Below are positions 1 through 64,000 of a stretch of 64,000 nucleotides of DNA, in pieces. The stretch covers positions 6,262,001 through 6,326,000 of the forward strand of contig NZ_CP032543.1 in the NCBI RefSeq assembly GCF_003610995.1, written 5' to 3'. The notes beneath the pieces were generated by a model, which was not told the DNA's origin, did no database searches, and saw nothing but the letters and a program-made list of their open reading frames with translations. Both the position numbers and the translations under genes were made by a program. Origin of the DNA: Streptomyces griseus subsp. griseus (GTDB lineage Bacteria; Actinomycetota; Actinomycetes; Streptomycetales; Streptomycetaceae). Within the stretch, counting starts at the first letter, position 1, and each line of letters begins with the position of its first letter.

Positions 1-1
1 G

Positions 2-151
2 ATGCGCGACGCGGTGAGGTCCCGGATCGGGAACTCGCCCGAGCAGGAGCAGGAGATCGTGCGCACCGAACTGGGCAAGATCAACCGCATCCGGCTGACC
101 CGTCTCGTACGGGAGACCCTCGCAGAGGAAGCTCCCGCACAGGAGTCCTGA
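2..151 (+). CDS. uraD: OHCU decarboxylase UraD, 3' end only
   Basis: This is the last 49 codons of a gene that begins before the window. The frame ends in TGA at 149-151 and carries ELGKINRIRLTRL, the usual C-terminal helix of 2-oxo-4-hydroxy-4-carboxy-5-ureidoimidazoline decarboxylase. That enzyme makes S-allantoin in the last step of urate oxidation. The assignment rests on this tail and on uraH and uricase following immediately in the same direction, the usual actinobacterial order. The N-terminal part is not visible, so its integrity cannot be judged. Confidence 0.75.
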   Translation: MRDAVRSRIGNSPEQEQEIVRTELGKINRIRLTRLVRETLAEEAPAQES

Positions 152-171
152 GATCAAGGAGAGTGACGGTC

Positions 172-561
172 TTGAGTACCGACACGACCGCGTCGGTGTC
201 CACGCACATCCTGGACACCTCCATCGGCCGCCCCGCCGCGTCCGTCGCCGTCTCGCTCGCCGCCCGCAGCGGCAGCGACGCGCCGTACGTGACGCTCGGA
301 GCCTCCGCGACCGATGCGGACGGGCGCTGCAAGGACCTGCCGGCGCTGCCGGAGGGAACCACCCATGTACGCCTCGCCTTCGACACCGAGACGTACTTTT
401 CCAAGAAGCAAGCCGAGGCGCAGCAGGACGCCCCCCGCGTAAGGGACAGCGGCGCGTTCTTCCCGGAAGTGACGATCGCCTTCGCGGTCGTGCCGGGCGA
501 GCACTATCACGTACCGCTGCTGCTCAACCCGTTCGGCTACTCCGTTTACCGAGGGAGCTAG
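172..561 (+). CDS. uraH: 5-hydroxyisourate hydrolase (transthyretin-like)
   Basis: A 129-residue protein with family marks at both ends: THILDTSIGRPA near the N terminus and the C-terminal tetrapeptide YRGS, the signature of HIU hydrolases (it separates them from transthyretin). It hydrolyses 5-hydroxyisourate, the unstable uricase product, to OHCU. I chose the TTG at 172 because AAGGAG lies about 10 bases upstream; the GTG at 163 would sit directly on that ribosome site. It lies between uraD and uricase with gaps of 20 and 7 bases, so the three are almost certainly one transcript. Confidence 0.9.
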   Translation: MSTDTTASVSTHILDTSIGRPAASVAVSLAARSGSDAPYVTLGASATDADGRCKDLPALPEGTTHVRLAFDTETYFSKKQAEAQQDAPRVRDSGAFFPEVTIAFAVVPGEHYHVPLLLNPFGYSVYRGS

Positions 562-568
562 CACCGAC

Positions 569-1492
569 ATGCCCACGATTCTCGGCCAGAACCAGTACGG
601 CAAAGCAGAGAACCGCGTCGTTAAGATCACGCGGGACGGCGACACCCACCACATCAAGGACCTGAACGTCTCGGTCGCCCTCTCCGGCGACATGGACGAC
701 GTGCACTACTCCGGCTCCAACGCCAACGTCCTGCCGACCGACACCACCAAGAACACGGTGTTCGCGTTCGCCAAGGAGCACGGGATCGAGTCCGCCGAGC
801 AGTTCGGCATCCACCTCGCCCGGCACTTCGTCTCCTCGCAGGAGCCGATCCACCGCGCCCGCATCCGGATCGAGGAGTACGCCTGGGAGCGCATCGCGAC
901 CTCCGACGGCAACTCCAAGTTCATCGGCGCCGACGAGGTCAAGCACTCCTTCGCCCGCAAGGGCATGGAGACCCGCGTCTCCCAGATCACCTACGACGGG
1001 GAGAGCTGGGAGGTCATCTCGGGCCTCAAGGACCTCACCGTGATGAACTCGACCAACTCCGAGTTCTGGGGCTACGTCAAGGACAAGTACACGACGCTGA
1101 AGGAGGCGTACGACCGCATCCTGGCGACCGACGTCTCCGCGCGCTGGCGCTACAACTGGACCAGCGACGAGCAGCCCATGCCGAACTGGGAGAAGTCCTA
1201 CGAGCAGGCGCGCAAGCACATGCTCCAGGCCTTCGCCGAGACGTACTCCCTCTCGCTCCAGCAGACCCTTTACCAGATGGGTTCGCGCATCATCAACAGC
1301 CGCAGCGAGATCGACGAGATCCGCTTCTCGCTGCCGAACAACCACCACTTCCTGGTGGACCTCGAACCGTTCGGACTCAAGAACGACAACGAGGTCTACT
1401 TCGCGGCGGACCGTCCCTACGGTCTGATCGAGGCCACCGTGCTCCGCGACGGCGTCGAGCCGAAGATCCCGGTCGACATGACCAACCTCTGA
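569..1492 (+). CDS. Uricase (urate oxidase)
   Basis: A 307-residue cofactor-free urate oxidase of typical length. It has two tandem T-fold domains. The signature LPTDTTKN in the first half supplies the catalytic Thr, and VKITRDGDTHHIKDLNVSV is the standard N-terminal strand region. It converts urate to 5-hydroxyisourate and hydrogen peroxide, the substrate of the HIU hydrolase just upstream. It starts 7 bases after uraH and is followed by a strong hairpin terminator, so uraD-uraH-uricase probably ends here. Names in use vary (pucL, uox), so no symbol is given. Confidence 0.93.
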   Translation: MPTILGQNQYGKAENRVVKITRDGDTHHIKDLNVSVALSGDMDDVHYSGSNANVLPTDTTKNTVFAFAKEHGIESAEQFGIHLARHFVSSQEPIHRARIRIEEYAWERIATSDGNSKFIGADEVKHSFARKGMETRVSQITYDGESWEVISGLKDLTVMNSTNSEFWGYVKDKYTTLKEAYDRILATDVSARWRYNWTSDEQPMPNWEKSYEQARKHMLQAFAETYSLSLQQTLYQMGSRIINSRSEIDEIRFSLPNNHHFLVDLEPFGLKNDNEVYFAADRPYGLIEATVLRDGVEPKIPVDMTNL

Positions 1493-1503
1493 CGCGGCAC
1501 TGA

Positions 1504-1541
1504 ACCGGCCCCCGCCCGCCCGCAGTCGGGCGGGGGCCGGT
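1504..1541 (+). terminator. Hairpin terminator after uricase
   Basis: A perfect 15-bp inverted repeat (1504-1518 with 1527-1541) with an 8-base loop, 11 bases after the uricase stop. It has no U-tract, as is usual in Streptomyces. The following permease has its own GGAGGAA ribosome site, so read-through is possible. Confidence 0.7.
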
Positions 1542-1560
1542 CATCCCGGAGGAAACACCC

Positions 1561-2949
1561 ATGGCACAGCCTGCAACGGGGCCGGCCGAAGGCCCGAAAC
1601 CTCTTATCGGCAACGCAGTTCACCCGTGCGACGAGAAGCTCCCTCCCGCACGACTCGTCCCCGCGGCCCTCCAGCACATCGCCGCCATGTACGCGGGCGT
1701 CGTCACCCCTCCGCTGATCATCGGCCAGGCAGTCGGCCTGGACACCGCCGGGATGACGCGGCTCATCGCCGCGAGCCTCCTGATCGCCGGGCTCGCCACC
1801 ATCGTGCAGACCATCGGCATCGGCGCCTTCGCCGGCAACCGGCTGCCGTTCGTCAACGCGGCCTCCTCCGCCGGTATCGCCCCGATGCTCGCCATCGCCG
1901 AGACCAGCGCCCCCGGCCACCAACTCCCCGCGATCTACGGTGCGGTGCTCGTCGCCGGGGCCTTCTGCCTGACGGTCGGACCGTTCTTCGGCAGACTGCT
2001 GCGCTTCTTCCCGCCGCTCGTCACCGGTGTCGTCATCACCCTCATCGGCGTCACCCTCATGCCCGTGCCGGTCGCCTGGGCGCAGGGCGGCGACGCCACC
2101 GCCGCCGACTTCGGTGCCATGAAGTACCTGGCGCTGGCCGCCTTCACCCTGGTCGTCATCCTGCTCATCCAGCGCTTCGGACGCGGCTTCCTCAAGCAAG
2201 TCGCCCTGCTGGTCGGCATGTTCGTCGGCACGACGGCCGCGATTCCGTTCGGACTCGCCGACTTCTCCGCGCTGAGGTCCGCACCGCTCGCCGCCCTGCC
2301 GACCCCTTTCGCCTTCGGCGCACCGGAGTTCCACCCGGCCGCGATCCTCTCCCTCTGCATCGTGATGCTCGTCCTGATGACTGAGTCCTCGGCCGGGATG
2401 CTGGCCCTGGGCGAGATCTGCGACCGCCGCACCGACGGACGTACGATCACCCGGGGCCTGCGCACGGACGGCATCGCCACCCTCCTCGGCCCGGTCTTCG
2501 GAGGCTTCCCCACCAGCGCCTTCGCCCAGAACGTCGGCGTCGTCTCGCTGACCCGGGTACGCAGCCGGTACGTCGTCGCGGCGGCGGGCGGCGCCCTGCT
2601 GATCCTGGGCGCCTTCCCGGTGCTCGGCGCGGTCGTCTCGCTCGTCCCGATGCCCGTCCTCGGCGGCGCCGGCATCGTTCTCTTCGGTTCCATCGCGGTC
2701 AGCGGCATCCGTACGCTCTCCGAGGCCGGACTCGACGACAGCTCCAACATCATCCTCGTCGCGGTGGCGCTCGGCGCGGGCATCATCCCGCTCGCCGCGC
2801 CCACCTTCTACGCCGGATTCCCGGCCTGGGCGCAGACCGTCCTCGGCTCCGGGATCAGTGCGGGAGCGCTGGTCGCGGTCGTGCTCAACCTGTTCTTCCA
2901 CCATCTCGGCACCCACAGCCGCCCCGCTGTGGCACTCAAATCCTCCTAG
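1561..2949 (+). CDS. NCS2 urate/xanthine permease
   Basis: A 462-residue integral membrane protein of the nucleobase:cation symporter-2 family, with about 12-14 hydrophobic segments. Family marks include LQHIAAMYAGVVTPPLIIG near the N terminus and the substrate-site region TESSAGMLALGE followed by GGFPTSAFAQNVGVVSLT. Its place after uricase and before a purine deaminase suggests import of urate or xanthine. It is clearly paralogous to the permease at 4712-6178 (shared AMYAGVV, TESxxxMLALG and AFAQNVG blocks). Exact substrate cannot be read from sequence. Strong ribosome site GGAGGAAACACCC precedes the ATG. Confidence 0.9.
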   Translation: MAQPATGPAEGPKPLIGNAVHPCDEKLPPARLVPAALQHIAAMYAGVVTPPLIIGQAVGLDTAGMTRLIAASLLIAGLATIVQTIGIGAFAGNRLPFVNAASSAGIAPMLAIAETSAPGHQLPAIYGAVLVAGAFCLTVGPFFGRLLRFFPPLVTGVVITLIGVTLMPVPVAWAQGGDATAADFGAMKYLALAAFTLVVILLIQRFGRGFLKQVALLVGMFVGTTAAIPFGLADFSALRSAPLAALPTPFAFGAPEFHPAAILSLCIVMLVLMTESSAGMLALGEICDRRTDGRTITRGLRTDGIATLLGPVFGGFPTSAFAQNVGVVSLTRVRSRYVVAAAGGALLILGAFPVLGAVVSLVPMPVLGGAGIVLFGSIAVSGIRTLSEAGLDDSSNIILVAVALGAGIIPLAAPTFYAGFPAWAQTVLGSGISAGALVAVVLNLFFHHLGTHSRPAVALKSS

Positions 2950-2994
2950 GGTCCTGCCGTGCCCACATCGCCACAGAGAGAAGAAGGAAGCGCC

Positions 2995-4383
2995 ATGGCA
3001 GCTTCGGCAGACCCTCAGCGCACCGTCATCGAGAACTGCTCGATCGCCACCGTCGACGCCCACGACACGGAGTACGCCTCCGGGTACATCGTCGTGGCGG
3101 ACAACCGCATCGAGTCCGTCGGCGCCGGCAAGGCACCGGAGGGCCTCACCGGAGTCGTCCGGCGCATCGACGCCACCGGACACCTCGCGACGCCGGGCCT
3201 GGTCAACACCCACCACCACTTCTACCAGTGGATCACCCGGGGACTGGCCACCGACCACAACCTCTTCAACTGGCTGGTCGCCCTCTACCCGACCTGGGCG
3301 CGCATCGACGAGCCGATGGCCCGCGCCGCCGCGCAGGGCTCGCTCGCCATGATGGCCCGTGGCGGCGTCACCACCGCCATGGACCACCACTACGTCTTCC
3401 CGAAGGGCTCCGGCGACCTGTCCGGCGCCATCATCGGGGCCGCGCGCGAGATGGGCGTACGGTTCACCCTCGCCCGGGGCTCCATGGACCGCAGCGAGAA
3501 GGACGGCGGCCTGCCCCCGGACTTCGCCGTCGAGACCCTCGAAGGGGCGCTCGCCGCCACCGAGGCCACCATCGACGCCCACCACGACGCCTCCTTCGGC
3601 TCCATGACCCAGGTCGCCGTCGCCCCCTGCTCGCCGTTCTCCGTCTCCACCGAACTGATGCGCCAGGGAGCGGAGCTGGCCCGGCGCAGGAACGTGCGGC
3701 TGCACACCCACGGCTCGGAGACCGTCGAGGAGGAGCAGTTCTGCAAGGAACTGTTCGGGATGGGCCCGACCGACTACTTCGAGTCGACCGGCTGGCTCGG
3801 CGACGACGTGTGGATGGCGCACTGCGTCCACATGAACGACTCCGACATCGCCGCCTTCGCCCGTACGGGAACCGGCGTCGCCCACTGCCCCTCCTCCAAC
3901 GCCCGACTCGCCGCGGGCATCGCCCGGGTCCCCGACATGCTCGCCGCGGGTGTCCCGGTCGGGCTCGGCGTGGACGGCACCGCCTCCAACGAGTCCGGCG
4001 AACTCCACACCGAGCTGCGCAACGCGCTCCTCATCAACCGCCTCGGCGCCCACCGTGAGGCCGCCCTCAACGCCCGTCAGGCCCTGCGCCTCGGGACCTT
4101 CGGCGGGGCCCAGGTCCTGGGCCGCGCCGACCAGATCGGCTCCCTGGAGGCCGGCAAGCTCGCCGACCTCGTCCTGTGGAAGCTGGACACCCTGGCCCAC
4201 TCCTCGATCGCCGACCCGGTGACCGCGCTCATCTTCGGCGCGGCAGCCCCGGTGACCCTCTCCCTCGTCGACGGCAAGCCGGTCGTCGAGGGCAACCACC
4301 TCACCACGGTGGACGAGGACGCCATCGCCCGCACCACCCGCGACGAGGCCCGCCGCCTCGCGCAGATCGCCGCCGGGGCCTGA
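2995..4383 (+). CDS. 8-oxoguanine (or guanine) deaminase
   Basis: A 462-residue amidohydrolase-superfamily deaminase. Metal ligands are visible: NTHHHF (HxH motif), HTHGSE, the later His in WMAHCVHM, and GVDGTASNES with the catalytic Asp. This pattern matches the 8-oxoguanine deaminase/TrzN-like branch that converts 8-oxoguanine to urate, or guanine-type purines to xanthine. Its position between two urate/xanthine permeases fits. Start ATG at 2995 follows AAGGAAG at good spacing; an in-frame ATG at 2959 lacks one. It begins 46 bases after the first permease and probably shares its transcript. Confidence 0.8.
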   Translation: MAASADPQRTVIENCSIATVDAHDTEYASGYIVVADNRIESVGAGKAPEGLTGVVRRIDATGHLATPGLVNTHHHFYQWITRGLATDHNLFNWLVALYPTWARIDEPMARAAAQGSLAMMARGGVTTAMDHHYVFPKGSGDLSGAIIGAAREMGVRFTLARGSMDRSEKDGGLPPDFAVETLEGALAATEATIDAHHDASFGSMTQVAVAPCSPFSVSTELMRQGAELARRRNVRLHTHGSETVEEEQFCKELFGMGPTDYFESTGWLGDDVWMAHCVHMNDSDIAAFARTGTGVAHCPSSNARLAAGIARVPDMLAAGVPVGLGVDGTASNESGELHTELRNALLINRLGAHREAALNARQALRLGTFGGAQVLGRADQIGSLEAGKLADLVLWKLDTLAHSSIADPVTALIFGAAAPVTLSLVDGKPVVEGNHLTTVDEDAIARTTRDEARRLAQIAAGA

Positions 4384-4711
4384 CCCCGGCGGCATCCCCG
4401 AACCGCCGGAGAACCACTGATCCCGGCGGCATCCCCGACCGGCCGGTCGAGGGGGACGGCCCGAGACCGGCCGCCGTGGACCCGAGCGGGGTCCACGGCA
4501 GCCGGTCCGGCGGACGCGCACCCGATGGTGGGCGCCCGCCGGACCGGTGATGAACCCTGCCCGCACGCCCCCACCGTGCGCGCGCCCCTCCGCACCCCCC
4601 TCTGCACGACCTGCACCACCTGAGAGAGCCGCAAGCACTGCCGCACCCCTTACGCACCACCTCCCTGAACCCCACGTCGCCGACGACGTGTAACCGACCG
4701 GAGGAACCGCC
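4384..4711. other. Intergenic region with stacked hairpins
   Basis: This 328-base gap separates the deaminase from the second permease and has no credible gene. It holds two near-identical 26-base direct repeats (4384-4409 and 4421-4446), each able to fold on itself through CCGGCGG and a matching arm. Then come a 10-bp perfect hairpin (4474-4483 with 4489-4498) and a 12-bp perfect hairpin (4502-4513 with 4536-4547) enclosing a further partial stem. The first elements may terminate the upstream operon. About 165 bases of plainer sequence then lead to the permease start. Confidence 0.6.
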
Positions 4712-6178
4712 GTGGCCGCTGAGCCCAGGTTTCGCAAAGACGCAGATGCAGCCGCCCCCGACGTGACGGACGATGCCGTCACAGCAGCAGAAGCAGCAGG
4801 TGCCGACCGGAAGCATCCGGTCGACGAGACCCTTCCCCCACTGAAGATGTTCACCAGCGGCCTCCAGCACGTGGCCGCCATGTACGCCGGGGTGGTGGCA
4901 CCACCCCTGATCGTGGGGCCGGCCGTCGGTCTCACCGCCAAGGAGACCGCCTTCCTGATGGGGGCGAGCCTCTTCACCGCGGGCATCGCCACCCTGCTCC
5001 AGACCATCGGCTTCTGGAAGGTCGGCGCCCGGCTGCCCTTCGTCAACGGCGTCTCGTTCGCCGGTGTGGCGCCGATGATCGCGATAGGCAAGGACCGGGG
5101 ACACGACGGGATCGCCGTGATCTTCGGCGCGATCATCGTCGCGAGCGTGCTGGGCTTCCTCCTCGCCCCGTACTTCTGCAAACTGGTCCGGTTCTTCCCC
5201 CCGGTCGTCACCGGCACCGTCATCACCCTGATCGGTGTCTCGCTCCTGCCGGTCGCCTTCAACTGGTCCCAGGGCGGCAACGCGACGGCGGACGACTACG
5301 GCTCGATGACCAACATCACCATGGCCGCCGTGACCCTGGTGATCGTGCTGGCCCTGCGCAAACTGCTGCGCGGCTTCCTCCAGCAGATCGCGATCCTGCT
5401 CGGTCTGGTCATCGGCACCCTGATCGCCATCCCCGCCGGCATCACCGACTTCAGCGCCATCAAGAACGCCGACGTCGTCGGCTTCCCGACGCCGTTCGCC
5501 TTCGGCGCCCCGCAGTTCGAGATCGCCGCCATCATCTCCATGTGCATCGTGATGCTGGTCTGCATGACCGAGTCCACCGCGGACATGCTGGCCCTCGGCA
5601 AGATCGTCGGCCGCCCGGCCGACGAGAAGATCATCGAGGGCGGCCTGCGCGCCGACACCCTGGGCAGCGCGATCAGCCCGATCTTCAACGGGTTCATGTG
5701 CAGTGCCTTCGCCCAGAACGTCGGCCTCGTCGCCATGACGAAGATCCGCAGCCGCTTCGTCGTCGCGGCGGGCGGCGGCATCCTCATCCTGCTCGGCCTG
5801 GTCCCGGTCGCCGCCTCCGTCATCGCCCTCGTACCGCTGCCGGTGCTCGGCGGCGCGGGCATCGTCCTCTTCGGTACGGTCGCGGCCAGCGGCATCCAGA
5901 CCCTGGCCACCGCCGCGATGGAGAAGGGCGAGAACGCGCTGATCGTGGCGGCGGCCCTCGGTATCGGCCTGATCCCGATCGCGGCGCCGCAGTTCTACCA
6001 CGCCTTCCCGGACAGCCTGCTGGTCGTCCTCGACTCGGGCATCTCGACCGGGTGCGTGGTCGCCATCGTGCTGAACCTCGCCTTCAACCACTTCGGCCGC
6101 AAGCTGGACGCGGAGGACGAGGAGCGGGCGAACGGCGAACACGTGGTCCCGGCGGCCTCGGGGGTGGGCGTCCACTGA
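4712..6178 (+). CDS. NCS2 xanthine/urate permease, second copy
   Basis: A 488-residue polytopic permease of the NCS2 family, longer than the copy at 1561-2949 because of an acidic cytoplasmic N terminus of about 35 residues and a charged C-terminal tail. It has GLQHVAAMYAGVVAPPLIVG, CMTESTADMLALG and CSAFAQNVGLVAM, the transport-site blocks of urate/xanthine carriers. GTG start at 4712 with CCGGAGGAA upstream. It has its own long structured leader (4384-4711), so it may be expressed separately from the deaminase. Substrate among urate, xanthine and uracil is unresolved. Confidence 0.9.
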   Translation: MAAEPRFRKDADAAAPDVTDDAVTAAEAAGADRKHPVDETLPPLKMFTSGLQHVAAMYAGVVAPPLIVGPAVGLTAKETAFLMGASLFTAGIATLLQTIGFWKVGARLPFVNGVSFAGVAPMIAIGKDRGHDGIAVIFGAIIVASVLGFLLAPYFCKLVRFFPPVVTGTVITLIGVSLLPVAFNWSQGGNATADDYGSMTNITMAAVTLVIVLALRKLLRGFLQQIAILLGLVIGTLIAIPAGITDFSAIKNADVVGFPTPFAFGAPQFEIAAIISMCIVMLVCMTESTADMLALGKIVGRPADEKIIEGGLRADTLGSAISPIFNGFMCSAFAQNVGLVAMTKIRSRFVVAAGGGILILLGLVPVAASVIALVPLPVLGGAGIVLFGTVAASGIQTLATAAMEKGENALIVAAALGIGLIPIAAPQFYHAFPDSLLVVLDSGISTGCVVAIVLNLAFNHFGRKLDAEDEERANGEHVVPAASGVGVH

Positions 6179-6202
6179 CGTACCGTCTGCCCACCGTCCG
6201 GT

Positions 6203-6229
6203 GAAGCCCCGTGCCCCGCACGGGGCTTC
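6203..6229 (+). terminator. Hairpin terminator after second permease
   Basis: A perfect 12-bp stem (6203-6214 with 6218-6229) and a 3-base loop, 24 bases past the permease stop. It also protects against read-through into the convergent chitosanase gene. Confidence 0.75.
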
Positions 6230-6342
6230 GGCCGTGTGCGGGCCCTGGCGGTGGGTGGCCCGGGCATCGGCCGTGTGCGGGCCCTTGGCGGTGGGTGTCC
6301 TCGGCTTCGGCCGTGTGCGGGCCTCGCCGGTCGGTGGCCCCG
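6225..6342. repeat. Three 39-40 bp tandem repeats
   Basis: Three head-to-tail units starting at 6225, 6264 and 6304, each opening GCTTCGGCCGTGTGCGGG or the one-base variant GCATCGG..., followed by a further GCTTCGGG at 6343. They lie between the convergent permease and chitosanase genes and partly overlap the terminator arm. No coding role is evident; they look like a small minisatellite. Confidence 0.75.
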
Positions 6343-6370
6343 GCTTCGGGTACGCGGCCTCCGCCGTACG

Positions 6371-7198
6371 TCAGCCCTCGTCGATGCGGTAGCTGTCCCC
6401 GTAGACCTTCCACCGCAACGGCGTCTCCAGCCCGAGCTTCCCCTCCCGTACGAAGACCCGCTGGGCGCTCTCCACCCTGCTGGTGTCGGTGTGCGACGGC
6501 TCCCGGCCGATCGCGGCCACCCGGGCGTCGAGGAACGCGTTCAGATACGCCTCCTCGTCGCCGCCCCGCGCGGGCGTCCGGGCCGCCGCCATCGCCTCGC
6601 GGCGTATCGTCCGGAAGCCGACCGAGCCCTCCGTGTCACCCGGGCCGTGCATCACGTACGCGTCGTAGTGGATGAACTGTCCCAGCGCCCCGAGCCCGTC
6701 CTCCGCCGCCCGGCCCACCGCCGGATCGAAGTAGGCGGCGTCCCGCTCCCCGTCCTGGGCCGCACGGAAGGCGGAGTCCTCCGCCGCCTCCGCCCACGCC
6801 CGCGTGAACGGTTCGCCGAGCCCGGCGTGCGAGTCGCTGCCCTCCACCGCGCGCAGGGCGGGCAGGAACCGCTCCAGCGGGTTGCCGGGGCGGGCCTTCC
6901 CGTACCGTTCGACGACCTTCCGCAGGTCACCGGTGCCGGAGCAGAACCCGATGATGCCCGCCGTGTACCCCCGGCCGTCACCGATGTCCTCGATGTACGG
7001 GTACTGCGCCTCCCAGTCCAGCGAGGAGTTCTCCGCGCTGGAGACCAGCCGCATGGCGATCCGCTTCTTCGCCGGGTCGGCCAGCCCGGCCTCCGTACCG
7101 CCCGCCTCGGAGGCCGGTCCGGAGCAGCCGGTCAGGGTGGCGGCCGTGAGGAGGGCGGCGGTGAGGGGAAGGCGCAGGACGCGGACGATGCGGTTCAC
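6371..7198 (-). CDS. GH46 chitosanase with lipoprotein signal
   Basis: A 275-residue glycoside hydrolase family 46 endo-chitosanase. The block from residue 51 (LVSSAENSSLDWEAQYPYIE) through DIGDGRGYT closely matches the secreted Streptomyces chitosanases. The catalytic pair is present as Glu56 and Asp74, 18 residues apart as in the family. FDPAVGRAAEDGLGALGQF and GGDEEAYLNAFLDAR are also typical. Unlike the usual freely secreted enzymes, its signal peptide ends in a lipobox (LTGC, Cys25) followed by a small Ser/Gly/Glu-rich linker, which predicts anchoring to the outer face of the membrane. No operator resembling known chitosanase regulators was seen in the 65 bases upstream. Confidence 0.88.
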   Translation of the reverse strand: MNRIVRVLRLPLTAALLTAATLTGCSGPASEAGGTEAGLADPAKKRIAMRLVSSAENSSLDWEAQYPYIEDIGDGRGYTAGIIGFCSGTGDLRKVVERYGKARPGNPLERFLPALRAVEGSDSHAGLGEPFTRAWAEAAEDSAFRAAQDGERDAAYFDPAVGRAAEDGLGALGQFIHYDAYVMHGPGDTEGSVGFRTIRREAMAAARTPARGGDEEAYLNAFLDARVAAIGREPSHTDTSRVESAQRVFVREGKLGLETPLRWKVYGDSYRIDEG

Positions 7199-7263
7199 CC
7201 GCCCAGCCTGCCAGGCCGGGGCCGTGGAGCGGGCGGCCGCCCGGCGGCTGTAGCGTCGGGGGT

Positions 7264-7947
7264 ATGGAAGATCAGTCAGTTGTGGATGTCGGCGATGTGC
7301 GCCTCGCGTACCGGACCTGGGGCGATCCGTTCGGTTCGCCCGTCGTGCTGCTGCACGGCCTCGGCGGTTCCGCCGCGGACTGGGAGGCGGCCGGCCCCCT
7401 GCTGGGCCAGGAGTGGCGGGTCTTCGCCCTGGACCTGCGCGGCCACGGCGAGAGCGACTGGCCCGACGAGTACGACCTGGAGCTGATGGCCGAGGACGTC
7501 GTCGGCTTCCTCGACGAGCTGGAGCTGAACCGGGTGGGCCTGGTGGGCCACGGCATGGGCGGTGTCGTCGCCCGGCTGCTGGCCCACGAGCACTCGGACC
7601 GGGTGGAGCGGCTGGTGCTGATCGAGACCCCGGCCCCGTTCCCCGGCGACCCCGGCCCGGCCGGGCGGCCCGAGGGCCCGGTGGACTACGACGAGAACGC
7701 GGTGCCCGCCGTACGCGACCAGCTCGCCGGCCCCGGCCCGGACGCGCCCGAAGGGCTCGGCGAGATCGTCGCCCCCACGATGATCATCACCGGCGGCCCG
7801 GAGAGCCGGATGCCGCAGGAGCGCCAGGCCGACATGGCCTCCCTGATCCCGGACTGCCGGCTGATCACGGTCCCCGGCGGCCACCGCATGCACGAGACCC
7901 GGGCGGATCAGGTGGCCGCCCACATCACGGAGTTCTTCACCAGCTGA
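7264..7947 (+). CDS. Alpha/beta hydrolase-fold protein lacking nucleophile
   Basis: A 227-residue alpha/beta-hydrolase-fold protein with a normal oxyanion region (VVLLHGLGG) and a His at the catalytic place (PGGHRMHE, His207). The nucleophile elbow reads GHGMGG instead of GHSMGG: residue 97 is Gly, encoded GGC at 7552-7554. The acid position is TGGPES rather than an Asp motif. A Ser-dependent hydrolase would be inactive, so this may be a binding protein or use another mechanism. It is divergent from the chitosanase and stands alone. Confidence 0.8.
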   Translation: MEDQSVVDVGDVRLAYRTWGDPFGSPVVLLHGLGGSAADWEAAGPLLGQEWRVFALDLRGHGESDWPDEYDLELMAEDVVGFLDELELNRVGLVGHGMGGVVARLLAHEHSDRVERLVLIETPAPFPGDPGPAGRPEGPVDYDENAVPAVRDQLAGPGPDAPEGLGEIVAPTMIITGGPESRMPQERQADMASLIPDCRLITVPGGHRMHETRADQVAAHITEFFTS

Positions 7948-8000
7948 GGGCCGGGCCGCTGCGGGCTGCGGTGCCGAGGGCGTTGTCAGTGGTGGCTGCC

Positions 8001-10199
8001 ATGATCGGCACCATGGACTTCGACCACGCCCGGTTCCTCGCCGAACTGGACGCCCAACCCTGGGCGTCGTACACCCACGCCTACGGCAGCGCCGAGGACG
8101 TCCCCGACTGCCTGCGCGCCCTCGCCGGGGACGACGACGAGGCGGCCGAGGAGGCGCAGAGCGAGCTGTACGGCTCCATCCTGCACCAGGGTTCGGTGTA
8201 CGAGGCGTCGGCGAAGGCGGTGCCGTTCCTGGCCCGGATCGCGGCGGCGGGCATCCGTACGCCGGATGTGCTCCTGCTGATCGGCGGGATAGCGGAGGGC
8301 GGCGCGGACCCGGGCGGGAGCGCGCCCGAGGAGAGCGACGAGGTGGCCTGCCGCCGGGCCGTCGTCGCTCAACTCCCGCTGCTCCTGGCCTCGGTGGTCC
8401 ACGAGGACCGTGCCGTACGTCAGGCTGCGGCCTGGGCGGTGGGGGCGACGGGGGCGGCCGGGGCCGGCCGCGCCGTGCCGGTGCTCCGCGACCGGACGGC
8501 CGTCGAGAGCGACCCGCTGGTCCGTGCCGAACTCCTCACCGCCATGGCTCAGTTGGACCCCGAGGGCACCGCCTCGGCGGCGATGGAGGCCGTCGGCCCG
8601 GACAGCCCGCCGGAGCTGCGGATCGCGGCCGTGCTGGCCTGCGTGGACGGCGGGCTGTCCTGGACCCCGGCCCACCAGGAGGCGGTGCTGGCCCTGCTTC
8701 CCCTGGACCGCCTGGTCGCCGACCGGTTCGACCTCTCCCGCGCCGAGCCCCTGCACCACATCACCCTGACCCTGCTGGACCGGGACGGCGAGGCGGACCG
8801 GGAGGCGGTCTTCGCGCTGCTGGATGCCGCGTTGCGCGGAGAGGACTCCCAGGCCCGTACGGAGGCGGTGTGGGCGGCCGCGACGGCGTGCGAGCTCTCC
8901 CGCAGTGCGCCCGCGCGGCTGGGCCCCGCGCTGATATCGGTGGCCACGGACGGCGGGGCGGCCGCCGGGGCGGACGACGTGTCCGGCGCCCTGGCCGCGC
9001 TCGGGAAGCTCGGGCCGTACGGGGCCCCCGCCGCCGAGGTGCTGGCGGCCCGCGCGGCGGGGGAGGGCGATGCGGCGGACCGCGCCCTCGAAGTGCTGGT
9101 CGCCGTCGACCCGGTACGGGCCGCGCCCCTGCTCGCCCGGGAGCTGGAGAGCCGGCCTCGGGCGCTGGGAGCGGCGTGCGGCGGGCCCACCGGTTCCTCC
9201 CCGGTCGTGCCGTACGACGCCGCGTTGCTGGTGGCCGTCCGGCGGCGGCTCTCCACGCTGGGGCCCGGCGTCCCCACCCCGTTCCGGTTGGCGGCGCTGC
9301 TCACGGCCTGGGGCCGGGACGCGGCGGGCGCCGTGCCCGAGCTGCTCGCCGCACTGCCGGCACACCCCCGGCTGCTGCCCGGGGTGCTGGTGGCCGTCTG
9401 CCCGCCCGAGCGCCGCGCCGAGGTCGCGGACGCGCTGCGGACACGGACGGGGACCGGCCCGGCGGAGGACCGGATCGAGGCGGCCCGTGCCCTCCATGAA
9501 CTGACCGGCGACCACAGCCTGTTGCTGCCCCTGCTCGCCGAGCGGCTGGCGGGGAGTGCCGGGGGTGGCGGGGGCGCCGACGCGAGGATACGTGAGGCGG
9601 CGACGGCCGCCGGAGCTGTCGGGCCCGCCGCCGTACCGCTCGTACCCGCACTGCGCGCCGCGCTCAACCCTCCCGGCACCGAGCGGAACAACCCGCAGAT
9701 GGACGACGACATCGCGGTCGCCGTCGCCCTGCACCGCATCACCGGCGACGCGACGGACGTGGTGCCGGTGCTGGCCGGGGTGCTCGGTGACGGCGAGGGG
9801 CTCTGGCGCCGCTGGACGCTGGTCCGCGCGGCACAGGCCGCCGCGGACCTCGGCCCGGCGGCCCGGGGGCTCGTCCCCGTACTGGAAGCACTGCTCACCG
9901 ACCCCGAACAGGTGCCGTCGGCGGTCCGCGCGCTGCACGCCATCGCCCCCGACGGGCTGGACACCGGCCGTGTCACCGGTCTTCTGCTGGACGCGGCGGA
10001 AGCGGGCACCGCCCCCTTCGAGGCCGTGGACACGCTGGTGGCGCTCGGCGTGGACACGCTCTCCGAGGAGCACCGGGCGCGGCTCACGGAGCTGGGGGAG
10101 CGGGACCGGAGAGTGGTGAGTTCCGGGGTGGACGGCACGATCGAGGCGGCCGACGAACGGCTGCGCGCCCGGGTGCGCGCGGCGGTCAGCCGGAGATGA
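8001..10199 (+). CDS. HEAT-repeat protein
   Basis: A roughly 730-residue, Ala/Leu/Arg-rich, almost wholly alpha-helical protein. Repeating helix pairs such as REAATAAGAVGPAAVPLVPAL and RAAQAAADLGPAARGLVPVL are typical HEAT units, which usually form a protein-binding solenoid. There is no signal peptide or catalytic motif. The start is uncertain: ATG at 8001 and 8013 and GTG codons just upstream all lack a clear ribosome site. Its 3' end overlaps the convergent VOC gene by 14 bases. Cellular role unknown. Confidence 0.75.
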   Translation: MIGTMDFDHARFLAELDAQPWASYTHAYGSAEDVPDCLRALAGDDDEAAEEAQSELYGSILHQGSVYEASAKAVPFLARIAAAGIRTPDVLLLIGGIAEGGADPGGSAPEESDEVACRRAVVAQLPLLLASVVHEDRAVRQAAAWAVGATGAAGAGRAVPVLRDRTAVESDPLVRAELLTAMAQLDPEGTASAAMEAVGPDSPPELRIAAVLACVDGGLSWTPAHQEAVLALLPLDRLVADRFDLSRAEPLHHITLTLLDRDGEADREAVFALLDAALRGEDSQARTEAVWAAATACELSRSAPARLGPALISVATDGGAAAGADDVSGALAALGKLGPYGAPAAEVLAARAAGEGDAADRALEVLVAVDPVRAAPLLARELESRPRALGAACGGPTGSSPVVPYDAALLVAVRRRLSTLGPGVPTPFRLAALLTAWGRDAAGAVPELLAALPAHPRLLPGVLVAVCPPERRAEVADALRTRTGTGPAEDRIEAARALHELTGDHSLLLPLLAERLAGSAGGGGGADARIREAATAAGAVGPAAVPLVPALRAALNPPGTERNNPQMDDDIAVAVALHRITGDATDVVPVLAGVLGDGEGLWRRWTLVRAAQAAADLGPAARGLVPVLEALLTDPEQVPSAVRALHAIAPDGLDTGRVTGLLLDAAEAGTAPFEAVDTLVALGVDTLSEEHRARLTELGERDRRVVSSGVDGTIEAADERLRARVRAAVSRR

Positions 10200-10563
10200 T
10201 CCGCTGGACCAGGTCGGGGGTCCACTCGACGTACTCGACCTCGGCCCCGTCCGCATGACGGGCGTAGAGGAACCGCCCCGTCGGTCCGCCGGTCGTCGGG
10301 GTGGTGATGGCGGCTCCGGCGGAGGCCAGCGTGGCCTGGAGGGCGTCGAGGTCGTCGACGACGACGGTGGCCGAGGCGTGGGCGTACCGCGCGCGTTCCT
10401 CGGCCGGTCCCGCGATGACCAGGAAGTTCCCGAGGGCGGCGAGGGCGATCTCGTGGAACGCCAGCCGCAGGTGGGGCCGCTCGCCGGTGAGCTCCTCCAG
10501 CAGCGGCAACGCCTGGTCGAGGTCGTCGGTCCAGAGGCGTGCGTAGGTCTTGAGGATGGTCAT
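10186..10563 (-). CDS. VOC/glyoxalase-fold protein
   Basis: A 125-residue single-domain protein of the vicinal-oxygen-chelate superfamily. It opens ILKTYARLWTDDLDQALPLLEELTG and ends RFLYARHADGAEVEYVEWTPD, the paired beta-alpha-beta-beta-beta pattern. Start ATG at 10563 follows GGGAG. Members include glyoxalases, dioxygenases and resistance proteins, but substrate cannot be deduced. The usual metal-ligand His/Glu set is not obvious. Confidence 0.7.
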   Translation of the reverse strand: MTILKTYARLWTDDLDQALPLLEELTGERPHLRLAFHEIALAALGNFLVIAGPAEERARYAHASATVVVDDLDALQATLASAGAAITTPTTGGPTGRFLYARHADGAEVEYVEWTPDLVQRIISG

Positions 10564-10638
10564 GGCGGCGCTCCCGTGGTCTCGAACGGTGACAGGGAGA
10601 CGGTAGGCGCGTGCGTGCCTGACCTGGAAGAACGCACT

Positions 10639-10661
10639 TTTCGGTGAGAGGGGCACCGAAA
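10639..10661. promoter_or_regulatory. Inverted repeat upstream of the VOC gene
   Basis: TTTCGGTG and CACCGAAA (10639-10646 and 10654-10661) form an 8-bp perfect inverted repeat with a 7-base spacer, about 75 bases before the VOC start. It could be an operator or a weak hairpin terminator of the leftward gene at 10771. The role is not established. Confidence 0.35.
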
Positions 10662-10770
10662 GGGAACCCATGGGGCGCGGGCCCGCACGGGCCGCGCCCG
10701 TCAGCTCCCGTCCCGCACTCGGCGCCCCAGCGGTCGGCCCCGGCTCAGCGCTCCTGCGGCCGACTGCCGC

Positions 10771-11379
10771 TCAGCCCCTCGGCCGCCACTCCGGCAGTCG
10801 GCCGCTGAGGCCGATCACCCGGTCCAGCAGCGGGGCCTCCTCCGGCACCGGGACCGGCGGGCCGAAGATGCCCCCGCGGTCCGGGGCGTCGTCGACCGGG
10901 GTGAGCAGGGCCGCGCAGGAACGCAGCTCGGTCTCCCCGGCCTCGTACGGCTGTCCCGTGGCCCGGGCCAGGTCCCAGCCGTGGATGACCAGTTCGTCGA
11001 GTGCGACGAGCCCCGCCACCTCGCCGGGCAGCTCCACCCCGCCCGCCCGGGTCATGCCCGTCCAGGCGTCCGGCGAGCGCCAGGCCGCCGCCACCTCCTC
11101 CAGCCGCCGGGGCAGCACCTCGCGCCAGTCGCCGTGGAGGACGGGCAGGAGGGTGCCGGGGGAGACGGCCGTGCTCGGCCCGAGGTCCTTGCGGGCGGCG
11201 TCCCGGAAGGCGGTGGCCAGCGCGGTCAGATGGCCGAGCAGCTCCCGTACGGCATAGTCCGGGCAGGGCGTGGGACCGTCCAGCAGGGCGTCGTCGATCG
11301 CACCGAGCAGGCCGGTGATCCGCCGGGCGGCCGGCTCCAGGTCGAGGGCGGTAGAGGCATGCGCGCTGTCGGAGTTCAT
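10771..11379 (-). CDS. TIGR03086-type DinB-like protein
   Basis: A 202-residue protein of the mycothiol-dependent maleylpyruvate-isomerase N-terminal/TIGR03086 type. Typical blocks are TPCPDYAVRELLGHLTAL and LVALDELVIHGWDLARATG, whose His residues form the metal site of the four-helix DinB bundle. These actinobacterial proteins are presumed mycothiol-dependent detoxification enzymes; most have no assigned substrate. Start ATG at 11379 fits family length; an in-frame ATG at 11412 is possible. Neither has a convincing ribosome site. Confidence 0.72.
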   Translation of the reverse strand: MNSDSAHASTALDLEPAARRITGLLGAIDDALLDGPTPCPDYAVRELLGHLTALATAFRDAARKDLGPSTAVSPGTLLPVLHGDWREVLPRRLEEVAAAWRSPDAWTGMTRAGGVELPGEVAGLVALDELVIHGWDLARATGQPYEAGETELRSCAALLTPVDDAPDRGGIFGPPVPVPEEAPLLDRVIGLSGRLPEWRPRG

Positions 11380-11554
11380 ACAGGGCGGACCGGTCGGCGG
11401 CCGGGAACTCATCGGTACGGACCCGTCGGACCGGCGCAGGTCGCGCGGCGCACACCGTCACATAGCGGAAGGTTCCTCGCCGTCCTCTTGTCGGCAACCC
11501 CCGCGCCATGTCATACAGGTCTGGACCATTGCTGTCCGGATGGAAGGCACCACC

Positions 11555-12532
11555 GTGCAACGCCCCCACATATCTGTCGCGTTGGCCTGTTCCGCCCTGC
11601 TCATCGCCCCCCTCCTCGTGGCCTGCGGCGGTGACGCCGAAGCCGACACGCAGCCCCCCAGCACCCCCGGCGGGGTGACCGCGCAGGCCAGCAGCTCCAC
11701 GTCCGTGCACGTCATGTGGGAGGCCGCCACCGACAACAAGACCGTCGCCGGTTACGAGGTCTACCGGGGCAAGGCCAAGGTCAAGAGCGTTCCGGCGACC
11801 AAGCACATGATCGACGTCGACGGGCTGACGGCCTCCACGGAGTACACCTTCACCGTCCGGTCCAAGGACGCGGCCGGGAACCTCTCCGCGCCCAGCAAGG
11901 CCGTCCCCGTCACCACCCAGGCCACCCCGCCCAAGGACGACACGCCCCCCACCGTCCCCACGAAGCTGACGGGCACCGCCGACGGCAGCCGGGGCGCCAC
12001 CCTCACCTGGGGCGCGGCCAAGGACGACGTCGGCGTGACCTCGTACGACATCTACCAGGAGGACTCCAGGATCCACAGCGTCCCGGCCTCGGAGACCACG
12101 GCGAAGCTCACGGGCCTGCGCCCCGGGACCGTCTACACCTTCACCGTCCGGGCCCGCGACGCCTCCGACAAGTCCTCCGCCGACAGCAACGCCCTCGACC
12201 TCACCACCGGGTCGGCCCCCGGCGCCCCCGCGAGCACGGCCCCTACCGGGCTGCGCACGGAGATCGGCAAGGAGGGGGCGGAGTTCACGGTCGACCTCTC
12301 CTGGGACCAGCCCGACACGGGTGGTGTGATCCCCGCCTACCAGCTCTATCTGAACGGCAAGCTGACGACCACCATCGTCTGGGGCGGTACGCCCCCGAAG
12401 GGCCGGGCCACCTACCGGCTGAACCTCGCGGACCCGCCCGGCACCCGGTACTCCCTGAAGCTCAGGGCCAAGCTTCCGGACGGCAAGTGGGGCGACTTCT
12501 CGGCCCAGCCCACGATCGTCCTGGCGGACTGA
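11555..12532 (+). CDS. Fibronectin type III lipoprotein
   Basis: A 325-residue predicted lipoprotein. The N terminus has a hydrophobic signal ending in the lipobox LLVACGG, so the mature protein should be membrane-anchored outside the cell. Two fibronectin type III domains follow, each with the typical GYEVYR/SYDIYQ strand and the TEYTFTVRSKDAAGNLS/TVYTFTVRARDASDKSS strand, then a third beta-rich domain. No catalytic domain is fused, unlike many actinobacterial FnIII chitinases. GTG at 11555 is preferred because GGAAGG lies 7-8 bases upstream; ATG at 11540 is in frame. Confidence 0.8.
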   Translation: MQRPHISVALACSALLIAPLLVACGGDAEADTQPPSTPGGVTAQASSSTSVHVMWEAATDNKTVAGYEVYRGKAKVKSVPATKHMIDVDGLTASTEYTFTVRSKDAAGNLSAPSKAVPVTTQATPPKDDTPPTVPTKLTGTADGSRGATLTWGAAKDDVGVTSYDIYQEDSRIHSVPASETTAKLTGLRPGTVYTFTVRARDASDKSSADSNALDLTTGSAPGAPASTAPTGLRTEIGKEGAEFTVDLSWDQPDTGGVIPAYQLYLNGKLTTTIVWGGTPPKGRATYRLNLADPPGTRYSLKLRAKLPDGKWGDFSAQPTIVLAD

Positions 12533-12628
12533 CGCCTTCTGCTCCATCCGCCTCCCAGGCGTGCGGCCCCTCGCCCCTCGTGATCCCTTGGTCCCGGAAG
12601 GGGCCGGAGGGAGCGAAGGGGCTGCGCC

Positions 12629-14167
12629 ATGGGACCGGGAGACGACCTGAGCACACGGGCCGACGCGGAGGAGCGGCCCCCGGGCGGGAAGACGTTCGCC
12701 TTCCCCAGCGCCCTCACCATCCTGGCGGTCGTCACACTCGCCGTCTGGGCCCTGGCCTTCCTCGTCCCGCCCGGCGCCTACGACCGCGACAAGGACGGCG
12801 CCCCGGTCCAGGGCACGTACCACCGCGTCGACTCCGACCGGAGCTTCGTCGACCGGCTCGACGACCTCTTCCTCTCCCCGGTCAACGGCCTCTACGGCAT
12901 CCAGGACGCGGAGACGGGCGTGGTCGGCCCGGACCTGGCGGGCGAGCTGTACGGCAGCGCGGGCGTCTTCCTCTTCGTCCTCGCCATCGGCGCGTTCATC
13001 ACCGTGGTCTTCGCCACCGGCGCCCTGGACCGGGGCATCGGCCGCCTCGCCCACCGCCTGCGCGACCGGGGCGCGCTCCTGATCGCCGGGGTGATGCTGG
13101 TCTTCGCCCTGCTCGGTACGGTGGAGGGCTTCGCGGAGGAGACGCTCGGCTTCTACGGCCTGATCATCCCGCTGATGCTGGCCCTCGGCTACGACCGGAT
13201 GGTGGCCACCGGCACGATCATCCTCGGCGCGGGCATCGGGGTGCTCTGCTCCACGGTCAACCCCTTCGCCACCGGAGTGGCCTCCTCCGCCGCCGACATC
13301 TCGCTCGGCGACGGCATCGTGCTGCGCGCGATCATGTGGGTGGTCCTCACGGCCGTGACGATCACCTACGTCATCCGGTACGCGAACCGTGTCCGCGGGA
13401 ACCCCGGACGCTCGCTCTCCGGCTTCCTCCCCGGCGACCGCGAGCACGACGCGGCGGACGCGGGGGAGCCCCCGCAGCTGACCCGGCTCCACCGGACCGT
13501 CCTCATCCTGGTGACCCTGGTCTTCGCGTTCATGATCTTCTCGGTGGTCCCGTGGTCCAGCGCCCTCACGGGCGACGCCGACGCCACCCCGTACGGCTTC
13601 GAACTCGGCTGGTCCTTCCCGCAGCTGGCCGCACTGTTCCTGGTCGCGGCGGTCCTGGTGGGCATCGTCGCCCGGTTCGGCGAGCAGAGGCTCACCGCCA
13701 CGATCATCCAGGGCGCGGCCGACTTCATCTCCCCGGCGCTCGTCATCGTGCTCGCACGAGGCGTCACCGTCATCATGAACAACTCGCAGATCACGGACAC
13801 CGTGCTGCACTCCATCGAGGGCGTGGTCTCGGGCACGTCGTCGGCGCTCTTCGCCGTCATCGTCTTCCTCGTCAACCTGCCGCTGGCCTTCCTCATCCCC
13901 TCCACCTCCGGCCACGCCACCCTGGCGATGCCGATCCTGGCGCCGCTCGCCGACTTCGCGGGCGTCTCCCGCGCGGTGGTCGTCACGTCTTGGCAGGCGG
14001 CGAGCGGCTGGATGAACCTCTGGGTCCCGACGACGGCGGTCACCATCGGCGGGGTGGCGCTGGCGAAGGTCGGCTACGACCGGTACCTGCGGTTCGTCTG
14101 GCCGCTGCTGGCGATCCTGGCCGTGCTGATCTGCGGGTTCGTGGCGCTGGGGGCGGTGTGGACGTGA
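12629..14167 (+). CDS. YfcC/DcuC-type transporter
   Basis: A 512-residue polytopic membrane protein with about 12 hydrophobic segments, of the YfcC family (C4-dicarboxylate or basic amino-acid carriers of the IT superfamily). Signature stretches are GTVEGFAEETLGFYGLIIPL, GAGIGVLCSTVNPFATGVAS and LIPSTSGHATLAMPILAPL, the paired helical hairpins of these carriers. The substrate is unassigned; arginine/ornithine exchange and dicarboxylate uptake are the usual annotations. It stands between a lipoprotein gene and convergent malate synthase, which gives only a weak hint for a C4-acid. Confidence 0.75.
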   Translation: MGPGDDLSTRADAEERPPGGKTFAFPSALTILAVVTLAVWALAFLVPPGAYDRDKDGAPVQGTYHRVDSDRSFVDRLDDLFLSPVNGLYGIQDAETGVVGPDLAGELYGSAGVFLFVLAIGAFITVVFATGALDRGIGRLAHRLRDRGALLIAGVMLVFALLGTVEGFAEETLGFYGLIIPLMLALGYDRMVATGTIILGAGIGVLCSTVNPFATGVASSAADISLGDGIVLRAIMWVVLTAVTITYVIRYANRVRGNPGRSLSGFLPGDREHDAADAGEPPQLTRLHRTVLILVTLVFAFMIFSVVPWSSALTGDADATPYGFELGWSFPQLAALFLVAAVLVGIVARFGEQRLTATIIQGAADFISPALVIVLARGVTVIMNNSQITDTVLHSIEGVVSGTSSALFAVIVFLVNLPLAFLIPSTSGHATLAMPILAPLADFAGVSRAVVVTSWQAASGWMNLWVPTTAVTIGGVALAKVGYDRYLRFVWPLLAILAVLICGFVALGAVWT

Positions 14168-14277
14168 GGGCGGCCGGGCGGGCCGGGGGGCGTGCCTCGT
14201 CCCGGGGCGGCGGCGACGCGGCCCGGGGCATGGCGGAGAGGAACCGGCGTCACGGGTTCGGGCGAGGGCCCGGACGG

Positions 14278-14321
14278 ACCGCACCGCCCCCGGCGCTGTG
14301 TGGCGCCGGGGGCGGTGCGGT
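14278..14321. terminator. Bidirectional terminator, 19-bp stem
   Basis: A perfect 19-bp inverted repeat (14278-14296 and 14303-14321) with loop TGTGTG, placed between the ends of the convergent transporter and malate synthase genes. It can serve both. Confidence 0.85.
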
Positions 14322-14338
14322 GCGCGGGGGCGGCGGGG

Positions 14339-15958
<1,620 letters not shown>

Positions 15959-16112
15959 GAGCTGTCACTCCTTCAGCGGGCGGCGGCGTCTCATGGCCGC
16001 CGGGTCGCCTGAGACGGCACGGCGTGCCATGGGCTCCGAGATACGGCCGTGGGTGCCGTCTGAGGTTCAGAGGGCTTCTGACCAGTGGATAGTAGTTTCC
16101 TCATAGTGGAAG

Positions 16113-16129
16113 TTCAATCGTTTGTTGAT
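16113..16129. promoter_or_regulatory. Candidate AllR-type operator upstream of aceB
   Basis: TTCAATCGTTTGTTGAT is an imperfect inverted repeat that resembles TTCAACAGTTCGTTGAA at 22331-22347 in front of allantoinase (13 of 17 positions equal). Just to its left TTCC and GGAA (16097-16110) also form an inverted pair. AllR is known in Streptomyces to repress allantoin genes, so a shared operator is plausible; this is inference from two sites. Confidence 0.4.
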
Positions 16130-16238
16130 GTCGAGATTCTCCGGGTCGACAGAAACGTCCACGGAAACGGGGTGCGGCGGCGCAGCGTGCCAGGGTGGGT
16201 ACGGAGCGTTCACCGGGCCGTTCCGGGCGGGTATCGGG

Positions 16239-16844
16239 TCATTCCAGGTGGGTCAGGTCCTGCGCGGTGTCGATGTCGTACGCCTGTGCCACATCCGAAC
16301 ACTCCACCAGCGTGATCGCGTCGCGGTGCTCCCGCAGATACGCCCGCGCCCCCTGGTCGCCCACCGCCCCCGCCGCGATGTCCGCCCACAGCCCAGCCCC
16401 GAACAGGACCGGATGGCCGCGCTCCCCGTCGTACGCGGCGGCCACCAGGCCCGTCCGTGACCGGTACGCCACCCGCACCCGCGCCACCGCTTCCGCGCCG
16501 ATTCCGGGCTGGTCCACCAGCAGGACGAGCGCCGCGTCCGCCCCCGTACCGCTCAGGGCCGCGAGTCCCAGCCGGAGCGAGGAGCCCATGCCCTCCTCCC
16601 ATCCCGGGTTCACGGTCACCGCCGAACCCGTCAGATCGGCCCGCGCCCGCACCTCCCCGGCCGCCGCGCCCAGCACCACGTGGAGCGGGCCGCAGCCACC
16701 GTTGCGCAGGGCGCGCAGGGCGTGCTCCACCAAGGGGCGGCCGCGGTGCTCCAGCAGGGCCTTGGGGCGGCCGCCGAGCCGCCGCCCGCCGCCGGCGGCG
16801 AGCAGCACCCCCGCCACCTTGGGATTCTTCGCTTGAGAAGCCAT
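16239..16844 (-). CDS. MobA-like nucleotidyltransferase
   Basis: A 201-residue MobA/MocA-type NTP transferase. The N-terminal VAGVLLAAGGGRRLGGRPKALL is the nucleotide-binding signature (LAAGxGxRxGxPK) and VLLVDQPGIGAEAV is the metal-binding block. Related enzymes attach CMP or GMP to the molybdenum cofactor of xanthine dehydrogenase-type enzymes, which would fit the surrounding purine catabolism. Related sugar-phosphate nucleotidyltransferases cannot be excluded. No xanthine dehydrogenase subunit is in the window. Start ATG 16844 matches family length. Confidence 0.75.
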   Translation of the reverse strand: MASQAKNPKVAGVLLAAGGGRRLGGRPKALLEHRGRPLVEHALRALRNGGCGPLHVVLGAAAGEVRARADLTGSAVTVNPGWEEGMGSSLRLGLAALSGTGADAALVLLVDQPGIGAEAVARVRVAYRSRTGLVAAAYDGERGHPVLFGAGLWADIAAGAVGDQGARAYLREHRDAITLVECSDVAQAYDIDTAQDLTHLE

Positions 16845-17034
16845 GAGCCCTGGATACCACCGAGCCGTTCGCACACGCGACACGCATGTCACTCTCAGGG
16901 GTCACCCTGATTTCTGTCCGTGGAGTGGCGCACACAGCCTGTCATGGCGTTAACTTGCGGGCGGACCCCGGTACTTGGCCATCGCCCGGGGGTCCGGGGG
17001 TCACACCGGCACGAGGCGTGCGAGGGGGAGTGCT

Positions 17035-17349
17035 GTGTTGCGAAGCGTGGGGCAGAAGCGGGTCACCGGCAGCGGCGAGGACCCGAGGGTGGCTGAGCTC
17101 CGGATAGCGGTCTCCCGGCTCCGCCGCGAACTGGCCTCGCTCTCCTACGAATTCTCCGACCGCCCCATCGCCGAGGAAGAGCTTGCGGCACTTGACGCCA
17201 TGGCGGTCGGCGGGGCCGTGGAGATCCCCCGCATGCGCAGCTCGCTACTCCTGATCGCGGGGTCGGTCGGCTCGGTCAGCGCGCTCGCCGCCGCCCTGCG
17301 CGACGTACGCAACGCGGTGGATCTCTTCGGGGAGCCACCGCGCGGGTGA
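17035..17349 (+). CDS. Small conserved hypothetical protein
   Basis: A 104-residue protein found, to my recollection, in many Streptomyces as an uncharacterised family (similar to DUF5955). Visible are a charged amphipathic helix (AELRIAVSRLRRELASL), an acidic segment (IAEEELAALDAM) and a C-terminal helix rich in Leu/Ala that might be membrane-associated (LLLIAGSVGSVSALAAAL). GTG start at 17035 follows GGGGGAG. No function can be proposed. It converges on the response regulator gene. Confidence 0.65.
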   Translation: MLRSVGQKRVTGSGEDPRVAELRIAVSRLRRELASLSYEFSDRPIAEEELAALDAMAVGGAVEIPRMRSSLLLIAGSVGSVSALAAALRDVRNAVDLFGEPPRG

Positions 17350-17371
17350 GCCGGGACGTCGGCCGGTCGGC

Positions 17372-18016
17372 TCAGCGGCGGATCAGCCTGCGGGCCGTCG
17401 CCGCCGCGACCGCCGACGTACGGGAGTCCACGCCCAGCTTCGCGTAGATGTGCACCAGGTGGGACTTGACCGTCGCCTGGCTCAGGAACAGCTTCTTGCT
17501 GATCTGGAGGTTCGACAGGCCCTCCCCGACCAGGTGCAGCACCTCCAGCTCCCGCCGCGTCAGCGCCTCGGCGGGCGTGCGCATGCGGTCCATCAGCCGG
17601 TGCGCCACCGAAGGGGCGAGCGCGGAGCGGCCCGCCGCCGCCGTGCGCACGGCGGCGGCCAGCTCCTGCGGGGGCGCGTCCTTCAGCAGGTAGCCGCCGG
17701 CCCCCGCCTCGACCGCCGCCAGGATGTCCGCGTCGGAGTCGTACGTGGTGAGGATGAGCACACGGGGGCCGGCCGCGAGGGCGGTGATCGCCGCCGTGGC
17801 CTCGGAGCCGTGCATGCCGGGGCCCGGGCCGAACTGGAGGTCCATCAGGACGACGTCGAAGCCGCCCGCCGCCGCCAGCGCCACGGCCTCCTCGGCGGTG
17901 GCCGCCTCGCCCGCGACGCGGAAGTCCGGCTCGGTGTCCAGGACCGCGCGCAGCCCCGCCCGTACGACGGGGTGGTCGTCGGCGAGCAGCAGCCGGATGG
18001 CGTTCTCCTCGCTCAC
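17372..18016 (-). CDS. NarL/LuxR-type response regulator
   Basis: A 214-residue two-component response regulator: receiver domain at residues 1-120 with acidic pocket LLLADDHP, phosphoacceptor Asp in VVLMDLQFGPGPGMHG and switch Lys in LLKDA, then a LuxR-type helix-turn-helix (LTRRELEVLHLVGEGLSNLQISKKLFLSQATVKSHL). The loop after the phospho-Asp is longer than the usual MPGMDG. It overlaps the histidine kinase gene by 4 bases and is its partner. The divergent ABC exporter is the likely target. Confidence 0.9.
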   Translation of the reverse strand: MSEENAIRLLLADDHPVVRAGLRAVLDTEPDFRVAGEAATAEEAVALAAAGGFDVVLMDLQFGPGPGMHGSEATAAITALAAGPRVLILTTYDSDADILAAVEAGAGGYLLKDAPPQELAAAVRTAAAGRSALAPSVAHRLMDRMRTPAEALTRRELEVLHLVGEGLSNLQISKKLFLSQATVKSHLVHIYAKLGVDSRTSAVAAATARRLIRR

Positions 18017-19359
18017 GCGGCACGCTCCTCGGCCGGAGCCGCCACCGGCAGCGTGACCGCCAGCGCGGTGCCCTGGCCCGGCGCCGACTCCACGCTCAGC
18101 GTGCCGCCCAGCGTGGCTGCCCGCGACCGCATCGCGGGCAGCCCGAAACCACCGTCACCGCGCTCGTCCACCGGCACCGCCGACGGGTCGAAGCCCCGGC
18201 CGTCGTCCACGACGTCCAGCGCCACGGAGGTGTCCATGAAGCTCAGCGTGATCTCCGCGCGCCCCGCCGCCGCGTGGCGCACCGTGTTGGCCAGCGCCGA
18301 CTGGGCGGTCCGCAGCAACGCCACCTCGTACGGCGTCGGCAGCTCCACCGGCGCACCGCTGACCGCGAACCGTACGGTGAGATCCGGCCCGGTCGTCCGG
18401 GCGCAGAGCCGCTCCAGCGCGCCCGCCAGCGAACCGTGCTCCAGATCCGGCGGAGTCAGCGCCCGTACGAAGGAACGCGCCTCGGCCAGGTTGGCCTGCG
18501 CGGCCTCCCGGGCGGCGCGGACGTGCGCGGTGGCCGGAGCGCCGGCGGGCAGCGTGCGCTCGGCCGCGCGGAGCAGGAGCTGGATGCTGGACAGGCCCTG
18601 GGCGAGGGTGTCGTGGATCTCCCGGGCGAGGCGTTCGCGCTCGGCGAGGGTGCCCGCCGTACGCTCCGCCTCGGCCAGCTCCGCCCGGGTGGCGACCAGC
18701 TCCACGATCAGCTCCCGGCGCCGCTCGCTCTCCCGGAACAGCGCGTCGTACCCCAGCACCGTGGCGATGGCGACGGCCGCACCGATCAGCGGGCCGATGA
18801 ACGCGCCCGGGGCGATCTCCTGCCGGTGCACGACGAAGCTGGTGATCGCGGCGGCGGCGGTGACGACGACGGCGGGCACGCCCCAGCGGGTGGGGAGCAG
18901 ATGCAACTGGAGGAAGTAGAGCGGGAAGGCGACCCAGAGGGCGTCGGGGGAGAGGACGAGCAACGCGAGCCAGAGGACGCAGAGGGCGGTGAGCCAGGTG
19001 GCGGCGGCCTCTGTGCCCGGGCGCACGGAGGCGGCGAGCATCCGCTGCCGTACGGGGATGGGCCGGGCTGCCGTTCCCGCGCGCACCCGCTGCCGTACGG
19101 GGATGGCGCGGGCCGCCGTTTCCGTGGCCGCCTCCGCCTGGCCGTCCCGCCGTACGGAGGTCGCGCGCACCCCCGTCCCCGCCAGCGCCCCCGTCCCGTA
19201 CGCCCCCGCCGTCACCAGCGTCAGCGTCACCACGGCCCCCGCGTGCGGTGCGCCCTCGCTCACCGCGCGCACCGCCACCAGCGCCAGCAGGCCCAGCAGC
19301 AGTGCGTGCAGGCAGAGCCGCAGGGCAGCGGCGACAGGGGTGTGCGAACGCGAATCCAT
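18013..19359 (-). CDS. Sensor histidine kinase (HisKA_3)
   Basis: A 448-residue membrane kinase. About six hydrophobic segments fill residues 10-220, then a coiled linker (ELIVELVATRAELAEAERTAG), the phosphoacceptor His in EIHDTLAQGLSSIQ and an ATPase domain (LANTVRHAAAG, DDGRGFDP, GGFGLPAMRSRA). It should phosphorylate the overlapping regulator at 17372-18016. The loop between the first two membrane pairs holds a duplicated 15-residue unit, IPVRQRxxAxxxARP. Translation is taken from the ATG at 19359. Confidence 0.9.
   Translation of the reverse strand: MDSRSHTPVAAALRLCLHALLLGLLALVAVRAVSEGAPHAGAVVTLTLVTAGAYGTGALAGTGVRATSVRRDGQAEAATETAARAIPVRQRVRAGTAARPIPVRQRMLAASVRPGTEAAATWLTALCVLWLALLVLSPDALWVAFPLYFLQLHLLPTRWGVPAVVVTAAAAITSFVVHRQEIAPGAFIGPLIGAAVAIATVLGYDALFRESERRRELIVELVATRAELAEAERTAGTLAERERLAREIHDTLAQGLSSIQLLLRAAERTLPAGAPATAHVRAAREAAQANLAEARSFVRALTPPDLEHGSLAGALERLCARTTGPDLTVRFAVSGAPVELPTPYEVALLRTAQSALANTVRHAAAGRAEITLSFMDTSVALDVVDDGRGFDPSAVPVDERGDGGFGLPAMRSRAATLGGTLSVESAPGQGTALAVTLPVAAPAEERAA
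19042..19106. repeat. 45-bp in-frame duplication in the kinase gene
   Basis: A 20-base sequence at 19042-19061 recurs exactly at 19087-19106. The 45-base period keeps frame and duplicates IPVRQR in an extracytoplasmic or loop segment of the sensor kinase. Confidence 0.7.
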
Positions 19360-19394
19360 GGTTCGTCCAGCGTAGCGGCGGGTCTCGCGGCGGC

Positions 19395-19414
19395 GGTCAA
19401 TCGAAAGGTTGATC
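19395..19414. promoter_or_regulatory. Inverted repeat between kinase and ABC exporter
   Basis: GGTCAATCGAAAGGTTGATC is an imperfect inverted repeat (GTCAATC against GGTTGATC, partly AT-rich) in the 110-base divergent space between the histidine kinase and the ABC permease. It is a reasonable binding site for the NarL-type regulator, but no second copy was seen. Confidence 0.35.
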
Positions 19415-19469
19415 TGCCGACCGTCCCCCGCGCGATGTTTCCCCGCCCCGGACCACCGACGATGGAGCC

Positions 19470-20552
19470 ATGTTCGTCGCATGGAGAGACCTCCGGTTCG
19501 CCAAGGGCCGGTTCGCGCTCATGGGGTCGGTCGTGGTCCTGATCACGCTGCTCGTGGGCCTGCTGTCGGGGCTGACGGCCGGCCTGGCCCGGGAGAACGT
19601 CTCGGCCGTCACCGGTCTGGACGCCGACCACCTCGCGTTCGCCGCCCCGCGCGGGGACCGGTCGGTCTCCTTCACCAACTCGACCGTCCGCGAGGACGAC
19701 TGGCGGGCCTGGGCCGACCGCCCCGGCGTCGAGGCCGCCCAGCCGCTGGGCATCCGGACCCTGAACGCCACCGCCCCCGGTGACCGTACGGCCCCCGTCT
19801 CGGCCTTCGGCGTCGAACCGGACGGGACGCTCGCACCCGGGGGCCTCGCCTCCGGCCGCGTCGTGCTCTCCGGGAAGGCCGCCGAGGAGCTCGGCGCCGC
19901 CCCCGGCGACAAGATCGCGCTCGGCCGGGCGGAGCGCGAGGTCGCCGCCGTCGCGGGAGACGCCTCGTACAGCCATACGCCCGTCGTCTGGACCACCCTC
20001 GACGACTGGCAGCAGATCGGCCACGACGGCGCGGGCCCCGCCGAACAGGCGACCGTCATCGCCCTGACCACCACCGGTGGCGTCGACCTGGCGGCCGGGG
20101 ACGAGGCGGCGAAGACCCGCACGCTCTCCCTCGACGACTCCCTCACCGCGATCGGCTCCTACCAGGCGGAGAACGGTTCGCTGCAACTCATGCGCGGCTT
20201 CCTCTTCGCCATCTCCGCCCTCGTCATCGGCGCCTTCTTCACTGTCTGGACCATCCAGCGCAGCGGCGACGTCGCCGTACTGAAGGCGCTCGGCGCCTCC
20301 ACCCCGTATCTCCTGCGGGACGCCCTCGGGCAGGCCGTGGTGATGCTCGTCATCGGTACGGGGCTCGGCACCGCGCTGGCCGCCGGGGCCGGGGTGCTGA
20401 TCGGCGGCGGGCCGGTGCCGTTCGTGCTGGACGGGGCGACCGTCCTGGTGCCGGCGGCGGTCATGATCGCGCTCGGCGCGCTCGGGGCCGCCCTCTCCAT
20501 CCGGCGGATCACCGCCGTCGACCCCCTCACCGCACTCGGGAGTGCCCGATGA
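19470..20552 (+). CDS. MacB/FtsX-type ABC transporter permease
   Basis: A 360-residue ABC permease with one N-terminal membrane segment, a long extracytoplasmic domain (about residues 45-240) and three C-terminal helices ending in the FtsX signature (GDVAVLKALGASTPYLLRD, SIRRITAVDPLTALGSAR). Such subunits form mechanotransmission or lipid/peptide export systems with a cognate ATPase, whose gene overlaps it by 4 bases. The adjacent divergent two-component system suggests an envelope-stress or antimicrobial-response exporter, a frequent arrangement; the cargo is unknown. Confidence 0.85.
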   Translation: MFVAWRDLRFAKGRFALMGSVVVLITLLVGLLSGLTAGLARENVSAVTGLDADHLAFAAPRGDRSVSFTNSTVREDDWRAWADRPGVEAAQPLGIRTLNATAPGDRTAPVSAFGVEPDGTLAPGGLASGRVVLSGKAAEELGAAPGDKIALGRAEREVAAVAGDASYSHTPVVWTTLDDWQQIGHDGAGPAEQATVIALTTTGGVDLAAGDEAAKTRTLSLDDSLTAIGSYQAENGSLQLMRGFLFAISALVIGAFFTVWTIQRSGDVAVLKALGASTPYLLRDALGQAVVMLVIGTGLGTALAAGAGVLIGGGPVPFVLDGATVLVPAAVMIALGALGAALSIRRITAVDPLTALGSAR

Positions 20553-21229
20553 CGCTGACCCTCACCGATGTGACCCTCACCTATCCGGACGGCGAGGGGC
20601 GGCTCACCGCCCTGGACCGGGTCTCGCTGGAGGTTCCGGCGGGCACGCTCACCGCCGTCGTCGGGCCGTCCGGCTCCGGCAAGTCCAGCCTGCTGGCCGC
20701 CGCCGCGACCCTGGTCACCCCGGACTCCGGCGAGGTCGTCGTGGCCGGTACGCGGACGGGCCCGCTCACTCCGGCGGCGCGGGCGGCCCTGCGCAGGGAG
20801 CACCTGGGGATCGTGTTCCAGCAGCCGAACCTGCTGCCCTCGCTCACGGCCGCCGAGCAGCTGCAGGTGATGGCCCACCTGTCGGGCGGCCGGACCCGGG
20901 AGGCCCGGCGCCGCGCGGTGGAGCTGCTGGACGCCGTGGGGCTGGCCGACCGGGCGGACCGGCGTCCGCACCAGCTGTCGGGCGGTCAGCGCCAGCGGAT
21001 CAACATCGCCCGCGCCCTGATGAACGAGCCCGAGGTGCTCCTCGTCGACGAGCCGACCAGCGCACTCGACCACGAGCGCGGAGCCGCCGTACTGGACCTG
21101 CTGGTCACCCTGACCCGGGAGCGCGCCACCGCGACGGTGCTGGTCACACACGACCTGGCGCACCTGGACCGGATGGACCGCACGGTGACGATGGACGACG
21201 GGCGGCTGACCGTGCCCGCCCGGATCTAG
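20549..21229 (+). CDS. ABC transporter ATPase (LolD/MacB type)
   Basis: A 226-residue nucleotide-binding subunit with Walker A (GPSGSGKSS), Q-loop (VFQQPNLLPS), signature (LSGGQRQR), Walker B (VLLVDEPTSALD) and H-loop (VTHDLAH). The LolD-like sequence matches the FtsX-type permease encoded upstream with an ATGA overlap, so the two are translationally coupled. It ends 3 bases before the stop of the convergent IclR gene. Confidence 0.92.
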   Translation: MTLTLTDVTLTYPDGEGRLTALDRVSLEVPAGTLTAVVGPSGSGKSSLLAAAATLVTPDSGEVVVAGTRTGPLTPAARAALRREHLGIVFQQPNLLPSLTAAEQLQVMAHLSGGRTREARRRAVELLDAVGLADRADRRPHQLSGGQRQRINIARALMNEPEVLLVDEPTSALDHERGAAVLDLLVTLTRERATATVLVTHDLAHLDRMDRTVTMDDGRLTVPARI

Positions 21230-21232
21230 GCG

Positions 21233-22033
21233 TCAGCCACCCGTCCCGTTGCTCGCCAGCGCGTCCGACAGCTCACCCGCCACCTGCTGGAGGATCGGCA
21301 CGATCCGCTCCGTCGCGCTCTCCGTCACCCGGCCCGCCGGGCCCGAGATGGAGATCGCGGCCGAGGTAGGGGAGTTGGGTACGGAAACCGCCAGGCAGCG
21401 GACCCCGATCTCCTGCTCGTTGTCGTCCACCGCGTACCCCGCCCGGCGCACCTGCTCCAGCGCGTCGAGGAAGCCCTCGGGTGTGGTGATCGTCTTCTCG
21501 GTGGCGGCGGGCATGCCGGTCCGGGCGAGCAGCGCGCGGACCTCGTCGGCCGGGGTATCGGCCAGGAGCGCCTTGCCCACCCCGGTGGAGTGCGGAAGGA
21601 CCCGGCGGCCCACCTCGGTGAACATCCGCATGGAGTGCTTGGACGGCACCTGGGCGACGTACACGATCTCGTCGCCGTCCAGCAGCGCCATGTTCGCCGT
21701 CTCACCCGTCTCCTCCACCAGCCGCTGGAGGTAGGGGCGGGCCCAGGTGCCGAGCAGCCGGGAGGCGGACTCGCCGAGGCGGATCAGGCGGGGACCCAGG
21801 GCGTAGCGGCGGTTGGGCTGCTGGCGTACGTAACCGCAGACGACCAGTGTCCGCATCAGCCGGTGGATGGTCGGCAGGGGCAGACCGCTGCTCGCGGACA
21901 GCTCGCTCAGCCCGACCTCGCCCCCGGCGTCGGCCATCCGCTCCAGCAGGTCGAAGGCGCGCTCGAGCGACTGCACCCCACCGCTGGCACCGGAGGGCTT
22001 GGAGTCGGCTGTGCTGGCGTGGGACGGCGGCAC
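21233..22033 (-). CDS. allR: IclR-family repressor of allantoin genes
   Basis: A 266-residue IclR regulator: N-terminal winged helix (GVQSLERAFDLLERMADAGGEVGLSELSASSGLPLPTIHRLM) and C-terminal effector domain (HSTGVGKALLA, DNEQEIGVRCLAVSV). It is divergent from allantoinase, the arrangement of AllR in Streptomyces, which represses allantoin genes and is relieved by allantoate or glyoxylate. The orthology is inferred from family and position. GTG at 22033 follows AAAGGA by 8-9 bases. Effector specificity cannot be seen in the sequence. Confidence 0.82.
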   Translation of the reverse strand: MPPSHASTADSKPSGASGGVQSLERAFDLLERMADAGGEVGLSELSASSGLPLPTIHRLMRTLVVCGYVRQQPNRRYALGPRLIRLGESASRLLGTWARPYLQRLVEETGETANMALLDGDEIVYVAQVPSKHSMRMFTEVGRRVLPHSTGVGKALLADTPADEVRALLARTGMPAATEKTITTPEGFLDALEQVRRAGYAVDDNEQEIGVRCLAVSVPNSPTSAAISISGPAGRVTESATERIVPILQQVAGELSDALASNGTGG

Positions 22034-22369
22034 GTCAACGGTCCTTTCGAAGCGGAAGGCAAGGCAGCAGCCTACCGGGCGCCGCCCGATCGGCCCACAG
22101 CTGTCCGCTTGGCGTCCGTGCCGGTCAGGGGCTGTTTTGTCCGGGTGCCGACGGTCGGTACGGGCGGTTCGGCGCTGTCTCTTCTGGCCCATGCTACGTT
22201 CCGCAATTCGAAATCTCACTTTTACTTTGTGGAAAGCTCCAGTCGGCGTCGCCGGGCTGGCCCACCGCCGCTCCCTGCCGGAAGGTGGGTCTTGACGAGG
22301 GCGATTCCCGAGTGAAGACTCCATCGAAGCTTCAACAGTTCGTTGAATTCCTGGAGTGAAGGAGCACAG
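22034..22369. promoter_or_regulatory. allR-allB divergent promoter region
   Basis: A 336-base gene-free space between allR and allantoinase. It has a marked AT-rich stretch at about 22190-22245 and 22305-22350, unlike its GC-rich surroundings. TTCAACAGTTCGTTGAA at 22331-22347 is a 6-bp inverted repeat with 5-base spacer, 23 bases before the allantoinase GTG, well placed for a repressor site. A related sequence lies upstream of malate synthase. GAAGGAG precedes the allantoinase start. Confidence 0.55.
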
Positions 22370-23713
22370 GTGTCCGGTGTGGACGTGAACCTGGTACTGC
22401 GCTCGACGCGCGTCGTCACCCCCGAGGGCACCCGCCCGGCCACGGTCGCCGTGGCGGGCGGCACCATCGACGCGGTCCTGCCGTACGACACCGAAGTGCC
22501 CGGGGGCGCCCGGCTGGAGGACTTCGGCGACGATGTCCTGCTCCCCGGGCTGGTCGACACCCACGTCCATGTGAACGACCCCGGCCGCACCGAGTGGGAG
22601 GGCTTCTGGACCGCCACCCGCGCGGCGGCGGCCGGCGGCATCACCACGCTCCTGGACATGCCGCTCAACTCCCTCCCGCCGACCACCACCGTCGAGAACC
22701 TGCGGATCAAGCAGCAGGTCGCCGCCCCCAAGGCGCACGTCGACACGGGCTTCTGGGGCGGTGCGCTCCCCTCCAACGTCAAGGATCTGCGCCCGCTGTA
22801 CGAGGCCGGGGTCTTCGGCTTCAAGTGCTTCCTGTCGCCCTCCGGGGTGGAGGAGTTCCCCGAGCTGGACCAGGAGCAGCTGGCCCGGTCCATGGCGGAG
22901 ATCGCCGGATTCGGCGGACTGCTCATCGTCCACGCCGAGGACCCGCACCACCTCGCCGACGCCCCCCAGCGCCCCGGCCCCGCCTACGCCGACTTCCTCG
23001 CCTCCCGCCCGCGCGACGCCGAGAACACCGCGATCGAGGGGCTCATCGCCCACGCCAAGCGGCTGAACGCCCGGGTCCACGTCCTGCACCTCTCCTCCAG
23101 CGACGCCCTGCCGCTGATCGCCGCCGCGAAGCGCGAGGGCGTCCGCGTCACCGTCGAGTCCTGTCCGCACTTCCTCACGCTCACCGCCGAGGAGGTCCCG
23201 GACGGGGCCACCGAGTTCAAGTGCTGCCCGCCGATCCGCGAGGCCGCCAACCAGGACGCCCTGTGGGCCGGGCTCGCCGACGGCACGATCGACTGCATCG
23301 TCTCCGACCACTCGCCCTGCACCACCGACCTGAAGACCCCGGACTTCGCCTCCGCCTGGGGCGGCATCTCCTCCCTCCAGCTCGGCCTGCCCGCCATCTG
23401 GACCGAGGCCCGCAGGCGCGGCCACTCCCTGGACGACGTCGCCCGCTGGATGTCCGCCGCACCCGCCGAACTCGCCGGGCTGGCCCGCAAGGGCGCCATC
23501 GAGGCCGGGCGCGACGCCGACTTCGCGGTCCTCGCCCCCGAGGCGACCTTCACCGTCGACCCCGCCGAGCTCTTCCACCGCAACCAGGTCACCGCGTACG
23601 CGGGGAAGACCCTGCACGGCGTGGTGCGCTCCAGCTGGCTGCGCGGCGTCCGCATCGCCGCCGACGGCGTCCTGGCCGAGCCCGCCGGCCGCCTGCTGGA
23701 ACGCGACCACTGA
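22370..23713 (+). CDS. allB: Allantoinase
   Basis: A 447-residue cyclic amidohydrolase opening the hydantoin ring of allantoin to allantoate. All binuclear-metal ligands are visible: [17 protein letters not shown] (HxH), [11 protein letters not shown] (carbamylated Lys), [21 protein letters not shown] and CIVSDHSPC (catalytic Asp). GTG start follows GAAGGAG. It is followed after 64 bases by allantoicase in the same direction. Urate from region 1 would arrive here after uricase, UraH and UraD. Confidence 0.95.
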
Positions 23714-23777
23714 CCGCGTCTCCCGGCCGCCCGCCCTCGTACGCGACCACCGACCGTCCCCGAAAGGACCCCTCACC

Positions 23778-24899
23778 ATGACGGACGCCGCGATACCGCG
23801 CTTCACCGGCGACGCCAGCCCGTACGCGGGCGGCGACCCGTACGCCGACCACCGCACCGCCGACTTCCCGTTCACCCACCTCGTCGACCTGGCCGACCGG
23901 CGCCTGGGGGCCGGGGTCATCGCCGCCAACGACGAGTTCTTCGCCGAGCGCGAGAACCTGCTGAAGCCCGAGCCCGCCGTCTTCGACCCGGAGCACTTCG
24001 GCCACAAGGGCAAGATCATGGACGGCTGGGAGACCCGGCGCCGACGCGGGGTGAGCGCCGCCGAGCCGCACCCCACCCCCGACGACCACGACTGGGCCCT
24101 CGTCCGCCTCGGCGCCCCCGGTGTCATCCGGGGCGTCGTCCTGGACACCGCCCACTTCCGGGGCAACTACCCGCAGGCCGTCTCCGTGGAGGGCACATCC
24201 CTCCCCGGCTCGCCGTCCCCCGACGACCTCCTCGCCCCGGACGTGAAGTGGACGGTCCTCGTGCCGCGCACCCCGGTCGGCGGCCACGCGGCCAACGGCT
24301 TCGCCGTCGACGCCGAACAGCGCTTCACCCACCTGAGGATCAACCAGCACCCGGACGGCGGGATCGCCCGGCTGCGCGTGTACGGAGAGGTCGCCCCGGA
24401 CCCCGCGTGGCTCACCGCGCTCGGTACCTTCGACCTCGCCGCGCTGGAGAACGGCGGCCAGGTCGAGGACGCCTCCGACCGCTTCTACTCCCCGGCCACC
24501 AACACCGTCCAGCCCGGCCGCTCCCGCAAGATGGACGACGGCTGGGAGACCCGCCGCAGGCGCGACCGGGGCAACGACTGGATCCGCTACCGCCTCGCCG
24601 CCCGGTCCGAGATCCGGGCCGTCGAGATCGACACCGCCTACCTCAAGGGCAACTCGGCGGGCTGGGCCGCCCTGTCGGTCCGGGACGGCGAGGACGGCGA
24701 CTGGTCGGAGGTCCTGCCCCGGACCCGGCTCCAGCCCGACACCAACCACCGCTTCGTCCTGGACGGGCCGGTGCGCGCCACCCACGTACGGATCGACATC
24801 TTCCCGGACGGCGGGATCTCCCGGCTGAGGCTGTTCGGGTCCCTCACCGAGGGCGGCGCCGACGCGCTGGCGGCCCGTCACCGGGAGCTGGGCGGCTGA
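23778..24899 (+). CDS. alc: Allantoicase
   Basis: A 373-residue allantoate amidinohydrolase that yields ureidoglycolate and urea. It has the two internally homologous jelly-roll repeats of the family, each with the same active-site block: KIMDGWETRRRRG in the first and KMDDGWETRRRRD in the second, and paired RINQHPDGGIARLRVYG / RIDIFPDGGISRLRLFG. GAAAGGA precedes the ATG. It closes the allB-alc operon, followed by a strong terminator. No ureidoglycolate lyase is in the window. Confidence 0.95.
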   Translation: MTDAAIPRFTGDASPYAGGDPYADHRTADFPFTHLVDLADRRLGAGVIAANDEFFAERENLLKPEPAVFDPEHFGHKGKIMDGWETRRRRGVSAAEPHPTPDDHDWALVRLGAPGVIRGVVLDTAHFRGNYPQAVSVEGTSLPGSPSPDDLLAPDVKWTVLVPRTPVGGHAANGFAVDAEQRFTHLRINQHPDGGIARLRVYGEVAPDPAWLTALGTFDLAALENGGQVEDASDRFYSPATNTVQPGRSRKMDDGWETRRRRDRGNDWIRYRLAARSEIRAVEIDTAYLKGNSAGWAALSVRDGEDGDWSEVLPRTRLQPDTNHRFVLDGPVRATHVRIDIFPDGGISRLRLFGSLTEGGADALAARHRELGG

Positions 24900-24902
24900 C
24901 CT

Positions 24903-24955
24903 CAGGCCGGTGGGCCACCGCGATCGCAGGGGGATCGCGGTGGCCCACCGGCCTG
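24903..24955. terminator. Bidirectional terminator, 23-bp stem
   Basis: A perfect 23-bp inverted repeat (24903-24925 and 24933-24955) with a 7-base loop between the convergent allantoicase and aldo/keto reductase genes. Confidence 0.9.
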
Positions 24956-24966
24956 TCCGCCGTACC

Positions 24967-25797
24967 TCAGAACTCCTCGTGCGTGTCCGGGTCCCCACCG
25001 AACCGCCGCTGCCGCCCCGACGCGATCGTGGTCAGCTCCCGCGCCGTCAGTTCGAAGCCGAACAGGTCCAGGTTCTCCCGCTGCCGCCCCGGGTCCGCCG
25101 ACTTCGGGATCGGCACCGCACCGACCTGCGTGTGCCACCGCAGCACCACCTGCCCCGGGGTCACCCCGTGGTCCTCGGCGATGGCCACTGTGGACGGGTC
25201 CTCCAGCACCTCACGGCCCCGGGCCAGCGGGCTCCAGGCCTCCGTGACGATGCCCTTCGCCGTGTGCACCGCCCGCAACTCCTCCTGCGGGAGCAGCGGG
25301 TGCATCTCGATCTGGTTCACCGAAGGCAGCACGCCGGTCTCCCGCTCCAGCCGCTCCAGATGGGCGGCGGTGAAGTTGGAGACCCCGATGGAGCGGACGA
25401 GACCGTCCTCGCGGAGCCGGATCATCGCCTTCCACGTCTCGACGTACTTGTCGACGTGGGGGAGAGGCCAGTGGATCAGATACAGGTCGACGTACTCGAC
25501 GCCCAGCCTGGCCCGCGACTCCTCGAAGGAGGCCAGCGTCCGCTCGTACCCCTGATGCCTCCCCGGCACCTTCGTGGTCAGACGGATCTCCTCGCGCGGG
25601 ACGCCGCTGCGGGTGATGCCCCGGCCGGTACCGGTCTCGTTGCCGTAGTTCAGGGCCGTGTCGATGAGCCGGTAACCGAGTCGCAGGGCTCCCGCGACGG
25701 CCTCCTCCGCCTCCGCGTCGTCCAGCGGGTAGGTGCCGAGGCCCACCGCCGGGAGGGTGGTGGAGTCGTTGAGCGTATGAACGGGTACGTCGCCCAT
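24967..25797 (-). CDS. Aldo/keto reductase
   Basis: A 276-residue NADPH-dependent aldo/keto reductase of the 2,5-diketo-D-gluconate reductase-like branch. The catalytic tetrad is visible: Asp in RLIDTALNYGNE, Tyr in the same block, Lys in LTTKVPG and His in YLIHWPLPH. The C-terminal IPKSADPGRQRENLDLFGF is the NADPH-binding block. It lies 93 bases downstream of a TetR gene in the same direction, which may control it. Confidence 0.9.
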   Translation of the reverse strand: MGDVPVHTLNDSTTLPAVGLGTYPLDDAEAEEAVAGALRLGYRLIDTALNYGNETGTGRGITRSGVPREEIRLTTKVPGRHQGYERTLASFEESRARLGVEYVDLYLIHWPLPHVDKYVETWKAMIRLREDGLVRSIGVSNFTAAHLERLERETGVLPSVNQIEMHPLLPQEELRAVHTAKGIVTEAWSPLARGREVLEDPSTVAIAEDHGVTPGQVVLRWHTQVGAVPIPKSADPGRQRENLDLFGFELTARELTTIASGRQRRFGGDPDTHEEF

Positions 25798-25890
25798 GGT
25801 CCGTGCTGTCCTTCCGGTAGCCCCCCGGATAGCCCCCCGTCACGTCCTGCCCCGTCCCGGCCGGCGTAGGCGCGCGGCAGCCCCAAGCCC

Positions 25891-26532
25891 TTACGCCACC
25901 GGCAGCCGCGCGCTCCCCGTCGCCGCCGACCGCAGCCGCCCCAGGATCGCCCTCGCCGCCTTGTCGTAGCCGAGGCTGTTGTTCTGGAGCACCGACTCCG
26001 CGTTGGCCAGCTCCAGGAAGGCGATCACCTCGAAGGCCAGCTGCCGTACGTCGGTGTCCCCGGCCAGCTCGCCCGCCTCCCGCGCCTCCTCGATGGTCTG
26101 CTCCACGAAGGTGACCCAGCCGGTCTGGGCGGCGGCCAGTGCGTCGTGCACCTTGCCGCCGCGGGCGTCGAACTCGGCGGTGGCCGCGTAGAAGAAGCAG
26201 CCGCCCCGGAAGACCCGCTCCCGGGAGTACGTGATCCACGCCTCGCACATCCGCCAGACCCGGCCGACCCCCGGCGGGACCGAGCGGGCCGGGCGCAGCA
26301 CATGGTCGACGTAGACCGCGACCGCGGCGCGCACGGTGGCGAGCTGCAGCTCCTCCTTCGACCCGAAGAGGGCGAACACCCCGCTCTTGCTGAGCTTCAG
26401 CTCGGTCGCCAGCCGCCCCAGGGAGAGCCCTTCCAGCCCCTCCACCGAGGCGATCTGCACCGCACGCCCCAGGATCAGCTGCCGCGTCTGGTTGCCCCGC
26501 TCGACCCGCCCGTCCAGCCGTACTGCCGCCAT
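25891..26532 (-). CDS. TetR-family regulator
   Basis: A 213-residue TetR-type repressor. The N-terminal helix-turn-helix is RQLILGRAVQIASVEGLEGLSLGRLATELKLSKSGVFALFGSKEELQ, and the C-terminal half resembles TetR_C domains of the AcrR/YxaF type. It is upstream of and co-directional with the aldo/keto reductase, and divergent from the EamA transporter across 305 bases. Either neighbour could be its target; the ligand is unknown. Confidence 0.85.
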   Translation of the reverse strand: MAAVRLDGRVERGNQTRQLILGRAVQIASVEGLEGLSLGRLATELKLSKSGVFALFGSKEELQLATVRAAVAVYVDHVLRPARSVPPGVGRVWRMCEAWITYSRERVFRGGCFFYAATAEFDARGGKVHDALAAAQTGWVTFVEQTIEEAREAGELAGDTDVRQLAFEVIAFLELANAESVLQNNSLGYDKAARAILGRLRSAATGSARLPVA

Positions 26533-26837
26533 GTGACCACTCCGTACCTCAGAGTTATCGAGGCGTCATTCTAGGGACGGCCGGAGGCGCCACCGGACCA
26601 CCCGGCGCCCGGCCGGCCGGCCCGTCGACTTGCGCGTCCGCCCCTGACCACGGGCGATACCGGCCGGCGATAGGGGCGGGATCCGACCGGTGAGACAGGT
26701 GTTCCTTTCCGCCGCGCCCGGCGGGTAGCGTGATCGTTTCCGTGTGTGAGCCGGTGCGGTCTCCACCCTCTGTCCGCTGTGGAGAACCCGGTGAGCTCTC
26801 CGCCGCCTGTCCCGCCGTGGAGAACCAGGAGCACCAG
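26533..26837. other. TetR-EamA divergent intergenic region
   Basis: This 305-base space has no gene that I can support. GTGGAGAACC occurs twice (26779-26788 and 26817-26826), 38 bases apart, in a longer imperfect duplication that ends at the EamA ribosome site (AGGAG). CTCAGAGTTATCGAGG at about 26547, near the TetR start, is the only AT-richer patch. No convincing palindromic TetR operator was found. Confidence 0.4.
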
Positions 26838-27767
26838 GTGTCCGCTGTCGTCGCGCCCGCGCCCGCCCTCGCACCACCCCGCAGAGCCTGGCTCACCGAC
26901 CTTCCCGTCCTCGTGGTCGCCGTCGTCTGGGGCGCCAGCTACCTCGCCGCCAAGGGGATCACCACCACCCACACCGTCATCGCCGTCCTCGTCCTGCGCT
27001 TCGCGATCGTGCTGCCCGTCCTGGTGGCGGCCGGGTGGCGCAAGCTGCGGGCGCTGACCGGCGCCCAGTGGCGGGGGGCCGGGCTGCTGGGCCTGGTGCT
27101 CAGCGGGATCTTCCTGCTGGAGACGTACGGGGTGGTCCACACCTCGGCCACCAACGCGGGGCTGATCATCAGCCTCACCATGATCTTCACGCCGCTCGCC
27201 GAGGCGGCCGTCACCCGGGTCCGGCCCCCGGCCCCCTTCGTCGCGGCCGCCGGGCTCTCCGTCGCCGGGGTGGTCCTCCTGACCCAGGGCGGCGGATTCA
27301 CCAGCCCCTCGGGCGGGGATCTGCTGATGCTGCTCGCCGCCCTCGCCCGTACCGTCCACGTCCTGGCCATGGCCCGGATCAAGGCGGTCCGGACGGCCGA
27401 CTCGCTCTCCCTGACCACCGTCCAGCTCGGCAGCGCGGTCGCCGTCTTCGCCGTGCTGGCCGCGCTCCCGGGGACGGGCGCCTCGCCCTGGAGCGCGGCG
27501 GCGGACTTCGGGCCCCGGGAGTGGGCGGGACTGGTCTTCCTCTCGGTGTTCTGCACGCTGTTCGCGTTCTTCGTACAGATGTGGGCCGTACGCCGCACCT
27601 CACCGTCCCGGGTCAGCCTGCTGCTCGGTACGGAACCGCTGTGGGCCGCCGCCGTCGGCATCAGCCTCGGCGGCGAACGGCTCGGCGCCCTCGGGGTGGC
27701 CGGTGCCGCCCTCGTCCTGGTGGGTACCGGGTGGGGGCGCCGCAGCGTGCAACGGGCGGCGGACTGA
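26838..27767 (+). CDS. EamA/DMT-family transporter
   Basis: A 309-residue drug/metabolite transporter with ten predicted membrane helices in two EamA repeats. The first carries LVVAVVWGASYLAAKGI and the second ends with TEPLWAAAVGISLGGERLGALGVAGAALVLVG, both typical. Related proteins export amino acids or metabolites. GTG at 26838 is preferred since CCAGGAGCACCAG provides a ribosome site. Substrate unknown; divergent TetR is a possible regulator. Confidence 0.85.
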   Translation: MSAVVAPAPALAPPRRAWLTDLPVLVVAVVWGASYLAAKGITTTHTVIAVLVLRFAIVLPVLVAAGWRKLRALTGAQWRGAGLLGLVLSGIFLLETYGVVHTSATNAGLIISLTMIFTPLAEAAVTRVRPPAPFVAAAGLSVAGVVLLTQGGGFTSPSGGDLLMLLAALARTVHVLAMARIKAVRTADSLSLTTVQLGSAVAVFAVLAALPGTGASPWSAAADFGPREWAGLVFLSVFCTLFAFFVQMWAVRRTSPSRVSLLLGTEPLWAAAVGISLGGERLGALGVAGAALVLVGTGWGRRSVQRAAD

Positions 27768-27777
27768 GAAGCCGGCC

Positions 27778-28026
27778 CTACTTCTCGCCGGCCCCGCCCC
27801 GCTTCTCGCCGCCCCTGTCCTGCTTCTCGCCCACCGCGTCCGGTGCGATCATGATCGCGAAGCCCGTCACGATCAGCACGATGCTGACGAAGAGCGCGCG
27901 GTCCCCGAAGAAGCCGATGTGCTGGGCCAGCGTCCACAGCCGCAGCCATCCGGTCCACTCGTGGATCAGCCCTCCGACGCCCTGCAGCAGGATGATGAGC
28001 CCGACCGCCTCGATGAATTTCTTCAT
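27778..28026 (-). CDS. Small membrane protein
   Basis: An 82-residue protein with two predicted membrane helices (FIEAVGLIILLQGVGGLIHEW and ALFVSIVLIVTGFAIMIAP) joined by a Trp-rich loop and a charged Gly/Lys tail, EKQDRGGEKRGGAGEK. The tail has a short repeated GEK motif. It starts at the ATG at 28026 and its stop lies 10 bases from the convergent EamA stop. I do not recognise a family. Confidence 0.6.
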   Translation of the reverse strand: MKKFIEAVGLIILLQGVGGLIHEWTGWLRLWTLAQHIGFFGDRALFVSIVLIVTGFAIMIAPDAVGEKQDRGGEKRGGAGEK

Positions 28027-28171
28027 GCGCCGAGCCTGGCGGTCGCGTCGCTCCCGCCGCGTCGGCCACCCGGCTTCTCCGCCGCGACGAAAGTAGCGGG
28101 CCGGACGACTTCGGTCCCCCAGGCGCGGCGCGGGCGGCGCTCCGGCCGTCCGGCTGCGTAGGTTTGTCGAC

Positions 28172-29392
28172 ATGACGCGCACCGAGTACCGCTGGCTGCT
28201 CCCCTCGGCGATGGCCGACCCCGAGCTGCCCGCCGACCGGGCCCGCCGCAGGCGGACCGTACGCGACTGGGTGGTCGACATCCTCGCCTTCCTCATCGCG
28301 GCGGGCATCGCCCTCATCGCCCTCGCGACCATCGACGCGGAGGGCTCGACCTCCGACACCGTGCTGGTCGTCGACTCGGTGGTCGGCGCCGCGGCCTGCT
28401 GCGCCGTCTGGATCCGGCGGCGCTGGCCCGTCCAGCTCGCCGCCGCCCTGACGGCCCTCTCGGTCCTGGAACCCGTCGCGGGCGGCGCCCAGTTGGTGGC
28501 CCTGTTCACCCTCGCCGTGCACCGCCCCTTCAAGCCGGTGGCGATCGTCGGCGCGGTCGCGCTGGCCGCCGTGCCCCTCCAGCCCTGGCTCCGTCCCGAC
28601 CCGGAGACCGGCTTCCTCGCCTCGGTCGTCTTCGGGGTGCTGCTGATCCTGCTGGCGCTGAGCTGGGGCATGGGCGTACGGTCCCGGCGCCGGCTCGTCG
28701 TCACGCTCCGCGAACGGGCCCGCCGCGCCGAGGCCGAGGCCGAACTCCGCGCCGAACAGGCCCAGCGGCTGGCCCGGGAGGCCATCGCCCGCGAGATGCA
28801 CGACGTCCTGGCCCACCGGCTCACCCTGCTCAGCGTCCACGCCGGGGCCCTCGAATTCCGGCCCGACGCCCCCACCGCCGAGATCGCCCGGGCCGCCGGA
28901 GTCATCCGGGACAGCGCCCACGAGGCGCTCCAGGACCTACGGGAGATCATCGGCGTGCTGCGCGGACCCGGGGACTCCGGCGAGGGCGAGCGGCCCCAGC
29001 CCACCCTCGCCACCCTGGACGGGCTGATCGACGAGTCCCGCGGGGCGGGCATGAAGGTGACCGTCCACCAGCGCGTCGCCGCCCCGGAGGACGCCCCCGC
29101 CGCCACCGGCCGCACGGTGTACCGGATCGCCCAGGAGTGCCTGACCAACGCCCGTAAACACGCACCCGGCACCGAGGTCACCGTCACCGTGACCGGCGGC
29201 CCCGGGGACGGGCTCACCGTCGCGGTGGCGAACCCGGCCCCCACCGAACCCTTCGAACGGGTCCCCGGCTCCGGCCAGGGCCTCATCGGCCTCACCGAAC
29301 GCGCGACGCTCGCCGGGGGCTCCCTGGAGTACGGCCCCACGGCGGACGGCGGCTTCACCGTGCGGGCCCGGCTGCCGTGGCCGGCGGGATGA
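28172..29392 (+). CDS. Sensor histidine kinase (HisKA_3)
   Basis: A 406-residue kinase with an N-terminal membrane module of about five helices (residues 35-170), a charged coiled linker, the phosphoacceptor His in REMHDVLAHRLTLLSVHAG and an ATPase domain (AQECLTNARKHAPG, GQGLIGLTERA). The signal is unknown; no large extracellular domain is present. The response regulator lies 114 bases downstream and is its partner. Confidence 0.9.
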   Translation: MTRTEYRWLLPSAMADPELPADRARRRRTVRDWVVDILAFLIAAGIALIALATIDAEGSTSDTVLVVDSVVGAAACCAVWIRRRWPVQLAAALTALSVLEPVAGGAQLVALFTLAVHRPFKPVAIVGAVALAAVPLQPWLRPDPETGFLASVVFGVLLILLALSWGMGVRSRRRLVVTLRERARRAEAEAELRAEQAQRLAREAIAREMHDVLAHRLTLLSVHAGALEFRPDAPTAEIARAAGVIRDSAHEALQDLREIIGVLRGPGDSGEGERPQPTLATLDGLIDESRGAGMKVTVHQRVAAPEDAPAATGRTVYRIAQECLTNARKHAPGTEVTVTVTGGPGDGLTVAVANPAPTEPFERVPGSGQGLIGLTERATLAGGSLEYGPTADGGFTVRARLPWPAG

Positions 29393-29506
29393 GGCGCGCA
29401 CCGGCTGCCGTGGCCGGTGGCGTGTGGAACCCACAGGGCGCGGCCCGCGCGCCGTCCGCTCCCGTACGGTGACCGCCCCGCCGCCCGGCTGGCTACGGTG
29501 GCCGTC

Positions 29507-30244
29507 ATGAACACCCCGGCCTCCCCGACCCCATCCGCCTCGCCCTCCCCGCCCGTCAGGCTGCTCATCGTCGACGACGACCCGCTCGTGCGGGCCGGGC
29601 TCACCCTGATGCTCGGCGGGGCCGACGACATCGACATCGTGGGCGAGGGCGCGGACGGCAGCGAGGTCGCCGCCCTGGTCGAACGGCTGCGCCCCGACGT
29701 CGTCCTGATGGACATCCGGATGCCCGGCATGGACGGGCTCACCGCGACCGAGGAGCTGCGCCGCCGCCCCGACGCGCCCGAGGTCGTCGTCCTCACCACC
29801 TTCCACGCCGACGAACAGGTCCTGCGGGCCATCCGCGCCGGGGCTGCGGGATTCGTCCTGAAAGACACCCCGCCCGCCCGGATCGTCGACTCGGTCCGCC
29901 GGGTCGCCGCCGGGGACCCGGTGCTCTCGCCCGCCGTCACCCGCCAGCTCATGGCCCGTGCGGCGGGCGGTGCGCCGGACGACCGCACCAGCCGGACCGA
30001 GCGGGCCCGCAGGCGGTTCGCGGAGCTGGCGGGGCGGGAGAGGGAGGTGGCCGTCGCCGTCGGGCGGGGCCACTCCAACGCCGAGATCGCGGGCGAGCTC
30101 TACCTCAGCGTCGCCACCGTCAAGACCCAGGTCTCGCGGATTCTCGCCAAACTCGACCTGAACAACCGTGTCCAGATCGCGCTGTTGGTCCACGATGCCG
30201 GGCTCCTCGACCCGGATGGGGAGGAGGGCGGCGGCCTAGGGTGA
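29507..30244 (+). CDS. NarL/LuxR-type response regulator
   Basis: A 245-residue regulator. The first 16 residues are a Pro/Ser/Ala-rich extension. The receiver then shows LLIVDDDP, phospho-Asp in VVLMDIRMPGMDG and Lys in FVLKDTPP. The C-terminal LuxR helix-turn-helix is LAGREREVAVAVGRGHSNAEIAGELYLSVATVKTQVSRIL. It pairs with the kinase at 28172-29392. The following P450 gene begins at or just after its stop, so the P450 may be co-transcribed. Confidence 0.9.
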   Translation: MNTPASPTPSASPSPPVRLLIVDDDPLVRAGLTLMLGGADDIDIVGEGADGSEVAALVERLRPDVVLMDIRMPGMDGLTATEELRRRPDAPEVVVLTTFHADEQVLRAIRAGAAGFVLKDTPPARIVDSVRRVAAGDPVLSPAVTRQLMARAAGGAPDDRTSRTERARRRFAELAGREREVAVAVGRGHSNAEIAGELYLSVATVKTQVSRILAKLDLNNRVQIALLVHDAGLLDPDGEEGGGLG

Positions 30245-30276
30245 GTGGTCCGAACCGGAAGAGGGGGCTGACCACG

Positions 30277-31449
30277 ATGGCTGTGCTCGATCTGCGGGAT
30301 CTGCCGGATTTCACGGCCAATCCCTATCCGTACTACGCCAAGCTGCGCGCCGAGGGGCCGGTCCACCCGGTGCGCACCGAGCACATGGAGCGGCTCTGGC
30401 TGGTCGTCGGATACGAGGAGGCCCGCTCGGCCCTCGCCGACCCCCGGTTCGGCAAGGACTGGCGGACCACCGGGCGCTGGGCCGCCCAGGTGAACCCGAT
30501 CAGCGACAACATGCTGGAGCTGGACGCCCCGCGCCACACCCGGTTGCGCAGGCTGGTCGTCCGCGAGTTCACCGCCCGCCGGATCGAGGCGCTGCGCCCC
30601 CGGGTCACCGAGATCACCACGGAGCTCCTCGACGCGATGGTCCCGGCCGGCTCCGCCGACCTCGTCGACGCGCTGGCCTTCCCGCTCCCGATGACCGTCA
30701 TCTGCGAACTGCTCGGCGTCCCCGACATCGACCGGGACACCTTCCGTACGCTGTCGAACGGCATCGTCACCCCCACCCCGGCCCAGCGGGAGGCCGACCC
30801 GGTCGGCGCGATGAGCGCCTATCTGGTCCAACTCATCGAGGACAAAAGGAGTTCGCCCGGCGAGGACCTCCTGAGCGCGCTGATCAGAAGCCGCGACGAC
30901 GGCGGCGACGGGCTCTCCGCCGACGAACTGGTCGGCATGGCCTTCCTGTTGCTCGTCGCCGGACACGAGACCACCGTCAACCTGATCTCCAACGGCGTGC
31001 GGGCCCTCCTCGACCATCCGGCCCAACTCGCCCTGCTGCGCGCCGATCCCGGACTCCTCGACGGGGCGGTGGAGGAGATGCTGCGGTACGACGGCCCGGT
31101 GGAGACCGCCACCCTCCGCTTCACCCGTGAGGAGGTGACGATCGGGTCCACCGTGATCCCCGACGACGAGCCGGTGCTGGTGGCCCTCGCCTCGGGCGGC
31201 CGGGACCCGGAGCGGTTCGAGGACCCGGACACCTTCGACATCCGCCGCGCGCCCCAGGGGCATCTGGCCTTCGGTCACGGGGCGCACTACTGCCTCGGCG
31301 CCCCGCTCGCCCGCATGGAGGCGCGCATCGCGATCGGGGCGCTGCTGGAGCGCTGCCCGGAGCTGGCCCGCGATCCGGCGGGCGGCGAGCCGGAGTGGCT
31401 GCCCGGCCTGCTGATGCGCGGGGTGCGGCGGCTGCCGGTGCGCTGGTGA
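30277..31449 (+). CDS. Cytochrome P450
   Basis: A 390-residue soluble bacterial P450. The I-helix oxygen-binding block is LLVAGHETTVNL, the ExxR element sits in EEMLRYDGPVETATLR, and the haem loop is FGHGAHYCLGAPLARME with the Cys ligand. Translation may instead start at GTG 30241, overlapping the regulator stop; ATG 30277 has GAGGGGG upstream and gives the usual N terminus. Substrate unknown. No ferredoxin gene is adjacent, only a 27-codon open frame. Confidence 0.92.
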   Translation: MAVLDLRDLPDFTANPYPYYAKLRAEGPVHPVRTEHMERLWLVVGYEEARSALADPRFGKDWRTTGRWAAQVNPISDNMLELDAPRHTRLRRLVVREFTARRIEALRPRVTEITTELLDAMVPAGSADLVDALAFPLPMTVICELLGVPDIDRDTFRTLSNGIVTPTPAQREADPVGAMSAYLVQLIEDKRSSPGEDLLSALIRSRDDGGDGLSADELVGMAFLLLVAGHETTVNLISNGVRALLDHPAQLALLRADPGLLDGAVEEMLRYDGPVETATLRFTREEVTIGSTVIPDDEPVLVALASGGRDPERFEDPDTFDIRRAPQGHLAFGHGAHYCLGAPLARMEARIAIGALLERCPELARDPAGGEPEWLPGLLMRGVRRLPVRW

Positions 31450-31489
31450 GGCCGCCTTCTCCGCATAACTCTCCGAAAGGGGAGACGCG

Positions 31490-31573
31490 TTGACCACCGA
31501 AGCGAGCCCGGAAACCGACGGGGGAGCGAGCCGGGAAACCGACGAGGGGCGTGCCCGGGAACCCGCGCCCTGA
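31490..31573 (+). CDS. Possible 27-residue acidic peptide
   Basis: A short open frame starting TTG, with AAAGGGGAG five bases upstream, 40 bases after the P450 stop. It encodes two copies of an 8-residue unit (EASPETDG / GASRETDE) from a 24-base tandem duplication at 31501-31524 and 31525-31548. No homology is known to me. It may be a non-coding remnant; the ribosome site is the only positive evidence. Confidence 0.25.
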   Translation: MTTEASPETDGGASRETDEGRAREPAP

Positions 31574-31666
31574 TCGTCTGCGGGCACGGCATCGCGATGC
31601 GGGGACCGCCGAGGCTGCCGACGGCCGGGTGGGCGACGGACGGCCTTCGGGAGAACGCCCCGGCCC

Positions 31667-32680
31667 TCACCCGCCCGGGATCTCCTCCATCGCCACCGGG
31701 CGGCGCTCGCGGCGGGAGACCTCGCAGGCCTCGGCGATCCGCAGCGCGTGCAGGGCCTCGCGCCCGTCGCACGGGTTGGTCAGCTCCCCCCGGGCGACCC
31801 GGAGGAAGGCGTCCAGCTCCGCCTCGTACGCCGGGGCGAACCGCTCCAGGAACCCCGGCCACGGCTTCGGCGGGGCGCCCGGCCCCTCCGGCTCGGCCGA
31901 GGTCAGCGGCGTACGGTCGTCGAGGCCGACGGCGAGCTGGTCCAGCTCGCCGGCCAGCTCCATGCGGACGTCGTACCCGGCGCCGTTGCAGCGGGTCGCG
32001 GTGGCGGTGGCCAGCGTGCCGTCGTCCAGGGTGAGCAGGGCGGCGGCGGTGTCCACGTCCCCCGCCTCCCGGAACATCGCGGGCCCGGCGTCCGACCCGG
32101 TGGCGTACACCTCGCCGACCTCGCGGCCCGTCACCCACCGCAGGATGTCGAAGTCGTGGACCAGACAGTCCCGGTAGAGCCCGCCGGAGAGCGGGAGGTA
32201 GTCGGCGGGCGGGGGAGCGGGGTCGGAGGTGACGGCCCGTACGGTGTGCAGCCGCCCGAGCCTGCCCTCCCGTACCGCCGCCCTCGCCTCGGCGTACCCG
32301 GCGTCGAAGCGGCGCATGAAGCCGAGCTGGAGGACGCTGCCCGCCGCCTCGACCTCCGCGAGGGCGCCCAGCGTGCCGGGCAGGTCCAGCGCGATCGGCT
32401 TCTCGCAGAACGCGGGCAGCCCGGCCCGCGCGGCGCGCGCGATGAGCGAGGCGTGGGCGGCGGTCGCCGAGCAGATCACCAGCGCGTCGGGGAGCTCCCG
32501 GCCCCCGCCGGTGAACATCGCGTCCACCGGGACGGCCGAGGCCCCGGTACGGGTGGCCGCCACGGCGGCACGCTCCGGATCGGCGTCCGCCACCAGCAGG
32601 GAGTCCACGGCGGGATGACGGCTCAGCACCTCCGCATGGAAAGTGCCGATACGTCCCGTTCCGATGAGTCCGATGCGCAT
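31667..32680 (-). CDS. Gfo/Idh/MocA oxidoreductase (inositol 2-dehydrogenase-like)
   Basis: A 337-residue NAD(P)-dependent dehydrogenase: Rossmann fold with GLIGTGRIGTFHAEVL, the catalytic Lys in FCEKPIALD, and the C-terminal block YRDCLVHDFDILRWVTG containing the Asp/His pair of myo-inositol 2-dehydrogenases. It is divergent from a GntR regulator and ABC sugar importer. Oxidation of inositol or a related cyclitol or sugar is likely, though this superfamily is broad. Confidence 0.85.
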   Translation of the reverse strand: MRIGLIGTGRIGTFHAEVLSRHPAVDSLLVADADPERAAVAATRTGASAVPVDAMFTGGGRELPDALVICSATAAHASLIARAARAGLPAFCEKPIALDLPGTLGALAEVEAAGSVLQLGFMRRFDAGYAEARAAVREGRLGRLHTVRAVTSDPAPPPADYLPLSGGLYRDCLVHDFDILRWVTGREVGEVYATGSDAGPAMFREAGDVDTAAALLTLDDGTLATATATRCNGAGYDVRMELAGELDQLAVGLDDRTPLTSAEPEGPGAPPKPWPGFLERFAPAYEAELDAFLRVARGELTNPCDGREALHALRIAEACEVSRRERRPVAMEEIPGG

Positions 32681-32719
32681 GGCCCCAAGGTGGCCTTCGC
32701 CCGGTCATCATGTCAAGCG

Positions 32720-32733
32720 TTTGTCCTGACAAA
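32720..32733. promoter_or_regulatory. GntR operator, site 1
   Basis: TTTGTCCTGACAAA, a near-perfect 14-bp palindrome 40 bases upstream of the dehydrogenase start, flanked by CG. It is nearly identical to the site at 32773-32786. The 53-bp centre-to-centre distance equals five helical turns, so both sites face the same side of DNA. Confidence 0.75.
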
Positions 32734-32772
32734 TGAACTGACGAATGAGCCGGCTGACGCAGCGGCCATGGT

Positions 32773-32786
32773 TTTGTCCGGACAAA
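32773..32786. promoter_or_regulatory. GntR operator, site 2
   Basis: TTTGTCCGGACAAA, a perfect 14-bp palindrome 18 bases before the GntR start codon. With site 1 it probably controls both the dehydrogenase and the GntR/ABC genes, giving autorepression. A half-site TTGTCCGG also occurs at 33580-33587, just after the GntR gene and before the importer. Confidence 0.8.
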
Positions 32787-32803
32787 CGAACTAGGCTCGC
32801 CCC

Positions 32804-33568
32804 GTGACCGCACAAGGAGCTGATCAGCCGCAGCCGCTGCCGCTGAGCGTGGACCGCACCAGCCCGGTGCCGCTCTACTTCCAGCTGGCGCAGCAACTGG
32901 AGGCCGCCGTCGAGCAGGGCCGGCTGGCCCCCGGCACCCTGCTCGGCAACGAGATCGATCTCGCCCACCGGCTGGGCCTCTCCCGTCCCACCGTCCGCCA
33001 GGCCATCCAGTCGCTCGTCGACAAGGGGCTGATGGTCCGCCGCCGGGGCGTCGGCACCCAGGTCGTGCACAGCCAGGTCCGCCGCCCGCTGGAGCTCAGC
33101 TCGCTCTTCGACGACCTGGAGGCGGCCGGCCAGCGCCCCGCCACCAAGGTCCTGCGCACCACCACGGAACCGGCCACCGCCGAGATCGCCGCCGCGCTGG
33201 GGGTCGCCGAGGGCACCGAGGTGCACCTGGTCGAGAGGCTGCGCTACGCCCACGACGAGCCGATGGCCCTCCTGCGCAACCACCTGCCCCCGGAGCTGCT
33301 CGCCCTCCCGGCGCAGGAGCTGGAGTCCACCGGGCTCTACCGGATGATGCGGACCTCGGGCATCACGCTGCACAGCGCCCGCCAGTCCGTCGGCGCCCGG
33401 GCCGCCACGGCGGGGGAGGCCCGGGCCCTGGACGAGGAGCCGGGTGCGCCGCTGCTGACGATGGAGCGCACGACCTACGACGCCACGGGCCGCGCGGTCG
33501 AGTTCGGCTCCCACGTCTACCGCGCGTCACGCTACGCGTTCGAGTTCCAGCTCCTGGTCCGCGCCTGA
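32804..33568 (+). CDS. GntR-family regulator (HutC type)
   Basis: A 254-residue regulator: N-terminal GntR winged helix (PLYFQLAQQLEAAVEQGRLAPGTLLGNEIDLAHRLGLSRPTVRQAIQSLVDKGL) and a C-terminal UTRA ligand-binding domain (TEVHLVERLRYAHDEPMALLRNHLP, LLTMERTTYDATGRAVEFGSHVYRA). UTRA proteins usually sense sugars or their phosphates. Two palindromes of one consensus lie directly upstream. It probably governs the dehydrogenase and the importer operon. Confidence 0.9.
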   Translation: MTAQGADQPQPLPLSVDRTSPVPLYFQLAQQLEAAVEQGRLAPGTLLGNEIDLAHRLGLSRPTVRQAIQSLVDKGLMVRRRGVGTQVVHSQVRRPLELSSLFDDLEAAGQRPATKVLRTTTEPATAEIAAALGVAEGTEVHLVERLRYAHDEPMALLRNHLPPELLALPAQELESTGLYRMMRTSGITLHSARQSVGARAATAGEARALDEEPGAPLLTMERTTYDATGRAVEFGSHVYRASRYAFEFQLLVRA

Positions 33569-33832
33569 CCCCCGGCAGCTTGTCCGGCGTTCGCGGACGG
33601 AACCCTTGCGTGGCTGGGCCCGCAGGCAGATGATCCTGAGCACCGGGCTCCCCGAGGGCGACCGCCGCCCACATCGGCGCTTCCGTCCTCGGAGCCGGAC
33701 GGGCTGGAGGGCGGGGCGCCCCCCGGGGCAGCGGCGCGCACCGCTCGGGGATACTGGGCAGCCGGCCCGGGGCCCCGTACACTCCCCGGCCGGTCAAGAG
33801 CACAGCGAGCAGCAGTAGAAGGGCACGGCGTC

Positions 33833-34837
33833 GTGGCAAGGGTTCGGACAGGGGTACGCGCACTGGGCGCCGTGCTGGCAGTGGTGCTGGCAGCCGCAGG
33901 ATGCAGCAGCACCGGCGGCAAGCGGGCGGAGGAGCGCGCGGCCGAGGCCGCCGAGGGCCGGGCCGCGGTGAACACGCCCCGCTGGACCTTCGCCATGGTC
34001 ACCCACTCGGGCGACGGCGACACCTTCTGGGACATCGTGCAGAAGGGCGCCGAGCAGGCGGCCGTCAAGGACAACATCAACTTCCTCTACTCGCACAACG
34101 ACGAGGCCAACCAGCAGGCCCAGCTCGTCCAGACCGCGATCGACAAGAAGGTCGACGGGCTGATCGTCTCGCTGGCCAAGCCCGACGCCATGAAGGCCGT
34201 GATCGCCAAGGCCGTCAAGGCGGGCATCCCGGTCGTCACGGTGAACTCCGGCTCCGCCGAGTCCAAGGAGTTCGGCGCGCTCACCCACATCGGCCAGGAC
34301 GAGTCGATCGCCGGTGAGGCCGTCGGCGACGAGCTGAACGAGCGGGACCGCAAGAAGGTCCTCTGCGTCCTGCACGAGCAGGGCAACGTGGGCCACGAGC
34401 AGCGCTGCGCCGGGGCGAAGAAGAGCTTCGACGGCACCATGCAGAACCTGTACGTCGACGGCACCAACATGCCCGACGTCACCGCGTCCATCGAGGCCAA
34501 GCTCCAGTCCGACAAGAGCATCGACGCGGTCGTCACCCTCGGTGCCCCCTTCGCCGACGCCGCCGTCCAGGCCAAGCAGACGGCGGGCAGCAAGGCCGAG
34601 ATCGACACCTTCGACCTGAACGCCAAGGTCGCCACCGGCCTCCAGACCGACAAGCTCGGCTTCGCCGTCGACCAGCAGCCCTACCTCCAGGGGTACGAGG
34701 CCGTCGACCTGCTCTGGCTCTACCGCTACAACCGCAACGTGCTCGGCGGCGGCCTCCCCGTCCTCACCGGCCCGCAGATCATCACCAAGAGCGACGCCGA
34801 CGCCCTGGCCGACTACACCAAGCGCGGCACCCGATGA
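33833..34837 (+). CDS. Sugar ABC transporter substrate-binding lipoprotein
   Basis: A 334-residue periplasmic-binding-protein type 1 fold (Peripla_BP_4; ribose/inositol/fructose class). The signal peptide ends at lipobox LAAAGC. The mature protein begins with a charged linker, then [45 protein letters not shown] and the hinge strands of the family. GTG start with a weak upstream site. It overlaps the permease gene by 4 bases. Cyclitol or pentose uptake is likely from the neighbouring dehydrogenase and kinase. Confidence 0.9.
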
Positions 34838-35880
34838 GCGGCTCCACCGCGGCCCCCGGCCAGCTGGACGAGCGCCTCGTACGCACCTCGCCGCTGCGCA
34901 AGCTGCTCGGCCGCCCCGAGCTCGGCTCGGTCGTCGGCGCGGCAGCGGTCTTCCTCTTCTTCGCGATCGTCGCCGACAGCTTCCTCCAGGCCTCCAGCTT
35001 CGGAACCGTGCTGTACGCGGCCTCCGTCCTCGGCATCATGGCCGCCCCGGTCGCGCTGCTGATGATCGGCGGCGAGTTCGACCTCTCCGCCGGTGTGCTG
35101 GTGACCAGCTCCGCGCTGATCTCGTCGATGTTCAGCTACCAGATGACGGCCAACGTCTGGGTCGGCGTCTTCGTGTCGCTGCTGGTCACGCTCGCCATCG
35201 GGGCGTTCAACGGCTTCATGCTGACCCGCACCAAACTGCCGAGCTTCATCATCACGCTCGGTACGTTCCTGATGCTCACCGGTCTGAACCTCGGCTTCAC
35301 CAAGCTGATCAGCGGCACGGTCTCCACCAAGGCCATCGGGGACATGGAGGGCTTCGAGTCCGCCCGCGCCCTGTTCGCCTCGACGCTCACCCTCGGCGGC
35401 GTCGAGTTCAAGGTGACGATCCTGTGGTGGGTGGCGCTCGTCGCGCTCGCCACCTGGATCCTGCTCCGTACCCGCTTCGGCAACTGGATCTTCGCCGTCG
35501 GCGGCGAGGCGGACGCCGCCCGCGCGGTCGGCGTGCCCGTCATCCGTACCAAGATCGGGCTCTACCTCGGTGTCGCCTTCGCCGCCTGGATCTCCGGCCA
35601 GCACCTGCTCTTCAGCTACGACGTCGTCCAGTCCGGCGAGGGCGTCGGCAACGAGCTGACGTACATCATCGCGGCCGTCATCGGCGGCTGCCTGATCACC
35701 GGCGGCTACGGCTCCGCGATCGGCTCGGCGGTCGGTGCCTTCATCTTCGGCATGACCAGCAAGGGCATCGTGTACGCCGAGTGGAACCCGGACTGGTTCA
35801 AATTCTTCCTGGGAGCGATGCTGCTCCTGGCCACCCTGCTCAACGCGTGGGTGCGCAAGCGCGCGGAGGCGACGGCATGA
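34834..35880 (+). CDS. Sugar ABC transporter permease
   Basis: A 348-residue permease of the RbsC/FrcB family with about ten membrane segments. [19 protein letters not shown] and [20 protein letters not shown] are the two best-conserved blocks, and GANxxAA-like [14 protein letters not shown] is the cytoplasmic coupling loop. ATGA overlaps join it both to the binding protein and to the ATPase, so one operon encodes the importer. Confidence 0.92.
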
Positions 35881-36740
35881 CGTCCACGTCAGAGAAGACG
35901 GCCACGCCCGGGAAGAGCGCGGGCCCCCTGGTCGAGCTGGACGACGTATCGAAGTTCTACGGCAACATCAAGGCCCTGGAACACGTCTCGCTGGAGGTCC
36001 ACGCGGGCGAGATCACCTGCGTCCTCGGCGACAACGGCGCCGGCAAGTCCACCCTCATCAAGATCATCGCAGGGCTGCACCGGCACGACGCGGGCCGCTT
36101 CCTGATCGACGGCGAGGAGACCACCCTCGCCAACCCGCGCGACGCCCTGGACCGGGGCATCGCCACCGTCTACCAGGACCTCGCCGTCGTCCCGCTGATG
36201 CCGGTCTGGCGGAACTTCTTCCTCGGCTCCGAACCCACGGTGGGCGTCGGCCCCTTCAAACGCCTCGACGTCCGCAGGATGCGCGAGACGACCCGTACGG
36301 AACTGCTCCGCATGGGCATCGACCTGCGCGACGTCGACCAGCCCATCGGCACCCTCTCCGGCGGTGAGCGCCAGTGCGTGGCCATCGCCCGCGCCGTCTA
36401 CTTCGGCGCCAAGGTCCTCGTCCTCGACGAGCCGACCGCGGCGCTCGGCGTCAAGCAGTCCGGTGTGGTGCTCAAGTACGTCGCGGCCGCCCGCGACGCC
36501 GGGCTCGGCGTGGTCCTCATCACGCACAACCCGCACCACGCCCACCTCGTCGGCGACCGGTTCATCCTGCTCAAGCGCGGGGCGATGTCCGGCAGCCACA
36601 CCAAGGACGACGTCACGCTGGACGAACTCACCCGTCAGATGGCCGGCGGCAGCGAGCTGGAGGAGCTCAGCCACGAGCTGGAACGCACCCCCACCCCCAC
36701 CCTCCCGGGCAGCTCCACCGCGGCCGGCGACGCCTCCTGA
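35877..36740 (+). CDS. Sugar ABC transporter ATPase, single domain
   Basis: A 287-residue ATPase with Walker A (GDNGAGKST), Q-loop ([12 protein letters not shown]), signature (LSGGERQC), Walker B ([12 protein letters not shown]) and H-loop (ITHNPHHAH). It has one nucleotide-binding domain, as in FrcA, rather than the fused two-domain RbsA/MglA form of about 500 residues. The C-terminal tail is Pro/Thr-rich. It ends the importer operon, 133 bases before the ROK kinase. Confidence 0.9.
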
Positions 36741-36873
36741 CCGGAGACCCGCACCGGCGCGGCCGACCCCGGCCGACGGCCCCCGGGGCCCGGCAGTGGC
36801 AGAATCGGGCGCGGCGGGCGCCGTCCGCCGCCGGCCGCGACAGCGGCCCGGCCCCCCAGACCCCGCAGGGACG

Positions 36874-38040
36874 ATGAGCACGTACCGCGACTTCGCACAC
36901 CGCGGCTCCGCCCGCGCCACCGTCCTCAAGACCGTCGGCACCAAGGAACGCCGCTCGCACCTCACCGCCCCCCGCGTCCCCACGGTCGGGATCGACATCG
37001 GCGGTACGAAGGTGATGGCGGGCGTCGTCGACGCCGACGGCAACATCCTGGAACAGCTGCGCACCGAGACGCCCGACAAGTCCAAGAGCCCCAAGGTCGT
37101 CGAGGACACGATCGTGGAGCTGGTCCTGGACCTCTCCGACCGGCACGACGTCCACGCGGTGGGCATCGGCGCGGCGGGCTGGGTCGACGCCGACCGCTCC
37201 AAGGTCCTGTTCGCCCCGCACCTCGCCTGGCGCGACGAACCCCTGCGCGACGCCATCGCCTCCCGCCTCGTCGTCCCGGTCATGGTCGACAACGACGCCA
37301 ACACCGCCGCCTGGGCGGAGTGGCGCTTCGGCGCCGGGCGCGGCGAGGACCACCTCGTCATGATCACGCTCGGTACGGGGATCGGCGGCGCGATCCTGGA
37401 GGACGGCCAGGTCAAGCGCGGCAAGTACGGGGTGGCCGGTGAGTTCGGCCATATGCAGGTCGTGCCCTCGGGCCACCGCTGCCCCTGCGGCAACCGGGGC
37501 TGCTGGGAGCAGTACAGCTCCGGCAACGCCCTGGTCCGCGAGGCCAAGGAGCTGGCCGCCGCCGACTCCCCGGTCGCGCACTATCTGCTGGACCGGGTGA
37601 AGGGCAACATCCCCGACATCACCGGCCCGCTCATCACCGAGCTGGCCCGCGAGGGCGATGCCATGTGCATCGAACTCCTCCAGGACATCGGCCAGTGGCT
37701 CGGCGTCGGCATCGCCAACCTGGCCGCCGCACTCGACCCGTCCTGCTTCGTCATCGGAGGCGGGGTCAGCGCCGCCGACGACCTTCTGATCGGCCCCGCC
37801 CGGGACGCCTTCAAGCGCCACCTCACGGGCCGCGGCTACCGCCCCGAGGCCCGGATCGCCAAGGCGCAGCTGGGCCCCGAGGCCGGTATGGTCGGCGCCG
37901 CGGACCTCGCCCGGCTGGTGGCCCGCCGCTTCCGCCGGGCCAACCGGCGCCGCGTCGAGCGGTACGAGCGGTACGCGCAGATCTACGACCAGGCGGCGAG
38001 CACCATCCGCAACACGCGTCCGACCCGCACGGTCGACTGA
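36874..38040 (+). CDS. ROK-family sugar kinase
   Basis: A 388-residue ROK kinase, longer than glucokinases of about 315 residues through 38 N-terminal and about 30 basic C-terminal residues. The ATP site is GIDIGGTKVMAGVVD, the catalytic Asp sits in VDNDANTAAWAEW, and the zinc site is CPCGNRGCWE. Lack of an N-terminal helix-turn-helix argues for kinase rather than ROK repressor. Its position after the importer suggests it phosphorylates the imported sugar. Confidence 0.88.
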   Translation: MSTYRDFAHRGSARATVLKTVGTKERRSHLTAPRVPTVGIDIGGTKVMAGVVDADGNILEQLRTETPDKSKSPKVVEDTIVELVLDLSDRHDVHAVGIGAAGWVDADRSKVLFAPHLAWRDEPLRDAIASRLVVPVMVDNDANTAAWAEWRFGAGRGEDHLVMITLGTGIGGAILEDGQVKRGKYGVAGEFGHMQVVPSGHRCPCGNRGCWEQYSSGNALVREAKELAAADSPVAHYLLDRVKGNIPDITGPLITELAREGDAMCIELLQDIGQWLGVGIANLAAALDPSCFVIGGGVSAADDLLIGPARDAFKRHLTGRGYRPEARIAKAQLGPEAGMVGAADLARLVARRFRRANRRRVERYERYAQIYDQAASTIRNTRPTRTVD

Positions 38041-38175
38041 ACCGCGGCCACCCGCACGGCGTCCCAGTCTCCGTACCGCAGCCGACTCCGTACGCTCGAA
38101 GCCGAACCCGACTCCGTACCCGACCGGCGTCCGCGCCTTTCGTACCCGCTCCGCAGCACGAGGGACCACCTGATC

Positions 38176-38772
38176 ATGATCGCAGCCGACCACCCCGTGG
38201 TGCCGCCCCAGTCCGAGTCGCCGGGCGACGGCGAGGGCAAGCCTCCCGAAAGCCCCCGGCGGGTCTTCAGGCGGCGGTTCATCACGGCCACGATCATCGT
38301 GCTGCTGATCGGCATCCCGGCGGGCTACCTCCTGGTCTCCGCCGGCCAGAGCCGCCGCTCGGGCAAGGACAAGGAGACCGAGGCGGCCGCCCAGGGCCTC
38401 CGCGAGGGCTGGCCCTCCAAGATGCAGCGCCGGATCTTCGAGATCCCGATCCCCGGCAACGCCGTAGGCGTCCAGTACTACGAGACGAACAACTGGAAAG
38501 CCAGCCGGATGTATACGAAGTTCCGCACGACCTCCGCCGGACTCGACCGCTTCCTGACCGGCATCGGCACCGGCCGCGCCGCCCTGGAGCCGGGGGCCGT
38601 CAACATCGGCGCCCGGGACATCAACATCACCGGCTGGTACTTCGGGGCGAGCGAGAACTGGGCGAGCACCACGCACACCAACAAGAAGCCGCGCCCCACC
38701 CAGACCATCACGGTCAATATGACCGATCCGGCCAGTCCTGTCGTCTATGTCGTATCCGCGGCGACCCCCTGA
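38176..38772 (+). CDS. Single-span membrane protein, unknown
   Basis: A 198-residue protein: a cytoplasmic Pro/Glu-rich N terminus, one membrane helix (FITATIIVLLIGIPAGYLLVS), then an extracellular domain of about 140 residues rich in beta-strand and aromatic residues (VQYYETNNWKASRMYTKFRT, DINITGWYFGASENWAS). I do not recognise the family. It follows the ROK kinase by 135 bases but an operon link is not obvious. Confidence 0.7.
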   Translation: MIAADHPVVPPQSESPGDGEGKPPESPRRVFRRRFITATIIVLLIGIPAGYLLVSAGQSRRSGKDKETEAAAQGLREGWPSKMQRRIFEIPIPGNAVGVQYYETNNWKASRMYTKFRTTSAGLDRFLTGIGTGRAALEPGAVNIGARDINITGWYFGASENWASTTHTNKKPRPTQTITVNMTDPASPVVYVVSAATP

Positions 38773-38875
38773 CCCGCCTCCTGGGCCGTGCTGCCGCGCC
38801 CCGAGGGGCCGAGAACCGGCCGCTTGTCCCCGGCCCGTCTCAAAGATGTCCTGCGAAGGGCCGCCCCGGACAACG

Positions 38876-39352
38876 ATGATGATCGCCATGCCCGAAGCTC
38901 TGGAGATCCTCGCCCTCGCCTGCACCGGTCTGTACGCCGGATACATGGCCGCTTTCATGTCGGGTGTCATGCCCGCGCTCAGAGAGGTGGACGACGCGTC
39001 GTTCACCCAGGTCATGCGGTCGGTGAACCGTAAGGTTCCCGGCCCGCTCTTCCTGCTCCTCTTCCTCGGATCGCTCGCGTTCCCCGCGGCCTCGTTCTTC
39101 GTCCAGCCGGACGGCAGGGCCGGCGGCGACACCACCCTGGTGGGCGTCGCGGCCGTGTGCGCTCTGGTGGGGCATCTGATCACCTCGGGTGGGAACGTCC
39201 CGCTGAACAACGCGCTGGAGGCGTCGAAGGGGCGGGGTGGTGACCGGGATGCCCGTACCGCCTTCGAGGGCCGGTGGACCGCTCTGCACGCCCTGCGCAC
39301 CCTGTTCGCGACCGCGGCCTTCGTCCTGGTCGCGTCGGCCGTCACCGGCTGA
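38876..39352 (+). CDS. DUF1772 membrane protein, copy 1
   Basis: A 158-residue four-helix membrane protein of the DUF1772/anthrone oxygenase-like family. Diagnostic blocks are GLYAGYMAAFMSGVMPALREVDD and GGNVPLNNALEA, also seen in the second copy at 41140-41652. The fungal relatives act on anthrones, but most bacterial members are uncharacterised. Start among ATG 38876, 38879 and 38888 is uncertain. Confidence 0.75.
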   Translation: MMIAMPEALEILALACTGLYAGYMAAFMSGVMPALREVDDASFTQVMRSVNRKVPGPLFLLLFLGSLAFPAASFFVQPDGRAGGDTTLVGVAAVCALVGHLITSGGNVPLNNALEASKGRGGDRDARTAFEGRWTALHALRTLFATAAFVLVASAVTG

Positions 39353-39360
39353 GCGGACCC

Positions 39361-39478
39361 CGAGTGTCGTCGCTGCAACGTGCTGCCTACGTGAAGCTTC
39401 ATGAGAATGAGACGATGGCGAATGAAACTGAGTCTGTGAGCTATTCACCGTCTGCAATGCGAAGACTTTAATGAAGTC
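39361..39478. promoter_or_regulatory. AT-rich promoter region of the NmrA gene
   Basis: This stretch is much richer in A and T than its surroundings. It contains the perfect 10-bp palindrome TGAAGCTTCA (39392-39401) and several ATGA/TGAA steps before the NmrA ATG. It is a likely regulated promoter. No gene or RNA fold was recognised in it. Confidence 0.45.
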
Positions 39479-40306
39479 ATGAGCACTAACGGACAGAACA
39501 CAGCGCCCATCCTCGTCATCGGCGGCACCGGCAAGACCGGGCGGCGCGTCGTCGAGCGCCTGGAGACGCTCGGCCGCCCGACCCGCGTCGGCTCGCGCTC
39601 CAGCGGTACTCCCTTCGTCTGGGAGGACGAGAACACCTGGGAGGCCGCTCTCGACGGAGTCTCCGCCGTCTACGTCACCTACTACCCGGACCTGGCGTTC
39701 CCCGGCGCCAAGGAAGCCATCGGACGATTCGCCGCCGTCGCGGTGGAGCGGGGTGTCAAGCGCCTCGTGCTGCTCTCCGGCCGGGGCGAGGAAGGGGCGG
39801 TCGCGAGCGAGGACGCGCTCAAGGCGTCCGGCTGCGACTGGACCGTCGTCCGCTGCAACTGGTTCAACCAGAACTTCAGCGAGAGCTTCTTCCTCGACCC
39901 GGTTCTCGCCGGTGAGCTGGCGCTGCCGACCGGTGACGCCGTCGAGCCCTTCGTGGACGCCGACGACATCGCCGACGTGGCGGTGGCCGCGCTCACCGAC
40001 GACCGCCACATCGGCAAGACGTACGAGCTCTCCGGCCCGCGGCTGCTGAGCTTCCACGACGTGGCCCGCGAGCTGTCAGCCGCCACCGGCCGGACCATCA
40101 CCTACATCCCGGTCAGTGTCGACGACTACCGTGCGGCGCTGCGGCAGCTGGGCGAGCCGGAGGAGTTCGCCGACCTCTTCACGCTGATCGTGGACGGCCG
40201 CAACGCGAGCCTGGTGCACGGTGTCCGCGAAGCGCTCGGGCGGGAGCCCAAGGACTTCGCGGACTACGCCAAGGAAGCGGCCGCGGCCGGCGCCTGGAGC
40301 GCCTGA
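39479..40306 (+). CDS. NmrA-like NAD(P)-binding protein
   Basis: A 275-residue atypical short-chain dehydrogenase. The dinucleotide-binding motif is ILVIGGTGKTGRRVVERL (GGTGxTG) and the later YVTYYPDLAFPGA, RLVLLSGRGEE and WTVVRCNWFNQNF blocks match NmrA/quinone oxidoreductase-like proteins often labelled ergot-alkaloid-type. It may be a redox sensor or reductase. It is followed by a terminator hairpin. Confidence 0.82.
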   Translation: MSTNGQNTAPILVIGGTGKTGRRVVERLETLGRPTRVGSRSSGTPFVWEDENTWEAALDGVSAVYVTYYPDLAFPGAKEAIGRFAAVAVERGVKRLVLLSGRGEEGAVASEDALKASGCDWTVVRCNWFNQNFSESFFLDPVLAGELALPTGDAVEPFVDADDIADVAVAALTDDRHIGKTYELSGPRLLSFHDVARELSAATGRTITYIPVSVDDYRAALRQLGEPEEFADLFTLIVDGRNASLVHGVREALGREPKDFADYAKEAAAAGAWSA

Positions 40307-40325
40307 CCGCTCCTGTTCGAGCAGT

Positions 40326-40362
40326 GTGGTCCGCGGAACCGGGGAACCGGGCCGCGGACCAC
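40326..40362 (+). terminator. Hairpin terminator after NmrA gene
   Basis: An 11-bp perfect inverted repeat (40326-40336 and 40352-40362) with a 15-base loop, 20 bases after the NmrA stop. Confidence 0.7.
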
Positions 40363-40447
40363 CTGTGGACCGTGTGTGTTGCCACATACCGACAAGTCGG
40401 GGGCCCGGCAGCGCAGCGCCGGAGCGACCGAAGAAAAGAGGGACGCG

Positions 40448-41083
40448 ATGGACGGGCCGGCGTGGGAGGGCAGAGGCGTGGGCGCGCTGCCCCGTCACCT
40501 CCGCGGATTCGCGCAGACGCATCTCGCGCTGCGACGTGACTCCCGCCGACTGGTCGCCGCGGTACCGCTGTTGACCTCGTCCGGTCTGCCCGCGGTCGCG
40601 GAGTGGTGGCGCCAGTTCAGGGACATCGTCGACTGGCACCACCGTACCGAGGACGAGATCCTCTGGCCGGGGCTGATCGAGCACGCCCCCGAGATCGCCG
40701 CCGGTTCGCACCTCATGGTCCAGGACCACGTGGCCCTCGACGACTCCATGCTGCGGGTGACCCGGGCCCTGGAAACGGGCCGGGCGGAGGCGCTGGACGG
40801 TCCCGTCGGCATGTTCGACTCGGTCCTTCACCAGCACCTGCACGAGGAGGAAGAGCTGACCTTCCCGGTCTTCACCCGCGTGCCGCCGGACGTCTTCACC
40901 GCCCTGGAACGCCGGGTCCTGGCCGCGGCGCCCTTCGGCGTCAAGCGGATCCTGCCGCCCTGGCTGCTGGACGGACTTCCCGACCCGGGCGGGGTGATGC
41001 CGGGCCCGGTGCGGCTGATCGGCCGCACCTTGCTCTCGAAGAGCTACCGCCGCTCCGTCACCGGGCTTCTGGAGCCCACCTGA
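40448..41083 (+). CDS. Hemerythrin-domain protein
   Basis: A 211-residue protein with a hemerythrin-type four-helix bundle. Candidate di-iron ligands are in HLALRRDSRRL, IVDWHHRTEDEILWPGL (HxxxE) and VLHQHLHEEEELTFPVF (HxxxE). Such domains bind oxygen or respond to reactive oxygen or nitrogen. The last 60 residues are hydrophobic and basic. AGAGGGA precedes ATG 40448. Neighbouring NmrA and DUF1772 genes suggest a redox-related group, but this is only context. Confidence 0.8.
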   Translation: MDGPAWEGRGVGALPRHLRGFAQTHLALRRDSRRLVAAVPLLTSSGLPAVAEWWRQFRDIVDWHHRTEDEILWPGLIEHAPEIAAGSHLMVQDHVALDDSMLRVTRALETGRAEALDGPVGMFDSVLHQHLHEEEELTFPVFTRVPPDVFTALERRVLAAAPFGVKRILPPWLLDGLPDPGGVMPGPVRLIGRTLLSKSYRRSVTGLLEPT

Positions 41084-41139
41084 CCCGGACCCTCCGCCGG
41101 TGCCGGCGGTCCGAACCACAGAACGACCGGAGAGACATC

Positions 41140-41652
41140 ATGAGTCCCAGCTCCTCCCGACCCGATCCCGCGCTCCTCGCCGCCACCGTCGGCACCGGTC
41201 TGATGACCGGTCTCTACCTCGCCTTCGACGTCGGTGTGATGCCCGCGCTGGCGCGCCGCGACGACGAGGCGTTCGTGAGCGCGATGCGCCGGTTCAACGA
41301 CGCCCTCGACGACAGCGCCTCCTTCGGGGCGCTCTTTCTCGGAGTGTTCGTGGCCACCGGCGTCGCGGCCCGGCGGCTCCGCCGAGCGGAACGGGCCAGG
41401 GCCGCCCGGCGGGCCACGGCCGCCGCGGTCCTCTACGGCCTGAGCATCGCGGTGACCGTCGGAGCCAACCTGCCGTTGAACCGCGCTCTCCGCAGCGCTC
41501 CGGTGACCGCGTCGTCGGCTGCGGCGACGGCCGCCAGAACGGCCTACGAGAGGCCGTGGCGGAAGGCGAACGCCGTCCGTACGGCCGCCTGCCTGGGAGC
41601 TCTCGCCCTGCTCGGCGACACGGCCCTGCGGCGGGCGGTTTCCCGGGCGTGA
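41140..41652 (+). CDS. DUF1772 membrane protein, copy 2
   Basis: A 170-residue relative of the protein at 38876-39352. Shared blocks are GLMTGLYLAFDVGVMPALARRDD and GANLPLNRAL. Four hydrophobic segments are separated by Arg/Ala-rich loops. It follows the hemerythrin gene after 56 bases and may be in its transcript. Function unknown. Confidence 0.75.
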   Translation: MSPSSSRPDPALLAATVGTGLMTGLYLAFDVGVMPALARRDDEAFVSAMRRFNDALDDSASFGALFLGVFVATGVAARRLRRAERARAARRATAAAVLYGLSIAVTVGANLPLNRALRSAPVTASSAAATAARTAYERPWRKANAVRTAACLGALALLGDTALRRAVSRA

Positions 41653-41799
41653 CGGCGGGAAGTGTCGAGCCGGGAATCGGGAACCGCGGTGAGTCGCGGG
41701 CCGTTGGCCGAAGGGCTCCGGGGCGTGACCGGCCCCGGCGGCCGCCGGGGCGACACGCGCTCGGAGACCACGACGTCGAAACGGAATGAGGTGACTGTG

Positions 41800-42792
41800 G
41801 TGGATGCGTTCAGCGGCCTGCTGGGAAGCCCCAAGGCACGGGGGGCCTTTCTGCTGAAATCCGTGTTCAACCCCCCGTGGGGCCTGCGCGTCGAGGACCG
41901 TGCCCCCCTGTCGCTCGTCACCCTGTTGCACGGGTCGGCGTGGGTGCTCCGCGAGGGCGGCGAGCCGGTCAAGCTGGCCGCCGGGGACGTCGCGGTCCTG
42001 CGGGGCCCCGAGCCGTACACCCTCGCCGACGACCCGGCCACTCCGCCCGGCGTCACGGTGGCCGCCGAACAGCGGTGCAGCACCACCGACGGGGAGGACG
42101 TCACGGAGACGATGTCGCTGGGTGTGCGGACCTGGGGCGAACCGCACCGCTCCGGCTCGACGGTGATGCTCAGCGGCACCTACCAGGCGCCCAACGAGGT
42201 CGGCCGCCGACTGCTCGCCAGTCTGCCGGCCCTGCTGGTGCAGCCCGCCTCCGCCGCCCGGACCCCGCTGATCGGCATGCTGGCCGCCGAGATGGATCAG
42301 GAGGACATCGGCCAGGAGGTGGTGCTGGACCGGCTGCTCGACCTCCTGCTGATCAACGTGCTGCGCTCCTGGCTGGCCGAGCCCGGCACCGGCGCCCCGC
42401 TCTGGTTCCGGGCCCAGAGCGATCCCGTCGTCGGCCGTGCCCTGATGCTGCTGCACGACCGGCCGAGCGAAGCGTGGACGGTCGCCTCGCTCGCCACTGC
42501 CGTGGAGGTCTCCCGGGCGAAGCTGGCGCGTCACTTCACCGAGCTGGTTGGCGAGCCGCCGATGTCCTACCTGACCGGATGGCGGCTCACACTCGCCTCC
42601 GACCTGCTGCGCGACCCCGACCTCTCGGTCGCCAAGATCGCCGAACAGGTCGGCTATTCGGGGCCGTTCGCGCTGAGTGCCGCGTTCAAACGCGAGCGCG
42701 GTGTCAGCCCCCAGGAGTACCGCCGGGGCAAACGCTCGGAGGAGGTCCTGGCCACCGGCTCCGACGGCCGGACCGTGATGCTCAGACGCTGA
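41800..42792 (+). CDS. AraC-family regulator with cupin domain
   Basis: A 330-residue AraC regulator. The N-terminal half is a cupin sensor of the AraC_binding_2/cupin_6 type (LVTLLHGSAWVLREGGEPVKLAAGDVAVLRGPEPY). The C-terminal DNA-binding domain has two helix-turn-helices (WTVASLATAVEVSRAKLARHF and LSVAKIAEQVGYSGPFALSAAFKRERGVSPQEYR). GTG 41800 fits the site GAGGTGA; in-frame GTG codons at 41791 and 41797 exist. Its stop overlaps the convergent PPTase gene by 11 bases. Relation to the biosynthetic cluster is unclear. Confidence 0.85.
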   Translation: MDAFSGLLGSPKARGAFLLKSVFNPPWGLRVEDRAPLSLVTLLHGSAWVLREGGEPVKLAAGDVAVLRGPEPYTLADDPATPPGVTVAAEQRCSTTDGEDVTETMSLGVRTWGEPHRSGSTVMLSGTYQAPNEVGRRLLASLPALLVQPASAARTPLIGMLAAEMDQEDIGQEVVLDRLLDLLLINVLRSWLAEPGTGAPLWFRAQSDPVVGRALMLLHDRPSEAWTVASLATAVEVSRAKLARHFTELVGEPPMSYLTGWRLTLASDLLRDPDLSVAKIAEQVGYSGPFALSAAFKRERGVSPQEYRRGKRSEEVLATGSDGRTVMLRR

Positions 42793-43540
42793 GCCGTGCC
42801 GTCGGCCGGGCATCCGTCCGGCCGACGGCCCCAAGGCCCGGCACGGCCACCGCCGTGAGCAGCAGACCGCCCGCCGTGTGCCAGCGGCCCCGGTAGGGGT
42901 ACGCCCCGCCCGTCGCTCGTGGTACGCCGTCCCCGGTCGCGGTCACGGCGGATCGCCGTCTTCCCCGGGGCGGTTGTGTCCGTTCCGGACGTACCAGTGC
43001 TGTGATGAGGCCGTCGGCGGTGAGCGTCACCTCGATCGCGAGGGTCCCGATCCATCGGCCCGTGGCCGGGTGCCAGGCCTTGTAGACCGATTCCTTCGCG
43101 CTGAACAGCAGCCGGTCCCACGGGACTTGCGGGCTTCGCCTGGACAGCTCGGCGACCATGTGCCGCTCCGGAGCCGTCGTCACCAGGTCCAGTACCCCCG
43201 TCGGCAACGGCAGGGCCGGTTCGGCGTCCACACCGAGCGCCGCCCACAGGCCGGCGCGGGCGGCCACCGCGCCCCGGTACCCGGCGCAGTGCGTGATGCT
43301 CCCGACGACACCGGGCGGCCACTTCGGCCCGCCGTCCGGGGTACGCAGCAACGGGACCTGCGGCAGGGCCAGTTGGTCCAGACAGCGGTGGGCGCAGGAC
43401 CGTGCGGCGGCGAACCGCCGGACGATCGCCTCGGGCTGCCCGCGCAGCAGTGCCAGCTCCCGGGGGTCGGGCAGGCCGGGCAGCGCGTCGTCGAACGCCT
43501 CCGCCCGCGCGACCGTCTCCGGGACGACCCGCCCGATCAC
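42782..43540 (-). CDS. 4'-Phosphopantetheinyl transferase
   Basis: A 252-residue EntD/Sfp-type transferase that converts apo carrier proteins to the holo form. The Mg and CoA site is visible: SITHCAGYRGAVAAR, GVDAEP (Asp105, Glu107) and FSAKESVYKAWHP (Glu150, Lys154). It closes the leftward arm of the cluster and should activate the two carrier proteins at 49232 and 57504. The GTG at 43540 is the best start available, though the ribosome site is weak. It marks the likely left border of the cluster. Confidence 0.9.
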   Translation of the reverse strand: MIGRVVPETVARAEAFDDALPGLPDPRELALLRGQPEAIVRRFAAARSCAHRCLDQLALPQVPLLRTPDGGPKWPPGVVGSITHCAGYRGAVAARAGLWAALGVDAEPALPLPTGVLDLVTTAPERHMVAELSRRSPQVPWDRLLFSAKESVYKAWHPATGRWIGTLAIEVTLTADGLITALVRPERTQPPRGRRRSAVTATGDGVPRATGGAYPYRGRWHTAGGLLLTAVAVPGLGAVGRTDARPTARLSV

Positions 43541-43631
43541 GGCCTGCCGCCCGCCGGTCGCACCTCCGGGCCGGGGCCGGGCGTGTTCTGCCGGCCCCGG
43601 CCCGGAGGAGTGGAGCGCCGTGGGCCACCGC

Positions 43632-44513
43632 TCACCGGGAGCCCGTCCGCTGCACGGTGTCGTCGCTCGTCGACCGGCCGGCGAACGCCCGGTCGACCCG
43701 CAGGACCGCCGCGACCACCGCGTCCGGGCTCTCCAGTGGCAGGACGTGACCGGCACCGGGCAGGGGGGTGAACGTGGCGTCCGGCAGCGCGGCAGCCAGC
43801 TCCCGCCCCAGCTCCGGCCGGATGACCTTGTCCTTCTCCCCGGCCAGGACCTCGGCCGGAATCCGCAGGGAGGCCGACGCCGCCCGGAGGTCCATGCCCC
43901 GGGAGGAACGGAAACAGGCGGCACGCACCGCCGGCGCGGTCCCGGCGAACACCTGGCGGTTCACCTCCCGGGACCGGGAATCCAGCGACGTACCCGTCAT
44001 CTGGCCGAGCAGGAGCCGCCCGACCGCGGGCCGCCGCAGAGCCCAGGAGAAGAGCGGGGCCTCCATCATGGCGGCCTCCTTCTCCGGCGTGTCCTGGTCG
44101 TGCGCCGCCGAGGCGACCAGCACCAGACCCACCGGTCCGGCGCCCGGCCCCGACGTGGCCATCAGGGACAGGGCCGCGAACCCGCCCCCGGAGTGGCCGA
44201 CGACGATCGGCGCGCCACCGGCGTACGAGACGACCGCCGCGAGATCGGCGGTCATGGCCTCGGCAGTCACACCCGAGGAGCCCACGGTCGAGGCGCCATG
44301 GCCGCGCAGATCGTAGGAGACCACGGGAAAACCGCTGCGCAGCAGGCGGTCGGTCACCAGGCTCCAGATCCGGCGGCTGCCGCCCCACCCGTGTGCCAGC
44401 ACGACCACGGGAGGCTCCCGGTCGCTCCGTTCCAGCGGGTGCAGCACGGAGAGGGCCAGACGTCCGCCGTCGCCGGCGTCGAGGAGGACCTCCCCGGCTT
44501 CGGGTGTCGTCAC
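43632..44513 (-). CDS. Alpha/beta hydrolase, cluster
   Basis: A 293-residue alpha/beta hydrolase with an intact triad: Ser in VVGHSGGGFAALS, acid in LAGEKDKVIRP and His in GAGHVLPLE; VVLAHGWGGS is the oxyanion strand. GTG start overlaps the stop of the SRPBCC gene by 4 bases, so the two are translationally coupled. In the cluster it may release or hydrolyse a thioester or ester intermediate (for example the Baeyer-Villiger product). The exact role is not evident. Confidence 0.85.
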   Translation of the reverse strand: MTTPEAGEVLLDAGDGGRLALSVLHPLERSDREPPVVVLAHGWGGSRRIWSLVTDRLLRSGFPVVSYDLRGHGASTVGSSGVTAEAMTADLAAVVSYAGGAPIVVGHSGGGFAALSLMATSGPGAGPVGLVLVASAAHDQDTPEKEAAMMEAPLFSWALRRPAVGRLLLGQMTGTSLDSRSREVNRQVFAGTAPAVRAACFRSSRGMDLRAASASLRIPAEVLAGEKDKVIRPELGRELAAALPDATFTPLPGAGHVLPLESPDAVVAAVLRVDRAFAGRSTSDDTVQRTGSR

Positions 44514-45010
44514 CGCGCACCTCCGGCGGCGGAGGTGGCGGGCGTACTGCTGGACAGCAGCTGGTTGAGCCTGCCGAACGCGGCGCGGGTGGCCCGGGTG
44601 TGCATCGCGCCGACGTCCACCAGGCGTGCGAGGAAAGCCAGTTGGCCCTGCGGACTGGCCCGGAAGAACATCACGAGTCGGGTACCGCCGTCCTCCAGCC
44701 GGGTGAGCGTGAACTCCGCGGTACCCCGGAAGGCCCCCTCCACGTACTCCAGCGCCAGTCGCTCCGCCCGCTGTACGGCGGTGGTGCGCGCGGTGAAGCG
44801 GAGCTTCTTGCCGCCCTTGTCGACACCCTTGGTGTGGACGGTGATCCGCGTCAGCGCGCCGACCCGGTCCGGGGCGCCGTCCACCGGCTCGAAGGTGTTG
44901 TCCGGCACCCACCACCGCGCCTCGCCCGAGAGCTCGCCCAGCAGGGCCTCCCAGACCGCGTCCGGACCGGCGGTGAGCCATGCCTCGTCGACCAGCTCGT
45001 ATGTCTTCAA
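44510..45010 (-). CDS. SRPBCC/START-domain protein
   Basis: A 166-residue SRPBCC-fold protein (polyketide cyclase/dehydrase-like). It opens YELVDEAWLTAGPDAVWEALLG and has the long terminal helix with LVMFFRASPQGQLAFLARLVD. TTG at 45010 follows GGAGG by 5 bases; no ATG or GTG start is available in a sensible place. Members bind hydrophobic small molecules in a deep cavity and may act as cyclase, aromatase or binding protein. It lies downstream of two flavin enzymes. Confidence 0.72.
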   Translation of the reverse strand: MKTYELVDEAWLTAGPDAVWEALLGELSGEARWWVPDNTFEPVDGAPDRVGALTRITVHTKGVDKGGKKLRFTARTTAVQRAERLALEYVEGAFRGTAEFTLTRLEDGGTRLVMFFRASPQGQLAFLARLVDVGAMHTRATRAAFGRLNQLLSSSTPATSAAGGAR

Positions 45011-45037
45011 CTGCTCCTCCAGGGGGATGAACGGGAA

Positions 45038-45061
45038 GGGCCGCTCCCGCAGGAGCGGCCC
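45038..45061 (-). terminator. Hairpin between FAD oxidase and SRPBCC genes
   Basis: A perfect 10-bp stem (45038-45047 and 45052-45061) with a 4-base loop in the 65-base gap. It may partly terminate the leftward transcript, reducing expression of the SRPBCC, hydrolase and PPTase genes. Confidence 0.6.
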
Positions 45062-45075
45062 CGGGCCGTGCTCGG

Positions 45076-46584
45076 TCAGCCGAAGAAGCCCTGGCCGGGG
45101 GTGAGGACGTTGCCGGGGTCGAAGCGGCGCTTCGCGTCGCACAGTGCCCCGTAGCTGCTGCCGAAGTGGCGCCGCCAGTCCGCGGCGGTCAGACCGGGCA
45201 CAGCCCCGACGAGGTAGCGCTTGGCGCCCAGCTCCACGGCCCGGTCGTACAGCCAGCGGTTCTGCTTGACCATCCGCGCGATCTCGGCGTCGCTGGTCCC
45301 CGGGTTCGGGAAGCGCAGCAGGTCGAAGAGGTATCCGGTCCGGTCCTTCGGCTGCACCGCCATCGGCACGGTGACCTTGGACGTCGGGTAGGGGTAGGTG
45401 AGCACCACCCCGGCGCCCAGGCTCTCCGAGGTGAGCTGGCTCTCCACCAGGCGCAGGAAGCGGGCGGCCTGTGAGCTCGGCAGGAAGAGGCTCAGCCACG
45501 GCTTGGCCTCGAACCAGTGCCCGGCCTCCTTGAGGAAGGCCTCGTAGCCGTCCAGCCGGAAGAGGTAGTCGCGCAGCGCGAAGTCCTCGATGTGGGCCTC
45601 GGCGCGCAGGTCCTTGAGGCCCTTCAACAGCTTCGCCCGGTCGGGGACGCGTCCGCCGGAGTACGTGGCGACCGCCTCGATCTTGTAGCGCCAGCCGGAG
45701 TCGTCCGGCTTGCGGACCATCTCGCCGCCCTGCATCTGGAAGCGGCGGTCGGCGAGGAGGATCTCCGAGTCCTTCATGAAGGCCGTGACGTCGCTGTAGA
45801 AGAGGCTGAAGACGGTGGCCCGTTCGGCGGACGGCACCGTCCGCAGCGTCACGCTGACGATCACACCGACCTGACCGCCGCCGGCCAGTGCGGCGCGGAA
45901 GAGGTCCGAGCGCCGGCTCTTGGAGGTGGTGACCACCTCGCCGGTCCCGGTCACCACGGTCATCGAGGTCACGGTGTCCGCGATGAGGCCCTCGGAGCCC
46001 ATGGTGAGCCCGATGCCGCCGACGCTGAGCGTCCCGCCCACCGAGAGCGGCAGGTAGTCGGGCAGGGCGGGCAGGGTGCGGCCGCGGGGGAGCAGGTGGT
46101 CGGTGATCTCCGCCCATGTCGCCCCGGCCTCCACGGTGATGGAGTCGCTCCCGGTCGACAGGATGCGCGCCATACCGCGGGCGTTGACCGAGATCCCGCC
46201 GGGAACCGCGGCCTGGCCGTAGCAGGAGTGGGACTCCAGGTCGCCTCCGGTGCCGCTGCGGCCGTTGACCGCCAGCTTCAGCCGGTTGGTCCGGGCGTAG
46301 CCGATCATCTTGGCGATGTCCTGGACCGAGCCGGGGGTGAGGACCGCCCACGGAACGGTGCCGCTGACGAGCCGGCCGAAGTCGTGGCTGTAGGAACCGA
46401 ACTGGCTGGTGTCCGTGGTGAGCGTGCCGTCCAGTTGCGGTACGGACACGATGCGGTCGCCGGGACGGCGTGCCGGATCGGCCGCGTGGGCCCAGCTGCC
46501 GGTGGTGGCGTTCCAGCCGATCACCGTGGCGGCGGCGCCGACCGTGCCGAGCACTGCTCTTCGGGAAGGGGTGTGCAGGTTCAT
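45076..46584 (-). CDS. Tat-exported FAD-dependent oxidase
   Basis: A 502-residue FAD-linked oxidase of the PCMH/cytokinin-dehydrogenase-like type. The N terminus carries a twin-arginine signal (PSRRAVLGTVGAAATVIGW, cleavage near AHAAD), so the folded flavoprotein should act outside the cytoplasm. The FAD domain contains LTPGSVQDIAKMIGYARTNRLKLAVNGRSGTGG and DYLPLSVGGTLSVGGIG. The C terminus SYGALCDAKRRFDPGNVLTPGQGFF is typical. ATG 46584 has GGAG 9 bases upstream; ATG 46599 is in frame. Late oxidation or oxidative coupling of the exported product is a plausible role. Confidence 0.85.
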   Translation of the reverse strand: MNLHTPSRRAVLGTVGAAATVIGWNATTGSWAHAADPARRPGDRIVSVPQLDGTLTTDTSQFGSYSHDFGRLVSGTVPWAVLTPGSVQDIAKMIGYARTNRLKLAVNGRSGTGGDLESHSCYGQAAVPGGISVNARGMARILSTGSDSITVEAGATWAEITDHLLPRGRTLPALPDYLPLSVGGTLSVGGIGLTMGSEGLIADTVTSMTVVTGTGEVVTTSKSRRSDLFRAALAGGGQVGVIVSVTLRTVPSAERATVFSLFYSDVTAFMKDSEILLADRRFQMQGGEMVRKPDDSGWRYKIEAVATYSGGRVPDRAKLLKGLKDLRAEAHIEDFALRDYLFRLDGYEAFLKEAGHWFEAKPWLSLFLPSSQAARFLRLVESQLTSESLGAGVVLTYPYPTSKVTVPMAVQPKDRTGYLFDLLRFPNPGTSDAEIARMVKQNRWLYDRAVELGAKRYLVGAVPGLTAADWRRHFGSSYGALCDAKRRFDPGNVLTPGQGFFG

Positions 46585-46624
46585 GGGGAAGGACTCCATG
46601 TCTCGTCGGTCACGTGGACGGCTG

Positions 46625-48145
46625 TCAGGAAGCGGCGGACGCGGTCGCCCGCAGGTCCTCGCTGGTGCTCAGCAGGTGCTCGGCGGGGTCGAACCGGCTG
46701 GTGGCCCGCCGGAAGCGCCAGGTGTAGGTCGGCCAGATGGACGGGTTGCGGCCGTGCTCGTCGAGATACCAGCTGCGGCAGTTCCCGGCGTTCCACACCG
46801 TGCCGTCCAGCCGCTGGTCCAGCTTGTCGTTGTAGGCCCGCTGAGCCTCGGGCAGCGCCTCGACGCTGGCCAGACCGCGCTTGTCCATCGTCTTGAGGGC
46901 GTCCAGCAGATAGGCGATCTGAGCCTCGATCATGATCACCTGGGAGGAGTGGCCCAGCGTGGTGTTCGGCCCGAGCAGCATGAAGAGGTTGGGGAAGCCT
47001 GCGACGCCCGTACCGCGCAGTGCGCTCATGCCCTCGCTCCAGGCATCCTTGAGGCCGACGCCGTTCCGGCCGAAGACGCGCTCGGCGATCGGGCGGCGTA
47101 CCGCCTCGAACCCTGTGCCCAGCACGATGGTGTCCACCGGGCGCTCCCGGCCGTCGGCCGTGACCACCGCGTCGGGAGTGACCTTGGCGATGCCGTCGGT
47201 GACCAGCTCCACGTTGGGCTGCTGGATCGCCGGGTAGTACGTGTTGGAGAAGAGCAGGCGCTTGCAGGCCATCACGTAGTCCGGGGTGAGCCGGGCCCGT
47301 AGCGCCTCGTCCGGCACGCTCTTCCTGAGGTGGTCGGACGCCATCTTCTGCATCTTCCCGGCGACGGCGGGGCGCGCCATCACGAACGCCAGGATCTCCC
47401 GGCCCCACATGTTGAAGTTCCGGCGGAAGCGCTGGTAGCCGGGGACCGAGGTCAGCAGCTTGGTCTGGAGGGCGCTGTTGGCCTTGTCGTTCTTCGGGCC
47501 GATCCAGGGCGGGGTGCGCTGGTAGAGGTCCAGTTGCCCGACCTCCGGCTGGATGGCGGGGACGAACTGGATGGCGGACGCCCCGGTGCCGATGACGGCG
47601 ACCCGGCGGCCGGTGAGGTCCAGGTCGTGCCGCCACCGCGACGAGTGGAACACCTCGCCCTGGAACTCGGAGAGGCCGGGGATGTCCGGGACGGCCGGCT
47701 CGCTGAGGTAGCCGGTGCCGGTGACGAGGACCCGGGCGGTGTAGTCGCCGCCGGTGGTGGAGATCAGCCACCGTTTGCGCAGGTCGTCCCAGCGCGCCTC
47801 GGTCAGCTCGTGCCGGAAGCGGATGCGTGAGCGCACCCCGAACCGGTCGGCGCAGTCGCGCAGGTAGTCGAAGAGCTCCCGCTGCTTGCCGAAGGTGCTC
47901 TTCCAGTTCGGGTTGGGAGCGAACGAGAAGGAGTAGAGATGCGACATCACATCGCAGGCGCAGCCCGGATAGGTGTTGTCGCGCCAGGTGCCGCCGACCT
48001 CGTCGGCCCGTTCGAAGACCAGGAAGTCGTCGATGCCCTGCTGCATCAGCCGGATCGCGGTGCCGAGCCCGGAGAAGCCACTGCCGATCACCGCCACCCG
48101 CAGGTCGCGGGCCGGGTCCAGGGGTGCCTGAGCCATCCCGGTCAC
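46625..48145 (-). CDS. Baeyer-Villiger-type flavin monooxygenase
   Basis: A 506-residue NADPH- and FAD-dependent monooxygenase. The FAD Rossmann motif GSGFSG is at residues 21-26, the class fingerprint FQGEVFHSSRW (FxGxxxHxxxW) at 161-171 and the NADPH motif GTGASA shortly after. It should insert oxygen into a ketone, or hydroxylate at nitrogen or carbon as some members do. It overlaps the methyltransferase gene by 4 bases and precedes the FAD oxidase. The substrate is presumably a cluster intermediate. Confidence 0.88.
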   Translation of the reverse strand: MTGMAQAPLDPARDLRVAVIGSGFSGLGTAIRLMQQGIDDFLVFERADEVGGTWRDNTYPGCACDVMSHLYSFSFAPNPNWKSTFGKQRELFDYLRDCADRFGVRSRIRFRHELTEARWDDLRKRWLISTTGGDYTARVLVTGTGYLSEPAVPDIPGLSEFQGEVFHSSRWRHDLDLTGRRVAVIGTGASAIQFVPAIQPEVGQLDLYQRTPPWIGPKNDKANSALQTKLLTSVPGYQRFRRNFNMWGREILAFVMARPAVAGKMQKMASDHLRKSVPDEALRARLTPDYVMACKRLLFSNTYYPAIQQPNVELVTDGIAKVTPDAVVTADGRERPVDTIVLGTGFEAVRRPIAERVFGRNGVGLKDAWSEGMSALRGTGVAGFPNLFMLLGPNTTLGHSSQVIMIEAQIAYLLDALKTMDKRGLASVEALPEAQRAYNDKLDQRLDGTVWNAGNCRSWYLDEHGRNPSIWPTYTWRFRRATSRFDPAEHLLSTSEDLRATASAAS

Positions 48146-49026
48146 CCCTTACGGGCCAGCGTCAGCCGGAAGTTGTTGAAGAAGCGGTCCTCCAGCGTGT
48201 AGGCGAAGATGTCCAGGTAGCGCTCGAAGCGAGCCACCACCTCCTCGCTCTCCAGCGCCACGGCCTCCTCGCGCCGCTCGGCGAGCAGCACCAGCCAGGC
48301 GCGGCAGGCACGGGCGAACGCCTCGCGCTCGTTGAGCAGTTCCACCACCTCGAAGAGGCCCTCGGCGGCGGCGGCCAGCTCGTGCAGGTGCGGGATGTGC
48401 ATGCCGGCGAACTCGGAGCGCTGGAGGAACTTGAGGTCCGCCAGGATCTTCCGCCCGATCGGCTGGGCCTCGGCGGTCATCGTGTGCAGGACGAACCGGC
48501 CCTCCGGCACCAGCGCCTGGTGGACCTGCTGGAAGAAGAAGCGGTAGCGCTTGGTGCGTTCCTTCGGCGACAGGCTGGAGGGCACGAAGTGCTCCAGCGC
48601 GTTGACGCAGAACGCCGCGTCGTAGGCGCCCGGGGCGCTGTGCTCCGACCAGCTCTCCACCCGGGTGGTGAGGGCCGGGTTGTCCAGGCCCGCGATGAAG
48701 TCGGCCTGGGTGCGGCTCAGCGTCAGACCGACCGCCTCGCGCACGCCGTGCTTCCGCGTCAGCCGGTCCATCAGGGTGCCCCAGCCGCAGCCGATGTCCA
48801 GGACCCGGTCCTTGCCCGCGGCGTCCGCCAGCTCGGCGAACGCGTCGAGCTTACGCTCCTGCGCCAGGTCCAGGGCTTCGGTGAGGCCCTCGCCCTCCTG
48901 CCAGTAGCCGCCGCTGTACATCATGCTGGGCCCCAGCAGCAGCCGGTAGAACTCGTTTCCCACCTCGTAGTGGTGGCGGACTGCGTCCACCTCCGGCTCC
49001 GCGGTGTGGGAGGCAATCGTCGCCAT
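48142..49026 (-). CDS. SAM-dependent methyltransferase (cyclopropane-synthase-like)
   Basis: A 294-residue class I methyltransferase of the cyclopropane-fatty-acid-synthase/MmaA-like branch. It has HHYEVGNEFYRLLLGPSMMYSGGYW, typical of that group, and the SAM motif VLDIGCGWGTL at residues 75-85. Such enzymes methylate C=C bonds or activated carbon. ATG 49026 follows GAGGAGAG. It is the first gene of the leftward arm, 83 bases downstream of a SARP-type promoter element at 49109-49140. Its ending overlaps the monooxygenase gene. Confidence 0.87.
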   Translation of the reverse strand: MATIASHTAEPEVDAVRHHYEVGNEFYRLLLGPSMMYSGGYWQEGEGLTEALDLAQERKLDAFAELADAAGKDRVLDIGCGWGTLMDRLTRKHGVREAVGLTLSRTQADFIAGLDNPALTTRVESWSEHSAPGAYDAAFCVNALEHFVPSSLSPKERTKRYRFFFQQVHQALVPEGRFVLHTMTAEAQPIGRKILADLKFLQRSEFAGMHIPHLHELAAAAEGLFEVVELLNEREAFARACRAWLVLLAERREEAVALESEEVVARFERYLDIFAYTLEDRFFNNFRLTLARKG

Positions 49027-49108
49027 CCTCGCCCTCTCCTCGCAGCTTCTGCCGACCGGGCGCGAGAGCGCTCGGACGGCTCTCGGGTTCCGAACCGTGC
49101 TGAGAGGG

Positions 49109-49140
49109 AGCCAAGCGGACGTGTGCAATCCGTCCGCAAC
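49109..49140 (-). promoter_or_regulatory. SARP-type promoter of the leftward arm
   Basis: On the minus strand, heptamers GTTGCGG (49140-49134) and ATTGCAC (49129-49123) are 11 bases apart. Eight bases later comes TTGGCT (49114-49109) as a -10-like element. The layout matches the two other sites in the cluster and the known geometry of SARP-activated promoters. It would drive the methyltransferase to PPTase genes. Confidence 0.65.
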
Positions 49141-49159
49141 AGCAGCGTGTGACCGTCTT

Positions 49160-49191
49160 GTTGCGGACCGATTGCGAGGAGCGGCTTGCAT
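49160..49191 (+). promoter_or_regulatory. SARP-type promoter of the ACP-KAS III operon
   Basis: Heptamers GTTGCGG (49160-49166) and ATTGCGA (49171-49177) repeat with an 11-base period; TTGCAT (49186-49191) lies 8 bases later as the -10-like element, 40 bases before the ACP start. Together with the divergent site it forms a 17-bp inverted repeat with one mismatch (49125-49141 and 49159-49175). Confidence 0.7.
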
Positions 49192-49231
49192 GCCGTCACG
49201 ACCGTACGCCGCGTTGAGAGAGGAACAAATC

Positions 49232-49492
49232 ATGGCACTGCCGACTGTCGAGGTTCTCTCGGAGCAGCTCGCCGCCGTCTCCGGAGCCACCGAAGTGACG
49301 CCCGACGCGCCGATCCGGCACATCCCGGGTGTGGACTCGCTGGACCTGATGGAGTGGCTGTACAACTTCCAGAACGAGCACCCCGACATCCCCGCCGACG
49401 AGTCGCTCTTCGCGGAGCTGGACGACACCACGACGATGCGGGACGTGTACGCGAAGCTGGTCGACCTGGCGCCGCAGCCGGCCGAGGCCTGA
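49232..49492 (+). CDS. Acyl carrier protein
   Basis: An 86-residue carrier protein. The phosphopantetheine attachment site is Ser36 in GVDSLDLMEWL, a DSL motif, followed by the acidic helix typical of ACPs. GAGAGAGGAACAA provides the ribosome site. It starts the short rightward operon with KAS III and the ketoreductase. The likely role is to carry malonyl or the growing acyl chain. The PPTase at 42782 is the probable activator. Confidence 0.9.
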   Translation: MALPTVEVLSEQLAAVSGATEVTPDAPIRHIPGVDSLDLMEWLYNFQNEHPDIPADESLFAELDDTTTMRDVYAKLVDLAPQPAEA

Positions 49493-49501
49493 GGCGGGAC
49501 C

Positions 49502-50485
49502 ATGAGTGGATTCGCCATCGCGGGGTGGGGCAAGGCCCTGCCCGAGCGGGTCGTCACCAGCACGGAACTGGCCGAGCGCTTCGGGGTCGACGAGCACTGG
49601 GTCGTCAGCCGTTGCGGTATCCAGGAGCGGCGGGCGGTCGACCCGGGCCAGACGACCGCCTCCCTGGCCGTCGACGCGGGCCGCGCGGCTCTGGCAAGAG
49701 CGGGGCTGACCGGCGCCGACATCGCCCATCTGATCGTGGCCACGGCCACCCCCGAGCAGCCCTCTCCCGCCACCTCCGCCTTCGTCCACCACGATCTGGG
49801 GATCGCCGGCGGGGCGATGGACGTCAACTCCGAATGCGCCGGCTTCGTCTACGGGCTGGTGGCGGCCATGGGCATCCTGCGCATGGACCGTCGTCCGATC
49901 CTGCTGATCGGCTCGGACACGCACACCCTGACCGCCAACCCCGCCGACCGGGACCTGTCCATCCTGGTCGGCGACGGAGCGGCCGCGGTGGTCCTCGTAC
50001 CCGGTCCGGAAGATCCTGTTCTGGCCTGGAACCTGGGCGCCGACGGATCGTGTGCAGATGCACTCAAGGTTCAAGCGGGCGGAAGCCGGATGCCCACAAC
50101 GCCGGAAACGGTCGCGCAGGGGCTCCACTTCGCACAGATCAAGGGCAACGAGATCTACCTCAACGCCGTCCGCTACACCGTGCGCACGGTGCGCGAGACG
50201 CTGGAGAGCGCGAAGGTCGCTCCGGCGGAGGTCGATCACGTGATCCCGCACCAGGCGAACATCCGCATCATCAACTCGGTGATGCAGCACTCGGGTCTGC
50301 GCCCGGAGTCCCTGATCACCAACCTCGACCGGTACGGCAACACCGCGTCGGCCTCGATCCCGCTGGCCCTCACCGAGGCGCTGGAGGCGGATCGGATCAG
50401 AGCGGGAGAGCTGGTCCTGCTCGCCGGGTTCGGGGCGGGCATGACCTGGGGTTCGGTCCTGATGCGCTGGGGAGGCGCCACGTGA
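49502..50485 (+). CDS. Beta-ketoacyl-ACP synthase III
   Basis: A 327-residue FabH-type enzyme with the full triad: Cys112 (NSECAGFVYGL), His250 (VIPHQANIRI) and Asn280 (RYGNTASASI). It starts a chain by condensing an acyl-CoA with malonyl-ACP. It lies 9 bases after the ACP gene and overlaps the ketoreductase gene by 4 bases. In prodiginine clusters a similar enzyme (RedP) starts the alkyl chain; that role here is inference. Confidence 0.92.
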   Translation: MSGFAIAGWGKALPERVVTSTELAERFGVDEHWVVSRCGIQERRAVDPGQTTASLAVDAGRAALARAGLTGADIAHLIVATATPEQPSPATSAFVHHDLGIAGGAMDVNSECAGFVYGLVAAMGILRMDRRPILLIGSDTHTLTANPADRDLSILVGDGAAAVVLVPGPEDPVLAWNLGADGSCADALKVQAGGSRMPTTPETVAQGLHFAQIKGNEIYLNAVRYTVRTVRETLESAKVAPAEVDHVIPHQANIRIINSVMQHSGLRPESLITNLDRYGNTASASIPLALTEALEADRIRAGELVLLAGFGAGMTWGSVLMRWGGAT

Positions 50486-51236
50486 GCGGAGCACAGAAGG
50501 CGGGCAAGCGCCCCGACGCGCCGGTGGCCCTGGTCACCGGCGCGTCGGGCGGCCTCGGGCAGGCGCTGGCGGTCGAACTGGACGCGCTGGGCTGCCGGGT
50601 GGCCGTGCACTACCGCAGCTCGGCCGACCAGGCCCGGGCGGTGAGCGAGAAGCTGACGAACGACTCGGTCGTCGTCGGCGCGGACGTCGGCTCGTGGGAG
50701 GAGACGCAGCGCCTCTGCCAGGAGGTCGAGCGGGCTCTCGGCCCCATCGACGTGGTGGTCAACAACGGAGCCGTCCGCAAGGACGCCCTGATGGCCATGC
50801 AGTCCCGGAGGACTGGCACGAGGTCATCCGCACCAACCTGCTGGGTTCGTTCCACACCAGCCGGGCCGCACTGCCGTACATGCTGCGTCAGCGCTGGGGC
50901 CGGATCGTCAACGTCGTCTCGCCCTCGGGCCTCATCGCCACCGCGGGGCAGACCGCGTACTCCGCGTCCAAGGCCGGAGTGATGGGGATGACCCGTGCGC
51001 TGGCGGCGGAGTGCGGCCGGCGAGGGGTCACGGTCAACGCGTTGTCACCCGGGTTCATGATCACGGGCATGACCGACCAGCTGCCGGAGAGCATCGTGTC
51101 GGACATGGCGCGCAAGGCGCCCGTCCCGCGGTTCGTCACCGTCGAGGAGGTCGCCCGAAGCGTCTCCCTCTTCCTCGACCAGGACTGCATGACCGGGCAG
51201 GTGATCAGTATCGACAGCGGTGTCTCCATCATGTGA
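50482..51236 (+). pseudogene. 3-Oxoacyl-ACP reductase, frameshifted
   Basis: A FabG-type short-chain dehydrogenase split over two frames. The first part has ALVTGASGGLGQAL and VVVNNGAVRKDALMAMQS; the second continues in another frame with EDWHEVIRTNLLG, the active-site block AYSASKAGVMGMTRAL and the C-terminal TGQVISIDSGVSIM. One missing base at about 50803-50806 (in GTCCC) explains everything: restoring it gives SPEDWHEVI. All catalytic residues are otherwise intact, so this is either a sequencing error in a C run or a recent inactivation. It overlaps the KAS III gene by GTGA. Confidence 0.85.
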
Positions 51237-51242
51237 GCCGTT

Positions 51243-51292
51243 GCACGGCAGTGGGGAGGGACACGATCTCGTGTCCCTCCCCACTGCCGTGC
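51243..51292. terminator. Bidirectional terminator, 24-bp perfect stem
   Basis: A perfect 24-bp inverted repeat (51243-51266 and 51269-51292) with a 2-base loop, between the convergent ketoreductase and SARP genes, 6 bases from each. It separates the two transcripts firmly. Confidence 0.92.
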
Positions 51293-51298
51293 CGGGGA

Positions 51299-52105
51299 TC
51301 AGCTCAGCCGGTGTGCCGACATCGTTTCCCACTCCGCCCGCGCGGGGACCACCGGCAGACGGGTCCGGTCCAGCAGGCCGAGGTAGGCGGCCTCGCTCTC
51401 GGGGCTGGGGTCGCAGCCCAGCTCCTCCGCGAGGACGACGCGCAACTGCTGGTATATCCGCAGGGCTTCGGCCCGGTTGCCGGCCAAGCGGTGCGCGGTC
51501 ATCTGGCAGCGGTAGGCGCTCTCCCGGAACGGGGCCTGGCGCACCGCCTCCGCGGCGTAGCGCAGGGCGTGGTGGGTGTCGCCGAGGGCGGACGAGGAAC
51601 TGCTCGCGGTCTCCAGGGCCGAGACCCGCAGATCCTTGAGGTGGCGCCGGACGGACTCCACCCACTCGCCCTCGTGGGAGGCGAGGAAGGGGCCCCGCAG
51701 CAGGGGTACCGCGGTGGCGGCAAGCCGCTGCGCGGTGCTGTGGTCGCCTTCGCGGTGGGCGGCAGCGGCGGTGAACGCCGCCTGCTCGGCACGCTCCACG
51801 TCCAGCTGGGCGTCCTCCGGCAGGTGCAGCAGATAGCGTCCCCCGCGGGCGATGACCGTCGGCTCGACGCCCTTCCCCTCCGAGAGGGAAACTCTGAGGC
51901 GACTGACGACACTGCGTAAAGCCGAAGCCCACGTGCTGGGCAGACCATCCGGCCATATGGTGTCGGCAAGTTGCTCCCGGCCTATGCCAGAGGGGCGTTC
52001 CAGGCAGAGCCGGGCCAGGGCTATCTGTGCCTGATGGCTGGCCAGTACCCGCGGGGCCTCGGATTCATGTTCGATGGAGACGAGGCCGATAAGCCTGATG
52101 AGCAC
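51299..52105 (-). CDS. SARP-family pathway activator with TTA codon
   Basis: A 268-residue Streptomyces antibiotic regulatory protein, close in length to ActII-ORF4 and RedD. An N-terminal OmpR-like winged helix (ALARLCLERPSGIGREQLADTIWPDGLP, LRSVVSRLRVSL) is followed by a bacterial transcriptional activation domain (YRCQMTAHRLAGNRAEALRIYQQLRVVLAEELGCDPSPE). GTG at 52105 follows GGGGGGA. Leu63 is encoded by TTA (51919-51917), the only in-frame TTA that I noticed in the window, so translation should depend on the bldA leucyl-tRNA. It probably activates the three repeat-bearing promoters at 49109-49191 and 52426-52457. Confidence 0.9.
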   Translation of the reverse strand: MLIRLIGLVSIEHESEAPRVLASHQAQIALARLCLERPSGIGREQLADTIWPDGLPSTWASALRSVVSRLRVSLSEGKGVEPTVIARGGRYLLHLPEDAQLDVERAEQAAFTAAAAHREGDHSTAQRLAATAVPLLRGPFLASHEGEWVESVRRHLKDLRVSALETASSSSSALGDTHHALRYAAEAVRQAPFRESAYRCQMTAHRLAGNRAEALRIYQQLRVVLAEELGCDPSPESEAAYLGLLDRTRLPVVPARAEWETMSAHRLS

Positions 52106-52308
52106 GATCGATCCCCCCAGTGAGAGGTTGAGATGACTTCCCCGGCGGCATGGGTGACGGAAGTCGACTGTCTGGCAGTGCGTGCGGTTCCGTGCGTGGG
52201 CCCAGCGTGTGGTTCGTGCGTCAGGTGATGCACGTGGGGATCCCGTGGGAGGGCTGCGGCGATCCGGCAGGAGCTTGGTCAATTCTTCTCCACGGCTGAG
52301 TAAACAGC

Positions 52309-52336
52309 ATTCTCGTTTAAAAAGGGTGTGTGTCAA
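52309..52336 (-). promoter_or_regulatory. Candidate promoter of the SARP gene
   Basis: On the minus strand TTGACA (52336-52331) and GAGAAT (52314-52309) are separated by 16 bases, an acceptable housekeeping -35/-10 pair. The resulting leader to the GTG at 52105 would be about 200 bases. Confidence 0.45.
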
Positions 52337-52341
52337 CTACC

Positions 52342-52363
52342 CGTTAAGTTGCACCAGTTAACG
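52342..52363. promoter_or_regulatory. Inverted repeat beside the SARP promoter
   Basis: CGTTAA and TTAACG (52342-52347 and 52358-52363) flank a 10-base spacer immediately upstream of the candidate -35 of the SARP gene. It is a likely operator for a regulator of the activator gene. The regulator is unknown. Confidence 0.4.
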
Positions 52364-52425
52364 CCCGGTGAATCAGCTGCCCGGTGCGCGCAAATCCTCC
52401 GATGACTGTTTGATCTTGCTCCCGT

Positions 52426-52457
52426 GTTGCGTCTCGATTGCGAGGCGCCCGTTGAAT
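52426..52457 (+). promoter_or_regulatory. SARP-type promoter of the long rightward operon
   Basis: GTTGCGT (52426-52432) and ATTGCGA (52437-52443) repeat with an 11-base period; TTGAAT (52452-52457) follows after 8 bases. Over 21 bases, 18 are the same as in the ACP promoter at 49159. It lies 63 bases before the oxoamine synthase ATG. Confidence 0.7.
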
Positions 52458-52519
52458 TCGAGGCGCATCAGATTCGTTGCACCCGTGTGCAATGGCAGTC
52501 ACAAATGAGAGGACGGCCG

Positions 52520-53734
52520 ATGGCATCCGCAGCGTGGGGGAGAATCGCGCCCAAACTGGAGGCGACGGGCCGGCGCGTGGCGTCGCTGGAGTGGGAGCCC
52601 GAGCGCCGCAACAGCTTCGTCCCCTACACCGCCGAGCGCGACACGGCCTACGTCGACCTCGACGGCCGGCGGCTGCTGATGATGTCCGGCTACAGCTACC
52701 TGGGCCTGGCGGGGGACGAGCGCGTGGTGGCAGCCGCCCAGGCCGCCGCGGCCCGTTACGGCACCGGTAACCACGGCGTACGCGCGCTCGCCGGGTCCAT
52801 CCCGCTCCACGAGGAGCTGGAGGCCGAGGTCGCCACCGTCGCGGAGCGGGAGGCCGCCATCGTCTTCGGTTCCGGCTACGCCGCCAACGTGGGGACGATC
52901 GGAGCCCTGGTCGGCCCCGGCGACACCGTCTTCGTCGACAAGTACGCCCACGCGAGCATCGTCGACGGCTGCCGCCTCAGCGGGGCCACCGTGGTCCGCT
53001 TCCGGCACAACGACACCGAGCACCTGGCCCGTCGCATGGAGGCCGCCGCCCCCGGCGGAGTCCGCCTGGTCATCGTCGACAGCGTCTACTCGATGGACGG
53101 CGACATCGCGCCGCTGCCCCGGCTGCGCGAGGTGTGCGACGTCCACGAGGCGCTCCTGATGACCGACGAGGCCCACGCCCTCGGTGTGATCGGCCGCACC
53201 GGCCTGGGTGTGGAGGAGCACTTCGACCGGCGGGTACGGGTGGACGTCAAGCTCGGCACCCTCTCCAAGGCCATCCCCTCCATGGGCGGCTGGGTCGCGG
53301 GATCGGCCGAGCTGATCGGACATCTCCGTTATGCCGCGCGGCCGTTCCTCTTCTCGGCCGCCCTCGCGCCGGCCTCGGCGGGCGCCGCCCTGGAGGCGCT
53401 GCGCGTGCTGCGCGCCGAACCGGAGCGCGTCACCCGGATCCAGGGGTACGGCACCAGGTTCCGGGAGCTGGTGAGCGCGGGCGGCATGCGGACCGGCGAC
53501 AGCGAGACCGCCGTCGTCCCGCTCATCGCCGGCAGCGACGAGTCGGCCTACGACCTGGCCACCACCGCACGCCGCCTGGGCGTGATCGGGCTGCCTGTGG
53601 TCACCCCCGCCGTCCCGCGCGATCTGGCCCGGCTGCGGATCGCCGTCACCGCACGGCACACGGACGCGGACGTGGAGCTCGCCGCGGAGGCGTTCCTCAA
53701 GGCCGCCGGAGAGTGCGGACTCCTGGCGGGCTGA
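52520..53734 (+). CDS. Alpha-oxoamine synthase (AONS/KBL family)
   Basis: A 404-residue PLP-dependent fold-type I enzyme. The PLP Lys is Lys250 in GTLSKAIPSMGGWV, with TDEAHALGVIG (Asp216, His219) and KYAHASIVDG for cofactor binding. The family joins an amino acid to an acyl thioester with loss of CO2. ATG 52520 has AGAGGA upstream. In prodiginine assembly the RedN-type oxoamine synthase joins serine to a pyrrolyl-ketoacyl carrier; here the enzyme is free-standing, without fused ACP domains. It is first in a long operon. Confidence 0.88.
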   Translation: MASAAWGRIAPKLEATGRRVASLEWEPERRNSFVPYTAERDTAYVDLDGRRLLMMSGYSYLGLAGDERVVAAAQAAAARYGTGNHGVRALAGSIPLHEELEAEVATVAEREAAIVFGSGYAANVGTIGALVGPGDTVFVDKYAHASIVDGCRLSGATVVRFRHNDTEHLARRMEAAAPGGVRLVIVDSVYSMDGDIAPLPRLREVCDVHEALLMTDEAHALGVIGRTGLGVEEHFDRRVRVDVKLGTLSKAIPSMGGWVAGSAELIGHLRYAARPFLFSAALAPASAGAALEALRVLRAEPERVTRIQGYGTRFRELVSAGGMRTGDSETAVVPLIAGSDESAYDLATTARRLGVIGLPVVTPAVPRDLARLRIAVTARHTDADVELAAEAFLKAAGECGLLAG

Positions 53735-53824
53735 CCCTGCCGGCACCGCCCCCATCCATTCGAGCACGGCACCCTCGCCACGGCCGACGGCCGGTCACCG
53801 GAACGGGAAGGAACCACACGGACC

Positions 53825-55084
53825 ATGCGTACCGAAGCCGAACGCGCCGCCCGGCCGGACATCGCCATCAGCGGGATGGGCGCCGTCACTCCGGCCGGGC
53901 TCACCACCGAAGAACTGTGGACAGCGGTGTCGGCCGGCCGGTCCCTGGCGGTCGACCTCACCCACTTCGACACCACCGGCCACCGCATCAGGATCGGCTG
54001 CCGGGTGCCCGAACTCACCGGCCGCGGCCTGCCCTGGCAGGAGGCGCTGGCCACCAAGGCCGCCCGGCGGCTCGACCCGTTCGCCCGCTACGGGCTCGCC
54101 GCGGCGCTGGCCGCCCACGCCGACGCCGGACTGCCGCGGGAACCCGCCGCACGCTGCGCCATCGTGGTCGGCAACGCCGTCGGGGGCCGCGCCACCAGCG
54201 ACGCCGAGTCCGTCAACTTCGCGGCGAAGGGGCCCGCCGGGGTCCGCCCGCTGATGCCCCTGATGACGATGCCGAACGCGGCCGCCGCCCAGATAGCCCT
54301 TCAACTGGGCTGGCACGGACCGGCACTCACCATCTCCACCACCTGCGCGAGCGGGGCCGACGCCATCGGGATCGGCGCGGGCATGCTCCGCGACCACCGC
54401 GCCGACGTGGTGATCGCGGGCGGCTGCGAGGCGACCCTCACGCCGATCACCCTCGCGGGGTTCGGCAACCTCAACGCGGCCTCCCTCCGCACCGAAGCGG
54501 CCACCGCGTGCCGGCCGTTCGACGAGAGCCGGGACGGCTTCGTCATGGGCGAGGGCGCCGCCTTCGTGGTGCTGGAACGGGCAGCCGACGTACGCGCCCG
54601 GGGCGCCCGGGCACACGGGCTGGTCGCCGGATACGCCGCCACCTCGGATGCCCACCACCTCTCGGCCCCGCACCCCGACGGCGCGTACGCCGCCGAGGCC
54701 ATGGCCGGCGCGCTCGCCGACGCCGGTCTCGTCCCCGCGGACATCGCCCATGTCAACGCCCATGGCACCGCGACCGTGCACAACGACCGCGCCGAAGCCG
54801 CGGCCCTGGCCAAGGTCTTCGGACCGGACGGGCCGCCGGTCACCGCCAGCAAGGGCGTGCTGGGCCACCTGATCGGGGCGGCCGGAGCCGTCGAACTCGT
54901 GGTCGCCGTGCTGTCGATGAACGCCGGAGCGGTGCCGCCCACCGCCAACCACACACGAACGGAACCAGAGATGGAGATCGACGTGGTCCACGGCACCCCG
55001 CGACCTGTCCCGCGCGGCCCCGCGCTGACCAACTCCTTCGGCTTCGGCGGCCACAACAGCAGCCTGGTGGTGGCCCCCGCATGA
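53825..55084 (+). CDS. Beta-ketoacyl synthase II
   Basis: A 419-residue FabF-type condensing enzyme with Cys174 (STTCASGADAI), His313 (VNAHGTATVHND) and His348 (KGVLGHLIGAAG), all three catalytic residues. It should extend a carrier-bound acyl group with malonyl-ACP. Candidate substrates are the chain begun by KAS III, or the pyrrolyl thioester made by the downstream enzymes, as RedX does in prodiginine pathways. It begins 90 bases after the oxoamine synthase and overlaps the MaoC gene by 4 bases. Confidence 0.92.
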   Translation: MRTEAERAARPDIAISGMGAVTPAGLTTEELWTAVSAGRSLAVDLTHFDTTGHRIRIGCRVPELTGRGLPWQEALATKAARRLDPFARYGLAAALAAHADAGLPREPAARCAIVVGNAVGGRATSDAESVNFAAKGPAGVRPLMPLMTMPNAAAAQIALQLGWHGPALTISTTCASGADAIGIGAGMLRDHRADVVIAGGCEATLTPITLAGFGNLNAASLRTEAATACRPFDESRDGFVMGEGAAFVVLERAADVRARGARAHGLVAGYAATSDAHHLSAPHPDGAYAAEAMAGALADAGLVPADIAHVNAHGTATVHNDRAEAAALAKVFGPDGPPVTASKGVLGHLIGAAGAVELVVAVLSMNAGAVPPTANHTRTEPEMEIDVVHGTPRPVPRGPALTNSFGFGGHNSSLVVAPA

Positions 55085-55929
55085 CGACCCTGCCCGACTC
55101 CGCACTCGATCCGTCCGCACCCTCCCTGGACGCGGACGCCGCCCTCCGCTACCGGACCGTCACCCGCCGGGCGCTGGGCCGTCCGGCACCCGGCCTGGCC
55201 GTCGCGGGCCCTCTCGCCGCCTTCGTCCTCACCCACCCGCTCGCCGAGCACACGGTCGCCGGCCTCGCCGCCGGCCACGGCCCGTACTCCCTGGTCCACC
55301 TCGCCCAGGAGATCGAACTGCACCACCCGCCGCGCCCCGGCGCCCCGCTCGACGCGACTGCCGAAGTGGACGCCGTACGCGTCGAACCCAAGGGCACCCG
55401 GCTGGTCCTGACCACCACGCTCGCCGACCGGGCGACCGGCGCCGAACAGGCGCGGCTCACCGCCCACATCCTGCTCGTCGGCATCCGGGCGGCAGAACCG
55501 CGCGGGACTCTCGTACCCATGGCCGCGGTGAGGCAGGAGACGCCGGGCGCCACGCTCAGCAGCGACCTCGGGATCGACCGGAGGTGGATCGCCGACTACG
55601 GCCACGCGGCCGGAGACCTCAACCCCGTCCACCTCGACGCCGAGGCCGCCCGGTCAGCGGGGTTCGCGGATGTCATCGCCCACGGCATGAGCCTGGTGGC
55701 ACTCGCCGTGGAGGAGGCCGCCGAGCGGTTCGCGGACGGAGACGTCGACCGGGTCCGGGCCATCGGTGCGCGCTTCGCCCGCCCGGTCCTGCCCGGTGAG
55801 GAAACGTCCCTCGACCTCACGCCCGCAGCCGGCGGGGACACCGTCGCGTTCACCGTGCGGTCGCAGGGCGCCGTCGCCGTCAAGGGCGGGTGGCTCCGGC
55901 TGGCCCCGGCGACGGGAGCGGGCCGATGA
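55081..55929 (+). CDS. MaoC/hotdog dehydratase-like protein
   Basis: A 282-residue double-hotdog protein. The C-terminal half holds the hydratase-2 motif YGHAAGDLNPVHLDAEAARSAG-type block followed by VIAHGMSL, with the catalytic Asp and His. The N-terminal half is a degenerate hotdog without it (FAS1-like). It may dehydrate 3-hydroxyacyl-ACP made by the ketoreductase, or hydrate an enoyl thioester. It overlaps both neighbours by ATGA, so it is tightly coupled. Confidence 0.85.
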   Translation: MTTLPDSALDPSAPSLDADAALRYRTVTRRALGRPAPGLAVAGPLAAFVLTHPLAEHTVAGLAAGHGPYSLVHLAQEIELHHPPRPGAPLDATAEVDAVRVEPKGTRLVLTTTLADRATGAEQARLTAHILLVGIRAAEPRGTLVPMAAVRQETPGATLSSDLGIDRRWIADYGHAAGDLNPVHLDAEAARSAGFADVIAHGMSLVALAVEEAAERFADGDVDRVRAIGARFARPVLPGEETSLDLTPAAGGDTVAFTVRSQGAVAVKGGWLRLAPATGAGR

Positions 55930-57422
55930 CCGGGACCCGGCGGCACGGCGAGATGGCCGACTCCGTTCTCCGCTGGGCCGACAAGACTCCGGACGCCCCC
56001 GCCCTGTGGTGGAACGGCACCCCCACCAGCTACCGGGAACTGGCCGACGCGACCACGGAGGCCCGCGCCCGGCTCGCCGGGCAGGTCCCCGCCGGCGCCA
56101 CGGTCGCCGTCCTCGACGAGAAGTCGCCCGGCACCGTCGCCACCGTCCTGGCCTGCCTCGCCACGGGTCGCCCCGTGCTGCTGCCCTCTCCCACCCTGCC
56201 GCCCGACCATGTCGCGGCCGTGATGGCCGAGGCGCACTGCCGGTACGCGCTCGCCGGGCCCGCCGTCACGGTGACGGCCCCGGCGCGGGGCGGACGCGGC
56301 GGGGGAGCGGTGCCACCGGGAACCGCACTCGTGCTCACCACCTCCGGTTCCACCGGCATCCCCAAGGCCGTTCCTCTCCCGCACCGGGCCGTGGACGCCT
56401 TCACCGACTGGGCCGCGGACGCCTTCGGCATCGCCGAGTCCACCCCCGTGCTCAACTACGCGCCACTCAACTTCGACCTCTGCCTGCTGGATGTCTGGAC
56501 CACTCTCGCCCACGGCGGACAGGTGGTCCTGGTGGACCCGTCGACAGCGGCGAGCGGCCGGGGACTGCTCCGCCTGCTGCGCACCCACCGCATCGAGGTG
56601 GTCCAGGCGGTTCCCCTCTTCTACGCACTGGTCGGCGCGCAGGTCAGGGTGGAGGGCGGCGGCCCGCTGGAATCCGTCCGGCACGCGGCGTTCACCGGCG
56701 ACGTGATGCCCGAGCAGGCGCTCGCCGATCTCGCGGCGCTGGCGCCCGGCGCCCGGCTCCACAACATCTACGGCTGCACCGAGACCAACGACAGCCTGAT
56801 CCACGAGGTCGACCGCAGCCTCCCGCAGTCCGCCCCGATGCCGCTGGGCCGCCCGCTCCCGGGCGTACGCCTGAGACTGCGGGATCCCGACGGGCGGGTG
56901 GTGAACGGGCCGGGGAGCGGCGAACTGGAGGTCTCCACCCCCTTCCAGAGCACCGGGTACGCCGATCCGAGCCGAGCCGCCGAGAAGTTCGTCCTGGAGG
57001 CGGCGCCGGGCGGCGGCCCGGGCACCCCGTGGTTCCGCACCGGGGACCTGGTCGCGAGGGACGGCGAAGGCACCCTCCGGCTCATCGGCCGACTCGACCA
57101 CCAGGTCAAGATCCGAGGCGTCGCCGTCAACATCGGCGAGGTCGAACAGGTCCTGCTGGAACACCCCGCCGTGCTGGAGGCCGGGGTGACCACCGTGCCC
57201 GACCCGGTCGAGGGCCGGCGCCTGATCGCCGTCGTACGGCTGGAAGACGCCTCCACCGTCACCAGCCTCGACCTCAAGCGGCACTGCACCACCCGGCTGG
57301 CCCGGGGGTGGGTGCCCGGCCTGCTCAGGCCCGTGACCGAGCCGCTGCCGCGCACCAGCACCGGCAAGGTGGACCGCCGCACGATCGCGCAGAGCGTGGC
57401 CGCACCCGCCACCGCGTCCTGA
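55926..57422 (+). CDS. Stand-alone adenylation enzyme (prolyl-AMP ligase-like)
   Basis: A 498-residue ANL-superfamily ligase. Core motifs are LVLTTSGSTGIPKAVPLPHR (A3), NIYGCTETNDSLIHEVD (A5), WFRTGDLVARD (A7), GRLDHQVKIRGVAVNIGEVE (A8) and STGKVDRR (A10). The GCTETND element resembles the free-standing proline-activating enzymes of pyrrole pathways (PltF/RedM type); I recall this rather than derive it. A carrier protein follows after 81 bases and a matching dehydrogenase lies 2.3 kb further, which supports proline as substrate. Confidence 0.85.
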   Translation: MTGTRRHGEMADSVLRWADKTPDAPALWWNGTPTSYRELADATTEARARLAGQVPAGATVAVLDEKSPGTVATVLACLATGRPVLLPSPTLPPDHVAAVMAEAHCRYALAGPAVTVTAPARGGRGGGAVPPGTALVLTTSGSTGIPKAVPLPHRAVDAFTDWAADAFGIAESTPVLNYAPLNFDLCLLDVWTTLAHGGQVVLVDPSTAASGRGLLRLLRTHRIEVVQAVPLFYALVGAQVRVEGGGPLESVRHAAFTGDVMPEQALADLAALAPGARLHNIYGCTETNDSLIHEVDRSLPQSAPMPLGRPLPGVRLRLRDPDGRVVNGPGSGELEVSTPFQSTGYADPSRAAEKFVLEAAPGGGPGTPWFRTGDLVARDGEGTLRLIGRLDHQVKIRGVAVNIGEVEQVLLEHPAVLEAGVTTVPDPVEGRRLIAVVRLEDASTVTSLDLKRHCTTRLARGWVPGLLRPVTEPLPRTSTGKVDRRTIAQSVAAPATAS

Positions 57423-57503
57423 CCCCTCTCCACACCCGGCAGGCGCCGGCGCGTCCAGCGCCGTCGGAGGCCCTTTCACGAACAACCCGCCAAGGAGCAT
57501 TCC

Positions 57504-57767
57504 GTGAGCAACGCAGACCAGATCAGCGAGTACATCGTCCGGGAGTTCCTTCCCGATCTCACCCCCTCCCAGCTCCCGCGCGACCTGGACCTCCTGGCCG
57601 ACGGGGCGATCGACAGCCTCGGCGTCCTCAAGCTGATCGCCTGGGTCGAGCACCACTTCCGGCTGGCGGTCGGCGACACCGACCTGGACCCCGAGAACTT
57701 CCGCAGCGTCGACGCCATCGACGCCTACGTCGCGCGCTCCCAGAGCACCGCCGCCACGGGAGGCTGA
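57504..57767 (+). CDS. Peptidyl/acyl carrier protein
   Basis: An 87-residue free-standing carrier protein with attachment Ser38 in DGAIDSLGVLKLIAWVE. The sequence fits the small PCPs that receive proline in pyrrole pathways (PltL/RedO type). GTG start at 57504 with CAAGGAG upstream. It probably receives the aminoacyl group from the adenylation enzyme and presents it to the dehydrogenase at 60109. Confidence 0.88.
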   Translation: MSNADQISEYIVREFLPDLTPSQLPRDLDLLADGAIDSLGVLKLIAWVEHHFRLAVGDTDLDPENFRSVDAIDAYVARSQSTAATGG

Positions 57768-57770
57768 GCC

Positions 57771-58787
57771 GTGCACCCGGCCCTCGTCCCGGTGGTCGAC
57801 CGACGCGCCGCGGCCGGCCCCGAGCAGTGGGACGCGCTGTGGCAGGCGCTGGCCGACGGCGCGCTGGACCGCGGTGACGCGCTGGCGCTCCTCGCCTCGC
57901 TCACCGCGGCCCTGCCCGAGGAGGGCAGCCTGCTCGCCATGGTCGACGCGCTGGACCGGCGGCGCCCGGCGCGGCCCGCCGGCTCCTGGGCCGGCACCGT
58001 CAACGTGGTGGGCACCGGCGGCGGCCCGCCCACCGTGAACCTGTCCACCGCCGCCGCACTCGTCGCCGCCGCCTGCGGGGTCCGGGTCGTCAAGTCCGGC
58101 TCCCGCGCCCACACCGCGCGCACCGGTTCCATCGACCTCCTGGACCGACTGGGCGTCCCGTTCGCCACCTCGCTCGACCAGACGTCCCGTCACCTGGAGA
58201 CCCACGGCATCGCCTTCACCGGGCCGTTCGTCTACCCGGTCCAACTGGCCAGGCTCGCTCTTCTGGCCGTGCCGACGCCCATGCGGGTGTTCGGCCGCTT
58301 CCTCAACATCCTGGGCCCGTTCCTCGCGGCGGTCCCGGTCTCCGCGCAGGTCACCGGCGTCAGCGGGGGGCGGGTCCCGTCCGCCCTGCGCGCCCTGGCC
58401 TCCCGGCCCGGCACCCCGGTCACGTGGCTGGTCACCAACCCGCTCGGCGCCGACGAACTGCTCAGCATGTGCGACAACACGATCCACCTCCCCGACGGCG
58501 GCACACTGACGCTCCGCGCGGGCGAACTCGTCCCCGCCGGCGGATCCCCCGACGACCTGGCGCCCGTCCCCCGGGACGCCGCCGCCGAGCACTTCCGCTC
58601 CGTGCTCACCGGCCGCGCGGGCGCACCCCTGCGCGCCACTCTCCAACTCAACGCGGCCGCGCTCGCCCTGGCCTCCGGGCACCGCGACGACTGGGCGAAG
58701 GCGGTCGCCGAGGCGGGCGCGGCCCTCGACGACGGGGCTGCGCTCGACCTGCTGGAGCGGCTGAAAGGGGCGGACCGTGCCGGCTGA
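57771..58787 (+). CDS. TrpD-like phosphoribosyltransferase, divergent
   Basis: A 338-residue homologue of anthranilate phosphoribosyltransferase. The fold and PRPP loop are recognisable (VVGTGGGPPTVNLST at 79-93; ADELLSMCD for the metal pair). Key acceptor-site residues differ: the usual KHGNR is KSGSR (108-112), losing the His and Asn next to anthranilate, and GTGGD is GTGGG. It may use another arylamine. It starts 3 bases after the carrier protein gene and overlaps the TrpA-like gene by 11 bases. No other complete trp set is in the window. Confidence 0.78.
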   Translation: MHPALVPVVDRRAAAGPEQWDALWQALADGALDRGDALALLASLTAALPEEGSLLAMVDALDRRRPARPAGSWAGTVNVVGTGGGPPTVNLSTAAALVAAACGVRVVKSGSRAHTARTGSIDLLDRLGVPFATSLDQTSRHLETHGIAFTGPFVYPVQLARLALLAVPTPMRVFGRFLNILGPFLAAVPVSAQVTGVSGGRVPSALRALASRPGTPVTWLVTNPLGADELLSMCDNTIHLPDGGTLTLRAGELVPAGGSPDDLAPVPRDAAAEHFRSVLTGRAGAPLRATLQLNAAALALASGHRDDWAKAVAEAGAALDDGAALDLLERLKGADRAG

Positions 58788-59616
58788 CTTCTTCGCCGAG
58801 GCCCGTGCGCGGGAGGAACTGGGCCTGGCCGTCTTCCTCAACGCGGGCGACCCGCCGCTGCCCGTCCTCACCGACCTCGTCGGGCTGCTGGACGCATCGG
58901 GCGTCGACTGCCTCGAACTGGCCGTTCCCTTCCCCGACTCACCCACCGACGGGCCGGTGGTGCGCCGCTCCGCCGACCGGGGGCTGGCCCGGGGCACAGG
59001 CCTGCGCGAGACCCTGGACTTCGTCGCCGCCGTACGACCGGGGCTGAAGCGGCTGCGGATCGCGGTGCTGGCGGACTGGAGTCACAGCCTGCGCACCGCC
59101 GCGCCCGCCGACTACGCCCGCGTCGTCGCGGACAGCGGCGCCGACGCCCTGCTGGCCCACGGCCTGCCGCCCCGGCTGCGGCAGGCCCACCACGAGGCGC
59201 TGCGCGCGGCGGACCTGCCCGAGGTCACCACCTGCTACCCGGGCAGCTCACCGGCCATCGTCGCCGAGACGGCGGCCCACGCCTCCGGATACCTCTACCT
59301 GGTCGCGCGCTACGGGCGCAGCGGCGCCGGAACGCCCGACGGCGGCCACGCCGGTCTGGCGCCGTTCGTCGCCTCCCTGCGCGACCTCACCCTCTCCCCG
59401 ATAGCCGTCGGCTTCGGGGTGTCCACCGCCGAGGATCTCCTCTCCGTCGCCCGCAGCGGCGCGGACGCGGCGATCGTCGGCTCCGCCGGAGTGGCCGCGC
59501 TGGAACGGAGTCTGGAGGCCGGGTCCGACCCGGTTGACGGCTACCGCTCCTTCCTCGCCGACCTCGGCCGTCCCCTCTCCACCCGTCCGAAGGAGGACCC
59601 CCGTGCTCATCCGTAA
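58777..59616 (+). CDS. TrpA-like indole-glycerol-phosphate lyase
   Basis: A 279-residue TIM-barrel protein similar to tryptophan synthase alpha. Both catalytic residues are present: Glu47 in CLELAVPFPDSP and Asp58 in TDGP. The phosphate-site loops IAVGFGVSTAED and IVGSAGV are kept, but the flexible loop YLVARYGRSG differs from the usual SRxGVTG. No beta subunit gene accompanies it, so it may act alone like plant indole-3-glycerol-phosphate lyases and release free indole or an analogue plus glyceraldehyde 3-phosphate. GTG start follows AAAGGGG. Confidence 0.78.
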   Translation: MPADFFAEARAREELGLAVFLNAGDPPLPVLTDLVGLLDASGVDCLELAVPFPDSPTDGPVVRRSADRGLARGTGLRETLDFVAAVRPGLKRLRIAVLADWSHSLRTAAPADYARVVADSGADALLAHGLPPRLRQAHHEALRAADLPEVTTCYPGSSPAIVAETAAHASGYLYLVARYGRSGAGTPDGGHAGLAPFVASLRDLTLSPIAVGFGVSTAEDLLSVARSGADAAIVGSAGVAALERSLEAGSDPVDGYRSFLADLGRPLSTRPKEDPRAHP

Positions 59617-59977
59617 CATCGAGACCGTCAAGACCGTCGACTGGGGCAACGGACTCAGCCGCAGATTCATCCTGGACGCCGACGGCCTGGGCTACAGCGT
59701 CACCGACACCACGGTGCGGGCGGGGACCAAGTCCCGCCTGGAGTACCGCAACCACCTGGAGACCTGCTACTGCATCGAGGGCTCCGGCGAGGTGGTGGAA
59801 CTCGACGGCACCAGTCATCCGCTGACGCCGGGCGTCCTCTACTCGCTCGACAACAACGACCCGCACTTCCTGATCGCCTCGCCGCACGAGGACCTGCGTC
59901 TGGTCTGTGTCTTCGCCCCGGCGCTCCGGGGCGACGAGGTGCACAGCCTGGCCGAGGGCGTCTCCTCGGCCTACTAG
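59603..59977 (+). CDS. EctC-like cupin
   Basis: A 124-residue cupin with clear similarity to ectoine synthase: LIRNIETVKTVDWGNG at the start, EYRNHLETCYCIEGSGEV in the middle and DLRLVCVFAPALRGDEVH at the end. EctC closes a ring by dehydration of a diamino acid. No ectA, ectB or ectD lies nearby, so an ectoine role is unlikely and the enzyme may close another ring in the pathway. GTG start at 59603 (GAAGGAGGA upstream) overlaps the TrpA-like gene by 14 bases. Confidence 0.82.
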   Translation: MLIRNIETVKTVDWGNGLSRRFILDADGLGYSVTDTTVRAGTKSRLEYRNHLETCYCIEGSGEVVELDGTSHPLTPGVLYSLDNNDPHFLIASPHEDLRLVCVFAPALRGDEVHSLAEGVSSAY

Positions 59978-60108
59978 GCCGGACCGCCGCCCACCCGACG
60001 GGCGCCTGAACCGCGGGCGCCCGCCGATCCGACGGCGGGACACCGCCGTCACCTCCCCGCCCGTCACCGACCCAGGCCACCCGCACGGCCCGTACGGAAG
60101 GCTCCGCC
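59978..60108. other. Hairpin-rich gap before the dehydrogenase gene
   Basis: A 131-base gap within the operon with two short perfect hairpins: 7 bp (60000-60006 with 60016-60022) and 8 bp (60031-60038 with 60043-60050). They could reduce downstream expression. No SARP-type repeat was found here. Confidence 0.4.
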
Positions 60109-61254
60109 ATGAGGAACCGCGACGCAGACCAGCAGGCCCTCTGCGCAGGCATGGCCCAGTGGGGCAAGATCCTGAGCGAGGGTCATATCGAGGCGGACGC
60201 CCGGTCCGCCTTCGAGCCCGGCCGATGGCGATCCCTGGCCGAAAGCGGCGTCCTCGGACTGCCGTTCCCCCAACAGTGGGGCGGCGCGGGCCAGTCCCTT
60301 CTCACCACCCTGCACGTCCTGGAGACTCTCGGTGAGACCTGCCGGGAGTCCGGGCTGAACTTCTGCGCCACCACGTCGATGGCCAGCACCGGCGTGCCCC
60401 TCACCGCCTTCGGCAGCGACGCCCTGCGCGAGCGGTATCTGCCCGGCATCTGCTCGGGCGAGCTGATCGGCGCGCATGCCATCACCGAACCGGACAGCGG
60501 CTCCGACGCCATGGCCATGACCACCCGCGCCGAGCGCGACGGCACGCACTACGTCCTCACCGGCGGCAAGGCCTTCGTCAGCAACGGCCCCATCGCCGAT
60601 GTCTTCGTCGTCTACGCGCGTACCCGCCCCGAGGGCGGACCGCTCGGGACCACCGCCTTCCTCGTCGACCGGGACACCCCCGGGCTCTCCGTCGGCGGGC
60701 CCACCGCCAAGATGGGCCTGCGTACCGCCCCGTTGTCCACCCTCCACCTCGACGGCTGCCGGATACCCGCCGACCGGGTGCTGGGCCGGTCCGGCGGCGG
60801 ACTGCTCGTCCTGGACCATGTGATGAAGCGCGAGATCCTGTTCGGATTCACCGTCCAGCTCGGCGAGATGCGCCACCGGCTGGAGCGCACCGTCGCCTAC
60901 GCCCGGGAACGCCGGGCCTTCGGCCATCCCATCGGCGACTACCAGGCGGTGTCGCACCGCGTCGTCGACATGAAGATCCGCACCGAGACCGCCGCCAAGT
61001 GGCTCTACGACACCGCCGAGCGGCTCGCCGCGGGCGAGGACGTCACGGCCGACCTCGCCATGACGAAGATCCTCGCCAGCGAGGCCGCACTGGCCACCAG
61101 CCTCTCCGCGGTCCGCGTCTTCGGCGGCGCGGGCTACCTCACCGAGGTCGGACTGGAGAAGGAGGTACGTGCCGCGGTCGCGGGCACCCTGTACTCCGGC
61201 ACCAACGACATCCAGTACAACCACGTCGCCTCGACCCTGGGGCTGGGCGGATGA
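60109..61254 (+). CDS. Acyl-CoA dehydrogenase, prolyl-carrier type
   Basis: A 381-residue flavoprotein of the acyl-CoA dehydrogenase fold. ITEPDSGSDAMAMTTRA and GGKAFVSNGPIADVFVVYA closely follow the order seen in PltE/RedW, enzymes that oxidise prolyl-S-carrier to pyrrolyl-2-carboxyl-S-carrier; further matches are RRAFGHPIGDYQAVSHRV and TLYSGTNDIQYNHVA. With the adenylation enzyme and carrier protein it completes a pyrrole-forming set. The comparison with PltE is from memory. GGAAGG lies before the ATG; it overlaps the TrpF-like gene by ATGA. Confidence 0.85.
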   Translation: MRNRDADQQALCAGMAQWGKILSEGHIEADARSAFEPGRWRSLAESGVLGLPFPQQWGGAGQSLLTTLHVLETLGETCRESGLNFCATTSMASTGVPLTAFGSDALRERYLPGICSGELIGAHAITEPDSGSDAMAMTTRAERDGTHYVLTGGKAFVSNGPIADVFVVYARTRPEGGPLGTTAFLVDRDTPGLSVGGPTAKMGLRTAPLSTLHLDGCRIPADRVLGRSGGGLLVLDHVMKREILFGFTVQLGEMRHRLERTVAYARERRAFGHPIGDYQAVSHRVVDMKIRTETAAKWLYDTAERLAAGEDVTADLAMTKILASEAALATSLSAVRVFGGAGYLTEVGLEKEVRAAVAGTLYSGTNDIQYNHVASTLGLGG

Positions 61255-61952
61255 GCGTCCCGGCGGCGGCGTCCCGGCCGCTGCTCAAGGTGTGCGGCGC
61301 CACCTCTCCCGAGGAGGCCGCCGCCGTGGCACCACGCGCCGATCTCGTCGGCCTCTGGTACGGGGTGGAGAACGGGGCCCGTGACCTGACCCGCACGCGG
61401 TTCACGGCCGTGGCCGACGCCGTCCGCACGGCGGGCCGGGCCGAGCCGGTGCTCGTCACCTTTCTGCACGAGGCCGGAGAGATCGCCGCGGCCGCCCGTG
61501 CCGCCGGCGTGCGCTGGATTCAGCTCCACTCCTACCAGCCGCCCACGGCCGTGGCGGCCCTGCGCAGGGCGATGCCCGACGCGGTGCTCGTCAAGGCCGT
61601 GCACGTGCTTGACGGGGTGTGCCTCGAGCGGCCCTTCCTCAGGGCGTACGCCCGCGCCGGGGCGGACCTGTTCCTCGTCGACTCGGCGACCCGCGGCGGG
61701 GCGGTCGGCAGCACCGGACACCCCGTGCCGGCGGCGGCGCTGGAGGCCCTGCTCCCCGCGCTGCCCCGGCCGTTCGTCCTGGCGGGCGGCCTCAGCGAGG
61801 CCGATGCGCCGGGCGGGGCCTTCGCCGCGCATCCCGGGTACCGGGGCGTCGACATCGACAACGCCGCCCGTACCGACGGCGGCCCGCTCGACCCGGCCCG
61901 GGTCGCCGCCCTGGACCGCGCCTGGACCGGCACTCCCGCCCCTGCGCCGTGA
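61251..61952 (+). CDS. TrpF-like phosphoribosyl isomerase, divergent
   Basis: A 233-residue TIM-barrel homologue of phosphoribosylanthranilate isomerase. The catalytic pair is kept: Cys15 in LLKVCGATSPEEA and Asp144 in LFLVDSATRGGAVG. The C-terminal phosphate motif SSGVE is replaced by the region GVDIDNAARTDGG, and the usual GGTG loop is GGAVG. It should carry out the Amadori rearrangement after the TrpD-like step, possibly on another arylamine. It lies between the dehydrogenase and TrpC-like genes. Confidence 0.78.
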   Translation: MSVPAAASRPLLKVCGATSPEEAAAVAPRADLVGLWYGVENGARDLTRTRFTAVADAVRTAGRAEPVLVTFLHEAGEIAAAARAAGVRWIQLHSYQPPTAVAALRRAMPDAVLVKAVHVLDGVCLERPFLRAYARAGADLFLVDSATRGGAVGSTGHPVPAAALEALLPALPRPFVLAGGLSEADAPGGAFAAHPGYRGVDIDNAARTDGGPLDPARVAALDRAWTGTPAPAP

Positions 61953-62000
61953 AAGCTCCCGTCCTGCGAGAAAAGCCCGACACCCCGTGAGGAAAGCCCG

Positions 62001-62840
62001 ATGACGCAGTCCTTCCTCTCCGCGCTCCTCGGCGCGGAGCGCCCCGTGATCATGGAAGTGAAGTCCCGCGACGCGCACGGCGCCGACCTGCTGCGGGGCC
62101 GCCTTCCCGGCGATCTCGCCGCCGCCTACCAGCAGGCGGGGGCCCCGTGCGTGTCCGTCGTGACGGGCCGGTGGTTCGGTGGGTCGGCCGCCATGCTGCA
62201 CGAGGTGACCGCCCGCGTGGACGTCCCGGTCCTGCTCAAGGACTTCGTGACGCGTCGCGAGCAGATCACCGCCGCCGCCCACGCGGGCGTCTCGGCGGTC
62301 CTGCTGACCGCGGCGCTGCTGCCCCGGGAGGCCCTGCACGACCTGGCCCGCCAGTGCCAGGCGCACGGGCTGACTCCGTTCGTGGAGATCACCACCGCCG
62401 AGGAGGCGATCGGTCTGCCGAACCCGCGGGACTGCGTCGTCGCGGTCAACAACAAGGACATCACCGCCCGTGAACGGGACGCCGGTGACCTGGACCGCAG
62501 CCGCGCGCTGCTCCCCGCCGTACGGGCCGCGGGCACGCTCTGTCCCGTCAGCGCCAGTGCGGTGAGCAGCCCGGCCACCGCGGCCGGTCTGCTGGCCGAG
62601 GGATACCGGGGCCTGCTCATCGGGACCTCACTGCTGCGTGCCCCGAGCCTCGACGCCTGGCTGGCCGAGTTCGACACCCACCACACGGCGAGCACCGGGA
62701 AGACCGAGCGCGTCGTGGTGCCGCTCACGGTCGAGGCACCACAGGTCCTGCCGCACCCCGCCCCCCTGCCCGGTACGGCGGCCGGCGGGACGGTGACCCC
62801 GGCCACGCCCGCCGGCGAGGCCGAGGGCGTGCCCGCGTGA
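62001..62840 (+). CDS. TrpC-like indole-glycerol-phosphate synthase, divergent
   Basis: A 279-residue IGP-synthase homologue. Catalytic positions are kept: Glu19 and Lys21 (IMEVKSRD), Lys80 (VLLKDFVTR), Glu129 (PFVEIT) and Asn150 (VAVNNKDI), with spacing close to the family. The substrate-binding SPS motif is missing (RDAHG instead) and the C-terminal SESG is SASA. The last 50 residues form a Pro/Thr-rich extension. It should close the pyrrole ring by decarboxylation and dehydration. It overlaps the next gene by GTGA. Confidence 0.8.
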   Translation: MTQSFLSALLGAERPVIMEVKSRDAHGADLLRGRLPGDLAAAYQQAGAPCVSVVTGRWFGGSAAMLHEVTARVDVPVLLKDFVTRREQITAAAHAGVSAVLLTAALLPREALHDLARQCQAHGLTPFVEITTAEEAIGLPNPRDCVVAVNNKDITARERDAGDLDRSRALLPAVRAAGTLCPVSASAVSSPATAAGLLAEGYRGLLIGTSLLRAPSLDAWLAEFDTHHTASTGKTERVVVPLTVEAPQVLPHPAPLPGTAAGGTVTPATPAGEAEGVPA

Positions 62841-63859
62841 GCGCCGCTCCGACGGGGCCGGTGGCCACGGCCGACGTCGCCCCGGCCGGGCACGACGTCG
62901 CCCCGGCCGGGCACGACGTCGCCCCGGCCGGGCACGACGTCGCCCCGGCCGGGCACGACGTCGCCCCGGACGGGGTCGAGCAGATCGTGCTGGGCCACGG
63001 TCGCCGTCGCCTCGGCGCCTGGCGGGCCGCACCGGCCTCCGGGGCGACCCGGTCCGTGCTCGTCGCCGTTCACGGCCGGGCCATGTCACCCGGCTACTTC
63101 GCCGGTCCGGTCGCCCCGCACACCTCGCTGCTCGCTCTCGCCACGTCGCTGGGTCACACCGTCCTCGCGGTGGAACGGCCCGGCTACGGCCTGTCCCGGG
63201 CCGCTCTCCCGCACGGTCTGCCACTCGCCGAACAGGCCGGGCTGCTGCGCCGAGCCCTCGCCGACTATGCCGAACGGCACCCGGTCGGAGCCGGTTTCTT
63301 CCTGCTCGGGCACTCCGACGGCGGCAAGACCGCCCTGCACCTGGCAGGGGAGCCCTGGAGCGGCGCCACCCCCCTCGACCGGTTGCTCGGGCTCGACCTC
63401 AACGGCTGTGGCTGGCACTACGCGTCGGCAGCCGCCCATTTCCCGGACACGCTGGCAGGTGGGGCGGGGGAGCTTAACTGGGGCCCGCTGCGCCTCTATC
63501 CGGGCGGAACCTTCCGGGCCAGCCGCGCCCTGCTTCGCGAGGTTCCGGCGGCGGAGGAGGCGGAGACGGGGCGGTGGCCCGGCCGGTTCCCAGCTGCCGC
63601 CGCCCGGGTGCGCTGCCCGGTGCGGCTCACCTTCGGCGCGTACGAGGGCTGGTGGCGCCTGGACAGGGACGAACTGGCGGCGGTGGCCGCCAGTTTCACG
63701 GGCACGCGCCGCCCGGTCGTCGAACGCCTGCCGGAGGCCGGACACAACCTCAGCCTCGGACTGGCCGCCCCGCTGTACCACGCACGGGCGCTGGCGTTTC
63801 TCGAAGAGTGCCTGGCGGCTTCCCCGACGGCCCGAGGTGACGCGCGCGTATGCGCGTGA
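62837..63859 (+). CDS. Alpha/beta hydrolase with repeat-bearing N terminus
   Basis: A 340-residue hydrolase. Residues 13-44 contain four exact copies of the heptapeptide DVAPAGH plus a partial fifth, probably a flexible linker. The hydrolase domain has AVHGRAMSPGY, nucleophile Ser in LLGHSDGGKTALH, a probable Glu acid in FGAYEGWW and His in EAGHNLSLG. GTG start overlaps the TrpC-like stop. In the cluster it could be a thioesterase or ester hydrolase; the role is unknown. Confidence 0.82.
   Translation: MSAAPTGPVATADVAPAGHDVAPAGHDVAPAGHDVAPAGHDVAPDGVEQIVLGHGRRRLGAWRAAPASGATRSVLVAVHGRAMSPGYFAGPVAPHTSLLALATSLGHTVLAVERPGYGLSRAALPHGLPLAEQAGLLRRALADYAERHPVGAGFFLLGHSDGGKTALHLAGEPWSGATPLDRLLGLDLNGCGWHYASAAAHFPDTLAGGAGELNWGPLRLYPGGTFRASRALLREVPAAEEAETGRWPGRFPAAAARVRCPVRLTFGAYEGWWRLDRDELAAVAASFTGTRRPVVERLPEAGHNLSLGLAAPLYHARALAFLEECLAASPTARGDARVCA
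62873..62969 (+). repeat. 21-bp tandem repeat inside the hydrolase gene
   Basis: Four perfect 21-base units (62873-62893, 62894-62914, 62915-62935, 62936-62956) and 13 bases of a fifth. They encode DVAPAGH repeats in frame. Perfect identity at every base suggests recent expansion. Confidence 0.95.
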
Positions 63860-63988
63860 GCGTGTGAGGTATGGACCTTTGACCCCCGAACCTGCTGGGA
63901 TGATCGCGCGCCGTGCGCACGCTCCGTCTCGCTGCGCGCACCGCATGCAACCGCCCGGGAGAGTCCATCCGATCGACAGGACCGCGTC

Positions 63989-64000
63989 ATGAGCCACTAC
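63989..64000 (+). CDS. Possible start of a further gene
   Basis: ATG at 63989 begins MSHY and runs off the window. The spacing (129 bases after the hydrolase) and direction would fit one more gene in the cluster, but no strong ribosome site precedes it, so this is tentative. Confidence 0.25.

Follow-up and report, generated by a model that had tools for sequence, protein, structure and literature searches.

A putative kosinostatin-type cassette of tryptophan-like enzymes, joined to KAS and AONS enzymes in a Streptomyces griseus gene cluster

What do homologues of four tryptophan enzymes do inside a biosynthetic gene cluster? In the 64,000-nucleotide stretch analyzed here (the window), TrpD-, TrpA-, TrpF- and TrpC-like genes lie in one operon as open reading frames with high GC3 (Table 1). 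The original prediction had placed them there without TrpB or TrpE; the family matches agree, and neither missing gene is present among the cluster ORFs annotated. Four further genes of the operon had been overlooked: those for an adenylation (A) enzyme and a carrier protein (PCP) directly 5' of the TrpD-like gene, and those for an EctC-like cupin and an acyl-CoA-dehydrogenase-type flavoprotein (ACAD) between TrpA and TrpF. The run thus reads A, PCP, TrpD, TrpA, EctC, ACAD, TrpF, TrpC. Carrier proteins had been predicted in the plural, but the ORFs annotated include a single carrier-protein gene. The hydrolase that ends the operon has a tblastn match in 32 of 97 loci, and the phosphopantetheinyl transferase gene possibly marks the edge of the cluster. 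The cassette in the window is joined to KAS, MaoC and AONS enzymes in place of a type II PKS; no KSalpha/CLF pair was found among the cluster proteins annotated, only one FabF-type KAS and one KASIII.

Table 1. Features of the cluster, with positions in the window and family matches.
Feature	Positions	Strand	Match
Phosphopantetheinyl transferase (start estimated)	42782..43459	-	NF050105 3.3e-42, below its cut-off
FAD-linked oxidase (cytokinin-dehydrogenase type)	45076..46599	-	PF09265 2.6e-30
Flavin-dependent monooxygenase (Baeyer-Villiger-like)	46625..48145	-	NF045818 3.8e-65, below its cut-off; PF00743
CFA-type SAM methyltransferase (start estimated)	48142..48993	-	NF040660 3.5e-34, below its cut-off
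KASIII	49502..50485	+	NF006829 1.5e-92, over cut-off
SARP regulator (start uncertain)	51299..52336	-	NF053617 3.1e-21, below its cut-off
Alpha-oxoamine synthase (AONS; BioF/Kbl type)	52424..53734	+	TIGR00858 1.3e-112, below its cut-off
FabF-type beta-ketoacyl synthase	53825..55084	+	TIGR03150 3.2e-118, below its cut-off
MaoC-type hydratase/dehydratase	55081..55929	+	PF01575 6.5e-18
Stand-alone adenylation enzyme, code DLLQAFIDSK	55890..57422	+	TIGR01733 2.8e-74, below its cut-off
Carrier protein (DSL motif)	57504..57767	+	Carrier-protein families, below their cut-offs
TrpD-like phosphoribosyltransferase	57771..58787	+	TIGR01245 2.2e-36, below cut-off; PDB AnPRT 1v8g 9e-17
TrpA-like lyase (putative retro-aldol release of glyceraldehyde 3-phosphate)	58777..59616	+	TIGR00262 7.2e-36, over cut-off
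Ectoine-synthase-like cupin (proposed amidine-forming cyclase)	59603..59977	+	PF06339 3.6e-36; PDB EctC 5onm 5.1e-30
Acyl-CoA-dehydrogenase-type flavoprotein, nearest prolyl-PCP/ACP dehydrogenases	60109..61254	+	NF045652 5.5e-110, below its cut-off; 4irn prolyl-ACP dehydrogenase 1.1e-81
TrpF-like isomerase	61251..61952	+	PF00697 1.5e-7, over Pfam cut-off
TrpC-like cyclase	62001..62840	+	PF00218 1.1e-33, over Pfam cut-off
Alpha/beta hydrolase, operon's last gene	62837..63859	+	PF00561 5.6e-6

The Trp-like genes do not look like housekeeping genes. The host genome has separate trpA, trpC and trpD outside the cluster, and in quick trees (cassette/housekeeping rows: TrpC 38/28, TrpA 38/27, TrpD 38/27) the sampled cassette enzymes form one branch each, apart from the housekeeping enzymes, with SH-aLRT 100. 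Simple tryptophan supply, which the original prediction had tied to sole trp genes that group with housekeeping enzymes, is therefore not what the genome search and the phylogeny indicate, and the repurposed set that it proposed is borne out. The catalytic residues it listed hold in the window and are near-invariant across the family: E47/D58 of TrpA in 95/95, D144 of TrpF in 95/95 and C15 in 94/95 (one gap), and E19/K21/K80/E129 of TrpC in 93/93 with N150 in 89/93. The substrate motifs are changed, also as predicted. The TrpD-like enzymes have K[T/S]G[S/A] for KHGN in 93/93 (H to T in 71 and S in 22, N to S in 91 and A in 2), and GTGGG for GTGGD in the family alignment (93/93). Neither residue of the RR pair, equated with Mtb R193/R194 by the alignment to the PDB match, is Arg in any of the 93. 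We take the RR pair and the H and N of KHGN to be the anthranilate-site residues of TrpD; those expected of a primary tryptophan enzyme are thus gone (AlphaFold2 model, mean pLDDT 90.6). SGVE is missing from all 95 TrpF-like proteins. SPS of TrpC is lost in the window, with mostly R, D/S and A/G/P at these places in the family; R183 (housekeeping numbering) is K in 91/93 and G in two, and E211 is A in 92/93.

A close known counterpart is the locus L123 of the kosinostatin producer Micromonospora okii TP-A0468, where the whole set of eight occurs in the gene order of the window. Its proteins are identical to those of the window at 47% (A), 50% (PCP), 46% (TrpD), 56% (TrpA), 68% (EctC), 61% (ACAD), 45% (TrpF) and 56% (TrpC). 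All eight homologues of the kstB/kstC cassette are thus found at 45-68% identity, the kst genes being compared by description and not by gene name. These shared homologues and their fit to kstB/kstC make it highly probable that the window holds a kosinostatin-type cassette. Just past L123 (54863-75666 on contig 12), KS-type matches at C12:76112 (168.5 bits) and C12:77386 (124 bits), with C12 taken as contig 12, fit a KSalpha/CLF pair. The kosinostatin KS genes are numbered 8-66 to 8-68 and those of another type II PKS 15-39 to 15-41 (PMC8698034), and the former numbering suits a position of about 76 kb; this is not proof, and the numbering does not name contig 12. In kosinostatin biosynthesis, kstB is described as responsible for the loading of nicotinic acid and its conversion to a pyrrole, from which, with PRPP, kstC is said to make the pyrrolopyrrole (PMC7918784). 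The same source counts Nocardiopsis alkaliphila as one of several strains whose clusters are similar and suggests that Actinokineospora bangkokensis may carry a complete one; both loci (L130, L140) were recovered here independently. The principle, in which Trp-like enzymes act on a unit tethered to a PCP, is not new, having been published for kosinostatin (Ma et al. 2013, as described in PMC7918784 and PMC5321127). What is new here is the breadth of the cassette and its plug-in use.

Homology, conservation and co-occurrence of the cassette genes are seen at the sequence level. The loci number 97, nine duplicate pairs included, and there are at least 78 named loci. Among the loci listed (DNA fetched), 69 of the 78 named loci have all eight genes, 66 of them in one order and strand, and the titles hold at least 18 genus names (L143 left out). 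Five loci are without the TrpC-like gene: one (L102) stops at a contig end, and the other four genomes have a cassette-type TrpC elsewhere, at 331-376 bits versus 118-126 for the next, housekeeping-level matches. TrpD, EctC and PCP lie together at a second locus for L101/L138, L133 has only an ordinary EctC (84 bits) and not that of the cassette, and L076 is without A and TrpF. Pairwise distances of the eight proteins are correlated (rho 0.59-0.83, 66 rows), whereas 20 permutations of the TrpD-TrpC distances gave a mean of -0.006 and a maximum of 0.11. Given this co-occurrence, fixed order and correlation, the eight genes behave as one unit. AONS is found at 55% identity or more in 46 of the 97 loci (duplicates included), and six more have KAS2 and MaoC only. 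Also new is that four loci add TrpB2 and UbiD to the cassette, hinting at a tryptophan isostere.

The adenylation and EctC-like enzymes bear on the substrate. D235, Q278, D330, S331 and K517 of the adenylation code are invariant in 90/90 homologues (83 distinct, L123 included), and the A5 motif NxYGxTE is found in 89/90. To our knowledge, the code DLLQAFIDSK has no previous example. It is none of the glutamine codes compared; DAVQMGCVDK (Asn/Gln) shares D235 and K517 and, beyond these, only Q278. The pair D235 and K517, here in 90/90, is that of alpha-amino-acid adenylation enzymes, the D235-type Asp being absent from the aryl-acid enzyme DhbE and D235 alone compatible with a beta-amino acid too (PMC11253843), while the nicotinate-accepting MxcE/DhbE code is given as PLPAQGVVNK (PMC8400222). 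The carrier protein has DS[LI] in 92/92. In the EctC-like cupin the Fe ligands E53/Y80/H88 and the equivalents of R25, T40 and Y52 are kept in 94/94; W21 is G in 94/94 and N38 is lost (T 90, C 2, A 2). With the residue roles described in PMC6344544, the alpha-amine and amide contacts are kept and the carboxylate contact, N38, is gone, as expected if the substrate is a thioester. For true EctC of H. elongata, the conversion of glutamine to ADPC is reported there as a side activity. The flavoprotein scores 367.7 bits against a cut-off of 650 for NF045652, below the level of a prolyl-PCP dehydrogenase equivalog, and has E242 in 97/97. We take E242 to be its catalytic base. Together, the adenylation code and the EctC-like site suggest an alpha-amino acid as substrate, a proposal that is new here and conflicts with the published nicotinate origin.

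A pyrrolopyrrole is the likely product by analogy, and from the sequence features glutamine is a reasonably good candidate for the starting material. We somewhat favor a route from glutamine to a carrier-bound pyrrolo[2,3-b]pyrrole-2-carboxyl unit, in which glutamine itself, the cyclase, flavoprotein and TrpC-like steps and the downstream use are what we infer. The adenylation enzyme would load L-glutamine onto the PCP. The EctC-like iron cupin would then condense the side-chain amide with the alpha-amine, and elimination of water would lead to 5-amino-3,4-dihydro-2H-pyrrole-2-carbonyl-PCP. Removal of two electrons by the prolyl-PCP-dehydrogenase-like flavoprotein would yield aromatic 5-aminopyrrole-2-carbonyl-PCP. 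The TrpD-like enzyme would then attach phosphoribose to the exocyclic amine, the TrpF-like enzyme perform the Amadori shift, the TrpC-like enzyme close the second pyrrole from the adjacent ring carbon with loss of a proton and not of CO2, and the TrpA-like enzyme cleave off glyceraldehyde 3-phosphate. In favor of the TrpC-like step, the Arg changed to K or G in the cassette is described as the contact to the substrate carboxylate (PMC7681013). Counting against it, IGPS is reported to be 41,000-fold less efficient when that carboxylate is missing (PMC7681013). In the window, KAS and AONS adjoin the heteroaryl-PCP cassette, and the chances appear about even that KAS, MaoC and AONS would extend the pyrrolopyrrole unit. 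Prodiginine clusters similarly extend pyrrole-2-carboxyl-PCP with KAS and AONS-type enzymes. We know of no compound for the arrangement of KAS/AONS with this cassette.

Speaking against glutamine is the work of Ma et al. (2013), in which kosinostatin is said to derive from nicotinic acid and ribose, reportedly shown by feeding experiments, with a discrete A enzyme and PCP. Papers citing that work state the origin again (PMC5321127, PMC7918784, PMC8400222), and the published route has nicotinic acid loaded on the PCP and contracted to a pyrrole with formyl loss by kstB-type enzymes before Trp-like enzymes add the second ring. We regard this route as unlikely, since the adenylation code is of the alpha-amino-acid type throughout, with the A5 motif in 89/90, the conserved alpha-amine and amide contacts of the EctC-like cupin are without a clear role on a pyridine ring, and the proposed deformylase gene kstB7 is missing from the cluster of a second kosinostatin producer, an 81% homologue lying nearly 1 Mb off (PMC7918784). 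If the substrate were some other amino acid, alpha or beta, whose side chain carries an amide, a different fused bicycle would result; the polar, invariant Q278, D330 and S331 would suit more than one amide, in a code unfamiliar before. Among the protein amino acids, however, glutamine is the one whose cyclization yields an amidine ring of five members, a reaction reported for EctC (PMC6344544), and another amide appears rather improbable.

The original prediction, that indole or a relative of it is made from a non-anthranilate amine and released for coupling, survives in its amine and its TrpA-type release step; an indole or free arene as product is unlikely. The kosinostatin homologues are reported to produce a pyrrolopyrrole (PMC7918784), and the product here is probably of this type and built on a carrier protein. 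Free indole from a substituted anthranilate would suit the catalytic residues kept in TrpC, TrpF and TrpA, and also a TrpA-like enzyme that has no TrpB partner in the annotated ORFs of the window. The loss of the TrpD anthranilate site in 93/93, the lack of an anthranilate-type synthase among the cluster proteins annotated, and the A, PCP, EctC and ACAD genes that accompany the set in most named loci listed make it very improbable. Duplicate tryptophan genes serve precursor supply in calcium-dependent antibiotic clusters, and the profiles here are those of Trp families, the TrpA-like protein even exceeding the NCBIfam trpA cut-off. Such a role is scarcely credible for enzymes with altered substrate sites that branch apart from the housekeeping TrpC, TrpA and TrpD, in a cluster whose annotated ORFs include neither TrpB nor TrpE.

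Returning to the glutamine route, a broader and more tentative idea is that of a second, parallel tryptophan pathway in actinobacteria, in which carrier-bound glutamine would replace chorismate, 5-aminopyrrole anthranilate, and pyrrolo[2,3-b]pyrrole indole. Some clusters would finish to a tryptophan isostere, with a transglutaminase-like enzyme freeing the acid, UbiD removing the carboxyl and TrpB2 coupling the bicycle with serine, and others would feed type II PKS, NRPS or KAS/AONS lines. If so, kosinostatin would not derive from nicotinate as published, a correction that can be tested. The spread of the cassette over many genera turns one odd antibiotic pathway into a common, portable module, which may also offer an enzymatic way to make aromatic aminopyrroles and fused bicyclic amidines while they are bound to carrier proteins. 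Predicted new compounds include the possible tryptophan isostere and a product of the S. clavuligerus giant plasmid pSCL4, carried by a strain used in industry. Automatic annotation can mislabel cassette genes as tryptophan or ectoine synthesis, as seen in one fully annotated record, and the TrpF-like gene is named anthranilate isomerase in 7 of 19 plasmid records.

Among known systems, the kosinostatin kstB/kstC cassette of M. okii TP-A0468 shares all eight genes and their order with the window. However, the window has KASII, MaoC, AONS, KASIII, a methyltransferase and oxidases, and the type II PKS pair of the whole kosinostatin/quinocycline cluster was not found among the selected ORFs on both sides; the proposed start is glutamine and the published one nicotinate. 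Prodiginine and tambjamine clusters (RedM/RedW, PigI/PigA/PigJ/PigH) share a stand-alone A enzyme, a PCP, a prolyl-PCP-dehydrogenase-like flavoprotein and KAS and AONS enzymes, and the best single-domain PDB match of the cassette A enzyme is the prolyl-carrier ligase 6o6e. The window differs in its additional EctC-like cyclase, in the four Trp-like enzymes and in Q278/D330/S331, which presumably departs from the prolyl adenylation code. With ectoine synthase the cupin shares sequence family, Fe ligands and alpha-amine and amide contacts, but it lacks W21 and N38 and lies outside any ect operon, with a true ectC elsewhere in the genome. Other primary-metabolic phosphoribosyl enzymes have likewise been recruited to specialized metabolism, namely AdeK from PriA, the trpF near showdomycin and the scytonemin trp genes (PMC13055916); unlike these single enzymes or true precursor supply, the cassette covers four steps and sits next to genes for an A enzyme and a PCP.

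The window spans positions 6,262,001-6,326,000 of a single 7.24-Mb contig, and the cluster genes from AONS to the alpha/beta hydrolase form one run on the + strand in which several neighbouring genes overlap (see the table). Upstream of this run are genes for a KASIII, a SARP, a methyltransferase, a flavin monooxygenase, an FAD oxidase and a PPTase. Within the hydrolase gene, a 21-bp unit is repeated 4.9 times with 98% matches in the 5' part (window 62872-62974) and encodes a seven-residue repeat. A PHROGs search returned matches to families of unknown function only. The predicted structure model of the TrpD-like protein had a mean pLDDT of 90.6 and a pTM of 0.91.

Genes of the window cluster and the separate tryptophan and ectoine genes of the same genome (window positions unless marked as contig positions)
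Feature	Position	Strand	Remark
AONS	52424-53734	+	
FabF-type KAS	53825-55084	+	
MaoC	55081-55929	+	
Adenylation enzyme	55890-57422	+	
Carrier protein	57504-57767	+	
TrpD-like	57771-58787	+	
TrpA-like	58777-59616	+	
EctC-like	59603-59977	+	
ACAD	60109-61254	+	
TrpF-like	61251-61952	+	
TrpC-like	62001-62840	+	
Alpha/beta hydrolase	ends 63859	+	last in + strand run
Separate trpA	contig 1,565,823		
Separate trpC	contig 1,568,320		
Separate trpD	contig 1,686,618		
Separate true ectC	contig 1,397,270		

The original prediction held that the Trp-like genes form a repurposed set outside housekeeping tryptophan synthesis, and this was borne out both by the separate trpA, trpC and trpD found elsewhere in the genome and by phylogeny. 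In each of the TrpC, TrpA and TrpD trees the cassette rows fall on one side of a branch with an SH-aLRT of 100; the trees were built by a quick method from 38 cassette rows, of which 13 were chosen and 25 random, and from housekeeping rows numbering 28/30 for TrpC, 27/31 for TrpD and 27/30 for TrpA, and the TrpD tree carried a long-branch warning. Among 60 genomes of the phylum, this one included, only this genome had a second TrpC match over the family cut-off, and the same was true for TrpA. Simple supply of tryptophan is therefore rejected on the trees and the second trp set, and judged from sequence the Trp-like set of the window is not housekeeping.

TrpF-like matches were strong (E under 1e-44) in 20 of 392 genomes sampled from the genus of the window and weak (1e-11 to 1e-13) in 5 more. 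Three of the genomes (G271, G198 and G128) have two copies of the TrpF-like gene with the same identity, one near each end of contig C1, as would be expected of a gene within terminal inverted repeats. When named genomes were scanned with the alignment of TrpA-like proteins, 83 stretches were confirmed, the best 80 of which gave 79 distinct loci; 78 remained after exclusion of an Acinetobacter locus (L143, 31%) with an ordinary TrpA. Within these 78 loci, drawn from the best 80 of 83 stretches, all eight core genes were present in the fetched DNA at 69, and at 66 they shared one order and strand. The genera in the titles of these best 80 of 83 were Streptomyces, Kitasatospora, Actinophytocola, Actinocrispum, Lentzea, Kibdelosporangium, Nocardiopsis, Micromonospora, Actinoplanes, Spirilliplanes, Actinosynnema, Actinokineospora, Couchioplanes, Arthrobacter, Sanguibacter, Rhodococcus, Roseomonas and Rhodospira, and the named loci also included metagenome-derived genomes of Pseudonocardiales and Acetobacteraceae. 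The window's form of the cluster also occurs, in the same order, on a plasmid of Streptomyces sp. NBC_00536, where genes bear annotations of tryptophan and ectoine enzymes, and the giant plasmid pSCL4 of S. clavuligerus carries a complete cassette (L252) next to condensation-PCP and Glu/Leu-dehydrogenase-like genes.

Two other settings of TrpF-like genes were observed. Distant TrpF homologues lie near an indigoidine-synthase-A-like gene at two loci (L053 and L055), the former also with a uracil phosphoribosyltransferase; this resembles a further case of TrpF recruitment, possibly within C-nucleoside clusters. A TrpF-like match was also found in 8 plasmid records of Aliiroseovarius crassostreae. 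At one such plasmid locus (L253) the TrpF-like gene (30%) adjoins trpA; genes for UbiD and UbiX lie close by, and the annotation shows none for an adenylation enzyme, an ectoine synthase or TrpC within about 9 kb.

The cassette coheres as a unit in sequence comparisons even when it is split. Across the 66 loci that keep all eight proteins, genus-scan loci excluded, the proteins show correlated pairwise distances (rho 0.59-0.83); 20 permutations of the TrpD-TrpC distances averaged -0.006, with 0.11 as the highest value. Gene order differs at L081, L091 and L128. Nine named loci are incomplete: five at contig ends (L096, L100, L102, L105 and L107), two as split cassettes (L101 and L138) and two with genes missing (L076 and L133). 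The first of the latter, in Streptomyces sp. WAC05374, is without the adenylation and TrpF genes, and the same strain carries a complete cassette at another locus (L071); in the genome of L133 only an ordinary EctC and no cassette EctC was found, and the TrpA match at the locus is cut short. The TrpC-like gene is absent at 5 of 97 loci, namely L102, where the contig ends, L046, L048, L101 and L138. The genomes of the last four hold a cassette-type TrpC elsewhere (331-376 bits), with the next TrpC matches at a housekeeping level of 118-126 bits. The TrpD, EctC and carrier protein genes absent from L101 and L138 are grouped at a second site; the split cassettes pair as L101/L243 and L138/L244 (genomes G128 and G173), and the second-site genes are TrpC, or TrpD, EctC and the carrier protein.

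The 97 loci comprise 19 from the genus scan and the 78 named ones, with 9 identical pairs between the two sets, and homologues were counted by tblastn on the fetched DNA at E up to 1e-5. For residue counts start codons were guessed, and proteins below 70% or above 160% of the window's length were dropped. Out of a maximum of 98 (97 loci and the window), this kept 90 A, 92 PCP, 93 TrpD, 95 TrpA, 94 EctC, 97 ACAD, 95 TrpF and 93 TrpC proteins, identical copies included; the distinct sequences number 83, 83, 85, 86, 82, 88, 86 and 84, respectively.

Several active sites together point to glutamine as the cassette substrate. The adenylation code positions D235, Q278, D330, S331 and K517, placed by hand from motifs and given in GrsA numbering, are invariant in 90/90 proteins (83 distinct), and the code of the Micromonospora okii TP-A0468 locus (L123) reads DLLQLFLDSK. 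D235 and K517 are described as marks of alpha-amino acids, the aspartate being absent from DhbE, an aryl-acid enzyme (PMC11253843); nicotinate-accepting adenylation enzymes are given the code PLPAQGVVNK (PMC8400222). By the residue roles assigned to EctC in PMC6344544, the iron ligands are conserved in all 94 EctC-like proteins, as are the residues that contact the alpha-amine and the amide nitrogen; W21 and the carboxylate contact N38 are lost in all 94, which fits a thioester rather than a free acid as substrate. The same source reports conversion of glutamine to ADPC as a side reaction of true EctC (PMC6344544). The flavoprotein (ACAD) is nearest to prolyl-carrier dehydrogenases.

The change noted in the KHGN substrate motif of TrpD held throughout: His and Asn are lost in 93/93 proteins together with both Arg of the RR pair, all of them residues of the anthranilate site. 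The first Arg is replaced by V, I, A, L or T and the second by A, L, V, M, F, Y, H, I or Q. In the TrpC-like proteins, the Arg contacting the substrate carboxylate is Lys in 91/93 and Gly in 2/93. The acceptor is therefore probably without an ortho carboxylate. IGPS is reported to work without the substrate carboxylate, with an efficiency on its normal ring that is 41,000-fold lower (PMC7681013). A beta-alanine or aspartate start, leading to a pyrrole-3- or pyrrole-2-carboxyl product, was dropped on chemistry because EctC would have no role and the pyrrole-2-carboxyl unit is already reachable from proline.

What the sequences show directly is homology, co-occurrence, the order of the genes, the conservation of residues and, for the samples used, separation from housekeeping enzymes. 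In the chemistry we propose, glutamine would be the starting unit and the EctC-like protein would cyclise it, and the later ring closure by the TrpC-like enzyme would proceed without loss of CO2; by our own chemical reasoning, one two-electron oxidation of the resulting ADPC thioester would give an aromatic 5-aminopyrrole, and an AONS-type extension of the unit could follow. Among the matches listed in searches of the open literature there was no paper on the AONS-type or window product or on a revised pyrrolopyrrole origin.

The neighbours of the cassette vary. By tblastn, AONS lies beside it at 46 of the 97 loci, and KAS2 with MaoC but no AONS match at 6 further loci. A transglutaminase-like gene was found at 26 loci, UbiD at 11, a condensation-PCP protein at 7 (in one case with 28% identity), and a Glu/Leu-dehydrogenase-like gene and a putative type II PKS-group cyclase at 6 each, all of 97; the UbiD and cyclase counts each include both L051 and L131, which are one genome stretch. 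A TrpB2-like gene is present at 4/97 loci (L080, L084, L119 and L133; hosts Kitasatospora aureofaciens, two Lentzea albidocapillata and Actinokineospora auranticolor), and each of the four carries UbiD and the transglutaminase-like gene as well. At L119 the TrpB2-like protein is over the NCBIfam TrpB-like cut-off, keeps the GSHK motif and matches 6hul, a tryptophan synthase beta chain of solved structure, at 2.4e-125 and entries for beta chain 2 at 4.2e-104 and 7.5e-104. The UbiD of this locus best matches solved protocatechuate-type decarboxylases (1.6e-46), with weaker matches to AnInD (5e-25) and PA0254 (3.6e-12). These matches suggest that the product of such loci may be a tryptophan isostere.

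Trp-like logic and a pyrrolopyrrole product have already been published by others for kosinostatin. Ma et al. in 2013 reportedly described a Trp-like route to the pyrrolopyrrole with a discrete A-PCP pair, and are said to have given feeding data for a nicotinate origin. Our evidence points to a glutamine start, which contradicts this published origin. In a table of PMC7918784, kstB loads nicotinic acid and converts it to pyrrole, and kstC forms the pyrrolopyrrole from pyrrole and PRPP. The kosinostatin producer is Micromonospora okii TP-A0468 (PMC8698034), where the cassette lies just before two adjacent KS-type matches that fit a type II pair. The kosinostatin KS genes are numbered 8-66 to 8-68 and another type II PKS 15-39 to 15-41 (PMC8698034); the ORF number of the former suits a place near 76 kb, and the prefix does not indicate contig 12. 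Strains listed with similar clusters include N. alkaliphila and A. bangkokensis, the latter possibly complete (PMC7918784), and both were recovered in our scan (L130 and L140).
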